A stretch of DNA of 64,000 bases, taken from contig OX419757.1 in NCBI GenBank assembly GCA_948567375.1, forward strand, positions 67,401,836-67,465,835, given 5' to 3'. The notes beneath the pieces are model-generated. The model worked only from the letters and a program-made list of their open reading frames with translations. It made no database searches and was not told the origin of the DNA. Numbering within the stretch: the first letter of the stretch is position 1; each line of letters begins with the position of its first letter. The DNA comes from Lunularia cruciata (lineage: Eukaryota; Streptophyta; Marchantiopsida; Lunulariales; Lunulariaceae). Of the stretch, positions 1-64,000 are shown one piece after another. Position numbers and translations under genes: made by a program.

Positions 1-1528
1 ATTTATCACTTTCAGTAATTACATTAAATAGCAATACTGGAGAAGAAAATTTGGGAAGAATTAAAGTAGTATTCAAAATAAATTTCATTCCAATAAATAA
101 TATATAAAGTGAATATTCATTCTCCTAAAAATTAATCGATTTATTTGACAATGCAACCTAAATGAGATCTCAACCCCATTGTATTGTACAGTACGTAGTT
201 CTAATACTGAAGTTTTTATTTTATTCTCAATAACTACTAAACTTCTATGTAGAAACGTATGAATTGACAATATACCTTATTAGCGTAATACCTCTTTAGT
301 TAGTTTTTGGTTGTTTTTAGCTTATATTAATCATTCTTATAGAATTTTTTTATGTATAATTATAAATTTTAGAATATCAACTTCTTAGTAAGGCTGAAAC
401 TTGATTGTTGAACTTTTCGGTTTAATTCATCATTCTAAAAATTTGGTGTTCATCTATCACAAATTTATTCATTATAGAAGACATTCAAAACTTTGTAGAC
501 ATTTTGCTTCTTAAATTAGACATTTGTGTATGAAAAAGAAAAGAAAGCGACTGCGAAGAAAAAGCGAAGGATGGAAACCCCGTCAAGCCTATGCAAAGGA
601 GAGACAAAAAAGATAAAATGGACCTAAGTCCCTATAAAGTTCTATATAAGAAACAATATGTATGAAAAAGTAGATGTTTACTTTTAAGAAATATATACCT
701 GTTGGAACATAAATATTGATTTTTCAAATTATATTTTAAATTATATTAACATTTTAAAAATAAAAATAAAAATAAAATAATTCATTCAATAAATAATAAA
801 ATTTACTAATATATTTAACATAATTGTAATCTTATATTTACTTAAACAAAAATGAAGAAAATTCTAACAACTCAAGTTACTTAAATATAATAAAGAAAAT
901 GACTAACCTAAAATATTTACAACTGACTATAATTATTCTAAAAGTCAAGTTAATATAAAGAACTAATCTATAACCTTTAACTAATTCAGATTATTGATTT
1001 TTACCAGTAGCTGATTATGATTAAATATACATTAAACCACATACTATGAACTTAACAGACTATACATAACTATTTCAAAATTTATAAAAAGTTTTATTTT
1101 GACAAATTAATCATTAGATATAATATGCAAATTCAAGACACTCATCAACGATACATGATATAATATAGGAAGTAGTATTTCATAACCCACTTTTGATCAA
1201 CAACCACAACCAAAACTTATCACTCATGCAAATGAGAGTTTCAAGTACTCACCTTATAAGGACTTCTATATAGCAATGTAAAATTATAATAATAAATAAT
1301 AAAAATACAGTCAAGAAAGGCGACCGCGTAGGACAAACGAAGGATGGGAAGACCCCATCCTTTGTTTGGGAGAGAAAAAAAGTAACATGGGGCTAAGCCC
1401 CAATATAGTCTATATGAAAAATCTGCCCTACCGCACCATAATATAGTTAATAAATATGAATCATTTACTACATAATTATAGAAATCCAGTATTCAAAGAC
1501 TCACTACCTGCTACCACGGACTCCACTG
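1..1528. other. AT-rich intergenic DNA downstream of the reductase gene
   Basis: No coding region is supported here; the only short open frame (85-270, minus) has no recognisable motif. The sequence is strongly AT-rich. The only structure I see is a diverged direct repeat of about 105-110 bp (541-650 and 1313-1418), listed separately. No polypyrimidine or poly-T tract marking a retrocopy tail lies just left of the reductase stop codon. Confidence 0.6.
541..1418. repeat. Diverged direct repeat pair (541-650 and 1313-1418)
   Basis: Both copies start with AAGAAAG, contain a GCGACYGCG block, CGAAGGATGG, a purine run with GAGA(C/G)A and A-runs, then TRRSCTAAG and end in TCTATAT. The second copy has two short inverted repeats, GGATGGG/CCCCATCC and GGGGCT/AGCCCC, that could form hairpins. 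The copies lie about 770 bp apart in the same orientation. They could be terminal repeats of a small non-autonomous element or two insertions of one short repeat; no target duplication was established. Confidence 0.45.
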
Positions 1529-2527
1529 CTATTTCTCTGCCTGTTTCTGAAATGCAGCTTCCGCAGATTTCTTAAGACATTGCTCTAATGGAGTGACTTT
1601 CCATCCCAGATCTTGGAGCTTCTTTACGGAGTATTTCAGCCGTGGCTTTAAAAATGTTTCTACGTCCATACCTTTGAGATCAGGTTTCAGCACTGAATGG
1701 TCAGGGTAGAGTTGGCCGAGCAGCACAGCAAGCTGATCGTTGTTCATACTGTACCCAACGGCCAAGTACCTTCCCTCTGCATGTGGGTTTTCCATAACCA
1801 GAATATGAGCCATCGCAAGATCCTCTACATCTATAAACGAGATGTTCGTTTCAATTTTCTGGTGGTCCTCCGGTCGAGGTATGCCGGAAAGAATGCGCGT
1901 GACCTCATTACTGCTCCAGTTCGTGGCCTTCTGAAGAATGCTCCCAATAACCGTACATGGCAACACAGAGACGAAATCAAAATGCTTGTCTTTCGCGTAT
2001 TCAAAGCCAGCTCGTTCTGCTAGAGTCTTTCCAGAATGGTACCACATAGATTGCTTCCTGCAGAACTCTGAATCACTCCACCAGCTCTCATCTACAACTT
2101 CATCCTCCGGTTTATTGACAAATTTATCGCTGTAATACACGGCAGCCGTGGAAGAGGTATACAAAACCTTCTTCACCGTCTTGCTCTTGGAAGCTGCCTC
2201 AAGCACACCCAATGTCCCCTGTATCGTAGGCTCTATTATCTCATTTTCAGGATCATCAGATTGCAGAAGAACTGGGTTCGCTGCGTGTATAACGTAATTG
2301 GCTCCGTCAAGCACTTCATCAAATGCTCCCTCTACCATCAGCTCCGCCTTGTACAGTTTGAGCCTTTCCTTAGCTCCATCCAGTTTCAGGAGATGGCCAA
2401 CTTTGTACTCGTCCTGGGGATCGCGGACCGTGCCTCGTACATTATAGCCGCGCTCCAAGAGCAGCTTGACAATCCAGGAGCAAATAAAGCCATTTGCCCC
2501 TGTCACTACCACCGTTTCCTCACCCAT
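1529..2527 (-). CDS. CCR/DFR-like NADPH-dependent reductase (extended SDR, SDR108E type), single exon
   Basis: The 332-residue product belongs to the plant superfamily of dihydroflavonol reductase, cinnamoyl-CoA reductase, anthocyanidin reductase and related aldehyde or ketone reductases, cytosolic enzymes of phenylpropanoid, flavonoid and sporopollenin metabolism. An N-terminal Rossmann fold is shown by VTGANGFICSW (residues 7-17), followed by RGTVRDP, whose arginine favours NADPH. The catalytic serine lies in LYTSSTAAV and the YxxxK pair in WYHSGKTLAE. The true CCR signature NWYCYGK is absent, so I do not call it CCR; a tetraketide pyrone reductase or phenylacetaldehyde reductase-like role is equally possible. 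Length matches the family (about 320-340). The reading frame runs start to stop without an intron, although relatives usually have several. It is the only intact host-type gene in the window. Confidence 0.85.
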   Translation of the reverse strand: MGEETVVVTGANGFICSWIVKLLLERGYNVRGTVRDPQDEYKVGHLLKLDGAKERLKLYKAELMVEGAFDEVLDGANYVIHAANPVLLQSDDPENEIIEPTIQGTLGVLEAASKSKTVKKVLYTSSTAAVYYSDKFVNKPEDEVVDESWWSDSEFCRKQSMWYHSGKTLAERAGFEYAKDKHFDFVSVLPCTVIGSILQKATNWSSNEVTRILSGIPRPEDHQKIETNISFIDVEDLAMAHILVMENPHAEGRYLAVGYSMNNDQLAVLLGQLYPDHSVLKPDLKGMDVETFLKPRLKYSVKKLQDLGWKVTPLEQCLKKSAEAAFQKQAEK

Positions 2528-2587
2528 TCTATCAGTTCACTAGAAGCCGATAATCTGAATTGCACGCTCTTTCTTTCTTCGCGCTAG

Positions 2588-3480
2588 CTATCTACTACAG
2601 TAGATATCTTCACGACGGTACTTGGTGACACGGAACTCTCAAAGAGTATCCACTGATGGCACACTGAATTGAGCAATAAATAGTCGCTACCGGTCCGCTT
2701 CCGCCAGCTACCTCTATGCCTCCCGTTCAGTACATTTAAACTCCACCGCTGGATACAACCTTATAGGAGCTGCTATCTCCTTACTCGAGATCCCGTCGAG
2801 AAAGCAATTTGATTCGATGTTTCTCTACTCGTCATCCGTTATCATCCCCTTCCTTTGTGTTCCTTCTATGCAAGTCGTTATGCCAGAGTTAGGAATCGCT
2901 ATGCAAGCCAGAGTTGGGAAGACCATTCTGCTCAAGTCACTTGAAGGGGTCCTCTGCCTATGTTTGTCTTGAAAGTCAAAAGAAAGTTCCAGAGTTCCTA
3001 CTAGTCTATGCTAGTCCTTATGCCGAAGTTGGAGATATGGTGGTCTGAGGCTTGTTGTGTCTTCAAAGGCCTTTCAATCTAACATATGTATTCTTCCTAA
3101 ATAACCCCTTGGGGATTTCCAGTAATTGCAATGATTATATAACCTATCATTGGCTAGAATTAGAGAAATTTTGAGCTGAGCGAGAATAGGTAAACTTTTC
3201 AGAGTACTATTATGGAAAATACGTTTGCTTTAAAGGAATTCCAATATCATAAGAGGCTCGAACCTCAAGAAGGACGATCGACTCATTCTAGTGTAAGATT
3301 TTGTTGACATCAATGTCTTCATAATAAAAGGGTCTGCCATAGATATAATTGCAATTATGTTAATATATTGACATTGTTTACATATAATTTTCAATGATAA
3401 TGAAAATTGGTAATTTCTTATTTTATTCTTAAAATTTACAAACATTCTACTATTTATCAGTTTCAAAATACTTTACTAAT
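2588..3480. other. Upstream region of the reductase gene, no further gene
   Basis: This should contain the reductase promoter and 5' leader. Beyond the possible TATA boxes I see an imperfectly repeated TATGCCAGAGTTRGG-like phrase near 2880-2930 and again near 3018. Short open frames here (for example 3230-3466, minus) have no recognisable motif. Confidence 0.5.
2759..2767 (-). promoter_or_regulatory. Possible TATA box of the reductase gene
   Basis: On the minus strand this reads CCTATAAGG, about 235 bp upstream of the ATG at 2527. A second AT-rich candidate (TTTAAAT) lies near 2733-2740. The choice is by position and motif only. Confidence 0.25.
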
Positions 3481-3499
3481 GATATCATTACTCATCATT

Positions 3500-4125
3500 A
3501 TTAACATAATCATAGAGTTGTGGTTACTTAATGTCAGCCAAATGGCAATAAATTGGTAAGAACATGTAGTTCCTTTGAGGATACATGTAAAAAAATGATC
3601 AAAATTGGAGAAAAGTATTACTATCTTGCAATTCATTTATTACTTCTTGTTTAATCACTTGGGCAAAAACTACTCCCAAAAGAGTGTACTATCATTGGCA
3701 CACTATGGAAAAAGGAAAACTAATGATCACTTTCATGACAAATAAATTCCAAATTAATCTTGAAGGTGATAGTTTATTCCAGTCAAAAGGTCACTTCACC
3801 CCAAAGGCTTCAACTCTGAAGACTAAGTACTACCCTTCCAAAATGGCACAACTCCAAAGGAGTCTTTGTATAGATTGAATATCTTGCATTTTGATTCCAC
3901 AATACTTACAATGCTCCAACTCATCTTTGATTCTTTAATACACTACTTGGTGTATTAAAGAACTTTGCTTCTTCAAAAAGGGTTTTGAAGGATCACACCA
4001 CCCCCAAACAAGTATAAACCTTTTACTTACACCCAAACATTTGGGTGTAAAGATTACTCACCACTACCCGACAAAGACCTTCAATTGATACTCAAAATGC
4101 AAACAAATAGTGAAAGAGAGTTGAA
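3500..4125 (-). repeat. Decayed family E LTR-like repeat, minus orientation
   Basis: The reverse complement of this stretch matches 24250-24540 and 25260-25480 block by block. Shared features are a CTATTTG...TTTTGAGTAT phrase, a GTGTGATCCTT phrase, and a segment around 3610-3720 with ACTCCCAAAAGAGTG and GGCACACTAT. The same blocks recur at 31700-32110. Edges are approximate because the copies are very diverged; the right side abuts the 89-bp repeat at 4131. Confidence 0.45.
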
Positions 4126-4130
4126 GAGCT

Positions 4131-4759
4131 GTTGTGGGTACATACATCGCTATCAACATCATACACTATAGAAGCACAACTCACACATAAGTCATACATA
4201 GACTCTAAAGTGCCACAATAATCAGATTGTTTACAACTCTTGAATCAACTCAACTTAGATTAGTACTTGATCTATCACTCTATAAACTGTCAACAATTGG
4301 GCACTGATTATAGTCAAGCCTCACCCACTCTAGCTAAGAGAATCCAGGTGATGCTCGCCGGCCTCTGTCCACCATAGCCAAGAACTCGAAGGCTCAACAT
4401 CAAAGAAGTGAGCTCTCTGGAGTTGCACTTTGAAAGTATATCCCTGGACTTGAACTAGGTTTGGAACCCTAACAGTCCCGCTGGCAGCACACTCAACGGT
4501 GCAAATGATGCAAAGTGACGTTGGTCCCTATCGTGAAGTCAGTACTCCAAACATGAAATCTGACCGTTGGAAAGTAGTATATGGGAAACTGCTAAAATAC
4601 CTCTTACTACTATCATTGCAACTCTAGTGTCCAAGCAATCTAGATGCAACACTACAAATGGTGTGACAGTTGTCGTGCATATATACATCACTATCAACAT
4701 CATACACTATAGAAGCACAACTCACACATAAGTCATATATAGACTCTAAAGTGTCACAA
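4131..4759. repeat. Direct repeats of ~89 bp (4131-4218, 4671-4759) bracketing a 452-bp block
   Basis: Both copies contain CATCATACACTATAGAAGCA and end in CTCTAAAGTGYCACAA; they differ at only a few positions. They lie immediately left and right of the 452-bp LTR-like block. This is far too long for a gypsy target-site duplication. A polypurine-like tract (minus-strand TAGGGAGGCAA) sits just right of the second copy. Confidence 0.7.
4219..4670 (-). repeat. 452-bp LTR-like block, left copy (3' end of element D?)
   Basis: This block is repeated in the same orientation at 20304-20755. On the minus strand it begins TGTCACACCATT and the right-hand copy ends in GATTACA, giving TG...CA termini. The two copies flank the whole D region, so they are the best candidates for its LTRs or part of them. 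The flanking 89-bp repeats and the lack of an adjacent primer site next to the right copy leave this unproven. Confidence 0.5.
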
Positions 4760-4933
4760 TTGCCTCCCTAGTTGGCGGTTAGGTCCCTCAAACTCTAGAT
4801 AGCCATCTGCTCCATGTATATGGTATGCTCTATGATGGGCAAAGATCAGATGGCCGAGTGCTATGGAGCCTCATTGTTAGTCGTCTGTCTGCAATCTATA
4901 CCATATAAAGAATGAACTAGCTATAGGTCAAGT

Positions 4934-5217
4934 TCATCTAGGACATAACCACTGTCCCTTAGGAACCACCATGAGGGGAAGAGTCATACATGCCATATGC
5001 CATCCTTTTTCCATCCTAACATAGAAGCAGCTCCACCAGAAGAGCCACATAACATACACCTCAAGCCTGCACGTACAAGTGCCAAGCTTGGGTCCATAAT
5101 ACCATCAATGTTTGGGAGGTGGCATGGCGCACAATTGCACACATGATCCTTCCAAAAAACACCATCACCTCCTTCTAACACAAGGACTCCATATGGCAAA
5201 ACCTCACGCACTCTCAA
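4934..5217 (-). pseudogene. Element D: PHD finger at the integrase C-terminus (broken)
   Basis: An open segment (5217-4984) carries LRCMLCGSSGGAASML, the first Cys pair of a PHD finger (CxxC at 5058-5047). A small lesion then removes the second Cys pair and shifts the frame. The other frame continues GWHMAC (His at 4999-4997, Cys at 4990-4988) and ends QWLCPR followed by TGA where the last Cys is expected. The Trp two residues before the seventh Cys is present. Five of the eight C4HC3 zinc ligands are visible. PHD fingers read the histone H3 tail, often its lysine-4 methylation state. At this place, after integrase, chromoviruses have a chromodomain, so an integration-targeting role is a reasonable inference. 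The upstream residues HVCNCAPCHLPN form a further Cys-rich patch. Confidence 0.75.
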
Positions 5218-5299
5218 GATAATGCGGCTTGTTGAAACATCAAGTGTTGTCTGTGTTTTCTACTATAAATATACATAGTCACCTAGATGAAATTGATGG

Positions 5300-6560
5300 A
5301 TCAAGGGTCTATAACCTCCTCCTCAAATAGTAGCATAACATAAGGTATCCCTATGCTAAGCAATCACCAAGTTCTCAAAGGCCATCGGCATCACTCTCCA
5401 AAAGATCTCTGCCCATTGAGAACATGCGTTCACCCATACATCTGGATCATCCAAGTCTAAGACTACAGTAACATCTCAACAAATGGCTATAGGTAAATCT
5501 GGATCTTGTCCATAGAGTAGGAAGTAAGGAGAGAAAGATGCTAAGGATGCTTTTTGGCTAAACCGATAGCCCATGGCCAACCAAGGTAATTGGAGATCCT
5601 AATCTCCCAAGTGGCCTCTCTGCAAACCATACTTTTGCAATCCTCTCTTCACCATCTAAACCACTCTCTCTGCTAAGCCATATGCCTTAGGGTGATCTCG
5701 GGATGTAGTACAATGATCAATCAAAGCCTTGTCATATAAGATCTAAAACTCCCCCAAGAACTCTATACCCCGATCAGTCAAAACCTCAATTGGTGCACCA
5801 AAATGACTAATAACTTGATCCAAGAACGAGTAAGCTATCCCTTCACTAGACTTGTCAAGAAGTGCAACCAACTCAATCCACTTGGAGAAGTGTTACACCA
5901 TCACCAAAACATACCCATGATGTCTCACAATCAACGGTAAAGGTCCAGCAAAGTCCAAACTCCAATGGTAACCCAATCCCATGATAGGTAATGGGTGTAA
6001 CTGTGGTGTAGAAGCATTGAATGATGCTCTACCTTGGTCACAAACCACACATTTGGCAACAAATTGCTGTACCTTGGTCTGCATACCACGCACTAATAGT
6101 GACTTTGGAGTAAGCTATATGGACAATTTACTCCAAAATGTCTTAGCTCCTCATGAGCATGACGGACCAACTGTAGTCTATGAGATGGAAGTGGTACTAC
6201 TCTCACTCTACCATCCTCTCATACACGTAAACGGTGTTTGCCCTCCAATCTGAACCGTTTGGCTTGCTAGAGAACACAATCTCTCTCCTTGACCCTAATT
6301 GTGCCACCCACAACACAAGTGCAAAGATATTCCATCACTAAGACATCATCATGAATGTCTTGCTAAACTATACCAATATCTTCACTCTTTGGATCTGTGA
6401 TCTCAATAACTCCTCTTGTATGCATTGAGAGAGATACTACCAAAGTCTCAGAAAATATACAAAGAAAGGTAGATGCATGCTAACCTGGCACCATCTCCTC
6501 ATTTGTCTCACCATGCCAATGTGCTCCGGTCTGATCCTGTTGGTTGGGACATGGGTTTCT
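5300..6560 (-). pseudogene. Element D: integrase (broken)
   Basis: The zinc-binding and core start is open at 6093-5893: KCVVCDQ gives the CxxC of the HHCC finger and YHWSLDFAGPLP carries the first catalytic Asp. Further left the minus strand gives, with frame changes, a KWIELVAL-like phrase, EVLTDRGIEFLGEF with the second Asp near 5790-5760, and GLAERVVQ with the Glu. Next come LPWLAMGYRFSQKASL and SPYFLLYGQDP. These are the normal landmarks of a gypsy integrase that inserts the cDNA into the nuclear genome. Multiple stops make it inactive. Confidence 0.75.
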
Positions 6561-6881
6561 ACTCAACCCATCTGCATCATGGTTCACAACTCTAGGTATA
6601 TGAACAACCGTGAAATTATACTCTTGTAAAATCAGAGCCCATTATGCAAGCTTTCTTGAAAGCTTGTTGGACTCCATCAACCACTTCAGTGGCTGATGAT
6701 TAGTGATGAGAGTGAAGGGGTTACCAAATAGGTAAAATAAAAAATGTGTTATTACCCAAACTACTGCCAAGCACTCTCTCATATGAACTATACTTTGCCT
6801 CCGCTGAATTGTTGGAGCGACTAGCATAGGCCACCAAAAACTCCTTCCCCCCTTCATCATGCTAAGTGAGCACTGTTCCAA
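6560..6881 (-). pseudogene. Element D: RNase H domain (broken)
   Basis: The phrase ECLAVVWVITHFLFYLFGNP followed by FTLITNHQPLKWLMES is a typical gypsy RNase H segment. The usual TDHQ motif reads TNHQ, so an active-site Asp is changed to Asn. It continues past a stop into a LILQEYNFTVVHIPRVVNHDADGLSRNP-type tail ending near 6560. Just upstream the reading frame jumps from the RT N-terminus, which implies a deletion. Confidence 0.75.
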
Positions 6882-7355
6882 GCCTCAACATACTCCAATT
6901 GGTGTGAAATCTCCACCAAACCATTCTCAAAAAGGTCACTACTCTGGCTCTGAATCAATGTCCTCTCCATATCACTATAACGATAAGGACATTGGAAAAC
7001 TGGTGTATTGCTATTCAGCTCAATCCATATACTGGGTCCCTTTAGAGCACCCAAATCCTTTATATTGAAGGAAAAATAACTTGTGTACCTCCTCAACAAC
7101 CTCCAAACTCTCCGTCTTTCCTCTCTTGTAAGCTTGGGTCCAAGATCTGGCTCCCAAGTATCCTCTGTAAGTGTCATAGGAGTAGAAGATGTACTGATTG
7201 GCTACTACACTAGACCCTTGTAGTGTCATGCCCCCAATCACTAGAGGTCCCAACCTTTGTGTGAAAAACTCCCTCCACTTTGGCTTCAAGCTCCACACGT
7301 CCTCTAGTTGCATCCCAAGTAGACCAAGGATGTTATTCAAGTAACCCATGCTCAC
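6857..7355 (-). pseudogene. Element D: reverse transcriptase N-terminal part, palm deleted
   Basis: At 7177-6857 the minus strand reads FSFNIKDLGALKG, then PVFQCPYRYSDMERTLIQ and LFENGLVEIS, the segment that precedes the palm in gypsy RTs. A preceding linker is open at 7355-7020. The expected palm with its YxDD box is missing: within a few codons the sequence continues as RNase H. The deletion is inferred to exceed 400 bp. RT would copy the element RNA into DNA in cytoplasmic particles. Confidence 0.7.
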
Positions 7356-9110
7356 CTAGATGGACTCCAAGTAGACCATTCTCCCTAGTAGCTACCAGCT
7401 GTGTCCCAAGAATACCATGTCCACTCAGTCCATTGCTCCCATCATGTGCTTGAATCGTCTCGATAGGCACAAAGCTCACAAGTGTCCAAGTGGTGATGCC
7501 TATCAAGCGCATCCTATGCTGATCTGCCAATCCAAGTCTCACAATCCAAGTCAAATAGTTCAGGTCCATAGCCTAACGTAACACTTGATGCTTGGATGCC
7601 TTTGACACTACTAGAACTGTGAGCCGGCCTATCTCTCACTCAAGGTGAACCTCTGATGGCTATTATGGTAGCGCACCATGGACTAAGAAGGCAAGGAACC
7701 CCAACTCCATCATACTCCTCCAAGGCTAACACTCCAAGACTAAAGACATTGCTCACTAGAGAACTCAATGAGAGAGAGATAGTTGCAAATGAAAGGATGA
7801 TGAGTACCTCCTCACCCCTTGTTTATATACTTGTGAACTAGTTACGTACCAAAGTTACTAATTACCGTAGTAACTCAAGTTACTAGACTAAAGGTCAAGT
7901 AAAGTCAAAAAGTAGAAAGGAATATCCATTCACATGGGCATATTCCCCTAAGCATGTGGTCTTATCTTGACCCAACCACTAATTCAAGGATTCATTCACA
8001 TGGGCTATCCTTGGACTAAAGAAGAATCCAAAACAAAAATGCTTGCGGGCCCAAGAGTTCTCTTCTACTTCCTATAGAGGAAAGTCCCCTCTATCTTAGC
8101 TATGACTAACTTTAGCTAACCATGACTAATATAGAACCATCCTTTATCTCTATATAAATAATATCTCTTAAGTACTTGTAATACCAAGCTAAATATCACA
8201 ATACCACACACATGCACAAATGGGTGTTACAGAACAATGGTAATATTGGTGCAAAAACCCATTGCTCGCTCTCTCTTATTGGTATTGAGCTCCACCAACT
8301 ACTGTAATTGTGAGTCACAAACAAGTCTAGGACCTCTCTCTCAAAATGCATGAAAGCCTAGGAAACTCATGAGTGTGAGAAATGAAGCTCTAGGCTGTCT
8401 AACTAGGTTCACTATTGCCATAGGTGACCTATTAGCCACTGCCACTATCTGAGACTGATGCCCAATATCCAAGATATAATCAACAAGGATGTGGTCGAGT
8501 CGTTGAATCCCATCATATGCACATTGTAGAACCTCTCTGGGTAAGAGGTTTGCCCACCAAAGATGAAGACAATGAGCCTATGATCCCACTCTGGCTACAT
8601 CTAACAATATAGCAAGTCCCATCCAAGATGGACCTGATGTGTACTTGCCATCACTCTAGTGTGAGAATCACCCATCAAAGGAACGGTCTCCAAAATGTAA
8701 GCTGGAGAAATAGATTGATGAACTTGGAGATGTCATAGTATCCATAACATCTCCCAAAACACACCAGAACAAAGATCATGAAGATCCAAACCTTGGCCAA
8801 TATGTGTATGTCTCTGACATGGCCATCAAGAAATCACCAAGTGAACAGGCCCATGTCTCTCCAAGTCTTGTGCTCCCAACAAGGAAATATCTGTTGGTAG
8901 AGTCTTCTGGTAACCCCTGACTGCTGACATCGATAATAACTCTAGATACTGATAGGCAAAGTGTGACACATGATGTAGAGAGACTTGCCTAATAGTCTCA
9001 TCTCTCTCCACATACAAGTGCCTCTATACTCGTATACTTGCATGTAATACTGCAACTATTTCAATGCTAATCCCACCAAACAACTCCAATAGACATGTCT
9101 CCTCTACTAG
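7333..9110 (-). pseudogene. Element D: cytosine-5 DNA methyltransferase domain, split by a solo LTR
   Basis: Conserved C5-methyltransferase motifs appear in correct order on the minus strand. Motif I is LLELFGGIS (9090-9066; the S-adenosylmethionine loop). HGPVHLVIS then runs up to a TGA at 8828-8826, followed by motif IV WPCQ at 8825-8814 with the catalytic Cys. Motif VI reads YILETVP (8699-8679), Thr replacing Asn of ENV. A frameshift near 8610 leads into a target-recognition-like region with LWWANLLP and RSPMAIVN. The pre-motif X phrase NKRERAMGF (about 8270-8245) comes next and, after the inserted LTR (7618-8231), QAMDLN (about 7577-7560). The total is about 330 residues, the size of a catalytic domain. 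It lies between protease and RT in the polyprotein. It carries several stops and is inactive now. Confidence 0.82.
7618..8231 (-). mobile_element. Family A solo LTR inside the D methyltransferase
   Basis: It begins TGTGAGCCGGCC and ends GGGTGTTACA, the reverse complement of the family A LTR. The 4-bp target duplication GAAC is present at 7614-7617 and 8232-8235. Length is 614 bp against about 690 in other copies, because of an internal deletion near 8070. The methyltransferase reading resumes exactly across the insertion. A solo LTR is what remains after recombination between the two LTRs of a full insertion. Confidence 0.9.
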
Positions 9111-9422
9111 ATACTGCCAAGCAATGAGTGTGGTATCTAGAGGTGTCAAGGTGGTTGGCTCTAGAGGCTCATCTTCACACTCATCTCTTGATGGTATGAA
9201 GGTTCCACTCCAAGCTTGTTGCACCAACTGATTTGCATGTTGCTGCAATGCCTCCTCCAAACTCCACAATGGAACATCCAAGGTGGATGGAACAATCCCA
9301 CTTATATTGTAAATCCAAGTGATCTCTTCTAGTATTGGAGTTTCCTCTGCAAAGGCATTCCCCTCCAACAAGTCACTAGGCCAAGTAACTGCACCACTAA
9401 AAGTTGAAATTGATGTTGCCAT
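9024..9422 (-). pseudogene. Element D: linker before and start of the methyltransferase
   Basis: A 132-codon open segment. Its first ~100 residues are an acidic linker of unknown function (TPILEEITWIYN, then CEDEPLEPTTLTPLD) that joins protease to the methyltransferase. Its end holds motif I, LLELFGGIS, at residues 111-119. The initiating Met is only the first ATG of the open stretch and not a real start, because the polyprotein is continuous with protease upstream. Confidence 0.65.
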
Positions 9423-9431
9423 GGTCTCGGA

Positions 9432-10209
9432 CTATAGTGAGCCAAGATTGCCACTATTGAAGCATACTGGCAAGCAACATACCCGTCCTTCACCAGACTG
9501 CCAACTTGGTCTATAGGAGGCTGTCTCCTCCCAATAGTCAATACTTAAACCCATGGGGTATAACACTGCTCTCCCAATTAGCACATCATATGACTCATTT
9601 ATTGTTGCAATAGCCTGAGCTCTCACCACCGAGCTATCAATTAGATGACCAGGCTGAATCTAGACAACAAGCTCCTCACGTGTGATGTACTGAGTCAAAC
9701 CACCACCTAGAAATGTTTGGATCTGAAATAGACACCTCTCCACATTGGTCTTTCGTAACTCCCAACCAATTATTGCTGCCTTCCCCAACATAAAGGGTTG
9801 CTCACTAGAGTCTAACAAGACTCCTTGTGGTGTATAGACCTTCCATGAAGGTCACACCAAGCACAAAATCCCCTTTTGGTTATCCAATAGGACAACACCA
9901 GGTGTGAACTGCGCTCTCTCAAAGGCTAGTCTTGCTAGCAACTCCTCCAATCTAGCCGTTGCTACCTACCATAAACCAATGGTTGCCAAATGGATCCCAT
10001 GCTCCTCAACCAAGTCAGCCCACTATCAACCGCCTTTGCTCTAGTAGTAGGAATTGCATCATCCTTACTCTCACAAAGCATGGCAGCCAACCGGAACACT
10101 GGGGTTGGATCAACTCCCAATATAAACATGTCACTGGCTGAAAATAAAGGGCATTCCATAATCAGCTGAGCGGCCCCCAACATCATGCTAGACTTAGTCT
10201 GTGTAGTAG
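9432..10209 (-). pseudogene. Element D: aspartic protease region (broken)
   Basis: The open segment 9629-9432 reads SYDVLIGRAVLYPMG followed by DYWEETASYRPSWQSG. This matches the C-terminal half of retroviral-type proteases, where a hydrophobic strand and IGR/ILG turn precede the end of the domain. Frames between 10209 and 9630 give the preceding part, with a DSGLTWLRSM-like stretch near 10030. The domain would release gag and pol products. It is cut at 10209 by element B1 and resumes at 16816. Confidence 0.55.
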
Positions 10210-10947
10210 TGTAATACCAAGGGTTAGCCATATGATCTAGATGTGAAATTTGGTTTGGTAACATCTAGAATGATGTTATATATGATGGTCAAAATAGATC
10301 AGATAGAAGTATCACCAAAAGAGTACTTCTACTAATAGGGCAGAAACCGAAATAGACTTGAGAACCTTAGAACCAATAGCTAGACATATGATTTAAAGGT
10401 GAGAATTGGTTTGGTAACATCTGGAAGGATGTTACACATGATGGACTAAACAGATCAGAAAGAGGTATCACCAAAAGGGGACTTCTACTAATAGAGTAGG
10501 AACCGAAATATGCCTGAAATCTTTGAAGGCAATTTCGGAGGCCTAAACGGATGAATTAGGCCTCGAAAATGTGCAGATCCCCCCCAATGGAGGAATGGCT
10601 GGCCTCCCCTCCCCCCTTGGTTTGTCTTGTCGAGAGCTTTCCAACGGTACCTTACTCATGTGATTCTGAGATTACTACAGGAAGATTCCCTAAAAGATTC
10701 CCTCTAGTCAAAGCTCGTTTGACCAACCAGATAGGACCTAGACCAGACAGGTCACCCATCTAAGTAAGTAATCCAAGGGTGGAGCTTGCTGACATGTCAC
10801 CTATCTGTGTCCCTAATCCTATGGTGGAGCTTCCTTGTAGGAGATCCTCTTTGTCTATATAATAAAGAGAAGGTGCTCCCTTGGGGCATCGAATGTTTGA
10901 GTGTGCAATCTATGTTTTCTCTCTTCTCTTGTCCTCGGAGTATTACA
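10210..10947 (+). repeat. B1 5' LTR
   Basis: It starts TGTAATACCAAGG and ends GGAGTATTACA, with inverted terminal TGTAATAC/GTATTACA. The U3 part holds two imperfect tandem copies of about 156 bp (about 10211-10366 and 10367-10522), each with a TTGGTTTGGTAACATCT phrase and an ACTTCTACTAATAG phrase. A TATA box (TCTATATAATAAAG) lies at 10854-10867. Confidence 0.95.
10854..10867 (+). promoter_or_regulatory. TATA box in the B1 LTR
   Basis: TCTATATAATAAAG lies 80 bp before the LTR end and is identical in the 3' LTR (16721-16734). It is the likely core promoter for element RNA. Confidence 0.6.
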
Positions 10948-10948
10948 A

Positions 10949-10960
10949 TGGTATCAGAGC
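10949..10960 (+). other. B1 primer-binding site (initiator tRNA-Met)
   Basis: TGGTATCAGAGC, one base after the 5' LTR, is complementary to the 3' end of plant initiator methionine tRNA, the usual primer for chromovirus reverse transcription. Confidence 0.9.
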
Positions 10961-11087
10961 GAGTGTTCTAGTCCAAGAGAGTGGATCACCCCTCTTGGAA
11001 TAGCACGAACTACTGAAACTGAGTAATTTGAGGTGGAGAACATAGAGTAATCGCTAGACTTAGGAAGGACTTTAGAGAGCGGATGGG

Positions 11088-12565
11088 ATGGATGCGCCGG
11101 GGGGACAATTTCCCGCACCTAGCTTTCCATTCTCAAACCCATTCCACATCAAGGTTATGTACATTCAGTGTGAGCAGATGAGAGTATCGCTAGTTTATCA
11201 CTTTGGTGCGGAATTCATGGACAGAGTGATGAACTCACCAAACCCGGTGATTCTACCTGTGGTGATATATGACAGAGAGTGGGATTTGATGATCTACATT
11301 CTATTATGATAATATGGATATGAATGTCCCAAATCCTCTCCCTTTTAACACTCAAGTAGAAATCCGTTATGTAGTGAGGCCAAAATTGATGTTTAGAGAT
11401 TTTGTGGTTAGGAATTTTGGTGAAGAGTATTATCAACGAGTGATAGCTTCTGAGGTCCTAATGGTAGTTCCGATAGTTCGTGCGCCTTCCAGAGTGATTA
11501 TATTGACTCTGTATTGAAGTAGACGTTAGCAATTGGGGTGTTGCAGGAACCATGGATCCGCAGTTGCAAGAGCTGGTGCAAGGAATGCAAGGGATGTTGA
11601 ATGAATTTTGAGAGATTAAGATGACCATGGAGACATTGCAAAGTCAAGTGCAGATCCTCAGGAACGATCAAGCCATGCAAGAAGAAGAGCCGTCTCAAAA
11701 CCCAGTACCTGCGACTGAAGTACTTGGAGAGGCACCCGTGCCTACGAACCCTATCAACGATGAAGCCACATTGCTACTCCGGATGAAGAAGACCTGCAAC
11801 ATCAAGCCTTACAAGGGGCAGCGTACGATAGGAGTAGTGGAGAATTGGATCTCGAGAATGAATCAATATTTTTGATTGTTCTCAACAGAGATCACAGAGC
11901 ATGCTACAAGCGTGTTTGCATGTGGGTACTTGACCGATAAAGCCCTCACATGGTATGATGCTTGGGAATGATCCATGCTAGCAGAGAGAAGGGAGGTCAC
12001 ATGGACAGCAATGCAAGAAGGACTGCTCAAGAATTTCCAATCGGTGGATTCTAAGCAGATGGCTCGAACCCGACTATGGGGATTGAGACAGAAGAATAAC
12101 GTACAAGAGTATGTGGAGGCGTTTCTGGATCTACAAGTTGCAATTACCGACATGAGTCCAGCAGAGGCTCTCGACAATTTCAAACAAGGGTTGAAAGAGT
12201 GGATTCACCAAGAAGTCATGGTGCAAAACCCTTGCACGGTATTTGAAGCTATTGCTTGTGCGTGGAGAATAGCCGGAGCATTAGGTGGAGGTGATGGAGT
12301 AGTTCCACCTCAACATTATTGGGCAGAAATGCCACACATGGGTGGACCAGTACCGATGGAATTGGGCAACCTTCGATTCCGGGATCGAGGAGCACGGCCG
12401 CTTCAAGGAGAGCGGGGACGGGTAGAAGAACGAAGAGATGGAGTCCCACGAGGAGAAGGGACTCAAGGAGAACAACGCCGTTGTTACAATTGTGGCCGTA
12501 TTGGGCACATATCTACCAATTGTCGCACTCGTTTCCCTAAAGGCCCTCGGCCTTCGTACAGGTGA
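11088..12565 (+). pseudogene. B1 gag (nucleocapsid/capsid), interrupted by stops
   Basis: The ATG at 11088 (MDAPGGQFPAP) is the probable start. Stops near 11307, 11515 and 11873 and a break near 11970 divide it into open pieces, the last at 11975-12565. The capsid part contains YKGQRTIGVVENWISRM and ALTWYDAWE, typical of plant retrotransposon gag. The zinc knuckle CYNCGRIGHISTNC (C-x2-C-x4-H-x4-C) is intact at 12482-12523 and would bind element RNA. A basic, arginine- and glycine-rich stretch precedes it. Confidence 0.85.
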
Positions 12566-12630
12566 TCTTTGAACAACATGGAGAGGCACATTGAAGAGGA
12601 GGAGGTGGAAACCACTTCAGAAAATGAAGA

Positions 12631-13299
12631 TTGCCAATAAAAGTACCTCGCGGCCTTACTGGCTCAATAAGGAAGCAGAGAAGCGAGGGAAGGAAGAAGA
12701 ATAATGTGCAAAGATCCCGAAAGGCAACCTCACAATTGATTGTTGTGAATGGAATCCTAGAAGGTAATCAAGTGAGAGTATTAATAGATCCGGGAGCAAC
12801 AGAGAATTTCTTGTCTTGCTCTGTTGCAATAAGCTTGGGAATGGATCTAGAGAGAGATGGAAGTGAAGAAGTAGAGTTACCAAATGGGCAAACAGAGATG
12901 ATTGAATCATTACCTAGACGGGTAACACTCTCTATAGGAGAATATCAGGAAGCAATTGAGTGGCGAGTGATACAGTTAGCCCGTTATGATGCAATTTTAG
13001 GCATGCCATGGATGGAGCAGTACAACCCAATGGTGGATTGGAGGAAGAAAGTAGTGAGAACCCACCAATGGTCAATCATTGGGGTTAAAGAAAAATCACA
13101 CAAGCAGAAACTGCCTCTATATGTCATAGGGACAACAACTGTTTGTAAGATCGATAGATGTTTTATGGGTCTAATAAGAGAAGTCCAGAGTGCACAACTT
13201 GCTGGACAAATTCCTGAGAAATTGACGGATGTAGTGGATGAGTTTCAAGATGTCTTTCCTGATGATCTACCCTCAGGATTACCACCTAAAGGCGAGTAG
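12631..13299 (+). pseudogene. B1 aspartic protease and start of RT
   Basis: VRVLIDPGATENFLS (near 12775-12815) is the active-site loop; the usual D-S/T-G reads D-P-G (12787-12795). The second half is seen in RYDAILGMPWMEQYNP. The C-terminal part leads into EFQDVFPDDLPSGLPP, the conserved entry to chromovirus RT. A one-base frame change near 13290 ends the open frame just before RT proper. Confidence 0.8.
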
Positions 13300-13877
13300 A
13301 TCACAAAATAGAGACACTCCCGGGGAAGACACCTCCTTGTAAGGCCCCATATCGCCTATCACCTCATGAGTTGGAGGAGTGTAAGACTCAAATTGAGGAG
13401 ATGCTATAGAAAGGGTTCATCCAACCTAGCGTATCACCATATGGGGCCCCTGTCTTGTTTGTGAAGAAGAAGGATGGTACAATGCGCATGTGCATTGACT
13501 ATCGAGGTCTCAATCAGCAAATAGGGAAGAAAAAATACCCCTTACCTCGTATGGATGACCTGTTTGATCAACTCCATGGAGCGAGATACTTCACCAAACT
13601 GGACTTGCGGAGCGTTTACAATCAAATCCGAATTGCAGAGGAGGATGTGTACAAAACTGCCTTTCAAACCAGGTATGGCCACTTTGAGTATCTTGTGATG
13701 CCTTTTGGCCTCACCAATGCGCCTACCACTTTCATGAGCCTAATGAATGACATATTTTGTCCATACTTGGATAAGTCTGTTATCGTCTTCTTGGATGATA
13801 TCTTAGTATATAGTAGCATGATGACAGAACACAAATAACATCTACGAGAGGTCCTCCAGATTCTAAGACAGAATCAG
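13300..13877 (+). pseudogene. B1 reverse transcriptase palm and fingers, with two in-frame stops
   Basis: After the frame change, the reading LSPHELEECKTQIEEML is stopped by TAG near 13407 and continues [35 protein letters not shown] follows, where Gly of the usual RSGY is Val. The catalytic box FLDDILVYS is intact near 13790-13816. A TAA at about 13836-13838 stops it again. The stops look like single C-to-T changes. Confidence 0.85.
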
Positions 13878-15557
13878 TTGTACGCCAAAATCTCAAAGTG
13901 TGAGTTTGGCAAGTCTGAAGTAGACTACTTAGGGCATAGAGTAAGTGCAGAGGGCATTCAAGTATTGATAGATAAAATAGAGGTCATTCAAAAATGGAAT
14001 GCCCCAGAAGATCAGACTCAACTTAAGAGCTTCTTGGGGTTGACAGGATTCTATTGTAGATTTGTCAAGGACTTCTACAAGGTTGCACAGCCTTTAATGG
14101 CACTACTTGGCAAGGGGAAGAAGTGGACATGGGGAACTACACAAGAGTTGGCCTTTCAAGAATTGAAGGCCGCCTTGCTACATGCACCAATCTTGAAGTG
14201 GTATGACCCAAAACGTCCAATCAAGTTAGCTACTGATGCATCAGGCGTAGCAATAGGAGCAGTCCTACAACAAGAGTGGCATGACGGATGGCATCCAATT
14301 GCATATTTCTCTCGAAAGTTGTTACCGGTAGAGCGCAACTACCACACCACAGAACGAGAAGAGCTGGCCATTGTTCTAGCAACCAAGCATTGGAAGCACT
14401 ACCTGGGTGAGAAGGCATTTGTAGTAGAGATAGACCAAAAACCTCTAGTCTACCTCAAGACGCAGAAGGATCTATCTCGTTGCCAAATTCGGTGGGCAGA
14501 GTGGCGACAACGCTTCAACATGACAATCACCTACGTGGAAGGTAAGAAGCAACTTGCAGATGCATTCACCCGCATGCCAATGGCCAACAACTTGGCGGCA
14601 GAGGTTAAGATTAACCCTGAATTCTGGCAAGAGATTCTAGCTGCTACAAAAACTGATCCACAGATTGTAGAAGCACAATCGTCCAAAGGTGTCACCAGCA
14701 CCCAAGGACTCACCTTTTGGGAGGGCCGATTGTGGATCCCAAATGTCCTAGAATTACACACCACCATTCTAGCGGAATGTCATGATTTGGCCATTGTAGC
14801 TCATGTTGGAGTGGACAAGACCTTGGAGGCAGTCAAGCGCCATTACTATTGGCCCAAGATGAACAACGATGTGATGGACTATGTGCGTAGCTGCCTACTT
14901 TGTCAACAGAACAAAGCTTCTAATCAAGCTCCTGCAGGGCTCCTTCAACCTCTTCCCACTCCTACCCAACGTTGGGAACAAGTGAGTATGGATCTTGTCT
15001 GTGAATTACCCAAGACCACCTTAGGGTTTGAATCCATTGTGGTCTTTGTGGACCGGCTCAGCAAAATGATTCATGTCCGCCCTACCACCAAGGAGGTGAC
15101 CGCTCCACAACTAGCTCAACTATACTTAGATGCAGTCTTTGCTCACCATGGCTTGTCTAGAGTACTCATCACCGATAGAGGCATCCAATTCACCAGTTTG
15201 TTTTGGCAAACACTCTTTGGTTTCTTCAAAACCAAGTTGGCCATGTCTACAGCTTACCACCCACAAACAGATGGCCAAACAAAGCGTGCTAATCGCACGA
15301 TTGAAGACATGTTACGCGGCTTCACCTTAGAAGAGCAAGAGAGGTGGGACACCCTACTACCGTTGGTGGAATTCGCTTACAACAATTCAGTGAATGCCTC
15401 CACCCAGGTCACTCCGTTCTTCCTCATGTATGGTGAGCATCCCTTCACACCTTCTAGCTTGATGAAGATCCGTCCAGTGACTACCAAGGTTGATGCAATC
15501 AACACATTTGTTTCTAGAATCCAACAAGGTGTGGAGAGCGCCAAGCACAGGTTATAG
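13878..15557 (+). CDS. B1 RT thumb, RNase H and integrase (559-codon open frame)
   Basis: The frame opens in the RT connection ([16 protein letters not shown]). RNase H follows, with [16 protein letters not shown] and the [15 protein letters not shown] segment. The integrase HHCC finger ends in CLLCQQNK. The integrase core carries all three catalytic acids: Asp in [10 protein letters not shown], Asp in [10 protein letters not shown] and Glu in [15 protein letters not shown]-type region begins after 15430. The frame is part of the polyprotein and has no start of its own; it ends at a TAG at 15556-15558. Within these domains I see no missing catalytic residue, which is unusual in this window. 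Confidence 0.88.
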
Positions 15558-15605
15558 ATTACGCAAAATTGACAAAAGCAGTATGTTGATGCACACCGTA
15601 GGCAC

Positions 15606-16064
15606 ATGGAGTTCAATGTTGGGGATCAAGTGTGGCTATCGACAACCAACCTCACATTAGTTGGATCTTGTAAGCTCAGACCTCGTTTTATTGGGCCTTT
15701 CTCGATTCTTCGTTGCATCGGCGCTGTGGCCTATCACCTTGAGCTACCACCACACATGAAGATCCATCCAGTGTTCCATGTCTCCCTATTACGCAGATAT
15801 GCTCCCCGATCAGGCCAAGGTACTTCCACACAGGACATTTGACCTTGTCCGACAGTCATTGATGGCACAGAGGAATATGAAGTGGAGCGGATTCTCCAAA
15901 AGCACATGCGTGGTACTCGCCATCCGCGGGTGGAATATCTAGTACAATGGAAAGGTTACCCCCTCTATGAAGCAACCTGGGAACCCGCTGCCAATTTGGC
16001 ACATGCACCGGTGTTGGTGCAAGCATTTGAGCAACAATTGCACAACGAGGACGTTGCATCTTAA
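15606..16064 (+). pseudogene. B1 integrase C-terminus with chromodomain
   Basis: 15606-15842 reads [24 protein letters not shown] and [12 protein letters not shown], the GPY/F module. After a stop, EEYEVERILQKHMR and VEYLVQWKGYPLYEATWEP form a chromodomain (about 15867-16025). Its aromatic cage positions (Tyr in EYEVE, Trp in WKGY, Trp in TWEP) are all present. Chromodomains of chromoviruses are known to direct integration to methylated heterochromatin. The frame ends at 16062-16064. Confidence 0.88.
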
Positions 16065-16077
16065 AAGGAGGGAGGTC
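16062..16077 (+). other. B1 polypurine tract
   Basis: TAAAAGGAGGGAGGTC directly precedes the 3' LTR and would prime plus-strand synthesis. Confidence 0.85.
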
Positions 16078-16815
16078 TGTAATACCAAGGGTTAGCCATA
16101 TGATCTAGATGTGAAATTTGGTTTGGTAACATCTAGAATGATGTTATATATGATGGTCAAAATAGATCAGATAGAAGTATCACCAAAAGAGTACTTCTAC
16201 TAATAGGGCAAAAACCGAAATAGACTTGAGAACCTTAGAACCAATAGCTAGACATATGATTTAAAGGTGAGAATTGGTTTGGTAACATCTGGAAGGATGT
16301 TACACATGATGGACTAAACAGATCAGAAAGAGATATCACCAAAAGGGGACTTCTACTAATAGAGTAGGAACCGAAATATGCCTGAAATCTTTGAAGGCAA
16401 TTTTGGAGGCCTAAACGGATGAATTAGGCCTCAAAAATGTGCAGATTCCCCCCCCAACGGAGGAGAAGCTGGCCTTCCCTCCCCCTTGGTTTGTCTCGTT
16501 GAGAGCTTTCCAAAGGTACCTTACTCATGTGATTCTGAGATTACTATAGGAAGATTCCCTAAAAGATTCCCTCTGGTCAAAGCTCGTTTGACCAACCAGA
16601 TAGGACCTAGACCAGACAGGTCACCCATCCAAGTAAGTATCCAAGGGTGGAGCTTGCTGACATGTCACCTATCTGTGTCCCTAATCCTATGGTGGAGCTT
16701 CCTTGTAGGAGATCCTCTTTGTCTATATAATAAAGAGAAGGTGCTCCCTTGGGGCATCGAATGTTTGAGTGTGCAATCTATGTTTTCTCTCTTCTCTTGT
16801 CCTCGGAGTATTACA
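16078..16815 (+). repeat. B1 3' LTR
   Basis: Same 738-bp length and termini as the 5' LTR. It is followed by the AGTAG target duplication at 16816-16820. Confidence 0.95.
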
Positions 16816-17152
16816 AGTAGCAAGTGGCTGACTAGCAAGTAGTCTATCATGCACTCTATCACCACCTACCGCACCTACATTGGGACGTCTAGGAGCCATG
16901 GATGCTATTTGCAATGCCTCGGATAGCATGAAAGACATGGGGAAGTCTGACCTATCTCCCAATCTCTCCTCTCTATAGGTCCAACTCCATTGATGCTCCT
17001 CTAGGCTCTAGAGCATGTACTGCACTCCTAGTCACTACTACAAATGCATCCACCTGTGTTGCTCCACACATGAAGTCCAATGGATCTCTATCACCAACAT
17101 ATGAGGTGGAAGATTCAACACCAAAATCTGATCTCCTTTGAGCAATAGCTAT
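16816..17152 (-). pseudogene. Element D: gag-to-protease segment
   Basis: The minus strand reads AQRRSDFGVESSTSYVGDRD then PLDFMCGATQVDAFVVV, open between the C solo LTR and B1. It lies downstream of the gag zinc knuckle and upstream of the protease in D. I recognise no specific domain in it. Confidence 0.5.
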
Positions 17153-17519
17153 TGTAAAAGACCGAATCCAAGGAGAGAAATAGGAGAATGGAAACTCACA
17201 TTGGGACACTTGAATGAGGGAAAACTCCAAATGCCTAGCATGAGCTTTGGCTTTGGTATTTATAGGTAACATACAAGGTCCTTGAGAAGCTTCTCAAGAA
17301 GCTTCCTTCTAGAAGCCGCCTACTTGGCGTGCAAGCTAAGCTAGTTGGAAGCTTCTAGAAACTTCCTTCTAGAAGCTACTTACTTGAGGTGCAAGCTAAG
17401 CTAGCCAAGAAGCTTCCCAAGAAGCTTCCTAGATACTTCCGGAATATTCTAGGCTACTTTGTCTTATGTGCTACTTTGTAAGCCCGACTAACTTCATCAC
17501 TAAACTCCATATTGTTATA
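17153..17519 (-). mobile_element. Family C solo LTR with a perfect heat-shock element, inside element D
   Basis: It begins TGTAAAAGACC and ends CCATATTGTTATA, the reverse complement of the C LTR. Flanks GCTAT (17148-17152) and GCCAT (17520-17524) form a 5-bp target duplication with one mismatch. A TATA box (minus strand TATAAATA) lies at 17257-17264. Confidence 0.88.
17347..17366 (-). promoter_or_regulatory. Heat-shock-element-like array in the C solo LTR
   Basis: GGAAG-CTTCT-AGAAA-CTTCC: four adjacent alternating pentamers fitting nGAAn/nTTCn with no mismatch. It sits about 85 bp upstream of the LTR TATA box. More GAA/TTC pairs lie at 17285-17330 and 17367-17380. Confidence 0.7.
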
Positions 17520-17629
17520 GCCATATTAGCCAATCTTTGCTCCAACTGCTTAATCCAAGTAGCCATAGCTGTATCAAAAGTAAGGGCAGGTACCACACCT
17601 CTACCAAGTGTAGATCCTCTACCACCACC

Positions 17630-17863
17630 TCAACTACCTTGTCCTCCATGAACTAGAGCTCCTCTACTACTTGCCATAGCAGCCCTACCACTCCATAACT
17701 TCGGGTGTAGGTCAAAGCACCGGTCACTAGCGTGACCAAATCTGTGGCAATGCTCATACTGCCTCTGTGCTGGCTGTGATGCACCAGAGGTATCAGGTTC
17801 ATTGCCCTGAGTACATCTATGGTGAGGTCCACCACAAGTCCAACAAGCAACACCACTACTCAC
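17630..17863 (-). pseudogene. Element D: gag zinc-knuckle region
   Basis: The minus strand encodes QYEHCHRFGHASDRCFDLHP, a retroviral zinc knuckle in which the first Cys is replaced by Tyr (Y-x2-C-x4-H-x4-C). An upstream CWTCGGPHHRC looks like a first, degraded knuckle. The knuckle is the nucleocapsid part of gag that packages element RNA. The segment is open for 77 codons and is followed on the left by the C solo LTR. Confidence 0.7.
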
Positions 17864-18892
17864 TAGCTATTTCTGACCCAAAAATGAAGGTAAGGGTCGA
17901 GCTCCACTAGGCCCTCCACTCGCTCCATAGGATCTGGGCTGTCCACCCTATCCTCAAAAACCAACTGGGCGTGGTGCACTCTGCTACACTCTAGAAGAAG
18001 TAACAACTATGGATGAGGTCTCCCTACCAAATCTAGATGTCACCACTCTCTCCTCCACCATGTTGAGCTCAATACGCTCAGCCAAACCAAAGACCACTAC
18101 CAAAGTGGGCAAAGTAGCCTATAACAACATAGCATCACAAACTCTATGTCACAACTCCCTATCTAGTCTCATATACCAAAACTGGACTTCTTTTTCCTCA
18201 ATAACTCCCTAAGTGAAACTGATCAGCCACCTTATGCGAGTGTATGCTTGTGTAGGCTCTCTCTAGCCTTCCATTGGAGCTCCTACAAGCTCCTCAACTT
18301 GTTAGTCCACACTCCATGGTAGTTCTGTCTTAAACACCAAAAGAACTCCGCCATGGGGTTAAACCCTGGTACCACACCACCTCCTGTAGTAGTACCTCCA
18401 CTCGTGATAGCACTATCTCTAGCTAGTGCACCTCCACTAGCCCCACCAACACTACTCAAGCTAGAACTCATGGGTACAACAGATCTACTCTTGGCAACCA
18501 AGCTGAAGTAATAGAGACATAGTTCAAAGACTAATATTATCTCCATAACTCAATCTCCTCCAAATGAGCTCTCCTAAACTCATGGTAGTCTTCTATTGGC
18601 AAACACTCCAAATATTGAAACAACCATTTCCATGCCATGAAAAGTGTAAACAAAGTCATGTTCCATATCTATTGCAGATCACATCAACTATCAAACTTCT
18701 AGATGAAGTCATCCAACTCAATGGTACCCACTATACTAGAGTAACACCTAGGCCCTTTGGAGGCTCCATAAATCTTATCCATGTCCCACAACAACGGTGC
18801 GGATATACTAAGTGCACTCTCAACTAAATCAACTCCTATATCAAACTCCAACTCAAAGTCAATCTCCTCCTTCATTGGGACCTAAGATACAA
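17864..18892 (-). pseudogene. Element D: gag N-terminal region (degraded)
   Basis: This lies between the primer-binding site and the zinc knuckle. Open pieces include 18546-18283, with a Ser/Gly/Thr-rich stretch (SGGTTTGGGVVPGFNPMAEF) followed by a WCLRQNYHGVW-like phrase. Further left is a RLDRELWHRV-like phrase. Position and composition suit capsid, but I see no firm motif. Confidence 0.45.
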
Positions 18893-18903
18893 GCTGATAC
18901 CAA
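18893..18903 (-). other. Element D primer-binding site
   Basis: The minus strand reads TTGGTATCAGC, matching the first nine bases of the initiator-Met tRNA site (TGGTATCAG), at the 5' end of the D coding region. Confidence 0.6.
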
Positions 18904-20303
18904 GCACCACTCTGAGTAAACCCTCTGTGTACTACAAGGCTAACTCCTCTGGAATCCCCAAAGAACTCCATCATGACAAAGTAATGGCAATTGCAACCGC
19001 AAACCGGAACCACAAACTACAACCGCAACCGCAAGTACTCCACCAAGTGCCAATACCAACTGAGCACCACCAAGTGCCAATACCCATGGAAGACCACCCA
19101 CTAATTTAACTCTAATTGAGATAACTACACTAGGGCGACTTGTAACCTGCCATCACAACACACACTCTCACGGTCTACAGGTCATCACTTCTTGCTTCAT
19201 CGGAGAGAAACAAATGTAGTCTCGATGGTCATCACTCCAGCCTCACTACAAGAGCACACCAAAGCACCAACACTCTAAATTCAGGGCACCTCACACAAAC
19301 GTGGTGCACAAATAGGAAACAAAGAATGGAGGGGATCCAATCACAAGAAATCAAAATAAAAACCCTTCATCTCATAAAGTAACATAGGACTGACTCTACT
19401 GCCATTGGCATTTGACATAAGAGAAGTTCATATCTACGTCCTAAGCTACCAAGATCACCAAGAATGGGATCAAATTGCCTCTCCTAGCCAAAGCTACAAG
19501 TGTATAGATAACAATGGCACAATCATTAGGACAACAAGTGAGGATGGACTAGTTGGCTAGAGCACCGGTCTAGGAATAAGAGATCTAGGGGTCAAACCCT
19601 ATTGTGCACAATCTAGCAGGATGTGCAGATTTTGCCAAACAATGACCAAGATCTACTCTAAACTAGTTAGCCTTACGCCAGCAAGCTGGCTAGGCCTTTG
19701 TAGCCTCTAAACACCAAAATTCAGCCAAATGAGGCATTTCTTCTTGCCACTTTGAACCCTCTCCAAATCTGGTGAAACTATTCCAAATTTGTGAAACTCT
19801 TCTAAACTTGTGAAACTAATCTAAATCTAGCCAACCAACAAAACTCCTACAATTTTGGCCAAAATCTGACATAAAATCTAACAAAAATTTGACGTAAAAT
19901 CTAATGTAAAATTTGACATAAACCCTAAAGTTGGTTGACCGCCAAATCCTTCTGCTAACTCTTCACTTGAGCAACATTGAAAAAATAGGTTTCTCCAAAT
20001 TACAAACTCATGAGGATAGGTTCTCAACTCCACCTTCAATTTTACTTTCTGAGCCCAACTTGCAACGAATTGATCCTCTCTTCACCTCTTGAGCTCAAAA
20101 TCACAACCATTGCTCAAAATCTACTTCTTCTTTGCTCAAAAATTGGCCATCGCTTTTGCACATCGTTTGCCTTATTGCCAACTTTGCATCAAGCAACGAC
20201 CTTTTGCACACCAGGGAAAAATTGAACTTTGACTGAGCTACCAACGATCCACCCAACACTCATAGTTCTTGCACCCTATTTCCCCTTGATTTCACTTCTT
20301 TGA
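18904..20303 (-). other. Element D 5' terminal region (long LTR or leader), non-coding
   Basis: About 1.4 kb between the D primer site and the right-hand 452-bp block. No convincing coding. It contains short imperfect tandem repeats: CACCAAGTGCCAATACC twice near 19045-19085, a ~24-bp unit with TTGTGAAACT at 19750-19830, and an AAAATCTGACAT-like unit repeated at 19862-19925. If it belongs to the LTR, the D LTR would be about 1.85 kb; no matching 3' copy is visible on the left. Confidence 0.4.
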
Positions 20304-20755
20304 TGTAATCAGATTGTTTACAACTCTCAAATCAACTCAACCCAGATCAATACTTGATTTGTCACTCTATAAATTGCCAACAACTGTGCACTGATTACAG
20401 TCAAGCCACACCCACTCTAGTTAAGAGAATCCAAGTGACGCTCACCGGCCTCTGTCTACCATAGCCAAGAACTCAAAGGCTCAACATTAGAGAAGCAAGC
20501 TCTCTAGAGCTGCACTTTGAAAGTATACCTCTGGACTCAAGCTAGGTCTGGAACCCTAACGGTCCCGCTGATGGCACACTCAACGGTGCGAAGAGTGCAA
20601 AGTGACGGTGGGCCTCACCGTGAAGTCAATACCCCAAACACAAAATCTGACCGTTGGAAAGTAGTCTATGAGAAACTGCTAAAATGCATCTAACTACTAT
20701 CATTGCAACTCCAATGGCCAAGCAAGCTAGATGTGACACTAAAAATGGTGTGACA
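20304..20755 (-). repeat. 452-bp LTR-like block, right copy
   Basis: Termini on the minus strand are TGTCACACCATT and GATTACA. It matches 4219-4670 over its whole length at roughly 85-90% by eye, and shares GGAACCCTAAC, TCCCGCTG and CTGACCGTTGGAAAGTAGT on the plus strand. No target duplication is evident. Confidence 0.6.
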
Positions 20756-21348
20756 GAGCCTCTTTGCTAATACTTTGATTACCCAAAGTGAACTTGAATT
20801 ACATCAAGCTAAAGCTCTTTATATATTTTCCTAATTCTCATCAAAGAGGTAGAGCGGCTAAGTGAAATATTGGAGATCCCCTAATTACATATTCATCATC
20901 CATTATTAATCATGCTTTGTTATCTTATTTTACCCTAATGCAACTTAACTAAGAATCTTCCACATGTAACAATATGTAGTTTATATACAAGTTAGTCAAG
21001 ACCAACAAAGTCACAAATAAGCCAAATCCGCCAAGAATCATAAGAATATTTTTGAAATATCTAGGAAGCTTCTTAGTACCTTCTAAGTATCGGGTAACTT
21101 GTATGCCAAGTAGGCAATTTCTAGGAGGAAGCTTCTTGGGAAACTTTGTGGCTTGCTTAGCTTACATCCCAAGTAAGTGGCTTCTATAAGGAAGCTTCTT
21201 GAGAAACTTCATGACTAGCTTAGCTTGCATGCTAAGTAGGAGGTTTCTAGAAGGAAGCTTCTTAAAAAGTTCCCAATTAGCTTAGCTTGCACTCTAAGAA
21301 GGTAGCTTTTAGGAAACTTCTTGAGAGGCTTCCCAAGAGCCTTGTATG

Positions 21349-21953
21349 TGTAATGTTCTAAGGATCAAAGAATCCCCAAGAGAAATACAAGAGGAACACA
21401 AGAGGAATACAATGCTTCATCTCTTAATACTCTGATCCCCCAAAAGATCACCTTTTCTTTACTATATTGCAAAGAAGATCTCCTCAAAGGGAACTCCATC
21501 CTTGGATCAGATACATGGATTAGTGATATGTATGCAAGCTCCATCCTTAGATTATTTGCATGAATTGGTGCCATATTGATCCTTATCCTATCTGGTTGGC
21601 CAAACAAGTTTGACTAAAGGGAATCTTTGGAAAATCTTCCTATAGGAAGCTCAAACTAGTATGGATGAAGTATTGTCATAAGTTCTTGATGAGACAAACA
21701 AGGAGGGGAAGGCAATACCTTCTTTCTTAGAGAGAAGTTTATCTATCAATTTTTGAGTCCTAATTCATCCAATTAAGCTTCCAAAATCAACTCTAAAATT
21801 TTCAAGGTGTTTTTAGCCTCTACTCAATTAGTGGAAGTACTCTTTTGGTAACACCTCTATCTGATCAACTTAGACCATCATATATAAAATTCCTCCAAAT
21901 ATTACCAAACCAATTTTCACCTTTATGTAATATATCTAGCTAATGGTATTATA
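21349..21953 (-). mobile_element. Family B solo LTR inside the C2 LTR
   Basis: It starts TGTAATGTTC and ends GGTATTATA, the diverged reverse complement of the B LTR. Flanks GTATG (21344-21348) and ATATG (21954-21958) give a 5-bp target duplication with one mismatch. The C LTR sequence continues on the other side. At 605 bp it is shorter than the 738 bp of B1. Confidence 0.82.
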
Positions 21954-22539
21954 ATATGTGCCCTATACATATCTAAACCCAAGCTCATACTAAGCATTTA
22001 GATTTTATCTCATTGAAGAGTTCCAATGTGATCTTTCACTCCGGTCTTTCATTCTTCTATTTCATTCCTTGGTCTTTTACAATGTTATTAGAGAAAGAAT
22101 AGGATGGATGGAATTTATCAATCACCATATCCATTTTCCACAAAGCATTAGAATTTCCATGTCCATGTACTACCAAGGCATCATTTCACATAGTTCATCA
22201 TCTCACACTTTGGGTAGAATTTTTTGATATGATCACCTTGTATGATGAACCATTGATACTTCAAATTGTAATTTATGAGGAGCGGTGGATGTGTTGCATG
22301 GATGTGTGACAAAGAGCATGGATGTGTTAACTTAGATAATTGTAGGTATTCTGATAAAGTAGTGGTTATGGCAACAATACCCAAAGGTATTATTGCTATG
22401 CAACAACAAATTGAGCATCTTACTTGTTAAAAGAAAGAAACCATCAACCACAAGAGCATGTAGAGAGAGCATAATTTTGAAAAGGAGAAAAGCAAATCCA
22501 ATTTCCAAATCCCAAGGTATTTCAAGGCGTGAATCTCCA

Positions 22540-23240
22540 ATATGCAATGGAGAATTTTTTGTTTGATTGCAAGTGTTATTTTGAAGCTACAAATCTTCAA
22601 GATGAATAGAGATAGATTCTCTTAGCTTCAAGCCAATTGGATGGAGTGGCAAAAAAGTGGTGGCTATAGTTGAATGGCAATTTGTTGTGGTAATCTTGCA
22701 TGAGAAGAATTCAAGAGCATAATAATTGGGAGATTTTAAACTATAAATGCTACATGAGTTGTACGAGATAGATTGACAGAATTGAACCAAATTGGTTTGT
22801 GAGAAGCTACATCACTCAATTCTAGAACACCATAATGAAAATTCCAAATATACTAGAAGGTGAAACTTTTGATTGATTTATGAAGGGCTTGAGCTCACAC
22901 ACCAAATTGGAAGTGATCATGTGGGAACCCAACTGTTTGGAGGAAACTATGCAATTGGCTAAGTGCTTTGATTCCTTGATTGCCACAACTTGGTCTCAAT
23001 TTTGACCTTCACAAAACTTGCCAATACACTACTATACACGGGTGGAGAAGCTGACACCAATGGAGATTGATGCCATCCAATGTAGACCACTTGGCACTAC
23101 AAATAGGGAGAGGCTACAACAATGGTGGTTACTTTTATTGTTGCCAATTGGGACATTATATTTTTGAATTTCCATTCAAGAATGTACAACCTTAAACAAA
23201 TCACCAAAATAGAGTTTTTGGAGTGCGATGATCAAGGAAA
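22540..23240 (+). pseudogene. C2 gag remnant
   Basis: With frame changes it reads CKCYFEATNLQDE and LLASSQLDGVAKKWW, matching C1 gag (35180-35290). Zinc-knuckle remnants lie near 23130-23170. Several stops. Confidence 0.65.
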
Positions 23241-23329
23241 CAAAGATCCCAATAGGAGATATTGAGCCACCTACTACAAATTTGATTTGTTCCAATAAGA
23301 TAGAAGGCTAGACTTAGGCAATTTTGCTT

Positions 23330-23657
23330 CACTTGCATGTATGATATTTGATTATGGTTGTAGGATTTTGGTTGATTTGGAAATTCAAGGAATTGTATGT
23401 CCGTAAAATTAGCAAAGTAATTAGATATTCCTATCAAACCAATATTTGGAAGTAGATAGATAATGGTAGATGGTAGAAAGTGTTATGCATTTCATACTTC
23501 ACATCTTGTTATATTCAAAATTGGGAAGGAGTTTATGGAATGTATGAGATTTGTAGTAGCACCTCTACACTATGATGTTATTCTAGGTCTTCCTTGGCTT
23601 GAAAATCACAAGGTTCAATTTGATTGGACCCAACAAAAAATTCAAGTACAACAATAA
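23330..23657 (+). pseudogene. C2 aspartic protease remnant
   Basis: The open part 23463-23657 reads MVDGRKCYAF, FVVAPLHYDVILGLPWLE and VQFDWTQQKIQVQQ, collinear with the C1 protease at 35915-36307. The active-site loop upstream (near 23365-23400) is degraded. Confidence 0.75.
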
Positions 23658-23799
23658 GGTAAGAGTTACCAAGTAGGTTGTTTAGCACCTTTGAGTAAGA
23701 CACTTAAGAATAATTAATCCTTATTTTTACGGTGTGGATCAAGCCAATTGCACATGGAGAATTTGATGAGTGCTAAAAGCCTCATCAAGCTATAGTTGA

Positions 23800-25580
23800 T
23801 CAGTTTAAGAGTTAGTGGTCAAGTAGTTCAAGAGTTAGTGATCATTCTCTTCCTTTTTAGTTATTTTCCAACTCATATCCTCAAATGAATGACCTATTCT
23901 TATCATTTATACAACTAGTATGTCAATACTAGATTGTCACAAAGGCCTTTGGAGTTGAACAAACCTTTGGGGAGGAAGGCCTTTCAAAGCTAAATAGACC
24001 TTCATAGTTATCACCTTTAGAGTTGTAAGTCCAAAGGTGTGTAAATTTCAAATTGTCTTTAGGGAAGACCTGACACCTTCCCTAACATATGTAAGGTGCC
24101 TAATTAGCCTATATGTGCTTAAGATAAAAAAGGGTTAGAAATTTTTTCCATAATGTGGATGTAGGCAAATGATCTTTGGAAGAATTCTACCATTAGATCC
24201 CTTTGGGATGAGCCAGAGAAAGTATTTAAGACTTAAGGCCAATGTAATTTGAGTTTATGTGTTCATAATCAAGGCATCGCAAAAAAACCTCAAAGTTCTT
24301 TATATTGCTATTTGTCCAAATTTTGAGTATTAATTGAATGTATTTGTTGAGTAGTGGTGAGGCATCTTCATAATGGAAACACAAGTGTTTAAATGTAAGA
24401 AAAACATTGGTACTTGTTTAGGGTGTGTGATCCTTGGGGTTCTAAAGGAGCAAAGTAGTGTATTGAAGAGTCAAAGATAAGCTATAGCATTGTAAGCACC
24501 ATGGAATCAAAGAGCAATACATTTGGTCAAAATGAAGACTCATCTTGATTTGTCCTGTGAGCCTACATGTCTCTCACTCAGGATGAACCTCTGATGGCTA
24601 TTATGGTAGCGCACCATGGACTAAGAAGGCAAGGAACCCCAACTCCATCATACTCCTCCAAGGCTAACACTCCAAGACTCAAGACATTGCTCACTAGAGA
24701 ACTCAATGAGAGAGAGATAGTTGCAAATGAAAGGATGATGAGTTCCTCCTCACTCCTTGTTTATATACTTGTGAAATAGTTACGTACCAAAGTTACTAAT
24801 TACCGTAGTAACTCAAGTTATTAGACTAAAAGTCAAGTAAAGTCAAAAAGTAGAAAGGAATATCCATTCACATGGCCATATTCCCCTAAGCATGTGGTCT
24901 TATCTTGACCCAACCACTAAGTCAAGGATTCCTTCACATGGGCTATCCTTGGACTAAAGAAGAATCCAAAACAAAAAGGCTTGCGGGACCAAGAGTTCTC
25001 AACTCTTTCCTCAAAGCCAAACACCTAGGAATAATACCAAGTCAACACACTAAAATCCAAAATAGTGGTGCTCATCTTTTCTACTTCCTCTAAAGTAAGG
25101 TCCCCTCTATCTTAGCTATGACTAACTTTAGCTAACCATGACTAATATAGAACCATCCTTTATCTCTATATAAATAATATCTCTTAAATACTTGTAATAC
25201 CAAGCTAAATATCACAATACTATACACATGCACAAATGGGTGTTACAGTCCCTTTTGGGAAGTGTAGTGCGTAGTCTTTGGAATTGAAGCAACCTTTGAA
25301 GCAACCAAAGTGGAATGAACCATCATCTTTAGGAATAATTTGGAACCTACTTGTAGTGAGCTTTAGTTTTCCCTTCTCTATAGTGTGGCATAAGAGATGA
25401 CACTACTCTCTTTTGGGAGTGGTCTTTGCCTAAGAGATTAAATAGGAAACATTAAACCAATTGCAAGATAATGACACTTCTCTTCAATTCTAGCTATATT
25501 TTACACTTACCCTTCAAGGAACAACTTGTTACTTCTTGTTATATCACTTTTTGGTCAACATTGGGTTACCATATACTAAT
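23800..25580 (+). repeat. Family E LTR-like repeat (split by an A solo LTR)
   Basis: 23800-24555 and 25252-25580 together match the reverse complement of 3500-4125 and of 31700-32110. The right end runs into a primer-site-like sequence at 25581. The left edge is uncertain because the repeat joins truncated C2. Confidence 0.45.
24556..25247 (-). mobile_element. Family A solo LTR inside the E repeat
   Basis: 692 bp, TGTGAGCC...TGTTACA, with the target duplication GTCC at 24552-24555 and 25248-25251. The TATA box of the LTR reads TATATA on either strand near 24765. Confidence 0.9.
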
Positions 25581-25599
25581 TGGTATTGTTGCCAAGGAT
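25581..25599 (+). other. Possible primer-binding site of element E (tRNA-Asp-like)
   Basis: TGGTATTGTTGCCAAGGAT resembles the tRNA-Asp site used by Tat/Athila elements, chiefly in GTTGCC and GGAT. It lies at the presumed LTR end. Confidence 0.35.
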
Positions 25600-26199
25600 A
25601 CACTCTTTGTAGTGGCTAGAAGTAAAGATAAACAATGCAATGAATGTCATCAAGGAATCCAATACTAGGGGATATTCAAACCTCTCATAATGTAAGAGTA
25701 ATCAGGAGAAATAAGTAGCAAAAAGGAGACTGGCACACAAGTAAGGAGAGAGAACATCAAGAGAAAGTTAGCAAGCTTGGGCAAAAAATAATGACCAATA
25801 CCAAACTGGTTCTTTGGTGTTTATCTTTAAGAAAGGTGAAGTTGAGTTCAAAAACATAACCAAATACTTGTTCTCAACTTAGTCTACTGATGTAGACTAA
25901 GTCTTCTCCTCAATCAAGTGTAACAAAAGATAATCTTCCATTGAGAAAGAAAGGAGGAAACTTACATAGACCTGTCCAAGAAGAGCATGCAAGAAATTTT
26001 AGGCAAGTCTCTCCATTGGGTTTGGATATCAAAGAGGAATATTTGCCATCTATACCATGAGGACTCATTGCCAAAGCCTGAAAAAAATTCTTTGGAGGTT
26101 GAAAGTACAATCTATTGCTTTCATGACTTTGAAGATCCATACCCCCTATTTTTCTTAACAAAAATTGGGAAATTTTTTCAACCTTGCTATGGGTTGGGA

Positions 26200-26450
26200 G
26201 TTTTTCTATGACTCTCCTACAAGGGTAAATCCCACTCCTATTTCTACTTTCATTCCCATACTAATTAGCAGATCATGCACTCTTCACACAACAAAGTTAC
26301 CAAAGTTCAAGGAGAAGGATGAGGAAGAAGATCCAAACACCTTCATGAAGGTGTTTGAGGCAATCTTAATAGCTAACAATGACAATGCAAAAATTGATAG
26401 ACTACAAATATTCCCAATTCTATTAAGAAAGAAGGCCAGAAACTAGTACA
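26200..26450 (+). pseudogene. Element E gag fragment
   Basis: The open segment reads KLPKFKEKDEEEDPNTFMKV then FEAILIANNDNAKIDRLQIF, the pattern of the gag core in plant gypsy elements (EDP..F...FE...RL..FP). It stops at 26445. Its flanks (25600-26200 and 26450-26700) are decayed and give no other domain. Confidence 0.55.
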
Positions 26451-26706
26451 CACATGTCAATCAAAATCTTGCAAATGTGGAAGAAGACCTAAGAGAAGAA
26501 CATGCACTTCCATCTGAAGAAAATGGCTGGCTCAACTTGGAAGTGAATTGGATAGATACTTGCTCAAGTAAGAAGAGAACAAGTAGCTTATCTTCTTTGG
26601 AGTAAACATTTATGGAATCCTGTTCTCCACAGCCAAAGAGGAAGCAAAGATGTCCACACAAGATCTTATGATTAAGATCTTGTGTGGTATCTTGTGTGAT
26701 CTTGTG

Positions 26707-28149
26707 TGTAAATCTTTGTGCACGTGTGTGGTATTATGATATTTAGTTTAGCATTACATGTACTTGAGAAATATTATTTATATAAAGATAAAGGAGGTTC
26801 TCTTTTAGTCATGACTAGTAAAGTTGGTCATATCTAAGATAGAGAAGACCTTACTTTAGAAGAAATGGAAAAGATGAGCACCACTATTTTGGATTTTAGT
26901 GTATTGACTTTGTATTATTCTTATGTATTTGGCTTTGAGGAAAGAGTTGAGAACTTTTGGACCCACAAATCTTTTTGTTTTGGATTCTTTCATAGTCTAA
27001 GGATAGCCCATGTGAAGGAATCTTTGACTCAGTGTTTAGGTCAAGATAAGACCACATTCTTAGGGGAATATTCCTATAAGGATGGATATTCCTTTAGACT
27101 TTTAGACTTTTAGACTTTATTTGAATTTTAGTCTAGTAATTTGAGTTAATCCAATAATTAATAACTTTGGTGCGTAACTATTTCACAAGTATATAAACTA
27201 GGAGTGAGGAGATCTTCATCATCCTTTCATTTGCAATTATCTTTCTCTGATTGAGTTCTCTAGTGAGCAATGGTTTGAGTCTTGGAGTGTTAGCCTTGGA
27301 GGAGTATGATGGAGTTGGGGTTCTTTATTGTATTATTCTGAGGATAGCAAAGAAACATAAAAGAGAAAACACAAGTTTCACACTCAAACTTTGGTGCCCC
27401 AAGGGAGCACCTTCTCTTTATTATATAGCCAAAGAGTATTTCCTCCAAGGATGCTCCACCATAGGATTAGGTACATGGATAAGTGACTTGTCAACAAGCT
27501 CCATCCTTTGATTACTTGCTTGGATGGGTGACATGTTGATCTTGGTCCCATCTGGTTGGCCAAACATGCTTTGACCAAAAAGAATCTTTTAGGAATCTTC
27601 ATGTAGGAATCTCAAAATCACATGAGTGAGGTACCGTTGGAAAGCTCTTGGTAACAAAAACTAGGGGGAAGGGAAGGCTAGCCTATCCTTTGTTAGGGGG
27701 GGAAATCTGCACATTTTTGAGGCCTACTTAATCCGTTTAGGCTTTTGAAATTGCCTCAAGTTTTCATGCCTATTTTGGTCTTTGCCCTATTAGTAGAAGT
27801 GCTCTTTTGGTGATACCTCTACCTGATCTACTTTTTCCATTATGTGAACCATCCTTCTAGATGTCACCAATGCAAATTCTACCTTTAGATTATATGTCTA
27901 GCTATTGATTCTAAAGTTTTCAAGCATGTTTTGATTTTTGGCCTATTAGTAGAAGTACTCTTTTGGTGATACCTCTATCTAATCTACTTAGTCCATCATG
28001 TATAACATCTTCCCAGATGTTACTAAACCAAACTTGATCTTTAGATCATATGTCTAGCTATTGGTATTACATTTACCTTCTTTTTTCATGGTGCGCTACC
28101 ATAATAGCCATCAAAGATTCATCTTGAGTGAGATTCAGGCCGGCTCACA
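26707..28149 (+). mobile_element. Family A solo LTR, split by a B solo LTR
   Basis: 26707-27328 and 28072-28149 together make one A LTR in sense orientation, ending GGCCGGCTCACA. The start is decayed (TGTAAATCTTTG). Possible flanks TGTG and TGTC match at three of four bases. Short ATCTTGTGTG repeats precede it. Confidence 0.8.
27329..28071 (-). mobile_element. Family B solo LTR nested in an A solo LTR
   Basis: 743 bp, TGTATTATTCTGAGG to GGTATTACA, the reverse complement of the B LTR, with both ~156-bp U3 tandem units present. Flanks TTTAT (27324-27328) and TTTAC (28072-28076) are a 5-bp target duplication with one mismatch. Confidence 0.88.
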
Positions 28150-28858
28150 TGTCAAAGGTCCCTACCATGATAGGTTGTGTAATCTTCTACCTTGATTACA
28201 TAATCCTTGTCTTGTAACCAAGACTTGTTATCTTGTATTGATAGGGAAACCTTGGTTGTATGGAGCACATCTATTAACAATTGGTATCAATACAAGCTTT
28301 GGTTCCATGACTTTGATTCTTCAAATGATAGGTAGGTTACTATATGTTGGAAGAAGATCTTGCACTTAGGAGAGACCTTGTCTTGAGAAGAGGAACATAC
28401 CAAAGATACCTTGGTTGGTTCCAAAGGTCCTTTAGAGGAAGATATGGTAAATTGCCTAGAGTGCTATGAGATAGAAGATGAGGCTAAAGGGAGTGACAAC
28501 TCCAAAGGTCAAGAAGATAACCCAACAATTCTTGGAGAAATCCATTTAAGCCATATAGAAAGCATTGTTAACTTCAATGATTGTCAAGAGGTGATTATGG
28601 CCAAAGGAAAAAACCTAAAGGTATCCAAATTGTGTCCCAAGTGGAGTATAAAAGCCTTGTAACCCTATTCTAGGATATACCATGATGTCTTTGATTGGAG
28701 AAATTGAGTAGATGATTTGCATCCCTTGACAATTTGGAGAACATTGGATCAATATAAAAGGAGGAGCAATTATAATCAAGCAACAACAATACAAAATCAA
28801 TCCAAAGTACTTGTTATTGGTAAAAGATGAGATAAACAAGTACCTTTGGATTAGGATC
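28150..28858. other. Unassigned 0.7-kb stretch
   Basis: A primer-site-like TTGGTATCAATACAAGC lies near 28280-28297, suggesting the end of an unidentified LTR. The open segment 28411-28662 (LEEDMVNCLECYEIEDEAKG) has no recognised domain and could be a pol fragment or chance. Confidence 0.3.
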
Positions 28859-29558
28859 TATGAGCTGGCATATCTCTCACTCAAGGTGAACCTCAATTGC
28901 TATTAAGAATAGCGCACCATGGAATAAGAAGGCAAGAACCCCAACTCCATCACACTCTTCCAAGGCTTGAACTCCAAGGCACCTCCAAGACTCAAGACAT
29001 TGCTCACTAGAGAACTCAATGAAAGAGATAGTTGCAAGGAAAGGATGATGAGTACCTCCTCAGCCCTAGCTTATACAATTGTGAAAAATTTACATACCAA
29101 AGTTACTTATTATTGCAATAAATCAAGTTATTATGCTAAAAGTCAAATAAAGTCTAAAAGTCTAAAGGAATATCCAAGCACATGGGGATAATCCTATGGG
29201 TAGATGGTCTTATCCTCACCTACCAACTAATTCAAGGATTCCTTCACATGGGCTATCCTTGGACTATAAAAAAGAGTCACACCAACAAGGCTTATGGGCC
29301 CAAAAGCTCTCAAATCTTTCCTCAAAGTCAAATAACTAGGAATAATATCAAGTCAATAGACTAGAAGAAAAAATAGTGATACTCACTATTTTCCCTTCCT
29401 CAAGAATAGTGTCACTTTTATATTAGCTAAGACTAACTCCAACTAATTATGACTAATGTAGAAGCTTAGCTAAACTCTATAGAGATAATATTTCTCCACT
29501 ACTTGCAATACGAAACTTAATATTCCTATAGAGCACACATGCATCAATGTGTATTACA
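28859..29558 (-). mobile_element. Family A solo LTR
   Basis: 700 bp, TATGAGCTGG...GTATTACA, a diverged member of the family. Target duplication GATC at 28855-28858 and 29559-29562. Confidence 0.88.
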
Positions 29559-29562
29559 GATC

Positions 29563-31030
29563 ATCTTTCAATTACTGAATAGCAAATGGTTGTACCCATT
29601 GTAGTTGCATCCAAGAAGAAGGGAAAATAGAATGTGTTAGAAATTTTGGAAGTTGAATTATCCATAAAGAAGAACTATCATCCCTTTCCCTTCACAAACA
29701 CTGTACTATAACAAGTTGTAGGTCATGAGTGCTATAGTATTTTAGATGAATTTTCAAGTTATAATTAGGTTTCCATTTGGGAGGAAGAAAGGGATAAGAC
29801 CACCTTCACCACTGATTGGGTTACCTATACTTATATTCATATGACATTTGGCATGTGTGGTACCCACATTTTTTGTTTTTGTCAAGTTTTGGTGGAGAAT
29901 TGAAGTCAGAAAGGAAGGAAAGAGAGAAGAATTGTGCATTTTGAGCCAACCCAAGGAAGTTGAATTTTTATCAAAGGAAAAAGGATTTAGATTGGATTGG
30001 AAGGACATGATCCAAAGGAGGGTTACTTCGAATCAAAATGAAGGTTGGAAATCAGAATTACTGCGGGGTCTGTATCTTAGTGACAAAATTTCCAAATTGC
30101 GCATGCTATATTTCATTGGAAGCATCTATTTTATGGCTTTTTGTCACCACCAAAATCATAGAGTTTGGAGGTTTTTACTAGAAGTTAGAAGCATTTGAAG
30201 TTTCTATAGTAGATGTATGGAGTAATTGAATGACTTCGAGTGGAGTGACGTTGGGTCTATGCGACTCTGGATGTAGGTGACTTTAGGAGTCTTTTTGGAG
30301 TCAATCTAAGGAAGTTAGAGTAGTGAAAGAAGATAGTGTTAGGATATCAATGATTTAATTTCAATCCTGATTGAAGATAGGATAGAATTAGAAGAGAAAA
30401 TAATAGCAGTGAATGAACCCAAAAGGCAAGAGACGAGGAAGAAGAAGGCAAAGGATATAGAACTAAACAATCTTCTGATTCTTCTAAGAGATCAAGTAAA
30501 TACGAAAATTACTGAGCTTGGAGATAATGCAAGTCTCTAATTAGATTTAGTGAAATTTGAGTTAGAGCAAATTCAGAGTAGTGTGAAGGAAGACATTAAA
30601 TCCAAAGTTGTAGAAATAGGAGTGCAAGTGTCTTTGGGTTAGCTACTCAAGACATTAAAAGAGAGTGGGTTGCAAGATAAAGAAGTAGATAGATTACCCA
30701 TGAGTGCAATTGTAGTTCAGAGTGAGGAGATAATAGTATTAAATAGACCCAAAGAAGGAGAAATACTTGAACTTTGGCTTTGACCTCAACTTTGGCTTCC
30801 AAGGAACATCTTGTAGTGTTGGTAGTATTCTGCATTGGTGAGTGCAGTACAAGGTTGATGCAAAGCAATTTTGATCAAGGAAGTTGTACCTTCAATGGAG
30901 AGGTGGAACACAATTATGAGACAAAGTCATTTTGTAGTGAAGTAGCCTCCTTTGGAAGAATCTAAATCATCATAATCAAAGCTAGTTTGGAAAGATTTGA
31001 TAGTATTGTGATTATGGAGTGTTAATTTGT
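29563..31030. other. Decayed DNA without a recognisable gene
   Basis: Short open frames (29848-30198 plus, 30647-30868 minus) lack motifs. The plus strand at 30300-30760 is rich in Glu, Lys and Ile codons with stops, giving a coiled-coil-like look, as does 52400-52560. It may be the linker region of an old retrotransposon. Confidence 0.35.
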
Positions 31031-31034
31031 GATG

Positions 31035-31184
31035 AAACTGTGAGTTAGTGCTTGTTACTCTTTTCGGGGTGTGGTTTCTACATGAGAGATTAAAGACAAA
31101 ACCAAGAAGAAACTGTGAGTTAGTGCTTGTTACTCTCTTCAAGGTGTGGTTTCTACATGAGAGATTAAAGACAAAACCAAGAAG
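31035..31184 (+). repeat. 75-bp tandem duplication
   Basis: Two adjacent 75-bp copies (31035-31109, 31110-31184) differ at four or five bases. The unit is 25 codons long, so a short open frame crosses it with the phrase VWFLHERLKTKPRR twice. Confidence 0.9.
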
Positions 31185-31389
31185 AACTACATTGTTACAT
31201 TTTATTGTAGATTTGACCTTTTTTACTCATATATATATATGTTTGTTCTCATATATCTATGAGAAAAAACATTACTTATTGATTATCACAAAAGTGATAC
31301 TTGTCGGGTTATCACAATATGTGTAATGCATCTACAATTTTCTAGAAAATGATGATAGTAATTTTCAAGGATTATTTATGGAAGTTTAT

Positions 31390-31700
31390 GGAGATCTTTC
31401 TCTTTTTTATTTTTGGCCAAAGGGAAGATCCACTCTCATTTTTACACTGGACATTCCAAAGATGCAATTAACAAGATTTTTCTTGAATTTGGAGAAATGC
31501 TTCTTTGGAATGATCAAAGGTATTTTTCTTAGGCATTGAATTTCTAGAAGAGGCATAGAAGTAAATATAGAGAATATAAAGATGATCTAGGCCCTTGAGG
31601 CCCCAAAAAACCTAAGAGAATTGCAAGCCTTCATAGGCCATGAGGGATACTACACAAGCTTTTTTGCCTACTATGACAACCTTATGTTGACATACTAGTA
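31390..31700 (+). pseudogene. Gypsy RT connection fragment
   Basis: With frame changes the plus strand reads LEKCFFGMIKG, ISRRGIEVNIENIKMI and APKNLRELQAFIGHEGYYTS. This is the RT thumb/connection before RNase H. The source family is unclear; it is not A, B, C or D as read here. Confidence 0.6.
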
Positions 31701-32110
31701 ATACAAAAAGTCAGTGGGAACAAACAATTCCCTTGAAGATACAGGTTGGAAATGACTTAAAGTGAAGAAAAAGTATCACAATGTCAAATTTTATTTATTA
31801 TTGCTTTTTTAACCTCTTGGGAAAGAACCCTCTCCTAAAAGAGGTTAGTGTCACCCATTGGGGCACACTATTGAAAAGAGAGATTGATAATCACTCTCAT
31901 GAAAAATCTAGTCCAACTAAGCTCTTGATAGTGATGGTTCACTTCATGCCAAAGACCTCTTCCTCATGGAGAGTCTTTTCACCCCAAAGGTTGGTTCCAC
32001 CTCAAAGGTCACTTGACAGCAAAGGTTGCTTCAATCATGATGGTCATGCTACATTGATGATATTTCTTGACTACGTACTACCCTTCTCAAAATGTGCAAT
32101 CTTAACAAAA
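31700..32110 (-). repeat. Family E LTR-like fragment, minus orientation
   Basis: Blocks AAAAAGTATYAC, CTCTTGGGAAAGAACC, GGCACACTATTG, AATCACTCTCATGA and TTTTCACCCCAAAGG occur in the same order as at 3600-3810. Confidence 0.4.
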
Positions 32111-32204
32111 TTTTGAAATTGATTATCAAGGTGGCTTCCAAGTCAATGGTACTTCTAATGTTGTAGTGTTCCCAAAACCCTTCCTTGCGTTGCCAAGCTA
32201 CTTC

Positions 32205-32346
32205 AAAATGTCAAAGATATCTTGCCTTGGTATTGTGAAAATTTCTTGAGCAAATACTCATGCACACATTCTTTCAAAATGTCAAGGACATCTTACCTTG
32301 ATTTAGTTCAAATTTCTCAAGCAGGTACTCAAATACACATTCATAT
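32205..32346. repeat. 71-bp imperfect tandem duplication
   Basis: Two copies begin AAAATGTCAA(A/G)GA(T/C)ATCTT at 32205 and 32276 and share CAAATTTCT/AAATTTCT, TACTCA and ACACATTC. Confidence 0.7.
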
Positions 32347-32349
32347 TGC

Positions 32350-34284
32350 AAAATTCCTCACCTCTACTTGGCCAAGCATGCAATCAAGAACACAAAGTGT
32401 AGGCAATTCAGTGCTAACAATCATGGAGGTCCTTGTGCTAAAAGCTTTGATTATGAAAAAGAGAAGTTTACATTGGATCGCAACCCATATATACAATTTC
32501 CTACTTCTTGATGAAGATGATTAATGGCTAAGAGAGATTTTTAATCCTCTAATTACACCTACATCACTCATTGTTAATTCTACCTTTTCTTTTCCTAAGG
32601 TGTAATTAAGAACTACCTACATATACATAATCAGCTCAACTACTCTCTTGTTGTTACTTGGTATAGATATAGTCCCTAGATCTTTGGCCAAAAATTGTCC
32701 TATTCCTACAAGGGTTTTTAGGTCAAGTGTAGTTCTAGGCCAAAGGTATGTTCTACATTACCAAATTTCTACTTTTTTACCTTGGGTTAGAGTCTCCTTC
32801 ATCTTGAAAACTATTGCAAGGAACTACCCTTGCCTTTATATATCCTAATTAGTAAATAAATCCTATCTTTGTAGTAAAAAATTAACCCAAGCATCATCTT
32901 GGTGGAGTGCTCAAATTTCTTCAAGGTATGATTGAGAAGCTTAGCAATAGTTGCTAAGACTCTCAATAATGTACACCTTTGCATCCAAAGCATGGACCTA
33001 TGATTTTAAGTCCCATAGCTTTAATTTCTCTAAGGAGGTCTTCATCACCTCCACTCTAATTCTAAAGAACTAATCTCATGTCATCTCCATTTTCACCAAG
33101 ATTCTGGTTGTCTCTACATTTAGCTACATCTTGATTTCTTGCAGCTCTAACAAAATGTCTTCTCAAATGAGCACATGATCCTAAGCGCATTCTTCCTCCT
33201 TCTCTTGCATCTCCTTAATAACCTTCTTGATCTACACTTCCACCATCCATTGCTCTTCTTGATATCACACCTTTGCAACAACTAAGGCCACCTTCATCTT
33301 CTTGATCGCTTCTTTTAGGATGTCAATTTCTTCCTTGTGAGCCTTCACTTGCTCTTCAAGTTGTCTTTGGTAGCTTTCTTTTTCCTCTCAACGAGTCTTC
33401 TCTTCCTCTTGCCACCTCTTTTTTCTTCATATATTTTTGTGATTATGGCCCTTCCTTGCTTAAGTCATGCTACCTCTTATGCCAAATCATTGTTTCACTT
33501 CCATGCTTCTACATGTAGAGAATAGACCTTAGCCAATTTGTCTTGTGCCTTTGTCTTCTCCTATAAAACCTTATGCAATATGATAGAGGTATCTAATTAA
33601 TGTAATATAATCAGTGATCTATCCATGATACTCCTTGTAAACTGGAAGGAGGTGCTCCATCAGCTCAAGCATTGGTCTCACTCTATGGATGACCAATTTG
33701 GAAAATGGCATCATAATGACTTGTAGAGCCTCCTTTTTGCTAAGATTGGCTTCTTATCTTGACTTGAAAGATGCCAAAGGTATGCTCTCCTCTTTCTTGA
33801 TCTTGACAAAGAGTCTTCTTGCTTTTGCGCTATACTCTCTATCACTAGGTCTTGGCCTAGGATATTCTTGCATGCCTAAAGTCCACCTTTGGCTTCACAC
33901 AACCCTTCATCCTTGAGAACCACTTTGGCCCCAACCACTTCTTTTGCTATAAGTACTCCTTATTCCAAGAGTACTACTTCTTCTTCATGCGGGGATATGG
34001 TAGGTGCTACCACTCTTGGACTCTCTCCCACTTTCTTATTGATGCTTGAAGATCCTACTTTGTCATCATATCTTCTTGGAGCAGGTACTTCTTCACCTCA
34101 GTCTTTTTCTTCTTCCTTCTTCAATGATGATTTAAGTGAATGATTGCATGCTGATTGTTGGCATTGTCTCTAGTTGCTGTCTAGCTTCATCTTTATCCTC
34201 CAAATCATCAAATACCATGGCCTTCTTTGCTATCTTCTTGGCCTTCATCTTTGGCTTAGAAGGTGTCATTGGTTTCTATTTTTC
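32350..34284 (-). other. Decayed, partly coding-like DNA left of C1
   Basis: Around 33000-34284 the minus strand is rich in Glu/Lys codons (for example KPMTPSKPKMKAKKIAKKAM near 34264-34205) with stops. This suits the N-terminal part of an old retrotransposon or host protein. No domain is identified. Similar minus-strand coding resumes right of C1 at 48447. Confidence 0.35.
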
Positions 34285-34711
34285 TGTAACAATATGGAGT
34301 TTAGTGACGAAGTTAGTCGGGCTTATGAAGTAGCACATAAGACAAATTAGCCTAGAATATTCCAAAAATACCTAGGAAGCTTCTTGGGAAGCTTCTTGGC
34401 TAGCTTAGCTTGCACCTCAAGTAAGTAGCTTCTAGAAGAAAGCTTCTAAAAGCTTCCAACTAGCTTAGCTTGCATGCTAAGTAGGCGGCTTCTAGAAGGA
34501 AGCTTCTTGAAAAGCTTCCTAGTTAAACTTGGCTTGCACTCTAAGAAAGCCGCTTGAGGAAGCTTCTTGAGAAGAATCTCAAAAGCCTTGTATGCTACCT
34601 ATAAATACCAAAGCCAAAGCTCATGCTAGGCGTTCAGAGTTTTCACTCATTCAAGTGTCCCAATGTGAGTTTCCATTCTCCTATTTCTCTCCTTGGATTT
34701 GGTCTTTTACA
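34285..34711 (+). repeat. C1 5' LTR
   Basis: TGTAACAATATGG...TCTTTTACA. Three imperfect tandem units of about 58-62 bp lie at about 34377-34560. Each runs from an AGCTTCT/GAAGCTT core through TAGCTTAGCTTGCA to a CTTCTAGAAG-like end. TATA box TATAAATA at 34600-34607. Confidence 0.93.
34429..34512 (+). promoter_or_regulatory. Heat-shock-element-like cluster in the C1 5' LTR
   Basis: CTTCT-AGAAG (34429-34438) is a two-unit element and GGAAG-CTTCT-TGAAA (34498-34512) a perfect three-unit element. A four-unit array seen in the 3' LTR has lost one G here (TAAAAG for TAGAAG near 34448). The cluster ends about 90 bp upstream of the TATA box. Confidence 0.65.
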
Positions 34712-34712
34712 T

Positions 34713-34724
34713 TGGTATTAGAGC
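34713..34724 (+). other. C1 primer-binding site
   Basis: TTGGTATTAGAGC directly after the LTR matches the initiator-Met tRNA site with one change (C to T). Confidence 0.85.
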
Positions 34725-34734
34725 AAGAATGGGA

Positions 34735-35830
34735 TGGATAGAATTTATGGACCATCAAATCCACTTCCACCAAACCATTGGGATTTTTGCATCCAAATAC
34801 TACCCAAGCATCATTTCACACAATTCATCACCTCGCACTTTGGATAAGATTTTTTGCATATGATCACCATATCTGAGGAACCATTGGTGCTTCCTGTTGT
34901 AACTTATGGAGAACGGTGGATGTGTTGTTTCTATGTGTTAGTAAATTAGATAGATTAGGGGTGGTGTTATAGATAAGCAACCATGGCGGCAATACCCAAT
35001 GTTATCCTTGCTATGCAATAACAAATCAAGCACCTCACTCAGTTGTCAGATTAACGAGATCTTTGACAACAAGAGCAGGTGGAGAGAGTACCAATTTGAG
35101 AAGGAGAAGATTGGATCAGATTCCCTAAACCCAAGGTATTGAAAGGCAAGAATCTTTTGGGTGCAGTGGAGAATATTGTGTTTGATTGTGAATGTTATTT
35201 TGAAGCTACCAATCTACAAGATGAGCAAAAACAGATTCTCTTGGCTTCTAGCCAATTGGATGGAGTAGCAAAGCTATGGTGGAGATTCCAAGTGGAGCGA
35301 GCTAAACAACAAATGGTTGTACCAATCTTGACATGGGCAGAATTCAAAAGCACAATAATTAGTCGGTTCCAAGCTATAAATGCCACACGAGCTGCAAGGG
35401 ACAAGTTGGCAGAGTTGAAATAGATTGGCTCTATAAGAAGTTACATCATGCAGTTCCAAAACACCATCATGCAAATTCCAGATATATTAGAAGTTGAAGC
35501 TCTGGATTGATTTGTGAGGGGCTTGAAGGCAAGAACCAAATTAGAGGTTACCATGTGAGAGCCACAACACTTGGAGGAAGCCATACAGTTGGCTGGACGT
35601 TTTGATTCCTTGGTGGCAACAACTTGGCCTTGACCTTGACCTCCACAGAGCCTACCAATACACTACACACAAGTGGAGGAACCAACACCAATGGAGATTG
35701 ATGCCATTCAACAAAGAACACTTGGCACAGTAGATAGAGAGAAACTACAACAAAATGGTGGATGTTTTTTTTGTCGCCAATTAGGGCATTGCATTGCTAA
35801 CTGTTGACTCAAGAATGAGTGACCTCGACA
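34735..35830 (+). pseudogene. C1 gag
   Basis: The open part 35139-35423 carries NLQDEQKQILLASSQLDGVA then KLWWRFQVERA, the capsid region, with stops on both sides. The zinc knuckle CFFCRQLGHCIANC (C-x2-C-x4-H-x4-C) is intact at 35763-35804. Stops at about 35421, 35508 and 35556 and others inactivate it. Confidence 0.82.
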
Positions 35831-35914
35831 AGTTGCTCAGGTGGAGGTTGTGGAGCGGAATGAGCAGGGAAACAAAGAATCCCAATAGGAGATTTCAAGC
35901 CGCCTATTGGGAGC

Positions 35915-36307
35915 TTGATTAGTTCCAATGGGATTGAAGGCTCGACCTATGCAAGTTTGCTTCACTTGCAAGATACAATATCTAATCGGGGTTGTAGGAT
36001 TTTGGTTGATTCTGGAAGTTCAGAGAATTGCATGTCTATGCAAGTAGCAAAGGAATTGGGTATTCTTATCAAGCCAATAATTGAAAGTAGTTTGATGATG
36101 GCAGATGGTAGAAAGGGTTCTGCATTCCGCACCTTGCATCTTGTTACCTTCAAGATTGGGAAGGAGTATTTGGAGTGTATGAGGTTTGTAGTGGCACCTC
36201 TACACTATGATATCATTTTGGGTCTACCTTGGTTTGAATATCATAAGGTTCAATTTGATTGGACCCGACGCCAAATTCAAGTACAACACCAAGGTAGGAA
36301 TTTCTGA
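35915..36307 (+). pseudogene. C1 aspartic protease
   Basis: RILVDSGSSENCMSMQVA has the intact D-S-G active-site loop. It is followed by a flap region and LHYDIILGLPWFEYHKVQFD. The open frame ends at 36307 and the polyprotein continues through the 60-bp repeats into RT. Confidence 0.85.
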
Positions 36308-36350
36308 TTAGGTTTTCTGACACCTTTGAGTAAGACACCTAAGAATAGTT

Positions 36351-36530
36351 AGTCCCAAGATGGGAAGTTTGTTGAGAAGGTAGCCATAGAGCAAACCTGG
36401 CAGGAAGATGAGTCCCAAGATGGGAAGTTTGCCAAGAAGGCAACCAAGGAGCAAGCTTGGAAGAGAGATGAGTCCCTAGAAGGGAAGTTTGTTAGTAAAG
36501 CAACCATAGAGCAAGCTTTGGAGGAAGATA
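36351..36530 (+). repeat. Three tandem 60-bp repeats between C1 protease and RT
   Basis: Units start at 36351, 36411 and 36471 with an exact 60-bp period, each opening AGTCCCWAGAWGGGAAGTTTG. Each encodes a 20-residue unit of the form S-x-x-G-K-F-x-x-K-x-x-x-E-Q-x-x-x-x-D-E/K. The repeat is charged and probably a flexible linker. Confidence 0.92.
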
Positions 36531-36992
36531 AGTCTGTATTTGCGGTGTGGATCAAGCCGATTGCACAAGAACAATCTGCAGAGGGCCGAGAGCCTCATCA
36601 AGCTATGGTTGATCGGATAGTTAAGGAGTTTGCGGACATGTTTATGGATGATTTGCCAAAGGGATTCCCCTCTGATCGAGGTATGCCCTTCAAGATTGAG
36701 CTATTGCTAAGGAGTACTCTAGTAAGTAGACCGATCTATTGGCTCTCACCAAAGGAGTTGGAGGAGTTGCAAACAACACTTACATAGTTGTTAAAGAAGG
36801 ACTTCATACAACAAAGTACCTTTCCTTGGGGAGTACCGGTACTATTTGTTCCAAAGAAGGATGGAGGACTTTGTTTCTGTATTGATTATTGTGGGCTCAG
36901 TAAGAAAACCGTGAAGAATGCATATCCCTTGCCTCGGATCAATGACTTGCTTGATCAACTAAGTAGAGCACGCTACTTTTCCAAGTTGGATC
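36518..36992 (+). pseudogene. C1 reverse transcriptase, first part
   Basis: EFADMFMDDLPKGFPSDRG and WLSPKELEELQTTL open the RT. After a TAG near 36785, [20 protein letters not shown] and [20 protein letters not shown] follow, then YFSKLD, where element A1 is inserted. Confidence 0.88.
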
Positions 36993-37682
36993 TATAACAC
37001 CCATTTGTGCATGTGTGTGGTATTGTGATATTTAGCTTGGTATTACAAGTACTTAAGAGATATTATTTATATAGCGATAAAGGATGGTTCTACATTAGTC
37101 ATGGTTAGCTAAATTTAGTCATAGCTAAGATAGAGGGGACCTTACTTTAGAGGAAGTTGAAAAGATGAGCAACACTATTTTGGATTTTAGTGTGTTGACT
37201 TGGTATTATTCCTAGGTGTTTGGCTTTGAAGAAAGAGTTGAGAACTCTTGGGCCCGTAAGCCTTTTTGTTTTGGATTCTTCTTTAGTCTTAGGAAAGCCC
37301 ATGTGAAGGACTCCTTGACTTAGTAATTGGGTCAAGATAAGACTAAATGCTTAGGGGATATGCCCATGTGAATGGATATTCCTTTCTACTTTTGACTTTA
37401 CTTGACTTTTAGCCTAGTAACTTGAGTTACTCTAGTAATTAGTATTTTTGGTGCATAACTATTTCACAAGTATATAAACAAGGGATGAGGAAGTACTCGG
37501 CATCCTTTCATTTGCAACTATCTCTCTCTCATTGAGTTCTCTAGTGAGCAATGTCTTGAGTCTTGGAGTGTTAGTCTTGGAGGAGTATGATGGAGTTGGG
37601 GTCCCTTGCTTTCTTAGTCCATGGTGCGCTACCATAATAGCCATTAGAGGTTCATCTTGAGTGAGAGGCAGGCCGGCTGACA
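36993..37682 (+). repeat. A1 5' LTR
   Basis: TATAACACCC (mutated TG) to GCTGACA. TATA box TATATAAAC near 37472. Near the end lies the dyad ATGGT-GCGCT-ACCAT, shared by all family A LTRs. Confidence 0.93.
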
Positions 37683-37686
37683 TTTT

Positions 37687-37704
37687 TGGTTCCGTTACCG
37701 GGAC
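37687..37704 (+). other. A1 primer-binding site (tRNA-Asp-like)
   Basis: TGGTTCCGTTACCGGGAC resembles the site for the tRNA-Asp 3' end (TGGCGCCGTTGCCGGGGA), with about five differences. It is distinct from the initiator-Met sites of B and C. Confidence 0.7.
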
Positions 37705-37723
37705 TTCTCTAGAAGGTAAGATA

Positions 37724-37888
37724 ATGTTCCGCGTTCAATTCTACATTAGATCGAAGGAGGCTATGAGAGCTCACTTGGAGAGAACATTGGGAGAGCAGAG
37801 AGCTGAACTTATGTTAGAGTACCAAGATCCATTTGTATACCATGTAGTTCATCATGATGTCTTTGAAGTGATTTTGTACATCTTGTAC
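37724..37888 (+). pseudogene. A1 leader ORF fragment
   Basis: MFRVQFYIRSKEAMRAHLER then a ...PFVYHVVHHDVFEVILYILY end, cut by the nested solo LTR. A2 has the same segment (about 63845-63680, minus) with stops. Function unknown; it is a conserved piece of the family 5' leader. Confidence 0.4.
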
Positions 37889-38580
37889 TGTGAGCCCGCC
37901 TGTCTCTCACACAAGATGAACCTCTGATGGCTATTATGGTAGCGCACCATGGACTAAGAAGGCAAGGAACCCCAACTCCATCGTACTCCTCCAAGGCTAA
38001 CACTCCAAGACTCAAGACATTGCTCACTAGAGAACTCAATGAGAGAGAGATAGTTGCAAATGAAAGGATGATGAGTACCTCTTCACCCCTTGTTTATATA
38101 CTTGTGAAATAGTTACGTACCAAAGTTACTAATTACCGTAGTAACTCAAGTTACTAGACTAAAAGTCAAGTAAAGTCAAAAAGTAGAAAGGAATATCCAT
38201 TCACATGGGCATATTCCCCTAAGCATGTGGCCTTATCTTGACCCAACCACTAAGTCAAGGATCCCTTCACATGGGCTATCCTTGGACTAAAGAAGAATCC
38301 AAAACAAAAAGGCTTGCGGGACCAAGAGTTCTCAACTCTTTCCTCAAAGCCAAACACCTAGGAATAATACCAAGTCAACACACTAAAATCCAAAATAGTG
38401 ATGCTCATCTTTTCTACTTCCTCTAAAGTAAGGTCCCCTCTATCTTAGCTATGACTAACTTTAGCTAACCATGACTAATATAGAACCATCCTTTATCTCT
38501 ATATAAATAATATCTCTTAAGTACTTGTTATACCAAGCTAAATATCACAATACCACACACATGCACAAATGGGTGTTATA
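37889..38580 (-). mobile_element. Family A solo LTR nested in A1
   Basis: 692 bp, TGTGAGCCCGCC...GTGTTATA, opposite in orientation to A1. Target duplication GTAC at 37885-37888 and 38581-38584. Confidence 0.92.
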
Positions 38581-39238
38581 GTACACATGACAGGATTTGG
38601 AGAGATTGTGTGAGGTGGATTGCAGATTTTGGGGATTAAGGTGATTTTGGGCAAAATCTCAAGTTAGAGATCTGAACTTGAAATTTCTACACATGATAGC
38701 TTGGGTTATTTTTCAGTTATAACAATTTGAATTATTCTGAGAGCTATTATGCGCATTGGGCTAGAAGTTTTGAAAGTTGATAGGGTAAATTGCTCTTGCA
38801 ACTGCATGCTCTCTAGAGAATTGTACAAAGTCTGCCATTTCTTTAATTTTTAGTGGATTGTTGTGAAACTTTCCAAAAAAATTGAGTACGTTTTATCCTA
38901 CCTGTTGACCCAAAAATAAGAGACATATAATTCTTTAGAAAGGAGTTATGAGTTTTTGAAGTTAGGGGGGTGGTTTTCAGACCAAATCTGAAATATGTGT
39001 GCTGAATAGAAAGAAGTCTAGTCCAAATGGCTTAACAAAAAGAGCTGAAATTTTTCGGAGAGGGACACCTTGGAGTTGTTATGATGTGCACAAAATTTCA
39101 AAGGACTTTCACATACTAGTTGAGAGATCTCAGTGAAATTGTGATGAAGGATCAATTTTGCAGAGTGGAGATCTCATGCATGAGGAGTTTGAGAGTAACA
39201 AAAAACATGTTTGAGTGGTTAGATTCATCTTGAAAACA

Positions 39239-39662
39239 TGGACTGTCACCAAGAGTGGAAATTGAGATTATGCAAGGCTCCCAAGGGTTTGGGGTGATTG
39301 TAGGGGTGGATTTGAGGAAAAGAGAGTTTACAATAGAATTTGAAGAGAGTGTTGAGAGGACCCAAAAACCTACACCACTTGGAGGAAAGAGTGAGTCTAA
39401 GTGTTTTCTATGTGGAAAGAAGGGACATAAGGCACGTTCATGTCCATTGACCTTTCAGAGCAAGAGATTGAGGGAAAGGAGACGCTTACTTGACTTGGGT
39501 TTGCATGTTGGACCTTCTTTACCAAGATTGGGAGGGAGAAGATCTAAGACCAAGGAGTTGTGTGAGGTTTGTGGAGTTGAAGGACTTCCAAAAGGACATG
39601 AGTGTAGTGGAGTAAAACTTACTTTTGGAGACTTTGGTGAAGGATCTTGGAGAGAGTTTTAG
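39239..39662 (+). pseudogene. A1 extra ORF upstream of gag, with two Cys/His motifs
   Basis: A start MDCHQEWKLRLCK at 39239 is frameshifted into the open frame from 39255. That frame carries GVIVGVDLRKREFTIEFEES, then CFLCGKKGHKARSC (C-x2-C-x4-H-x4-C) and CEVCGVEGLPKGHEC (C-x2-C-x8-H-x-C). A2 has the same ORF (63043-62579). Its zinc-binding look suggests nucleic-acid binding. Some Tat-lineage elements (for example Ogre) are known to have an additional ORF before gag; whether this is homologous I cannot say. Confidence 0.65.
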
Positions 39663-39939
39663 TATAGTACAGAAATACTACCACCTTCATCAGCTAGTTC
39701 TCAAGATTAGTGATGGAGATAATCTTTCAACTCATGGATAAACTATCCATGAGGGTTCGATTAATATGCACTATAGGATTTAATGTTGCTATAGAAATCT
39801 TGGAGCAACCTGAGCCTTTTGTGTTCCCTTGGGTGGATTACTCTCAAATGGTGTTAGTCATATACATACTCTATTAGTTATAGAGTGAGAGAAAAGAAAA
39901 GAGAAAAAAAATTGAGAGAAAGAAAGATAGTGAGAAGTT

Positions 39940-41003
39940 AAGATAGGGAAACTTCCGGTTTTCTTTGGCAAGGATGGAGAAGATGTGGAGGCCTTTGTGA
40001 GAGACTTCAATAGAGCTTGCATAGAAAACAATGAGAGGAGGAAGAATGAGTGGGCCTCATTATTACTAGATTTCTTTGAGGATGCAGCACTTACATGGTA
40101 TGAGTCGGAATACCAAAAGAGAGAGAGGAGAGATGGGCAAGAAGAGTCTTGGGATACTTTGACATCAACACTCATTGAGAACTTTCTTCCTGATGAGAGT
40201 TTTGCAAGATTGATGAGTGAGGTTACCTTTCTCAAGCAAGGAGATGGAGAGAAAGTGAAGGTCTATGTGGAAAGAGTGGAAAAGTTAGAGTCTAGATTTT
40301 GCCTAGTGTTGAGGAAGGGTGGAGATGATATGGAGACCACTATGATTGGCATAGGAGCCATGTTCACCAAGAATTTTGTGGGAGGGTAAAGACCACAAAT
40401 TAGAAGCAAGGTGAGATATGAGAAACCTTCTTCCAAGGTTGAAGCTATCAAAATCGCAATTTGTATGGAGGAGAGTTTGGAAGGGGATGAGAGTGATTTG
40501 GTGGTGAAGGAGGTTGTACATTCTCCTCAAGGTTACAAGAATGGTAGAACTTCTGATACTTTGGTGGCAAAGGTTGCACCACAAGTAGTAGTTGCTCCAA
40601 TTCTTGCACCTCCACCAAAGGATCCACTTCAAACTATCATAGAACAACTTGCGGATCTCAAGATCAATGTGGTGCAACTATGGGAGAAGAGAGAGGTGGA
40701 TCAGAATGTAGGGAGAGGGCCTAGAAGTTATGTAAACTATCCATATAGAGGGGGCCAACCAGCCAACAATTTCAATGATAGAAATTGTTTTGGTTGTAGA
40801 GGAAGAGGCCATATCCAAAGGAATTGCCCAAATTCCACTTACCATGGAGGAAGGGGTTATGAGGGAGCCGATAGAGGGAAAGAGGGAGGTAGTGAAACCC
40901 AAGTGGCTCCTAATCCAAACAGAGGTAAGGGGATAGCATCCATAGATGTGGTTAAGAGCAAGTATGAGAAGGGAGAGTGCTCAAACTCCAAGGGTCTTAA
41001 TTA
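39940..41003 (+). pseudogene. A1 gag
   Basis: GEDVEAFVRDFNRACIENNE then WASLLLDFFEDAALTWYES is the capsid (retrotransposon gag) domain. The start Met seen in A2 (MGKLP) is ATA here. A TAA at 40387-40389 interrupts it. The second open part (40411-41004) has the zinc knuckle CFGCRGRGHIQRNC (about 40786-40827). Gag would form the particle and package element RNA. Confidence 0.85.
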
Positions 41004-41010
41004 GGAGCTT

Positions 41011-41716
41011 TTGGCACAAGAGAAGAAGAGAGCTCATTTTGAAAAGGATGTTCACTCTTCTCAAGGATTCACGCCAAGCAATGATACTCCTATGTCTACT
41101 AGGAGCACTTGCCCCTCAACACCATTGATAACAAAGACTCCAAGGAAGAAGTTGGGGAAAGAGGATTTCTTGATTTCAAAACAACAACGGAACTACAATG
41201 TGTTGGAGAATGTTGGTAGTCACAAGGCTAACATTAGAGTGGGCCAATTGATTGCTTTGAACCCTACCTTGAGAAAAGAGCTTAGAGGTGGTTTGAATTC
41301 TACAAGGACCAAAAGGAAGAAGAAGGCAAAAGCTCCAATATCACTGGGGGTGGTGGATACCAAGCCAACACCATGGGAGGCTTGTGAATATGCCTCCAAA
41401 ATTGATGTGAGAGTGAATGGTCACAACATCAAGGATGCACTTGTTGATGGAGGATCAGCAGTGAATGCCATGTCAGAAAGGTTGAAGAAGAAGTTGGGTA
41501 TGATACCCTCAATACCTTCAACATTTATGGTGAGCATGGCAAACAAGCAACAAGTTTGACCAATAGGGGTGATGGATAAAGTGGTAGTTTCAGTTATGGG
41601 AGTTCAAAATCTCATGACTTTCCAGTCATAGCTTGAAAGATTCAAGCTATGACTTACTTCTTGGGAGGCCATGGTTGAGAGCAACATGCACAACTGATTG
41701 ATGGCACAAAGGGTAC
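41011..41716 (+). pseudogene. A1 aspartic protease
   Basis: The open segment 41011-41559 contains IKDALVDGGSAVNAMSERLK, the D-G-G-S active-site loop of Tat/Athila-type proteases. After the stop at 41560 the frame is broken by several stops to about 41716. Confidence 0.82.
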
Positions 41717-43332
41717 TTGAGGATTGAGCCATCAAACCATAGAGTCACAATTCCTATGAATAACACCACCAACACTTCACATTTAGATACACCATCTTCT
41801 GATTATTTGGAATCAGATTCCGAAGAAGGAGCTTCAAGTGTGGACACAAGCATGGAAGAGGAGACTTCCACGGAGAAGGATGAATCTAAATCTGATTCAG
41901 ATGTGTATCCTTTGTGTGCTATGGATTTTACACCTAAGCCAGAGGTTTTGAAGGACCCCAATAAATCACCATTGACACCTGAGGAGGTAGAGAGAAGGTT
42001 ATCTACACTCAAGTATGGTCCAAATGTTACCAAGGAGGAGAAGGTGAGATTTGAGGAGATTTCCGGAAGTTCATCCATGTGTTTGCTTTTAGTTACAAGG
42101 ATTTGAAGGAAGTCACCATGGAGGAGCACAAGATAGAGATGGAGTCACATGCAAGACTAATCTGCCAAAAGCAATGTTGCATTAGCCCACCAATATCTTT
42201 GGTTGTAAAGGATGAGATTGATAAACTCAAGGAGGCCGGATTTATCTTTGAGGTAGAGAATTCAGAGTGGGTGTCTCCAATTGTCATTGTGAAGAAAAAG
42301 AATGGCAAGCTTTGGGTATGTGTAGATTACAAGAAGCTCAATGTTGTTACCAAGCAGAACTACTACCCATTGCCATTCATTGACGAGATCTTGGAGGAGG
42401 TTGCAGGTCATGAGAGGTATAGTTTTGGAGATAGTTATAGTGGATATAACCAAATCAAGATTGTCACCAGAGCATCAACAACTCACTACATTCACCACAC
42501 CTTGGTGAACTTACCTTTCAAGGTCATGCCTTTTGGGCTTTGCAATACTCCAGTCACATTCCAACAGTTCATGAACAAGGTATTTAAACCTTTCATTGGG
42601 AAATTTGTTAGAGACTTCATTGATGACTTTTGTGTCTATGGGAGCAAGGAGGAGCCTTTTGAGCACCTAATCAAGGTCTTGCAACGCTTGGATGATGCAA
42701 ATGCATCACTCAACCCAGAGAAGTGCATTTTTGGTTGTCAAGAAGGTCTACTTTTGGAGCACATCATCTCCAAGGATGGAATAGTAGTTGATCCTGAGAA
42801 GGTGAGGAAAATCTTAGACCTTCCATTCCCTTCAAGCTTGACAAAGTTATGCCAATTCTTGGGGATGGTTGGGTACCATAGGAGGTTCATCTTCTCATTT
42901 TCCAACAAGGCTTATGCATTCACCATCTACATGAAGAAGGGTGTAGATTACATGGTGATTTTGGAGGACAAGCATGCTCTCAAAGCTTTTGAGGAGCTCA
43001 AGCAATCCTTTGTTGTAGCTCCAATTCTTGCTAAACCTGATTGGAGTAAGCCTTTCATCCTCTACACTGATGCTTCTAATATAGCTATAGGATGCACTCT
43101 TAGTCAATTAGACCAAGATGGGCATGATCATCCAATAGCTTATGCTAGTAGGCAAATGGTTTCAACAGAGAAGAACTACTCTGTCATGGAGAGAGAAGGG
43201 TTGGCAGTGATATTTGGTCTCAAGAAGTTTAGACACTACTTGATTGGAGGGAAAGCCACCATTATCACGGACCAAAAGGATTTGAAGTACATCTTCAACA
43301 AGCCTAATGTTGAAGAGAGACTAGCAAGGTAG
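41717..43332 (+). pseudogene. A1 reverse transcriptase and RNase H
   Basis: An acidic linker (41717-42106) leads by a frame change into 42079-43332. RT landmarks are EFENSEWVSPIVIVKKKNGK-like fingers, SFGDSYSGYNQIKI, MPFGLCNTPVTFQQFMN and the catalytic RDFIDDFCVYGS. RNase H follows with LYTDASNIAIGCTLSQ, EKNYSVMEREGLAVIFGLKK and ITDQKDLKYIF (Q replaces H of TDHK). The open frame ends in TAG at 43330-43332, after NVEERLAR. Confidence 0.87.
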
Positions 43333-44507
43333 ATGATACTCCTATTTGAGTATGACTACACCATTGAGGATAGGCCAAGAAAGAAACATGCAAATGTTGA
43401 TTTGTTATCTACGGCCTATGATCATGATGGAGATGAGCCAGTGGATGATTACTTCCCGGATGAGGAGCTCATGGCAATCTCAATCACTCAAGAGGTTCCA
43501 ATGGAGTACAAGGAGATTGTGGATTTTGTAACAAGAAGTAACTATCCAGAAGGGATGCATGCTAGGGAGAGGAAGGCCCTTGCAACAAGATCTAGACCTT
43601 ACACAATGGTGGAGGATATTCTTTTTCACCAAGGAGCAGATGGTCTACTTCAAAGAGCAGTGGGTAAGGAAGAGTCAATCCTACTTATAAAGGAGTTTCA
43701 TGAAGGTTTTGTGTGTGGAGGAAACTTTGCAGAAAAGGTAACTAGTTCAAGATTTTAGATGCAGGTTACCATTGGAGAGGGATTTGCAAGGATTATCTTG
43801 ATTATTGTAAAACTTGTCATGTTTGTCAAGTTTTTGCTAGAAAGTCTACATCCACTCCACCACTTAGATCAATTCCATTGCTAGGACCTTTTGAGAAGTG
43901 GGTAATTGATTTTGTAGGTCCTCTCAATAGAATTCCAAGGAACAATTGGTACATTGTCGTTGTTACTGATTACCTTACCAAGTGGGTTAAGGCTAGACCA
44001 TTGAGGGACAAGAATGAAGATGAAGTTGGTAGAGTTCTTTATGAACGCATTATCACTAGATTTGGATGCCCTTTGGAGTTGGTTTTTGATAGAGGAGGAG
44101 AGTTTACAAAAAGCATTACTACAGCCATGCTACGTCATTTCTCTATCACACATAGAGTAACTACATCCTATAAGCCAAATTCCAATGGCTTGGCAAAGAG
44201 AACCAATCAGACCTTGTGCATGATCTTAGCCAAAGATGCAGAAATGGAGGGGGCTAAACATCATTGGGACAAGAGGATTCATGCAGTTTTGTGGGAGTAT
44301 AGGACAACCATGAAGATTTCCACTGAGTATTCTGTATTTCAATTGGTATATGGTATTGAGTCTACCTTACCTATTCACTTTGATCTTCCTACCTTCCAAA
44401 GCATTCATATGAGATTAAAGAAAGCACAAGGAGGTGATGCAGAGAAGTCAAGGAAGAATCAACTCATGGAGTGGAAGAGGCAAGAGCAGTTGCTATGGTT
44501 TGAGTAG
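43333..44507 (+). pseudogene. A1 integrase
   Basis: The HHCC region reads HEGFVCGGNFAEK (the second His looks changed to Asn) and, after a frameshift at about 43740, CKTCHVCQ. The core opens at 43878 with EKWVIDFVGPL (first Asp) and LVFDRGGEFT (second Asp). NGLAKRTNQTL follows, where the catalytic Glu is Lys. The core ends with a VYGIESTLPIHF phrase. The enzyme cannot be active as encoded here. Confidence 0.85.
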
Positions 44508-44818
44508 AGCAAGCCCAAAGGAAAAAAAACGAGAGCTATGACAAGAGTCAAGGCAAGAAGAAGGTGGAGCCTTTCAAAGAAGGTGATTGGGTAATGTTGT
44601 TTGATTCCATTTGATTCAAGAGAGTGCAAAAGAAGTTTTTGCCTAAGTACTTTGGACCTTTCATATTGGAGAAGGTGTGGGGCAATTACACTTATGATCT
44701 CAAGGAGTTGGGAGGAAGACACTTTGATAGGATTAACCATGATAAGTTGAAGATGTACCATAGAAAGTAGAGAGACCTTTAGTTTGAGGACAAAGTGAAA
44801 ACTTAGTCCAGGGGTAAA
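44508..44818 (+). pseudogene. A1 integrase C-terminal tail and polypurine tract
   Basis: With frame changes it yields a GRHFDRINHDKLKMYHRK-like phrase near 44710-44770. CCAGGGGTAAA directly before the 3' LTR is the polypurine-like tract. No chromodomain is present. Confidence 0.7.
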
Positions 44819-45509
44819 TGTAACACCCATTTGTGCATGTGTGTGGTATTGTGATATTTAGCTTGGTATTACAAGTACTTAAGAGATATTATTTATATAG
44901 AGATAAAGGGTGGTTCTATATTAGTCATGGTTAGCTAAAGTTAGTCATAGCTAAGATAGAGAGGACCTTACTTTAGAGGAAGTTGAAAAGATGAGCACCA
45001 CTATTTTGGATTTTAGTGTGTTAACTATGTATTATTCCTAGTTGTTTAGCTTTGAGGAAAGAGTTAAGAACTCTTGGGCCCGTAAGCCTTTTTGTTTTGG
45101 ATTCTTCTTTAGTCCAAGGATAGCCCATGTGAAGGAATCCTTGACTTAGTGGTTGGGTCAAGATAAGACCACATGCTTAGGGGATATGCCCATGTGAATG
45201 GATATTCCGTTCTAATTTTTGACTTTACTTGACTTTTAGCCTAGTAACTTGAGTTACTCAAGTAACTAGTAACTTTGGTGCATACCTATTTCACAAGTAT
45301 ATAAACAAGGGATGAGGAGGTACTCAGAATCCTTTCATTTGCAACTATCTCTCTCTCATTGAGTTCTCTAGTGAGCAATGTTTTGAGTCTTGGAGTGTTA
45401 GCCTTGGAGGAGTATGATGGAGTTGGGGTTCTTTGCCTTCTTAGTCCATGATGCGCTACCATAATAGCCATCAGAGGTTCATCTTGAGTGAGAGATAGGC
45501 TGGCTCACA
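44819..45509 (+). repeat. A1 3' LTR
   Basis: TGTAACACCC...GGCTCACA, 691 bp, with a TATATAAAC TATA box near 45299. Sequence of the C1 RT resumes at 45510. Confidence 0.94.
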
Positions 45510-45935
45510 AAGCTTGTAGGGGCTATTGGCAAATTCCTATTGATAGAAAGGATGTGCAAAAGACTGCCTTTTGCACCAAGTATGGGCATTTTGAGTGGAG
45601 AGTTCTACCTTTCAAACTCACAAGTGCTCCAACAATCTTCACGGATCAGATGCATCGGGTGTTGGATGGACTATTGGATCGGTCCGTGGTTGAATGATAT
45701 CTTTATCTATAGCAAGACCAAGGCGGAACACGTGAATCATGTGCGAGATGTCCTAAGACGACTACAACAATGGAAATTTTACTGCAAGAAGTCAAAGTGT
45801 GCCTTTTGGCAAAAGGAGGTTACCTTCTTGGGTCATAAGATCTCATCAGAGGGGATCAAGATGGAAGAAGAGAAAATAAAGGCCATTACTGATTGGCCTC
45901 CCCCGGAAGGATGCTACAAAAGTACATGCATTTAA
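45510..45935 (+). pseudogene. C1 reverse transcriptase, second part
   Basis: CRGYWQIPIDRKDVQKTAF and FCTKYGHFEWRVLPFKLTSA continue the RT interrupted by A1. After a frame change the catalytic box reads LNDIFIYSKT, with Asn for the first Asp of YLDD. The thumb follows as CAFWQKEVTFLGHKISSEGI. Confidence 0.88.
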
Positions 45936-46560
45936 TGGATTGGCCAGTTTTTACCAATGGTTCATCCATTATTATGCTCATGTGGTTGCATCATTGACTG
46001 ACCTCTTGGAAAAGAACTTGAGCTTCCAGTGGACCACCAAGCATGAAAAAGCATTCTTGAAGTTAAAGCATATGGTATCTTCAACACACATTCTTCAACC
46101 ATATGATCCTCAACTATCCTGTGTGGTTGATTTTGATGCTTCTAACTTTGCAATTGGAGCCGTGTTGCAACAAGAATTCCCAAATGGACTCCATCCCATT
46201 GTTTTTGTGTCTCAACGACTCAATACGACTGAACAAAACTACTTTGCTCAAGATCAAGAACAACTTGCAATGGTATATGCCACCAAGGTATGGAGGCATT
46301 ACCTCCTGGGGAAACAAGTGATCATGCAAACTGATCACAAACCATTGTTGCAGACCTTACACTTGGAACACATGAAGAGTTGACATCATTGATGGGAGGA
46401 ACAAATCCAACTATATGACATCAAACTTGAGTATAAACCAGGTCGGTTCCATGTCATCCCTGATGCTTTATCACGATGACCTGATTTGAAGTCTCTTCCT
46501 CTCATCACAACGGCAGTTTCAACAATGTCAATTGACTTTAATATCCAAAATGAGTTTCAG
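45936..46560 (+). pseudogene. C1 RNase H
   Basis: The open segment 45940-46383 has [39 protein letters not shown] and QTDHKPLLQTL, with RNase H acidic residues intact. The tail after the TGA at 46381 reads YKPGRFHVIPDALSR. Confidence 0.85.
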
Positions 46561-47745
46561 TCAGCTCTACACCAAGATCCCTTCTTCCAAATGATAAATG
46601 GTCGCCTTACGGCATGCGATAAGTAGTACAACACCTTCTCCATCAAGGAGGCCCTTTAATTCCATGAGGACCGGATCTATGTTCCAGCTAAAGGTGCTCT
46701 TTGACTTGTGCACCTTCAAGAAGCCCATGATTTACCCATCGCTGGTCACATGGGTGTGTACAAGACTTTGGGTACCCTCCAATGTCAATGGTGGTGGCCC
46801 AACATGACACAAGATGTTCGAGAATTTGTCCGATCGTGTGAGAGCTGCCAATGTAACAAGGCCATCAACCAGAAGCCGAGTGGACTCCTTCAACCACTTG
46901 CCGTTCCATCCGCTCGTTGGGAGCATGTAAGCTTGGATCTTATCACATCTTTGCCAAAGACAAAACAAGAACACACCGCAATCATGGTGTTTGTGGATAA
47001 GCTTAGTAAGCAAATCCACTTGGCACCAACCTATGATACCGTGGATGCTCCAACCTAAGCACAAATCTACTTCAACAATGTCTTCAAGCATCATGGGATA
47101 CCACGTGTACTCATCTCTAACCGTGATCCTCAATTTACCGGGAAGTTTTGGCAAGCACTCTTCTAGATACTCGGCACTAAGCTTGCTTTGTCCACGACCT
47201 ATCATCTTCAAACTGATGGACAAACCAAACATGCAAATCATACATTGGAGGATATGTTGTGTGCCTTTGTCAATGTCCACCATACTAATTGGGATGAATG
47301 TCTTGCAATTGCAGAATTTGCCTACAACAATTCCAAATAGGCAAGCACCGGATTTTCTCCTTTCTTTCTCAATTTTGGCCAAGATCCGCTTGTTCTTGAT
47401 TCTCTTCTTGCTCCCCTTCCATCTTAGGTTCCTCATACTTCCACATTCTTGACCACTATATCCCTATCTTTCCAACAAGCCAAGTCTCACCTCCTTGCTA
47501 CTCAAAATTGCCAAAAACAATATGCGGACCACCATCGTCGTGATCTCACCTTTGAAGTTGGTAATAGAGTCATGTTACCCTCTTGTAACCTCCCTCTCCC
47601 CCTTGATACCCAAGTTTGTAAACTTGCCCCTAATTGGATAGGACCCTTTGATATCACCCAAATTGTCTCTCTTATTGCTTATCGACTTGACTTACCTTGC
47701 CTTGTCACATGCGTATCCATCATGTTTTTCATGTTTCCAAGTTGA
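46561..47745 (+). pseudogene. C1 integrase
   Basis: The HHCC finger reads AGHMGVYKTLGTLQCQWWWP followed by CESCQCNK. The core has VSLDLITSLP with the first Asp, LISNRDPQFTGKFW with Asn at the second catalytic Asp, and HANHTLEDML with the Glu. A GPY/F module follows at 47530-47745. There are at least five in-frame stops. Confidence 0.85.
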
Positions 47746-48005
47746 AACCCTTTGTTCATAACCCCTCTTTCTTTTCCTCTTGAGTCCAACCTCCCACTCT
47801 TCCTATCCCTATCAATGATCATGAGGAGTACAAAGTTGATTATATCCTTGTGCGTCGCCATATTCAATGAGGCCGTCGCCAACATATAGAGTACAAGGTC
47901 CTTTGGAAAGGGTATCCCCTTCATGATGCCACATGGGAACCTCTTTTTCACCTCCAAAATGCACAAATGGCCATCCAATACTTTGAAGCTTCAGTGGTGA
48001 CGAGG
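47746..48005 (+). pseudogene. C1 chromodomain
   Basis: With stops, the frame reads EEYKVDYILVRRHIQ and EYKVLWKGYPLHDATWEP (about 47825-47942). This is a chromodomain like that of B1 but diverged, and it places C1 among chromoviruses. Confidence 0.82.
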
Positions 48006-48032
48006 ACGTCACCAACTAGCGGCGGGGGAATA

Positions 48033-48446
48033 TGTAACAATATGGAGTTTAGCGACAAAGTTAGTCAGGCTTATGAAATAACACATAAGAAAAATTAGCC
48101 TAGAATATTCTAGAAGTACCTAGGAAGCTTCTTGGGAAGCTTCCCGGCTAGCTTAGCTTGCACCTCAAGTAAGTAGCTTCTAGAAGGAAGCTTCTAGAAG
48201 CTTCCAACTAGCTTAGCTTGCACGCCAAGTAGGCGGCTTCTAGAAGGAAGCTTCTTGAAAAGCTTCCTAGTTAACTTGGCTTGCACTCTAAGAAAGTGGC
48301 TTGAGGAAGCTTCTCAAAGGCCTTGTATGATACCTATAAATACCAAAGCCAAAGCTCATGCTAGTCATTCATAGTTTTCTCTCATTCAAGTGTCCCAATG
48401 TGAATTTCCATTCTCCTATTTCTCTCCTCGGATTTGGTCTTTTACA
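48033..48446 (+). repeat. C1 3' LTR
   Basis: TGTAACAATATGG...TCTTTTACA, 414 bp, preceded by the tract GGCGGGGGAATA. TATA box TATAAATA at 48335-48342. It lacks a ~14-bp piece that is present near 34565-34580 in the 5' copy. Confidence 0.93.
48186..48260 (+). promoter_or_regulatory. Heat-shock-element-like arrays in the C1 3' LTR
   Basis: GGAAG-CTTCT-AGAAG-CTTCC (48186-48205) is a perfect four-unit array and GGAAG-CTTCT-TGAAA (48246-48260) a perfect three-unit one. The second ends about 75 bp upstream of the TATA box. This four-unit array matches the one in the solo LTR at 17347-17366 except for one base in the third pentamer. Confidence 0.72.
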
Positions 48447-48980
48447 CTTTCTTTCACAAGGGAATCTTTGGCTAGCTCCAATTGCCACTTCTTCTTGAAA
48501 CCCAAAGTATTGTGGGATTATCCTAGGAAATCTTTCCAAATAGAGTAAAATTCCACATCTTCAAGCTCATACTTCTGCTACATATTCTCCTTTTCTTGTG
48601 GTTCTTCAAAATAACCCTTTGAGAAGAAGTGATCCGAGTCAAAAGAAGATAAAAGTAAACAACAAAAGGAGATAAAAGGATTACTCATCCTTTTTTACTT
48701 ATGTCCCCATAAATTTCACATACTTGCCACCAAAACATGGCTGCCTAGTTCACAAGCCTTCCTTTGAATAGGTATTCAAAGAAGATGACCCAATTGTTGT
48801 TCAGGTAAGTTGTTTGTTTGGATTTGAACAACTTTATAACTAATTCAGCAAGGACCTTTTGGGCAAGATACTTGTATCTGAGCACTAACCAACCATTTTT
48901 GGTATTGTCATCCTTTAAGGCTTCCCTAAACCTCACTTCCATGTTTACATTAAGGGGGTCTAGGGAGTATCAAGAGTCGG
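48447..48980 (-). pseudogene. Coding-like fragment right of C1
   Basis: The minus strand at 48942-48745 is open: MEVRFREALKDDNTKNGWLV then YKYLAQKVLAELVIKLFKSK. After a stop it continues with Trp/Phe-rich phrases (AAMFWWQVCEIYG) toward C1. I do not recognise the family; it may be the N-terminal region of an old retroelement. It likely joined the minus-strand coding at 33000-34284 before C1 inserted. Confidence 0.4.
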
Positions 48981-48989
48981 GGGGTTGAA

Positions 48990-50360
48990 TTTGCTAGCCC
49001 CAACACTTCCCGCCAATGCTTGTTTGTTTAAGCAAAGAGCTTCACTCTCAAATTATCCAAGCTTAGATCTCTATTGTCTCTAATTTTTTACAACATTGCA
49101 TGATCACTAATTTCCTAATTCTAGAGTAGGATTCCACCTTCTTGCTTTGAAGGAATTCAGCCCTACAATAGAGTGACCATTTGATCAATCTAGGTGACTT
49201 GAGAATAATCTCATGCACCCTTTTGCAGTAGTTGGGACCTTTAGGTAGTATGGCAGCATCTTTTTCTTTTTTTCTTGAAGAGTTCTTGCTGTGAAGATCT
49301 GCTCTTTCTAAGTCTCATAACTTCTCACCAAAGGTGTGGAGAACTCTAATTGATCTCAAACTTGTCTAATTTTACAAAAGTGAAAAATGACTTGGCTAGG
49401 TTTGAGTATTTAAGGGAGTGGCTCAACCATTATGAATGTTTGGTAGGTGCATCTAATGCAAGTGTTTACCACACACACATGTGAGTGGTCCAATATGATC
49501 AAATGGTCATCAATTGTAGTTCTTGGTCTATAGGCATCACATTTAAGTCCTTGAGATCATTTGAAACTAAGTAAGTTTTAAGCCAAAGGTTGAACAAGGC
49601 CCAAGGTCTTCTTTCAAGGTGAAGGTCCTTTAGGGCAAATAGTTTCCTTGCCAAGGGTTTGTTTGGCCGTGGGCCTCCTTTGTTGATATGCCTTAGGGTA
49701 GGCTTTCTTCCTTACTAAATTATTACTGACCTTCTCACATTGCACATCTTCCAAGTCATCTTTCTCTTAAAGTGTATAATTTCTCTTAAGGTCAAAAGAA
49801 ATCAACAATAATCATTCCTTCCTCCTTGAAATTGGCTATTTCTTTGTGTTTCCAAGTAAACTAGGGAATTTGAAAGATGAGGTGAGGTGTCACACAAATT
49901 GTGCAATTTTAGCAACATCTCTCACAAAGTTGTTGAAGAAGTCCAAAGATTGCTTTTGTGCAAAGGAATAGGAGGAAAACCTTTGTAGCATTAAGGTAAA
50001 GTTGGTAAAGGGCCTATGGTGTGAATCCTTGACTAGTAAAATACTTACCATATGTATGTTGATACATATGGTACTTCAACTACATAGTGGCCTTTGAGGC
50101 ACTATATAGTGCAACATTTTAGTTTGTTAGTAATTCTACCCTCAACTACATTTGAGAAATGAGGAATCAACTTCCTAGGCCTGATATAACAAGCCATCAA
50201 AACCATCACAAGCCATCAAAAGGTATATATTTTTCTATACTGACTACATAACAAAGATAATTGAGACCAAAGCCACATAGAGGAATGACACTAATATTAT
50301 TGTAGAAATTTTCTCTTGAAACATCATCTCTTGATATAGATGCCCTTTAAAAGTAGTTAG
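48990..50360. other. Decayed DNA, no gene seen
   Basis: AT-rich sequence without open frames of note or recognisable protein motifs on either strand. Confidence 0.45.
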
Positions 50361-50720
50361 CAATAGAAGAGTGTACTTTTTAAATATCTTGGTGAAATCC
50401 ATCACAAATTACTTCAAGATCAAGCACCAAAAGACCACTTGTTACAACTCAAAGGAGAATGGTTTGATAGATAGAGTTAACAACCTATTGTGCAAAATCA
50501 TAGACAAGGCAACTGTGAGATTTATGAATGGTTGGGATGCAACGTTGCCAATAGTCTTGTAGGCTTATTGTATCATATAAAGAATCACTACAAAGTAGAC
50601 TCCTTACTTCATGACTTATGGATTACATCTGATATTACAAGTGGAATTTGAGGTACCAATTTATAAGATCCTTTCTGAGGAACAATTGTCCAAAGAAGAG
50701 AGTCAACGCCTTTGGGTGTA
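50360..50720 (+). pseudogene. Gypsy integrase fragment
   Basis: NYFKIKHQKTTCYNSKENGL then IDRVNNLLCKIID and WDATLPIVL match the end of an integrase core (usual form ...YxPQ.NGL.E.xNK.L). Here the catalytic Glu position reads Asp. Beyond a stop, a TPYFMTYGLHLILQVEFEVP-like phrase follows. The element is not A-D; it may go with the RT fragment at 31390. Confidence 0.6.
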
Positions 50721-51899
50721 AGTAATGTTATAAGAAGAGAATCAAGAAGATTCATGGGAATACACAAAGAAAACTAACTACAGAAAAGAAGGAGCTGAGT
50801 TGTCACATCTTTGGAATAATATAACTTACTAACTCTAGAATCACAATGGGTTGTCACATCTTTGGAAGACAAGTTCATTACAAAGATAAGTTCTAGATAG
50901 CTTTTGAAGGATTAGGTAGCACTCCTTTGTAGTATTAGAGTTTCACACCAAAGGAAGAAGAAACCTATTCCAAAGGATCAAGTTGTTGGTTCTTCCAAGT
51001 ATTGAGGTTCCACCACAAGTGGGTTTTAAAACTCCTTTTGAAGGAGCAAGATTATGGTCTTTAGCTAGACGGTAAATTGAATCATGTATGTTCTTAGCAA
51101 TAGAAGGAATACCACCAAAAGAAAAAAATCTAGCAAGTATTGTAACCTTTCCAAAGATCTCATATAGAGATTGCAAGGGATGACCAAATTGTATGATGAG
51201 GCACTATGGTGTGATGGGACTACAAATGGAAAAATCATCAAACAAAGAAGGTACCAATGAAGTGATAGTTCAATTCTCAAGGAGTTTAGTTAAGCATTTC
51301 TAGTTAATTGAAGAAGGTTTGTGAGTCCAAGAGTGTATCTTCAAGGTAGAGCATCTCAAATTTTATGATGGTGAGATAGTTAGAAGAAGAGTTCTCTCAA
51401 TTTGAAGAATCCTACAATATGGATATAGAAGCAAGAAGAGTTTTGATCAAGAAATTCCATTTGATTTTCCTATTGTAGAATTGAGTATATTTTTTGGGAG
51501 CCAATGGCATTAGAAATTTTTATGAAGCAATTAATGCTAAAGGAAATTCATACCAATCTCAAATCATAGACTAAAAATCTCTATAAATAAGCGTTAAGAG
51601 AAGACATATGGCCAAAGATGGCATTAAGTTTGAGTCATACTTTGGAACACTTGGTAAGGCCCTGCAAGAAAGAATTGCAACATCCTTAATCCACTTAAAG
51701 CATCCTTTGAATGGGTAGATGGTGCATAACTACAAAGAACCCACACATAGATTTTTTAAAGAAGCATTGATGAAGATCTTCAAGCTCAAATGCACTACAT
51801 ATCTCTTGAACATAAAACTTTCTTTGATTATGTGCTTTTAGGTTTTGGAATTAGCTAGATAAAGATCTTTTCCAACCATAGAGCAAAGTTGTTCATGAC

Positions 51900-52560
51900 A
51901 TTCAAAGTGCCAAAGCTTCATTATGTGATGTCACCTATAATTCATTTTTACATTGGGATGAAAATGCTCACCAAGGAAAAGAAAAGAATGGTCCTTAAAC
52001 ATTGCTTCCCAAGCGCATATTTTTTATGGAGGCTATAAGACTAGTAGAGATGCAGAAGATGCAACAAGCCAATGCATTGCTTACTCATATGAGGGAATTC
52101 ATACCTCCAATGAAAGTTTGCACAAAGAGACCTTGGCAAGTCACAACTCCTTCCAAAAATCCAAGAGTTAGAAGAAGGGTTGGCGGCTTTGCATATGTCT
52201 TTGGCAAGGGAGAAGATAGAAGCAAAAGCAAAGATTTATATGTTGGAAGTGCAAATCAAGAGGAGAATTCCAAATTTTAGGGCATGTAGGAACACATGGT
52301 CTAATATGAAGAATCCTTCCAAACACATCAATGGGAGACTAGCATCTGATTGAAGCAACAACAAGAAGAAATCATGAACCATCAAAAGGCTATGATTCAG
52401 TTGAAGGAGGACTTGGGATAGATCACTTCAAAATTGGAGACATTGAAAGTGGTAAGTGCATGTACAGCAAAGTTGTTAGTGGTTGTAAGAGAGGAGGTAC
52501 AAATTGACCCAAAGCAAAGACAAGAAGATGAGATCACAATAAAGTTAATTTGGAACTGTG
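51900..52560 (+). pseudogene. Decayed retroelement fragment (MKMLTKEKKRMVL type)
   Basis: HFYIGMKMLTKEKKRMVLKH and a downstream Lys/Glu-rich segment (52002-52280 open in another frame) are mirrored by HFYIRMKLLTKEEKKKFCSH at about 56440-56500. Two copies of one old repeat are therefore present. Function unknown. Confidence 0.4.
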
Positions 52561-53845
52561 TTATGAAGAGGAGGAAGCAAAACTTTGTGTGATGGGTCTG
52601 CACAATGGTAATGCACATTTTTTGTGAATTCATACGTTTTTTGGTGATACAAGGAGAGATTCAAGAATTCAAAATCTTATATACAAAGCTCTATTGCAAA
52701 GTTGAGGAATAATCATTCAAACATATAGTAATAGAATTTTGTGTTAAATTAGAACTAAAGATTATTAAACTTATAGAGAATCTTAGGTTTGCATTACTAG
52801 ATGTTAAGAAAAAGTCTGATGTAGTAGTAGTAGTAGAAAACTTAGAACTCCAAAAATCAGTAGAATAGGAAGTTGTGTGAGTTATGACAGTTATACTTTT
52901 GGAGTAAGTTGGAATTTATGACAATACCTTTGTACCCATTGTGTGTTTGAGGCATTACACAATTTTTTTAGTTTTTTAAACTCAACTATTTAAGGTTGAC
53001 ACGCAAAGTGCTAATTGTGTAGTATTCATTAGGTGAATTAATGAAAGAGCTTTTCTCTTCATCATTTCTCAATTCCCAATGCAAAGTATCTAATGTTCAG
53101 ACTTTGGTGTTCATTCTTTGTTGTGTTATTTTCTTCCTTGTGTATTTAGATCCTTGGTTGACTTTACAATGGATGATGACAATGCACTGATGGAGCAGAT
53201 CTATTTGTAGTGCTGATGTGTCTCTATGCTTGAATATTTGGACTATAACCCTTGTAGTGATGTAAGGTCAACCCAAGGATGATGCCTTCCAAGTAGGAAG
53301 AGTGAAATGTATATTTGGAAGGACATTTGATAGTGGAGTATTTGTGCTTTCTAAATGAGCCAAATATAGATCTTTGGAGTACATTCCACGGAGTTGACAC
53401 CTTTGGACTAATATCTCACTTTCAAGATTCCTTATGTGATATTGATTTCTATGTCCTTTTTGCATAATGCAAACTTGGCAACTCTACTCTCTTTGGTATG
53501 TAGTCTCTTCCCAAATAATTAAAGATGTAACAATGATGGACTAAAGATTGATATTTGTATCTAACCATTCTTAAATAGTATCTTCATGGGAACAAACTAT
53601 TACATGCTTAAATTTTGTAAATGAGTGTTTATTGAGCTATTACAACAAAAAAAGTACTAAATGCTCATTTATTACAAGGATAGTATTCAAGAAAGTGTAA
53701 CCAACAAAAAACTATGAGTTGAAAAGAATAATACTTATAGCATCAAATAATTAAAATATCTCAATGATTTAGAGGTGATTATCTAAGAGGTTTGCAAAAT
53801 ATATCCATCACGTTCTTGCTTTAAGTAAGATAGAAGAAAAAATAC
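52560..53845. other. Decayed DNA, no gene seen
   Basis: A short (GTA)n run lies near 52824-52838. The open frame 53268-53465 (minus) has no recognisable motif. Confidence 0.4.
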
Positions 53846-53847
53846 AT

Positions 53848-54345
53848 CCATCCTATTCTTTCTCTAATACCAGTTTAAAATACCAAAAAAAACTAAATAA
53901 GAAGATGAATAAAGAACTAAGTAGAATAAACTTTGAATGCCAAAGATGGTCTTATTATTTATACTTAAGATGAGTAAACGCTCATTTCTTGACAAAGTTA
54001 ACTATTTACTTTCCATCCAAGTGACTCAATTTCTAGGAAGGTTCCTAAACACACCTTATTAGCCTAGTAAGTCCTCAAAAGATTCATAGGTATCTTCTAA
54101 ATATCTCTTTATGAAAATTTGAAGTTAGTTTCTAGAGTACCTTTAAGAGGGTTTTAGTAATGTAAATGTCAATATTATACTTAATTAGTATGATAAAGTT
54201 GTATACCATTACAAATATTATGGTTATTAGCATTCTTGTTTGCATGCAATTTATAGTCACCCGTATTTCTATCCTATTTAGTACTTGTCTTTTCCAAAAT
54301 AATGAATTTTCTTATTGTGGTAAGAGATCAATCCATAAATTTGTA
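53848..54345 (-). repeat. Diverged family-C-like 5' LTR and primer site, minus orientation
   Basis: The minus strand at 53876-53848 reads CTGGTATTAGAGAAAGAATA then GGATGG, nearly the C2 primer site and downstream bases. To its right, the plus strand has an ATTTATACTTAAG block and GGAAGGTTCC and other LTR-like blocks, heavily diverged. The right edge is not resolved. Confidence 0.35.
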
Positions 54346-54349
54346 GGAT

Positions 54350-56380
54350 TCTAATGGAACACTCTTCACTTTCTCAATCCTCTCTTTAAATATTAAATTT
54401 CATTCATATTCATAGATAACTATAAGAAGATTCAATGGAAAAGATGAGTTCATTATTCATGTGCAAATTGCTCACCAAAGCTACAAAGGAACATGCTAGG
54501 AAGTGAATGCACTATATTAGTCTCAACTTTATATTGTCTCATATTGACAAAAAATTTAAGAGCATGAAATTATTTTCTTATCTATCTTAAAATCCAACAC
54601 CCTTGCACTCATTATTGAAACCAATTCCAAACAAAAAAATATCAATATTGCTAACCTTTAACTCAAAGAATTTTACTTTCCCAACACTACCCCAATAAAA
54701 TGAAGCTTGTAGCCAAAGCTAACTTATCTTCCATTATACAACTAATTATTTAGTCATACTCCACTCAAGGAGATTTATTAGCCCTCTATTGTCTTTATGA
54801 TGTTAATTTGATAGATTGACTCTCTCTTATTTATCAATTTCTTGCTTCTTATCTTTTATCTAGATTCTATGCTTTCCACTTTTATTTAATTATATAGATT
54901 TGATACTCTAAAGAATTAGGTTAAACTATACCTCCATTTTTCATGGTGGAGCTCATATATATAGAAACCTTCTTGATTAAGAATTTCCTCCTTCTATTTA
55001 AAATTTCTAAAATTACTTCTTATATTTTATTCAATTGTAAGTTTTAATCTATTGAAAAACTGTAATTTTGGTAGTAGGTAGATAAAATTGTATTTCTATT
55101 TAAAGACTTAACCTCCCAAATGAACCAAATAAACAAAAGAATTCCTAAACTTACCCACCTTTGCACTACTAGCACATTCTGATTTTAATTTTTAATTTTT
55201 GTAGATTAGTGAAACATTAGTAGAGCTATTAAGGCTAGAGCACAAGATTATGCTACTTATTATTGACCTAAGAAGCTAATCATGTAGGAGGATGAGAAGA
55301 TGATATAGGGAACACACCATATCTCTTCCGCATCCAAGGATCAAAAGGACAAAGCTCACATAATTGTGACTATTGTGATCATGACTCTTCTCATGGTCGT
55401 GAGTCCTCAACCTTGACAACTCTTTGGTCAAAGTTCATAGAATTTGGTTTAGTATTCCAAACATTGTTGGTTTAAAACATCATTGACCCAAGTGTCAATC
55501 AATCTTGTATGGTTCAAATAACTTGAATGCACCACATCCTAGACAAAGGACAAATTTTTTTGACAATTCAGATTGGCCAAAATGCTTGCACATGTGAAAG
55601 AAATGATTCATCAAAGACACACTTATGAACTATATAAATGGTTTGACCCAAGCTATAAATTTGAGGCTCTTGCTAGCCCAACTGCTTCTTTCAACTCAAC
55701 AAATTTGTGAATTTGCACATAGAGTGTCAAGAAATTTCATCAGCAAGAAATGAGAGTTGAGAGATTGAGGGATTGGATGATTGTGTGTTTGGGTAGGCAT
55801 TGTCTTTTTGCAGATAGATCATGAGTATGTATGATGGCTTTCCCACCAAGAAGGCATAGAGTACTTTGGGAGGTGAATTTGAAATCACCCCGAGTGAGTA
55901 AGTGGGCCTTCCATTGTGGGAATAAGTTCATCCATAGCAAGAAACTTGATTCTCGTTGTGGAATTGGAACTTGAGTAACCTAGCAATGATTTTGGAAATG
56001 AGAGATAATTGAGATCTCAGATCAGATCTCACATCTTTAAAGGAGAATGTGCTTACATGGACAAAGGCTCATTAGCAAATGGTGCTTGAGCCTGTAATTG
56101 AATCTCTTTTAGATGAAATGATAATAGATACCCAATGGAGTTATCCCAAAAGTAGACTTAACAAGGAGATCAAGGTGGCATTCAAAGAGAAGAACTTGAG
56201 TTACGGGTGGAGAATAAGAGGATAGAAGGACTCATACAAAGAGCAATTGTTGAGGCAATCATGAATTTTTTCAGGTCCAAGCATACCACATATGCAAACA
56301 TAAGTCAAACTATCTTTTTCTAGTACCTTCATAAGGGACAATTAATGAATTGAACGATGATTTTTTATTAGTACGTTCAA
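54350..56380. other. AT-rich DNA, no gene seen
   Basis: No open frame above about 66 codons and no recognisable motif; several short homopolymer and TTA-rich stretches. Confidence 0.45.
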
Positions 56381-56389
56381 GACATGTGT

Positions 56390-57231
56390 GGAGACATGAA
56401 CAAGGATGATGAGGTCACTATCATTTTACCCTTTGTGATACATTTCTATATTAGGATGAAGCTGCTCACAAAGGAAGAAAAGAAGAAGTTCTGCTCACAT
56501 TTTATCATTAGGTGTATTTTCATATGCACCTAAAAGCGGCCATATAGTATGAGAAGTATAGATTGGCCGATAAGAAGTATGAAAAATTGAACAACATGTA
56601 TGTACAATGTGGACAAGGTATACAACATCTTGGGATTCTTCTAGCATGTTATCAGAATTATCAGCATGACCAAAGGTGCAAGCATCCAAGAAGAGGAAGC
56701 TGCAAGTAATTGATGAGTTCTCAAGATAAGATTGTGATGAGGACAATCATGATGCAATAAGTGAAGATGTCATTATGGGATAAAAAAAGGTATCACTAAG
56801 ATAAAAGAGACATCACAAGAAGAAGAGGTGAGTTAAGGAGTCCAAAAGAAGGATCAATGAGTGAGGAGTCCTTCACTTGCATTGAACTTTCATTGGACTC
56901 AAAAGAAAGAGCAAGCAAATAACAAGATGGTACACAATTAGTGCTATCACAAGAAGACATGAAAAAAAGGAAATAGAGTGCAAATTGTCAAATAAAGGTA
57001 AGGAGATCCTTCATGACTATGAAAAAGTCATGATCCCTTCAAAGGAGTTGAATTGCAAGACATCATCCACAAGCAACCTCCAAAGTCACCATGATAATGA
57101 GGGTACTTCATTGGGTACAAAAGAAGGTACTGAGGTCTAAGCAAAAGGAGGAGAGAACAAAGAAGAATGGAGATCATTAGGCTAGAGAAGCATCCATGTT
57201 CAAAGACATCATGAAGGAAATCATGAAGGCC
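56390..57231 (+). other. Second MKLLTKEEKKK-type fragment and flank of A2
   Basis: 56420-56520 is the counterpart of 51930-52010. The remainder to the A2 LTR at 57232 is purine-rich with many stops and is not assigned. Confidence 0.35.
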
Positions 57232-57927
57232 TGTGAGCCGGCCTATCTCTCACTCAAGACAAACCTCTGATGGCTATTATGGTAGCACACCATGACTAAG
57301 AAGGAAAAGAACCCCAACTCCATCATACTCCTCCAAGGTTAACACTCCAAGACTCAAGACATTGCTCACTAGAGAACTCAATGAGAGAGATAGTTGCAAA
57401 TGAAAGGATGATGAGTACCTCCTCACTCCTACTTTATATACTTGTGAAATAGTTATGCACCAAAGTTACTAATTATAGGAGTAACTCAAGTTACTAGGCT
57501 AAAATTCAAGTAAAGTCAAAAATTATAAAGGAATATCCATCCACATGGGCATATTCTACTAAGCATGTGATCTTATCTTGACCCAACCACTAAGTCAAGG
57601 ATTCCTTTACATGGGCAATCCTTGGACTGTAGAAGAATCCAAAACAAAAAGGCTTGCAAGCCCAAGAGTTCTCAACTCTTTGCTCAAAGCCAAACACCTA
57701 GGAATAATAAAAGTCAACAGATTGGAACCCAAAATAGTGGTCCTCATCTTTTCCACTTCCTCTAAAGTAAGGTTTCCACTATCTTGGCTACGACTAACAT
57801 TAGCTAATCATGACTAATGTAGAACCATCCTTTATCTCTATATAAATAATATCTCTCAAGTATCTATAATACTAAGCTAAATATCATAACACCACAATAC
57901 TACACACATGCACAAATAGGTGTTACA
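57232..57927 (-). repeat. A2 3' LTR
   Basis: TGTGAGCCGGCC...GTGTTACA on the plus strand, 696 bp. The adjoining minus-strand tract CTGGGGGTAAA (57928-57938) is the polypurine tract. Confidence 0.92.
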
Positions 57928-57938
57928 TTTACCCCCAG

Positions 57939-59033
57939 ACTAAGTTTTCACTTTGTCCTCAAAGTGAAGGTCTCTCTACCTTCTATGATACATTTTCAAC
58001 TTATCATGGTCAATTCTATCAAAGTGTCTTCCTCCCAACTCCTTGATCATAGGTGTAATTGCCCCACACCTTCTCCACTATGAAAGGTCCAAAGTACTTA
58101 GGCAAAAACTTCTTTTTCACTCTCTTGAATCAAATAGAATCAAACAACATTACCCAATCACCTTCTTTGAAAGGCTCTACCTTCTTCTTGCCTTGCTTCT
58201 TGTCATAGCTCTCCTTTTGTTTCCTTTGAGCTTACTCCACTCAAACCATAGCAATTGCTCTTGCCTCTTCCAATTCCATGAGTTGATCCTTCCTTGACTT
58301 CTCTACATCACCTCCTTGTGCTTTCTTCAATCTCCTATGAATGCTTTGGAAGGTAGGAAGTGAATAGGTAAGGTAGACTCAATACCATATACCAATTGAA
58401 ATGGAGAAAATCTTGTGAAAGTCTTCATGGTTGTCTTGTACTGCCACAAAATTGCATGAATCCTCTTGTCCCAATGATGTTTAGCTCCTTCTATTTTTGC
58501 AACTTTGGCCAACATCGTGCACAAGGTCTGATAGGTTCTCTCTGCCAAGCCATTGGAATTTGGCTTATAGGATGTAGTTGCTCTATGTGTGATAGAGAAA
58601 TGTCATAGGATGGCTGTAGTAATGCTTCATGTAAACTCTCATTGTCTATCATAAACCAACTCCAAAGGGCATCCAAAGCTAGTGATAATGGGTTCATAAA
58701 GAAATCTACCAACTTCATCTTCATTCTTTTCCCTCAATGGTTTGGCCTCAACCCACTTGGTGAGAAAATGAGTAATTACGACAATGCACCAATCATTCTT
58801 TGGGGTTTTATTGAGAGGACCTACAAAATCAATTCACCACTTCTCAAAAGGTCCAATACAAGAATTGACCTAAGTGATGGAGTGAAAGTAGATTTTCTAG
58901 CAAAAGCTTGACAAACATGACAAGTTTTGCAGTAATCAAGACAATCCTAGAAAATTCTTCTCTAATGGTAACTTGCATCTAGAATCTTGAAAGTAGTCAC
59001 CTTTCTTGCAAAGTGTCCTCCACACATTAAACC
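57939..59033 (-). pseudogene. A2 integrase
   Basis: The minus strand reads IDFVGPLNKTPKN (first Asp, about 58845-58805), a LVYDRQ phrase at the second Asp, and NGMAERTYQTLC (58560-58520) with the catalytic Glu that A1 has lost. The core ends in VYGIESTLPIHF. Many stops lie between. Confidence 0.82.
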
Positions 59034-59879
59034 TTAATGAAACTCCTTTATAAGTAGGATAGACTCTTTCTTACCCACTGCTCTTTGAAGTAGACCATCT
59101 GCTCCTTGGTGAAAAAGAATATCCTCCACCATTGTGTAAGGTCTAGGTGTTGCTACAAGGGCCTTCCTCTCTCTAGCATGCATGCCTTCTAGATAGTTAT
59201 CTCTTGTCACAAAATCCACAATCTCCTTGTTATCCATTGGAACCTCTTGAGTGATTGAGATTGTCATGAAGTCCTCATCCGGGAATGAATCATTCACTAG
59301 CTCATCTCCATCATAATCATAGGCCCTAGATAACAAATTGGCATTTGCATGTTTCTTTCCTGGCCTATCCTCAATGGTATAGTCATACTCAAACAAGAGT
59401 ATCATCCACCTTGCTAGTCTCCCTTCAACATTAGGCTTATTGAAGATGTACTTCAAAGGCTTGTGATCAATGAAAATGGTGGCTTTCCTTCCAATCAAGT
59501 AGTGTCTAAATTTCTTGAGACCAAATATCACTGCCAACCCTTCTCTCTCCGTGACAGAGTAGTTCTTCTCTGCTGAAACCATCTGCCTACTAGCATAAGC
59601 TATTGAATGATCATGCACATCTTGGTCTAATTGACTAAGAGTGCATCCTATAGCTTCATTATAAGTATTAGTGTAGAGGATGAAAGGCTTATTCCAATCA
59701 GGTTTAGCAAGAATTGGAGCTACAATAAGGGATTGCTTGAGCTCCTCAAAAGCTTTGAGAGCCTCCTTGTCCCCCAAAATCACCATGTATTCTACATCCT
59801 TCTTCATGTAGATGGTGAATGCATAAGCCTTGTTGGAAAATGAGAAGATGAACCTCCTATAATACCCAACCATCCCCAA
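59034..59879 (-). pseudogene. A2 RNase H and RT end (281-codon open frame)
   Basis: MGMVGYYRRFIFSFSNKAYA begins in the RT thumb. FILYTNTYNEAIGCTLSQ has Asn for the first RNase H Asp of TDAS. EKNYSVTEREGLAVIFGLKK and IDHKPLKYIF follow, then a linker to the HHCC domain of integrase. The open frame is maintained to 59034. Confidence 0.85.
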
Positions 59880-60597
59880 GAAATTGGAGTAACTTTGTCA
59901 AGCTTGAAGGAAATGGAAGGTCTGATATTTTCCTCACCTTCTCAAGGTCAATTGCTATTCTATCCTTGGAGATGATGTGGCCCAAAAGTAGACCTTCATA
60001 TCTCTTGCCATTCTTTTTCTTCACAATGTCAATTGGAAACACCCATTTTGAATTCTCTACCTCAAAGATAAATCTGGCCTTCTTGAGCTTATCAATCTCC
60101 TCCTTCACAACCAAAGATATTGGTGGGCTAATGCAATGTTGCTTTTGGCGGATTGGTCTTGCATGTGACTCCACTTCTATCTTGTGCTCCTCCAAGATGA
60201 CTTCCTTTAGATCCTTGTAACTAAAAGCAAACACATGGATGAACTTGTGGAAAATCTCCTCAAATCTCACCTTCTCCTCCTTGGTAACATTTGGGCTATA
60301 CTTGAGGGTAGATAACCTCCTCTCTATCTCCTCAAGTGTCAATGGTGATTTATCAATGTCCTTCAAAATCCTTGGCTTAGGTGCAAAATCCATAGCACAC
60401 AAGGGATACACATTTGAATCAGATTCAGATTCATCCTCCTCCGTGGAAATCTCTTCTTCCATGCTTGTGTCCACACCTGAAGCTCCTTCTTCAGAATCTA
60501 GTTCACAATAATCAAAAGATGGTGTATTTAAATGTGAAGTTTTGGTGGTATTAGTCACAAGAACTATGACTCTATGGTTTGATGGCTCAGTTCTCAA
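59857..60597 (-). pseudogene. A2 RT, palm deleted
   Basis: The acidic linker matches that of A1 (41717-42100) and the RT fingers read PIDIVKKKNGK. The next residues are RYEGLLLGHIISKD, which in A1 lie more than 400 bp further on. The palm with its DD box is therefore missing. Confidence 0.85.
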
Positions 60598-60599
60598 GT

Positions 60600-60925
60600 A
60601 CCTTTTGTGCCATCAATCAATTGTGCATGCTGCTCTCAACCATGGCCTCCCAAAAAGTAAGTCATAGCTTGAATCTTTCAAGACTTGGAAAGTCATGAGA
60701 TTTTGAACTCCCATAATTGAAGGTACCACCTTATCCATCACCCCTACTGGTCAAACTTGTTGCTTTTTTTCCATGCTCACCATAAATGTTGAAGGTCTAG
60801 AGGGTATCATACCCAACTTCTTCATCAACCTTTCTGATATGGCATTCACTACTTATCCTCCATCAACCACTGCATCCTTGATGTTGTGACCATTCACTCT
60901 CACATCAATCTTGGAGGCATATTCA
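60600..60925 (-). pseudogene. A2 protease region (broken)
   Basis: The counterpart of the A1 protease active-site region, near 60900-60840, has multiple stops and no readable DGGS loop. Confidence 0.6.
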
Positions 60926-62351
60926 TAGGTCTCCCATGGTGTTGGCTTGCACCACCCCCATTGATACTAGAGCTTTTTCCTTCTTCTTCCTCTTGCTCCT
61001 TGTAGAACTCAAACCACCTCTAAGCTCCTTTCTCAAGGTAGGGTTCAAAGCAATCAATTGACCCACTATGATGTTAGCCTTGTGACTACCAACATCCTCA
61101 AGCACATTGTAGTTCCATTGTTGCTTTGGAATCAAGAAATCTTCCATCCTCAACTTCTTCCTTGGAGTCTTTGTTGTTGATGGTGCTGAGGTGCAAGTGC
61201 TCCTAGTAGATATAGGAGTATCCTTGAGAAGAGTGAATATCCTTTGCAAGATAAGCTCTCTTCTTCTCTTGTGCCAAAGCTCCAAATTAAGACCCTTGGA
61301 GTTTGAGCACTCTCCCTTCTCATACTTGCTCTCAACGACATCTATGGATGCTATCTCCTTAACTTTTTTTTGGATTAGGAGCCACTTGGGTTTGACTAAC
61401 TCTCTCTTTCCCTCTATTGGTTCCATCAAAATCCCTTCCTCCATGGTAAGTGGAATTTGGGCAATTCCTTTGGATATGGCCTCTCCTCCACAACCAAAAC
61501 AATTTCTATCATTGAAATTGTTGGTTTATTGGCCTCCTCTATATGGATAGTTTCCATAAGTCCTAGGCCCTCTCCCTACATTTTGATCAACATCTCTCTT
61601 CTCCATAGTTGCACCACACTGATCTTGAAATCTGCAAGTTGTTTTGTGATGGTTTGAAGTGGATCTTTTGGTGGAGGTGCAAGAATTGGAGCAACTACTA
61701 CTTGTGGTGCAACCCTTGCCACCAAAAAATCAAAAATTCCCCCATACTTGTAGCCTTGAGGAGGATGCACAACCTCCTTCACCACCAAATCACTCTCATC
61801 CCCTTCCAACTCTCCTCCATATGAATTGCAATCTTGATAGTTTCAACCTTGGAAGAAGGTTTCTCATATCTCACCTTGCTTCTTATTTGTGGTCTCAATC
61901 CTCCCACAAAATTCTTGGTGAGCATAGCTCCTATGCCAATCATAGTAGTCTCCACATCATCCCCACCTTTCCTTAACACTATGCAAAATCTGGACTCTCA
62001 CTTCTACACTCTTCCACATAAACTCTCACTTTCTCTCCATCTCCTTGCTTGAGAAAGTTAGCCTCACTCATCAATCTCTCAGAAGTCTCATCTGGAAGAA
62101 AGATCTCAATGATTGCTCAAGTCAAACTCTACCAAGACTCTTCTTGCACATCTTTCTTCTCTCTTTTGGTATTCTGACTCATACCATGTAACTGATGCAT
62201 CCTCAAAGAAATCTAGTAATAATGAGTTCCACTCATTCTTCCTTAACTCATTGTTTCCTATGAAAGCTCTCTTGAAGTCTCTCACAAAGGCCTCCACATC
62301 TTCTCCATCCTTGCCAAAGAAAATTGGAAGTTTCCCCATCTTACCCCTCAC
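60923..62351 (-). pseudogene. A2 gag
   Basis: The ATG at 62351 (MRGKMGKLPIFFG) is an intact start. GEDVEAFVRDFKRAFIGNNE is the capsid domain, broken by stops and frame changes at about 62106 and 61980-61576. The final open part is 61444-60923. The zinc-knuckle region near 61500 is disrupted. Confidence 0.8.
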
Positions 62352-62578
62352 TATCTTTCTTTTCTCTCCATTTTTCTTTTTCTCTTTTCTTTTCTCTCAC
62401 TCTATAACTAATAGAGTATGTACATGACTAACACCATTCAAGAGTAATCCACTTTAGAGAACACAAAAGGTTTTGATTGTTCCAAGATTTCTATAGCAAC
62501 ATCAAACCAAATCCTAGAGTGCATATAATTGAACCCTCATGGATAGTTTATCCATAAATTGAAAGATTATCTCCATCA

Positions 62579-63043
62579 CTAATCTTGAGAACTAGCTGAT
62601 GAAGGTGATAGTATTTCTATAGTTGTACTATGACTCTCCCCAAAATCCATCACCAGAGTCTCCAAAAGTGTTTTTACTCCACTACACTCATGTCCTTTTG
62701 GAAGTCCTTCAACTCCACAAACCTCACACAACTCCTTGGTCTTAGATCTTCTTCTTCCCAATCTTGGTGAAGAAGGTCCAACATGCAAACCCAAGTCAAG
62801 CAATCCTCTCCTTTCTTTCTATCTCTTTTTCTCAAAGTTCAATGGACATGAACTTGCCTTCTCTCCACATAGAAAGCACTTAGACTCACTCCTTCCTCCA
62901 AGTGGTGTAGGTTTTTGGAGCCACTCAATACTCTCTTCAAATTCTATTTTAAACTCTCTTTTCCTCAAATCCACCCCTACAATCACCTCAAACCCTTGGG
63001 GAACCTTGCATAGTCTCAATTTCCACTCTTGATGACCATCCAT
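62579..63043 (-). pseudogene. A2 extra ORF upstream of gag
   Basis: MDGHQEWKLRLCKVPQGFEV starts at 63043. The first knuckle is damaged (CFLCGEKASSC, His lost by a small deletion), and the second motif CEVCGVEGLPKGHEC is intact in the frame 62803-62579. A frame change separates the two. Confidence 0.65.
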
Positions 63044-63049
63044 GTTCCC

Positions 63050-63865
63050 AAGATGAATCTAAATACTCAAACATACTTTTTGTTGGTCTCAAACTCCTCA
63101 TGCATGAGATCTCAACTCTGCAGAATTGACCCTTCCTCACAATGTCACTCAAATCTCTCAATTAGTATATCACAATCCTCTAAAAAAATTTAAAAACTTG
63201 ATCATAACTCCAGGACATCCCTCCCTCAAAAATTTCAGATCTTTTCATTGAGCCATTTGGCCTAGACACCTCTCTATTCAGCACACATATTTCAGATTTG
63301 GTATGAAAACCACCCCCTCACTTTAAAAACTCACAACTCTTTGTGCAAGATCTTTTTATGTCAGCAAGTAGAATACAATGCAATTAATGTTCTTGGAAAT
63401 TTTCAAGGCAATCCACTGAAAATTTAAGAAATGGAAGACTCTGTACAACTTTCCATAGAGCATGTATTTGCGGGAGCAATTTACCTTATCAACTTTCAAA
63501 AATTCTAGCCTAGTGGGCATAGTAGATCTCACAATAATTACAAGTATGATAACTTAAGGATAACCTAAGCTTTCATGTCTAGAAATTTCAAGTCCAGATC
63601 TCAAACTTGAGATTTTGCCCAAAAATCACTTCAATCCCCAAAATCTGCAATCCACCTCACACAAGCTCTCCAAATGCTCTCAAGTGTACAAGATGTACAA
63701 AATCACCTCATAGACATCATAATGAACTACAGTGTATACAAATGGATCCAAGTTCTCTAACATAAGTTCAACCCTCTCCTCCCCTAAAGTTCTCTCCAAG
63801 TAAGCTTTCATAGCATTCTGTCCAATATAGAATTATATGCGGAACATTATCTTGCCTTCTTGAGA
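63050..63865 (-). other. A2 5' leader
   Basis: Collinear with A1 37705-39238 minus the nested solo LTR; the intact target site of that solo LTR is seen at about 63690-63710 (CAAGATGTACA). No sustained open frame. Confidence 0.6.
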
Positions 63866-63884
63866 GGTCCCGACAATAGAACCA
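63866..63884 (-). other. A2 primer-binding site
   Basis: The minus strand reads TTGGTTCTATTGTCGGGAC, the A1 primer site with three or four changes, just inside the 5' LTR. Confidence 0.65.
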
Positions 63885-63888
63885 AAAA

Positions 63889-64000
63889 TGTGAGCCGGCC
63901 TATCTCTCACTCTGATGGATGTTATGATAGCGCACCATGGACTAAGAAGGCAAGGAATGCCAACTCCATCATACTCCTCCAAGGCTAACACTCCAAGACT
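63889..64000 (-). repeat. A2 5' LTR (partial, window edge)
   Basis: TGTGAGCCGGCCTATCTCTC and the ATGGT/ACCAT dyad region are visible; the rest lies beyond the window. Confidence 0.85.

What the first reader, a model, noticed from the sequence alone, without database searches (positions are those of the whole stretch)
7333..9110. A gypsy retrotransposon (element D) encodes a cytosine-5 DNA methyltransferase between protease and RT
Seen: on the minus strand ELFGGI, WPCQ, LETV (for ENV), RERAMGF and QAMDLN occur in the order and spacing of C5-methyltransferase motifs I, IV, VI, IX-like and X. They lie within a polyprotein that reads protease upstream and RT/RNase H/integrase downstream. Known: C5-methyltransferases captured by retrotransposons have been reported in some algae and protists; I am not aware of them as a standard part of seed-plant gypsy elements. 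Inferred: the element may have written methylation on its own or host DNA, either to hide from silencing or to mark its targets.
Basis: partly seen in the sequence, partly recalled or inferred. Interest (0 to 1): 0.92.

Follow-up and report, generated by a model that had tools for sequence, protein, structure and literature searches.

The report
Liverwort retrotransposon carrying a DNA methyltransferase
A decayed jumping gene in a liverwort genome, with thousands of relatives in the same genome, carries its own DNMT3-like DNA-methylating enzyme and a chromatin-reading finger, showing that methylase-carrying retrotransposons, described before from a green alga and dinoflagellates, also thrive in land plants.

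Summary
Window 9113-8233 plus 7617-7453 (minus) is a decayed C5-methyltransferase between protease and RT of a Ty3/gypsy element. Raw frames give no PF00145 hit, but the first piece matches PF00145 proteins at up to 5.1e-56, 59% identity. The host is a complex thalloid liverwort, not a seed plant. Two DNMT 30-mers occur at 3,300 and 3,599 places in its genome. In 20 of 20 fetched 10-kb stretches the order is PR-DNMT-RT-RNH-INT-PHD finger; 19 also show gag. The enzyme is DNMT3-type by profile and predicted fold. Elements have split direct repeats and 4-bp target duplications. DNMT closes ORF1; an in-frame UAG, mostly in the CAR-YYA readthrough context, precedes RT, so DNMT should be made at Gag level. 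Shared variants are depleted in amino-acid changes, singletons neutral. Retro-DNMTs of liverworts, Sphagnum, Closterium and unnamed sources group together. Closest known: KnitGypsy-Dnmt3 of Klebsormidium. Likely role: methylating its own cDNA (inferred). Copies decay by methylation-type C-to-T change, but DNMT-less elements do too.

The parts
4130..20755 (-). whole decayed DNMT gypsy element, TG...CA ends, including later insertions
   Evidence: split direct repeats and 4-bp target duplication GCTC at 20759-20756 and 4129-4126 (sequence; repeats)
20306..20755 (-). repeat A1 (5' end)
   Evidence: 86.5% identical to A2 over 451 bp
16858..18947 (-). gag with zinc-finger region (interrupted at about 17130-17518 by a short repeat)
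   Evidence: tblastn of P0004, P0007, P0002, P0003; 17153-17517 repeats 48035-48446
10210..16816 (+). later nested ordinary gypsy element with about 740-bp LTRs, 97.4% identical, flanks sharing AGTAG
9480..10204 (-). protease region and its linker
   Evidence: tblastn of P0001, P0005, P0007
8631..9113 (-). DNMT first part: motif I (ELFGGI), IV (WPCQ), VI (ETV)
8233..8628 (-). DNMT second part in another frame: motif VIII region, middle region, ERAMGF
7618..8231 (.). solo LTR of another family inserted in the DNMT; duplication GTTC at 8235-8232 and 7617-7614
   Evidence: 95.9% to 37887-38344 and 95.5% to 38408-38585
7453..7617 (-). DNMT end: *AMDLN (motif X-like)
   Evidence: tblastn of P0001 residues 633-691 to 7629-7453
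7205..7207 (-). conserved UAG between ORF1 and ORF2
   Evidence: TAG in 34 of 34 distinct sequences, window included; CAR-YYA context in 31 of 34; in the window the next codon has changed
6881..7186 (-). first part of reverse transcriptase (about 210 following residues missing)
   Evidence: P0011, P0014, P0009 matches
6459..6915 (-). RNase H region
   Evidence: P0005, P0011 matches
4990..6362 (-). integrase (zinc-binding region and rve core)
   Evidence: Pfam rve 3.1e-8; P0046, P0062, P0063, P0070 matches
4931..5008 (-). remnant of the C-terminal PHD finger
   Evidence: P0046, P0057, P0062, P0063 matches; stop-free finger in 20 of 20 fetched 10-kb stretches
4668..4760 (-). repeat B1
   Evidence: 91.4% to B2 over 93 bp
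4219..4669 (-). repeat A2
4130..4218 (-). repeat B2 (3' end)

Best explanation
This is a dead copy of a Ty3/gypsy retrotransposon lineage of streptophyte plants that has long carried a DNMT3-type cytosine methyltransferase. ORF1 encodes Gag, protease and DNMT. A single UAG, mostly in the CAR-YYA readthrough context, then lets a minority of ribosomes continue into RT, RNase H, integrase and a C-terminal PHD finger. The DNMT is therefore made with Gag, in excess over RT (inferred from the anatomy). Most likely it is packaged in the particle and methylates the newly made double-stranded element DNA before the integrase-PHD protein inserts it (inferred). The newcomer would then arrive looking like resident methylated DNA. 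Shown: identity, position, ORF layout, split repeats, copy number, conservation. Inferred: readthrough, packaging, substrate, benefit.
Against: No activity, expression or readthrough data. Pairwise dN/dS among stop-free copies is only 0.51 for DNMT (10 copies), near integrase 0.57 but above RT 0.37, protease 0.36 and RNase H 0.23. 23 of 35 distinct full-length DNMT copies have at least one stop; 11 shared variants create stops, one of them seen in 13 of 35 copies. The shared-against-singleton contrast is weak by Fisher's test (p 0.043 over 35 copies; p 0.16 over the 12 stop-free ones). Several Marchantia and Sphagnum gene models run DNMT and RT together (P0005, P0009, P0011, P0014, P0051); they may be models drawn across a stop. 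Elements without DNMT show the same CG and CHG decay, so element-driven methylation is not detectable here. Copies were picked by PF00145 score and open frame, not at random.
Confidence: 0.75

Rival explanations
1. A host methyltransferase fragment was inserted into, or picked up by, one element by chance.
For: The genome has its own DNMT3-like (L001) and DRM-like (L002, L015) reading frames.
Against: 20 of 20 fetched 10-kb stretches carry it in the same slot; thousands of places; relatives in other liverworts, Sphagnum and Closterium; the host DNMT3 falls outside the retro group.
Confidence: 0.01
2. The domain is retained for a role other than methylating cDNA, for example RNA methylation, nucleic-acid binding or particle assembly.
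For: Gag-level placement fits a structural or RNA-binding role. De Mendoza et al. discuss RNA methylation for the LINE version (Discussion read).
Against: Catalytic Cys and the Glu of ENV are kept across the family, and the closest fold is the de novo DNA enzyme.
Confidence: 0.25
3. The DNMT benefits the element by self-limitation: it marks new insertions or neighbours for quick silencing, so lowering harm to the host.
For: Copies are decayed by CG and CHG transitions (window copy 26 of 60 CG and 26 of 98 CHG against 21 of 278 CHH).
Against: The same bias is seen in DNMT-less elements; copy number is very high.
Confidence: 0.15
4. Separate captures of DNMT3 genes by different gypsy lineages, rather than one old capture.
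For: Two slots exist: before RT, and between RNase H and integrase. Holding the before-RT rows as one clade is not rejected (p-AU 0.267).
Against: Retro-DNMTs group apart from the two DNMT3 rows (SH-aLRT 98; 87/88, not starred; 100/100, rooted on DNMT3), the RTs of DNMT elements group apart from three other gypsy elements (99/98), and the PHD finger occurs with both slots.
Confidence: 0.2

Closest known systems
KnitGypsy-Dnmt3 of the charophyte alga Klebsormidium nitens (de Mendoza et al. 2018, PMC5890265)
   Same: Gypsy domains, Dnmt3-type methyltransferase in the polyprotein, intronless, and repeats described as like DIRS although the domains are gypsy (section 9 and its figure legend read).
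   Different: Land-plant host, thousands of copies, PHD finger, UAG between DNMT and RT. The words PHD, protease, Marchantia and moss do not occur in that paper's main text; figures and supplements were not seen.
SymbioDIRS-Dnmt3 and SymbioLINE-Dnmt of dinoflagellates (same paper)
   Same: Retrotransposon-encoded DNMT; the SymbioDIRS-Dnmt3 enzymes methylate CG de novo according to that paper (abstract and Discussion).
   Different: Different retrotransposon classes; said there to be independent captures.
DNMT3A/DNMT3B and plant DNMT3
   Same: Unpermuted motif order, closest profile and fold.
   Different: No ADD or PWWP among the Pfam hits of the five family proteins scanned; the PHD finger sits on the integrase instead.
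Chromoviruses (gypsy with an integrase chromodomain)
   Same: Histone-reader-type domain at the integrase C-terminus.
   Different: PHD finger, and no chromodomain among the Pfam hits of the three scanned proteins that reach that end (P0046, P0062, P0063).

Membership tests
C5-cytosine DNA methyltransferase (PF00145) | Pfam PF00145 above the curated cut-off | tested here: met
   11 of 11 members of A1 match PF00145 at E up to 0.01; the first, 47.9 bits against a cut-off of 22. 0 hits on raw frames of the decayed window copy
C5-cytosine DNA methyltransferase (PF00145) | catalytic Cys of motif IV and Glu of motif VI | tested here: met
   Cys in 59 of 59 rows with a residue, of 61 rows; Glu in 61 of 61; both kept in the window copy
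DNMT3 family | closest by profile and fold, unpermuted motif order | tested here: met
DNMT3 family | falls inside the DNMT3 clade | tested here: inconclusive
   groups with host and human DNMT3 against phage enzymes, but only two DNMT3 rows
DRM family | permuted catalytic motifs | tested here: not met
   order I-IV-VI-VIII-X; the host DRM-like frames L002, L015 are permuted
KnitGypsy-Dnmt3 kind | gypsy RT, RNase H and integrase with a DNMT in the polyprotein | tested here: met
KnitGypsy-Dnmt3 kind | DIRS-like repeat structure | tested here: met
   B1-B2 pair in 14 of 14 copies examined (of 20 held), 13 of them with a long A1-A2 pair; two B ends in 18 of 20
KnitGypsy-Dnmt3 kind | purifying selection on the DNMT | tested here: inconclusive
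   depletion of shared nonsynonymous variants p 0.011 to 1.5e-4, but Fisher p 0.043 and 0.16, pairwise ratio 0.51 and one stop variant in 13 of 35 copies
KnitGypsy-Dnmt3 kind | sequence relatedness to the K. nitens element | not tested
   no protein named Klebsormidium is among the 70 hits; no searches left
DIRS order | tyrosine recombinase instead of integrase, no target duplication (definition recalled) | tested here: not met
   rve integrase; 4-bp duplications in 4 of 4 copies with both ends seen and in the window
Chromovirus | chromodomain at the integrase C-terminus | tested here: not met
   PHD finger and no chromodomain in P0046, P0062, P0063

The most novel reading that the evidence does not exclude
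A streptophyte-wide gypsy lineage combines a writer (DNMT3-type enzyme made at Gag level and packaged) with a reader (PHD finger on the integrase). It methylates its own cDNA before integration, which helped it reach thousands of copies and inflate a liverwort genome, and it may have fed de novo methylation into host methylomes.
Probability: 0.33. Interest if true: 0.87.

Novelty: new variant of a known kind. Interest (0 to 1): 0.68.

Why it matters
DNMT-carrying retrotransposons were described from dinoflagellates and one charophyte alga, as independent captures whose role is unclear. Here the same kind is found in liverworts, with relatives in a moss and in Closterium. It has high copy number, a PHD reader and an ORF layout that points to Gag-level production. 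Relatives lie in Marchantia polymorpha, a genetic model, so the open question of what retrotransposon DNMTs do becomes directly testable. It also warns that automatic annotation can name such polyproteins DNA (cytosine-5-)-methyltransferase, as for P0008 and P0039 (names).

Tried and rejected
Pfam on raw frames of the window: no PF00145; decay and frame changes explain it, and the family search succeeded instead. PDB phmmer with the raw piece: nothing at E up to 1. Rfam on the window: 0 matches at gathering score. Seed-plant host: rejected; the eight best hits of the window's reductase gene are all complex thalloid liverworts.

Prokaryotic origin: the only genome-contig hit, 1 of 108 pattern stretches, lies in a Synechococcales MAG (L051). 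It carries gag, PR, DNMT, RT and integrase, and a PHD finger further along the contig, so it is most likely a eukaryotic contaminant. Viral contigs gave 14 loci of 45 stretches, weak relatives only; 12 entered the tree as 'phage' (L060 too short, L062 not used).

Rows dropped: 13 of the 70 found domains (under 270 residues) were left out of the tree and the motif count, the two Sphagnum ones among them; 5 of these 13, both Sphagnum rows included, were then placed. The tree used 28 of 61 retro rows (window pieces not counted). Proteins whose order is not visible were labelled before-RT by default.

Self-methylation read from decay: the C-to-T excess at CG and CHG in DNMT elements is matched in DNMT-less elements of the window, so it is no evidence for the element's own enzyme. 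Direction of the slot change: not resolved.

Reports of this in liverworts: none recognised in the search listings (capped lists, for example 20 of 873 papers and 25 of 1,635) or in passages, where the terms occurred, of PMC9985172, PMC10952607, PMC5784723, PMC8616336, PMC6453930, PMC6338049, PMC2836005; PMC8775202 and PMC6317226 held none of the terms asked. Readthrough in plant gypsy elements was asked only (4 papers listed). Subscription papers and most preprints are outside the library.

Full report
What is there. On the minus strand the window holds a decayed gypsy element from 20755 to 4130. Its ends are TG and CA, its target duplication is GCTC, and its repeats are split: A1 at 20306-20755, then B1, A2 and B2 at 4760-4130. 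A later ordinary gypsy element (10210-16816, LTRs 97.4% identical) separates gag (18947-16858) from the rest. Then come protease (10204-9480), the methyltransferase (9113-8233 and 7617-7453), the first part of RT (7186-6881), RNase H (6915-6459), integrase (6362-4990) and a PHD remnant (5008-4931). The methyltransferase is broken by a frame change near 8630, several stops and a solo LTR (7618-8231).

Host. A reductase gene at 1532-2521 has its eight best hits in Plagiochasma, Marchantia and Riccia, at most 64% identical, so the host is a complex thalloid liverwort. The assembly has 565,766,749 bases. Lunularia cruciata (580 Mb assembly, almost twice the other liverworts studied, mostly through Ty3/gypsy bursts; PMC9985172, passages) fits, but this is inference.

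Copies in the genome. Of the first 30 loci brought in by PF00145, 25 (L005-L030 without L015) match the retro-DNMT and 5 do not or only weakly. Twenty 10-kb stretches were taken around PF00145 hits, picked for long open frames from the 123 scored of 2,161 candidates. All 20 show PR, DNMT, RT-RNH, INT and PHD in that order; 19 also show gag, the 20th having another gypsy element there. A protein search scored 120 of 12,854 candidates, all at E of 3.5e-153 or better. Two DNMT 30-mers occur at 3,300 and 3,599 places and an RT 30-mer at 4,196, with reversed controls at 0. These are not linked counts, so elements lacking DNMT are not excluded. In 16 of 20 stretches an A1-A2 pair of over 340 bp is visible, 88.9-99.8% identical. 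The B1-B2 pair is seen in 14 of 14 copies examined, and two B ends in 18 of 20. Four of 4 copies with both ends in view have a 4-bp duplication.

Reading frames. In 2 of 20 stretches ORF1 is open over 1,428 codons through Gag, PR and DNMT to a TAG; in 2 others ORF2 is open over 1,037 codons through RT, RNH, INT and PHD. DNMT and RT best hits lie in the same frame in 18 of 20. The junction was located in 46 of 46 sequences examined, 34 of them distinct, window included: TAG in 34 of 34, CAR-YYA after it in 31 of 34; the three exceptions include the window copy. L051, about 49% identical to the profile's first sequence in the DNMT, has TAG CAA TCA at the same junction. UAG-CARYYA is the type I readthrough signal used by tobamoviruses (PMC5382211, passages). 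Thirteen environmental relatives of 1,330-1,451 residues with no RT visible end 74-142 residues after DNMT on contigs longer than the ORF, which fits. Against a universal stop: P0042, P0063 and P0068, and the gene models P0005, P0009, P0011, P0014, P0047 and P0051, have DNMT and RT sequence in one protein. P0046 carries DNMT between RNase H and integrase, and P0055, P0058, P0060 and P0061 have it after RT or RNase H sequence.

Evolution. In a 77-row tree the 63 retro rows (57 found proteins, 3 G000 copies, L051, 2 window pieces) form one group (SH-aLRT 98) apart from host and human DNMT3 and from 12 phage enzymes. A careful 36-row tree gives 87/88 for the group and 96/98 for the after-RT type. 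A 27-row tree rooted on DNMT3 adds Sphagnum: its two rows sit beside the Marchantia rows (95/93) within a 12-row bryophyte-type group (100/99). The two window pieces fall with the G000 copies (100). By RT, DNMT elements separate from three other gypsy elements of the window (99/98, 14 rows). Only two DNMT3 rows were available, so nesting within DNMT3 is open.

Selection and decay. Among 35 distinct full-length copies, 12 of them stop-free, singletons look neutral (129 of 174 nonsynonymous, expected 0.734). Variants seen in two or more copies are depleted (80 of 127, p 0.011), those seen 3 or more times more so (42 of 76, p 0.001), and 5 or more times most (17 of 39, p 1.5e-4). Recurrent C-to-T hits blur this: 11 shared variants create stops, one in 13 copies, and simple Fisher tests are weaker (p 0.043 and 0.16). 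Pairwise dN/dS is 0.51. Copies decay mostly by C-to-T at CG (6.7% of sites) and CHG (5.2%) against CHH (0.85%); the window copy shows 26 of 60 CG and 26 of 98 CHG against 21 of 278 CHH. The same bias in DNMT-less window elements (for example 14 of 21 CG, 35 of 93 CHG, 199 of 1,536 CHH) points to host-wide methylation.

How it probably works. DNMT placed before the leaky stop should be made with Gag and packaged. De novo methylation of the double-stranded cDNA before integration is the simplest use, as de Mendoza et al. propose for the dinoflagellate elements. The PHD finger, nearest to CHD4, KMT2, DPF3 and KDM5B fingers among others, may steer integration, as chromodomains are thought to do (recalled). 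None of these steps was tested.

Comparison. The kind is known from K. nitens, including gypsy domains with DIRS-like repeats. What is added here is the land-plant range, the copy number, the PHD finger, the leaky stop and the two domain slots. Whether the K. nitens element belongs to the same clade was not tested.

Noticed in passing
4130-4760 and 20306-20755: Split direct repeats (A1...B1-A2-B2) in an integrase-bearing gypsy element; no canonical TGG primer site (recalled) follows A1, so how reverse transcription starts is unclear.
   Followed up: partly
10210-16816: Young ordinary gypsy element nested in the DNMT element; each LTR holds two tandem copies of a 157-bp unit, about 80% alike.
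   Followed up: partly
17153-17517: Short repeat inserted in gag, also at 48035-48446 and, in part, 34285-34711.
   Followed up: no
38581-45509 and 57232-63689: Two inverted copies of another gypsy family, 88-90% identical, with strong CG and CHG decay.
   Followed up: partly
L051 (contig CADCWO010000201.1): A cyanobacterial MAG holds a contig with a DNMT gypsy element and PHD finger, probably eukaryotic contamination.
   Followed up: partly
L001, L002, L015: Host DNMT3-like frames (unpermuted) and two DRM-like frames (permuted) in the same liverwort assembly.
   Followed up: partly
P0039 and P0051 (Sphagnum) against P0007, P0011, P0041 (Marchantia): The moss retro-DNMTs sit inside the liverwort ones (95/93), against the host tree; horizontal transfer or old sorted lineages could explain it.
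   Followed up: no
1532-2521: Intact reductase gene (cinnamoyl-CoA or dihydroflavonol reductase-like) in one open frame, 63% identical to Plagiochasma; used to place the host.
   Followed up: yes
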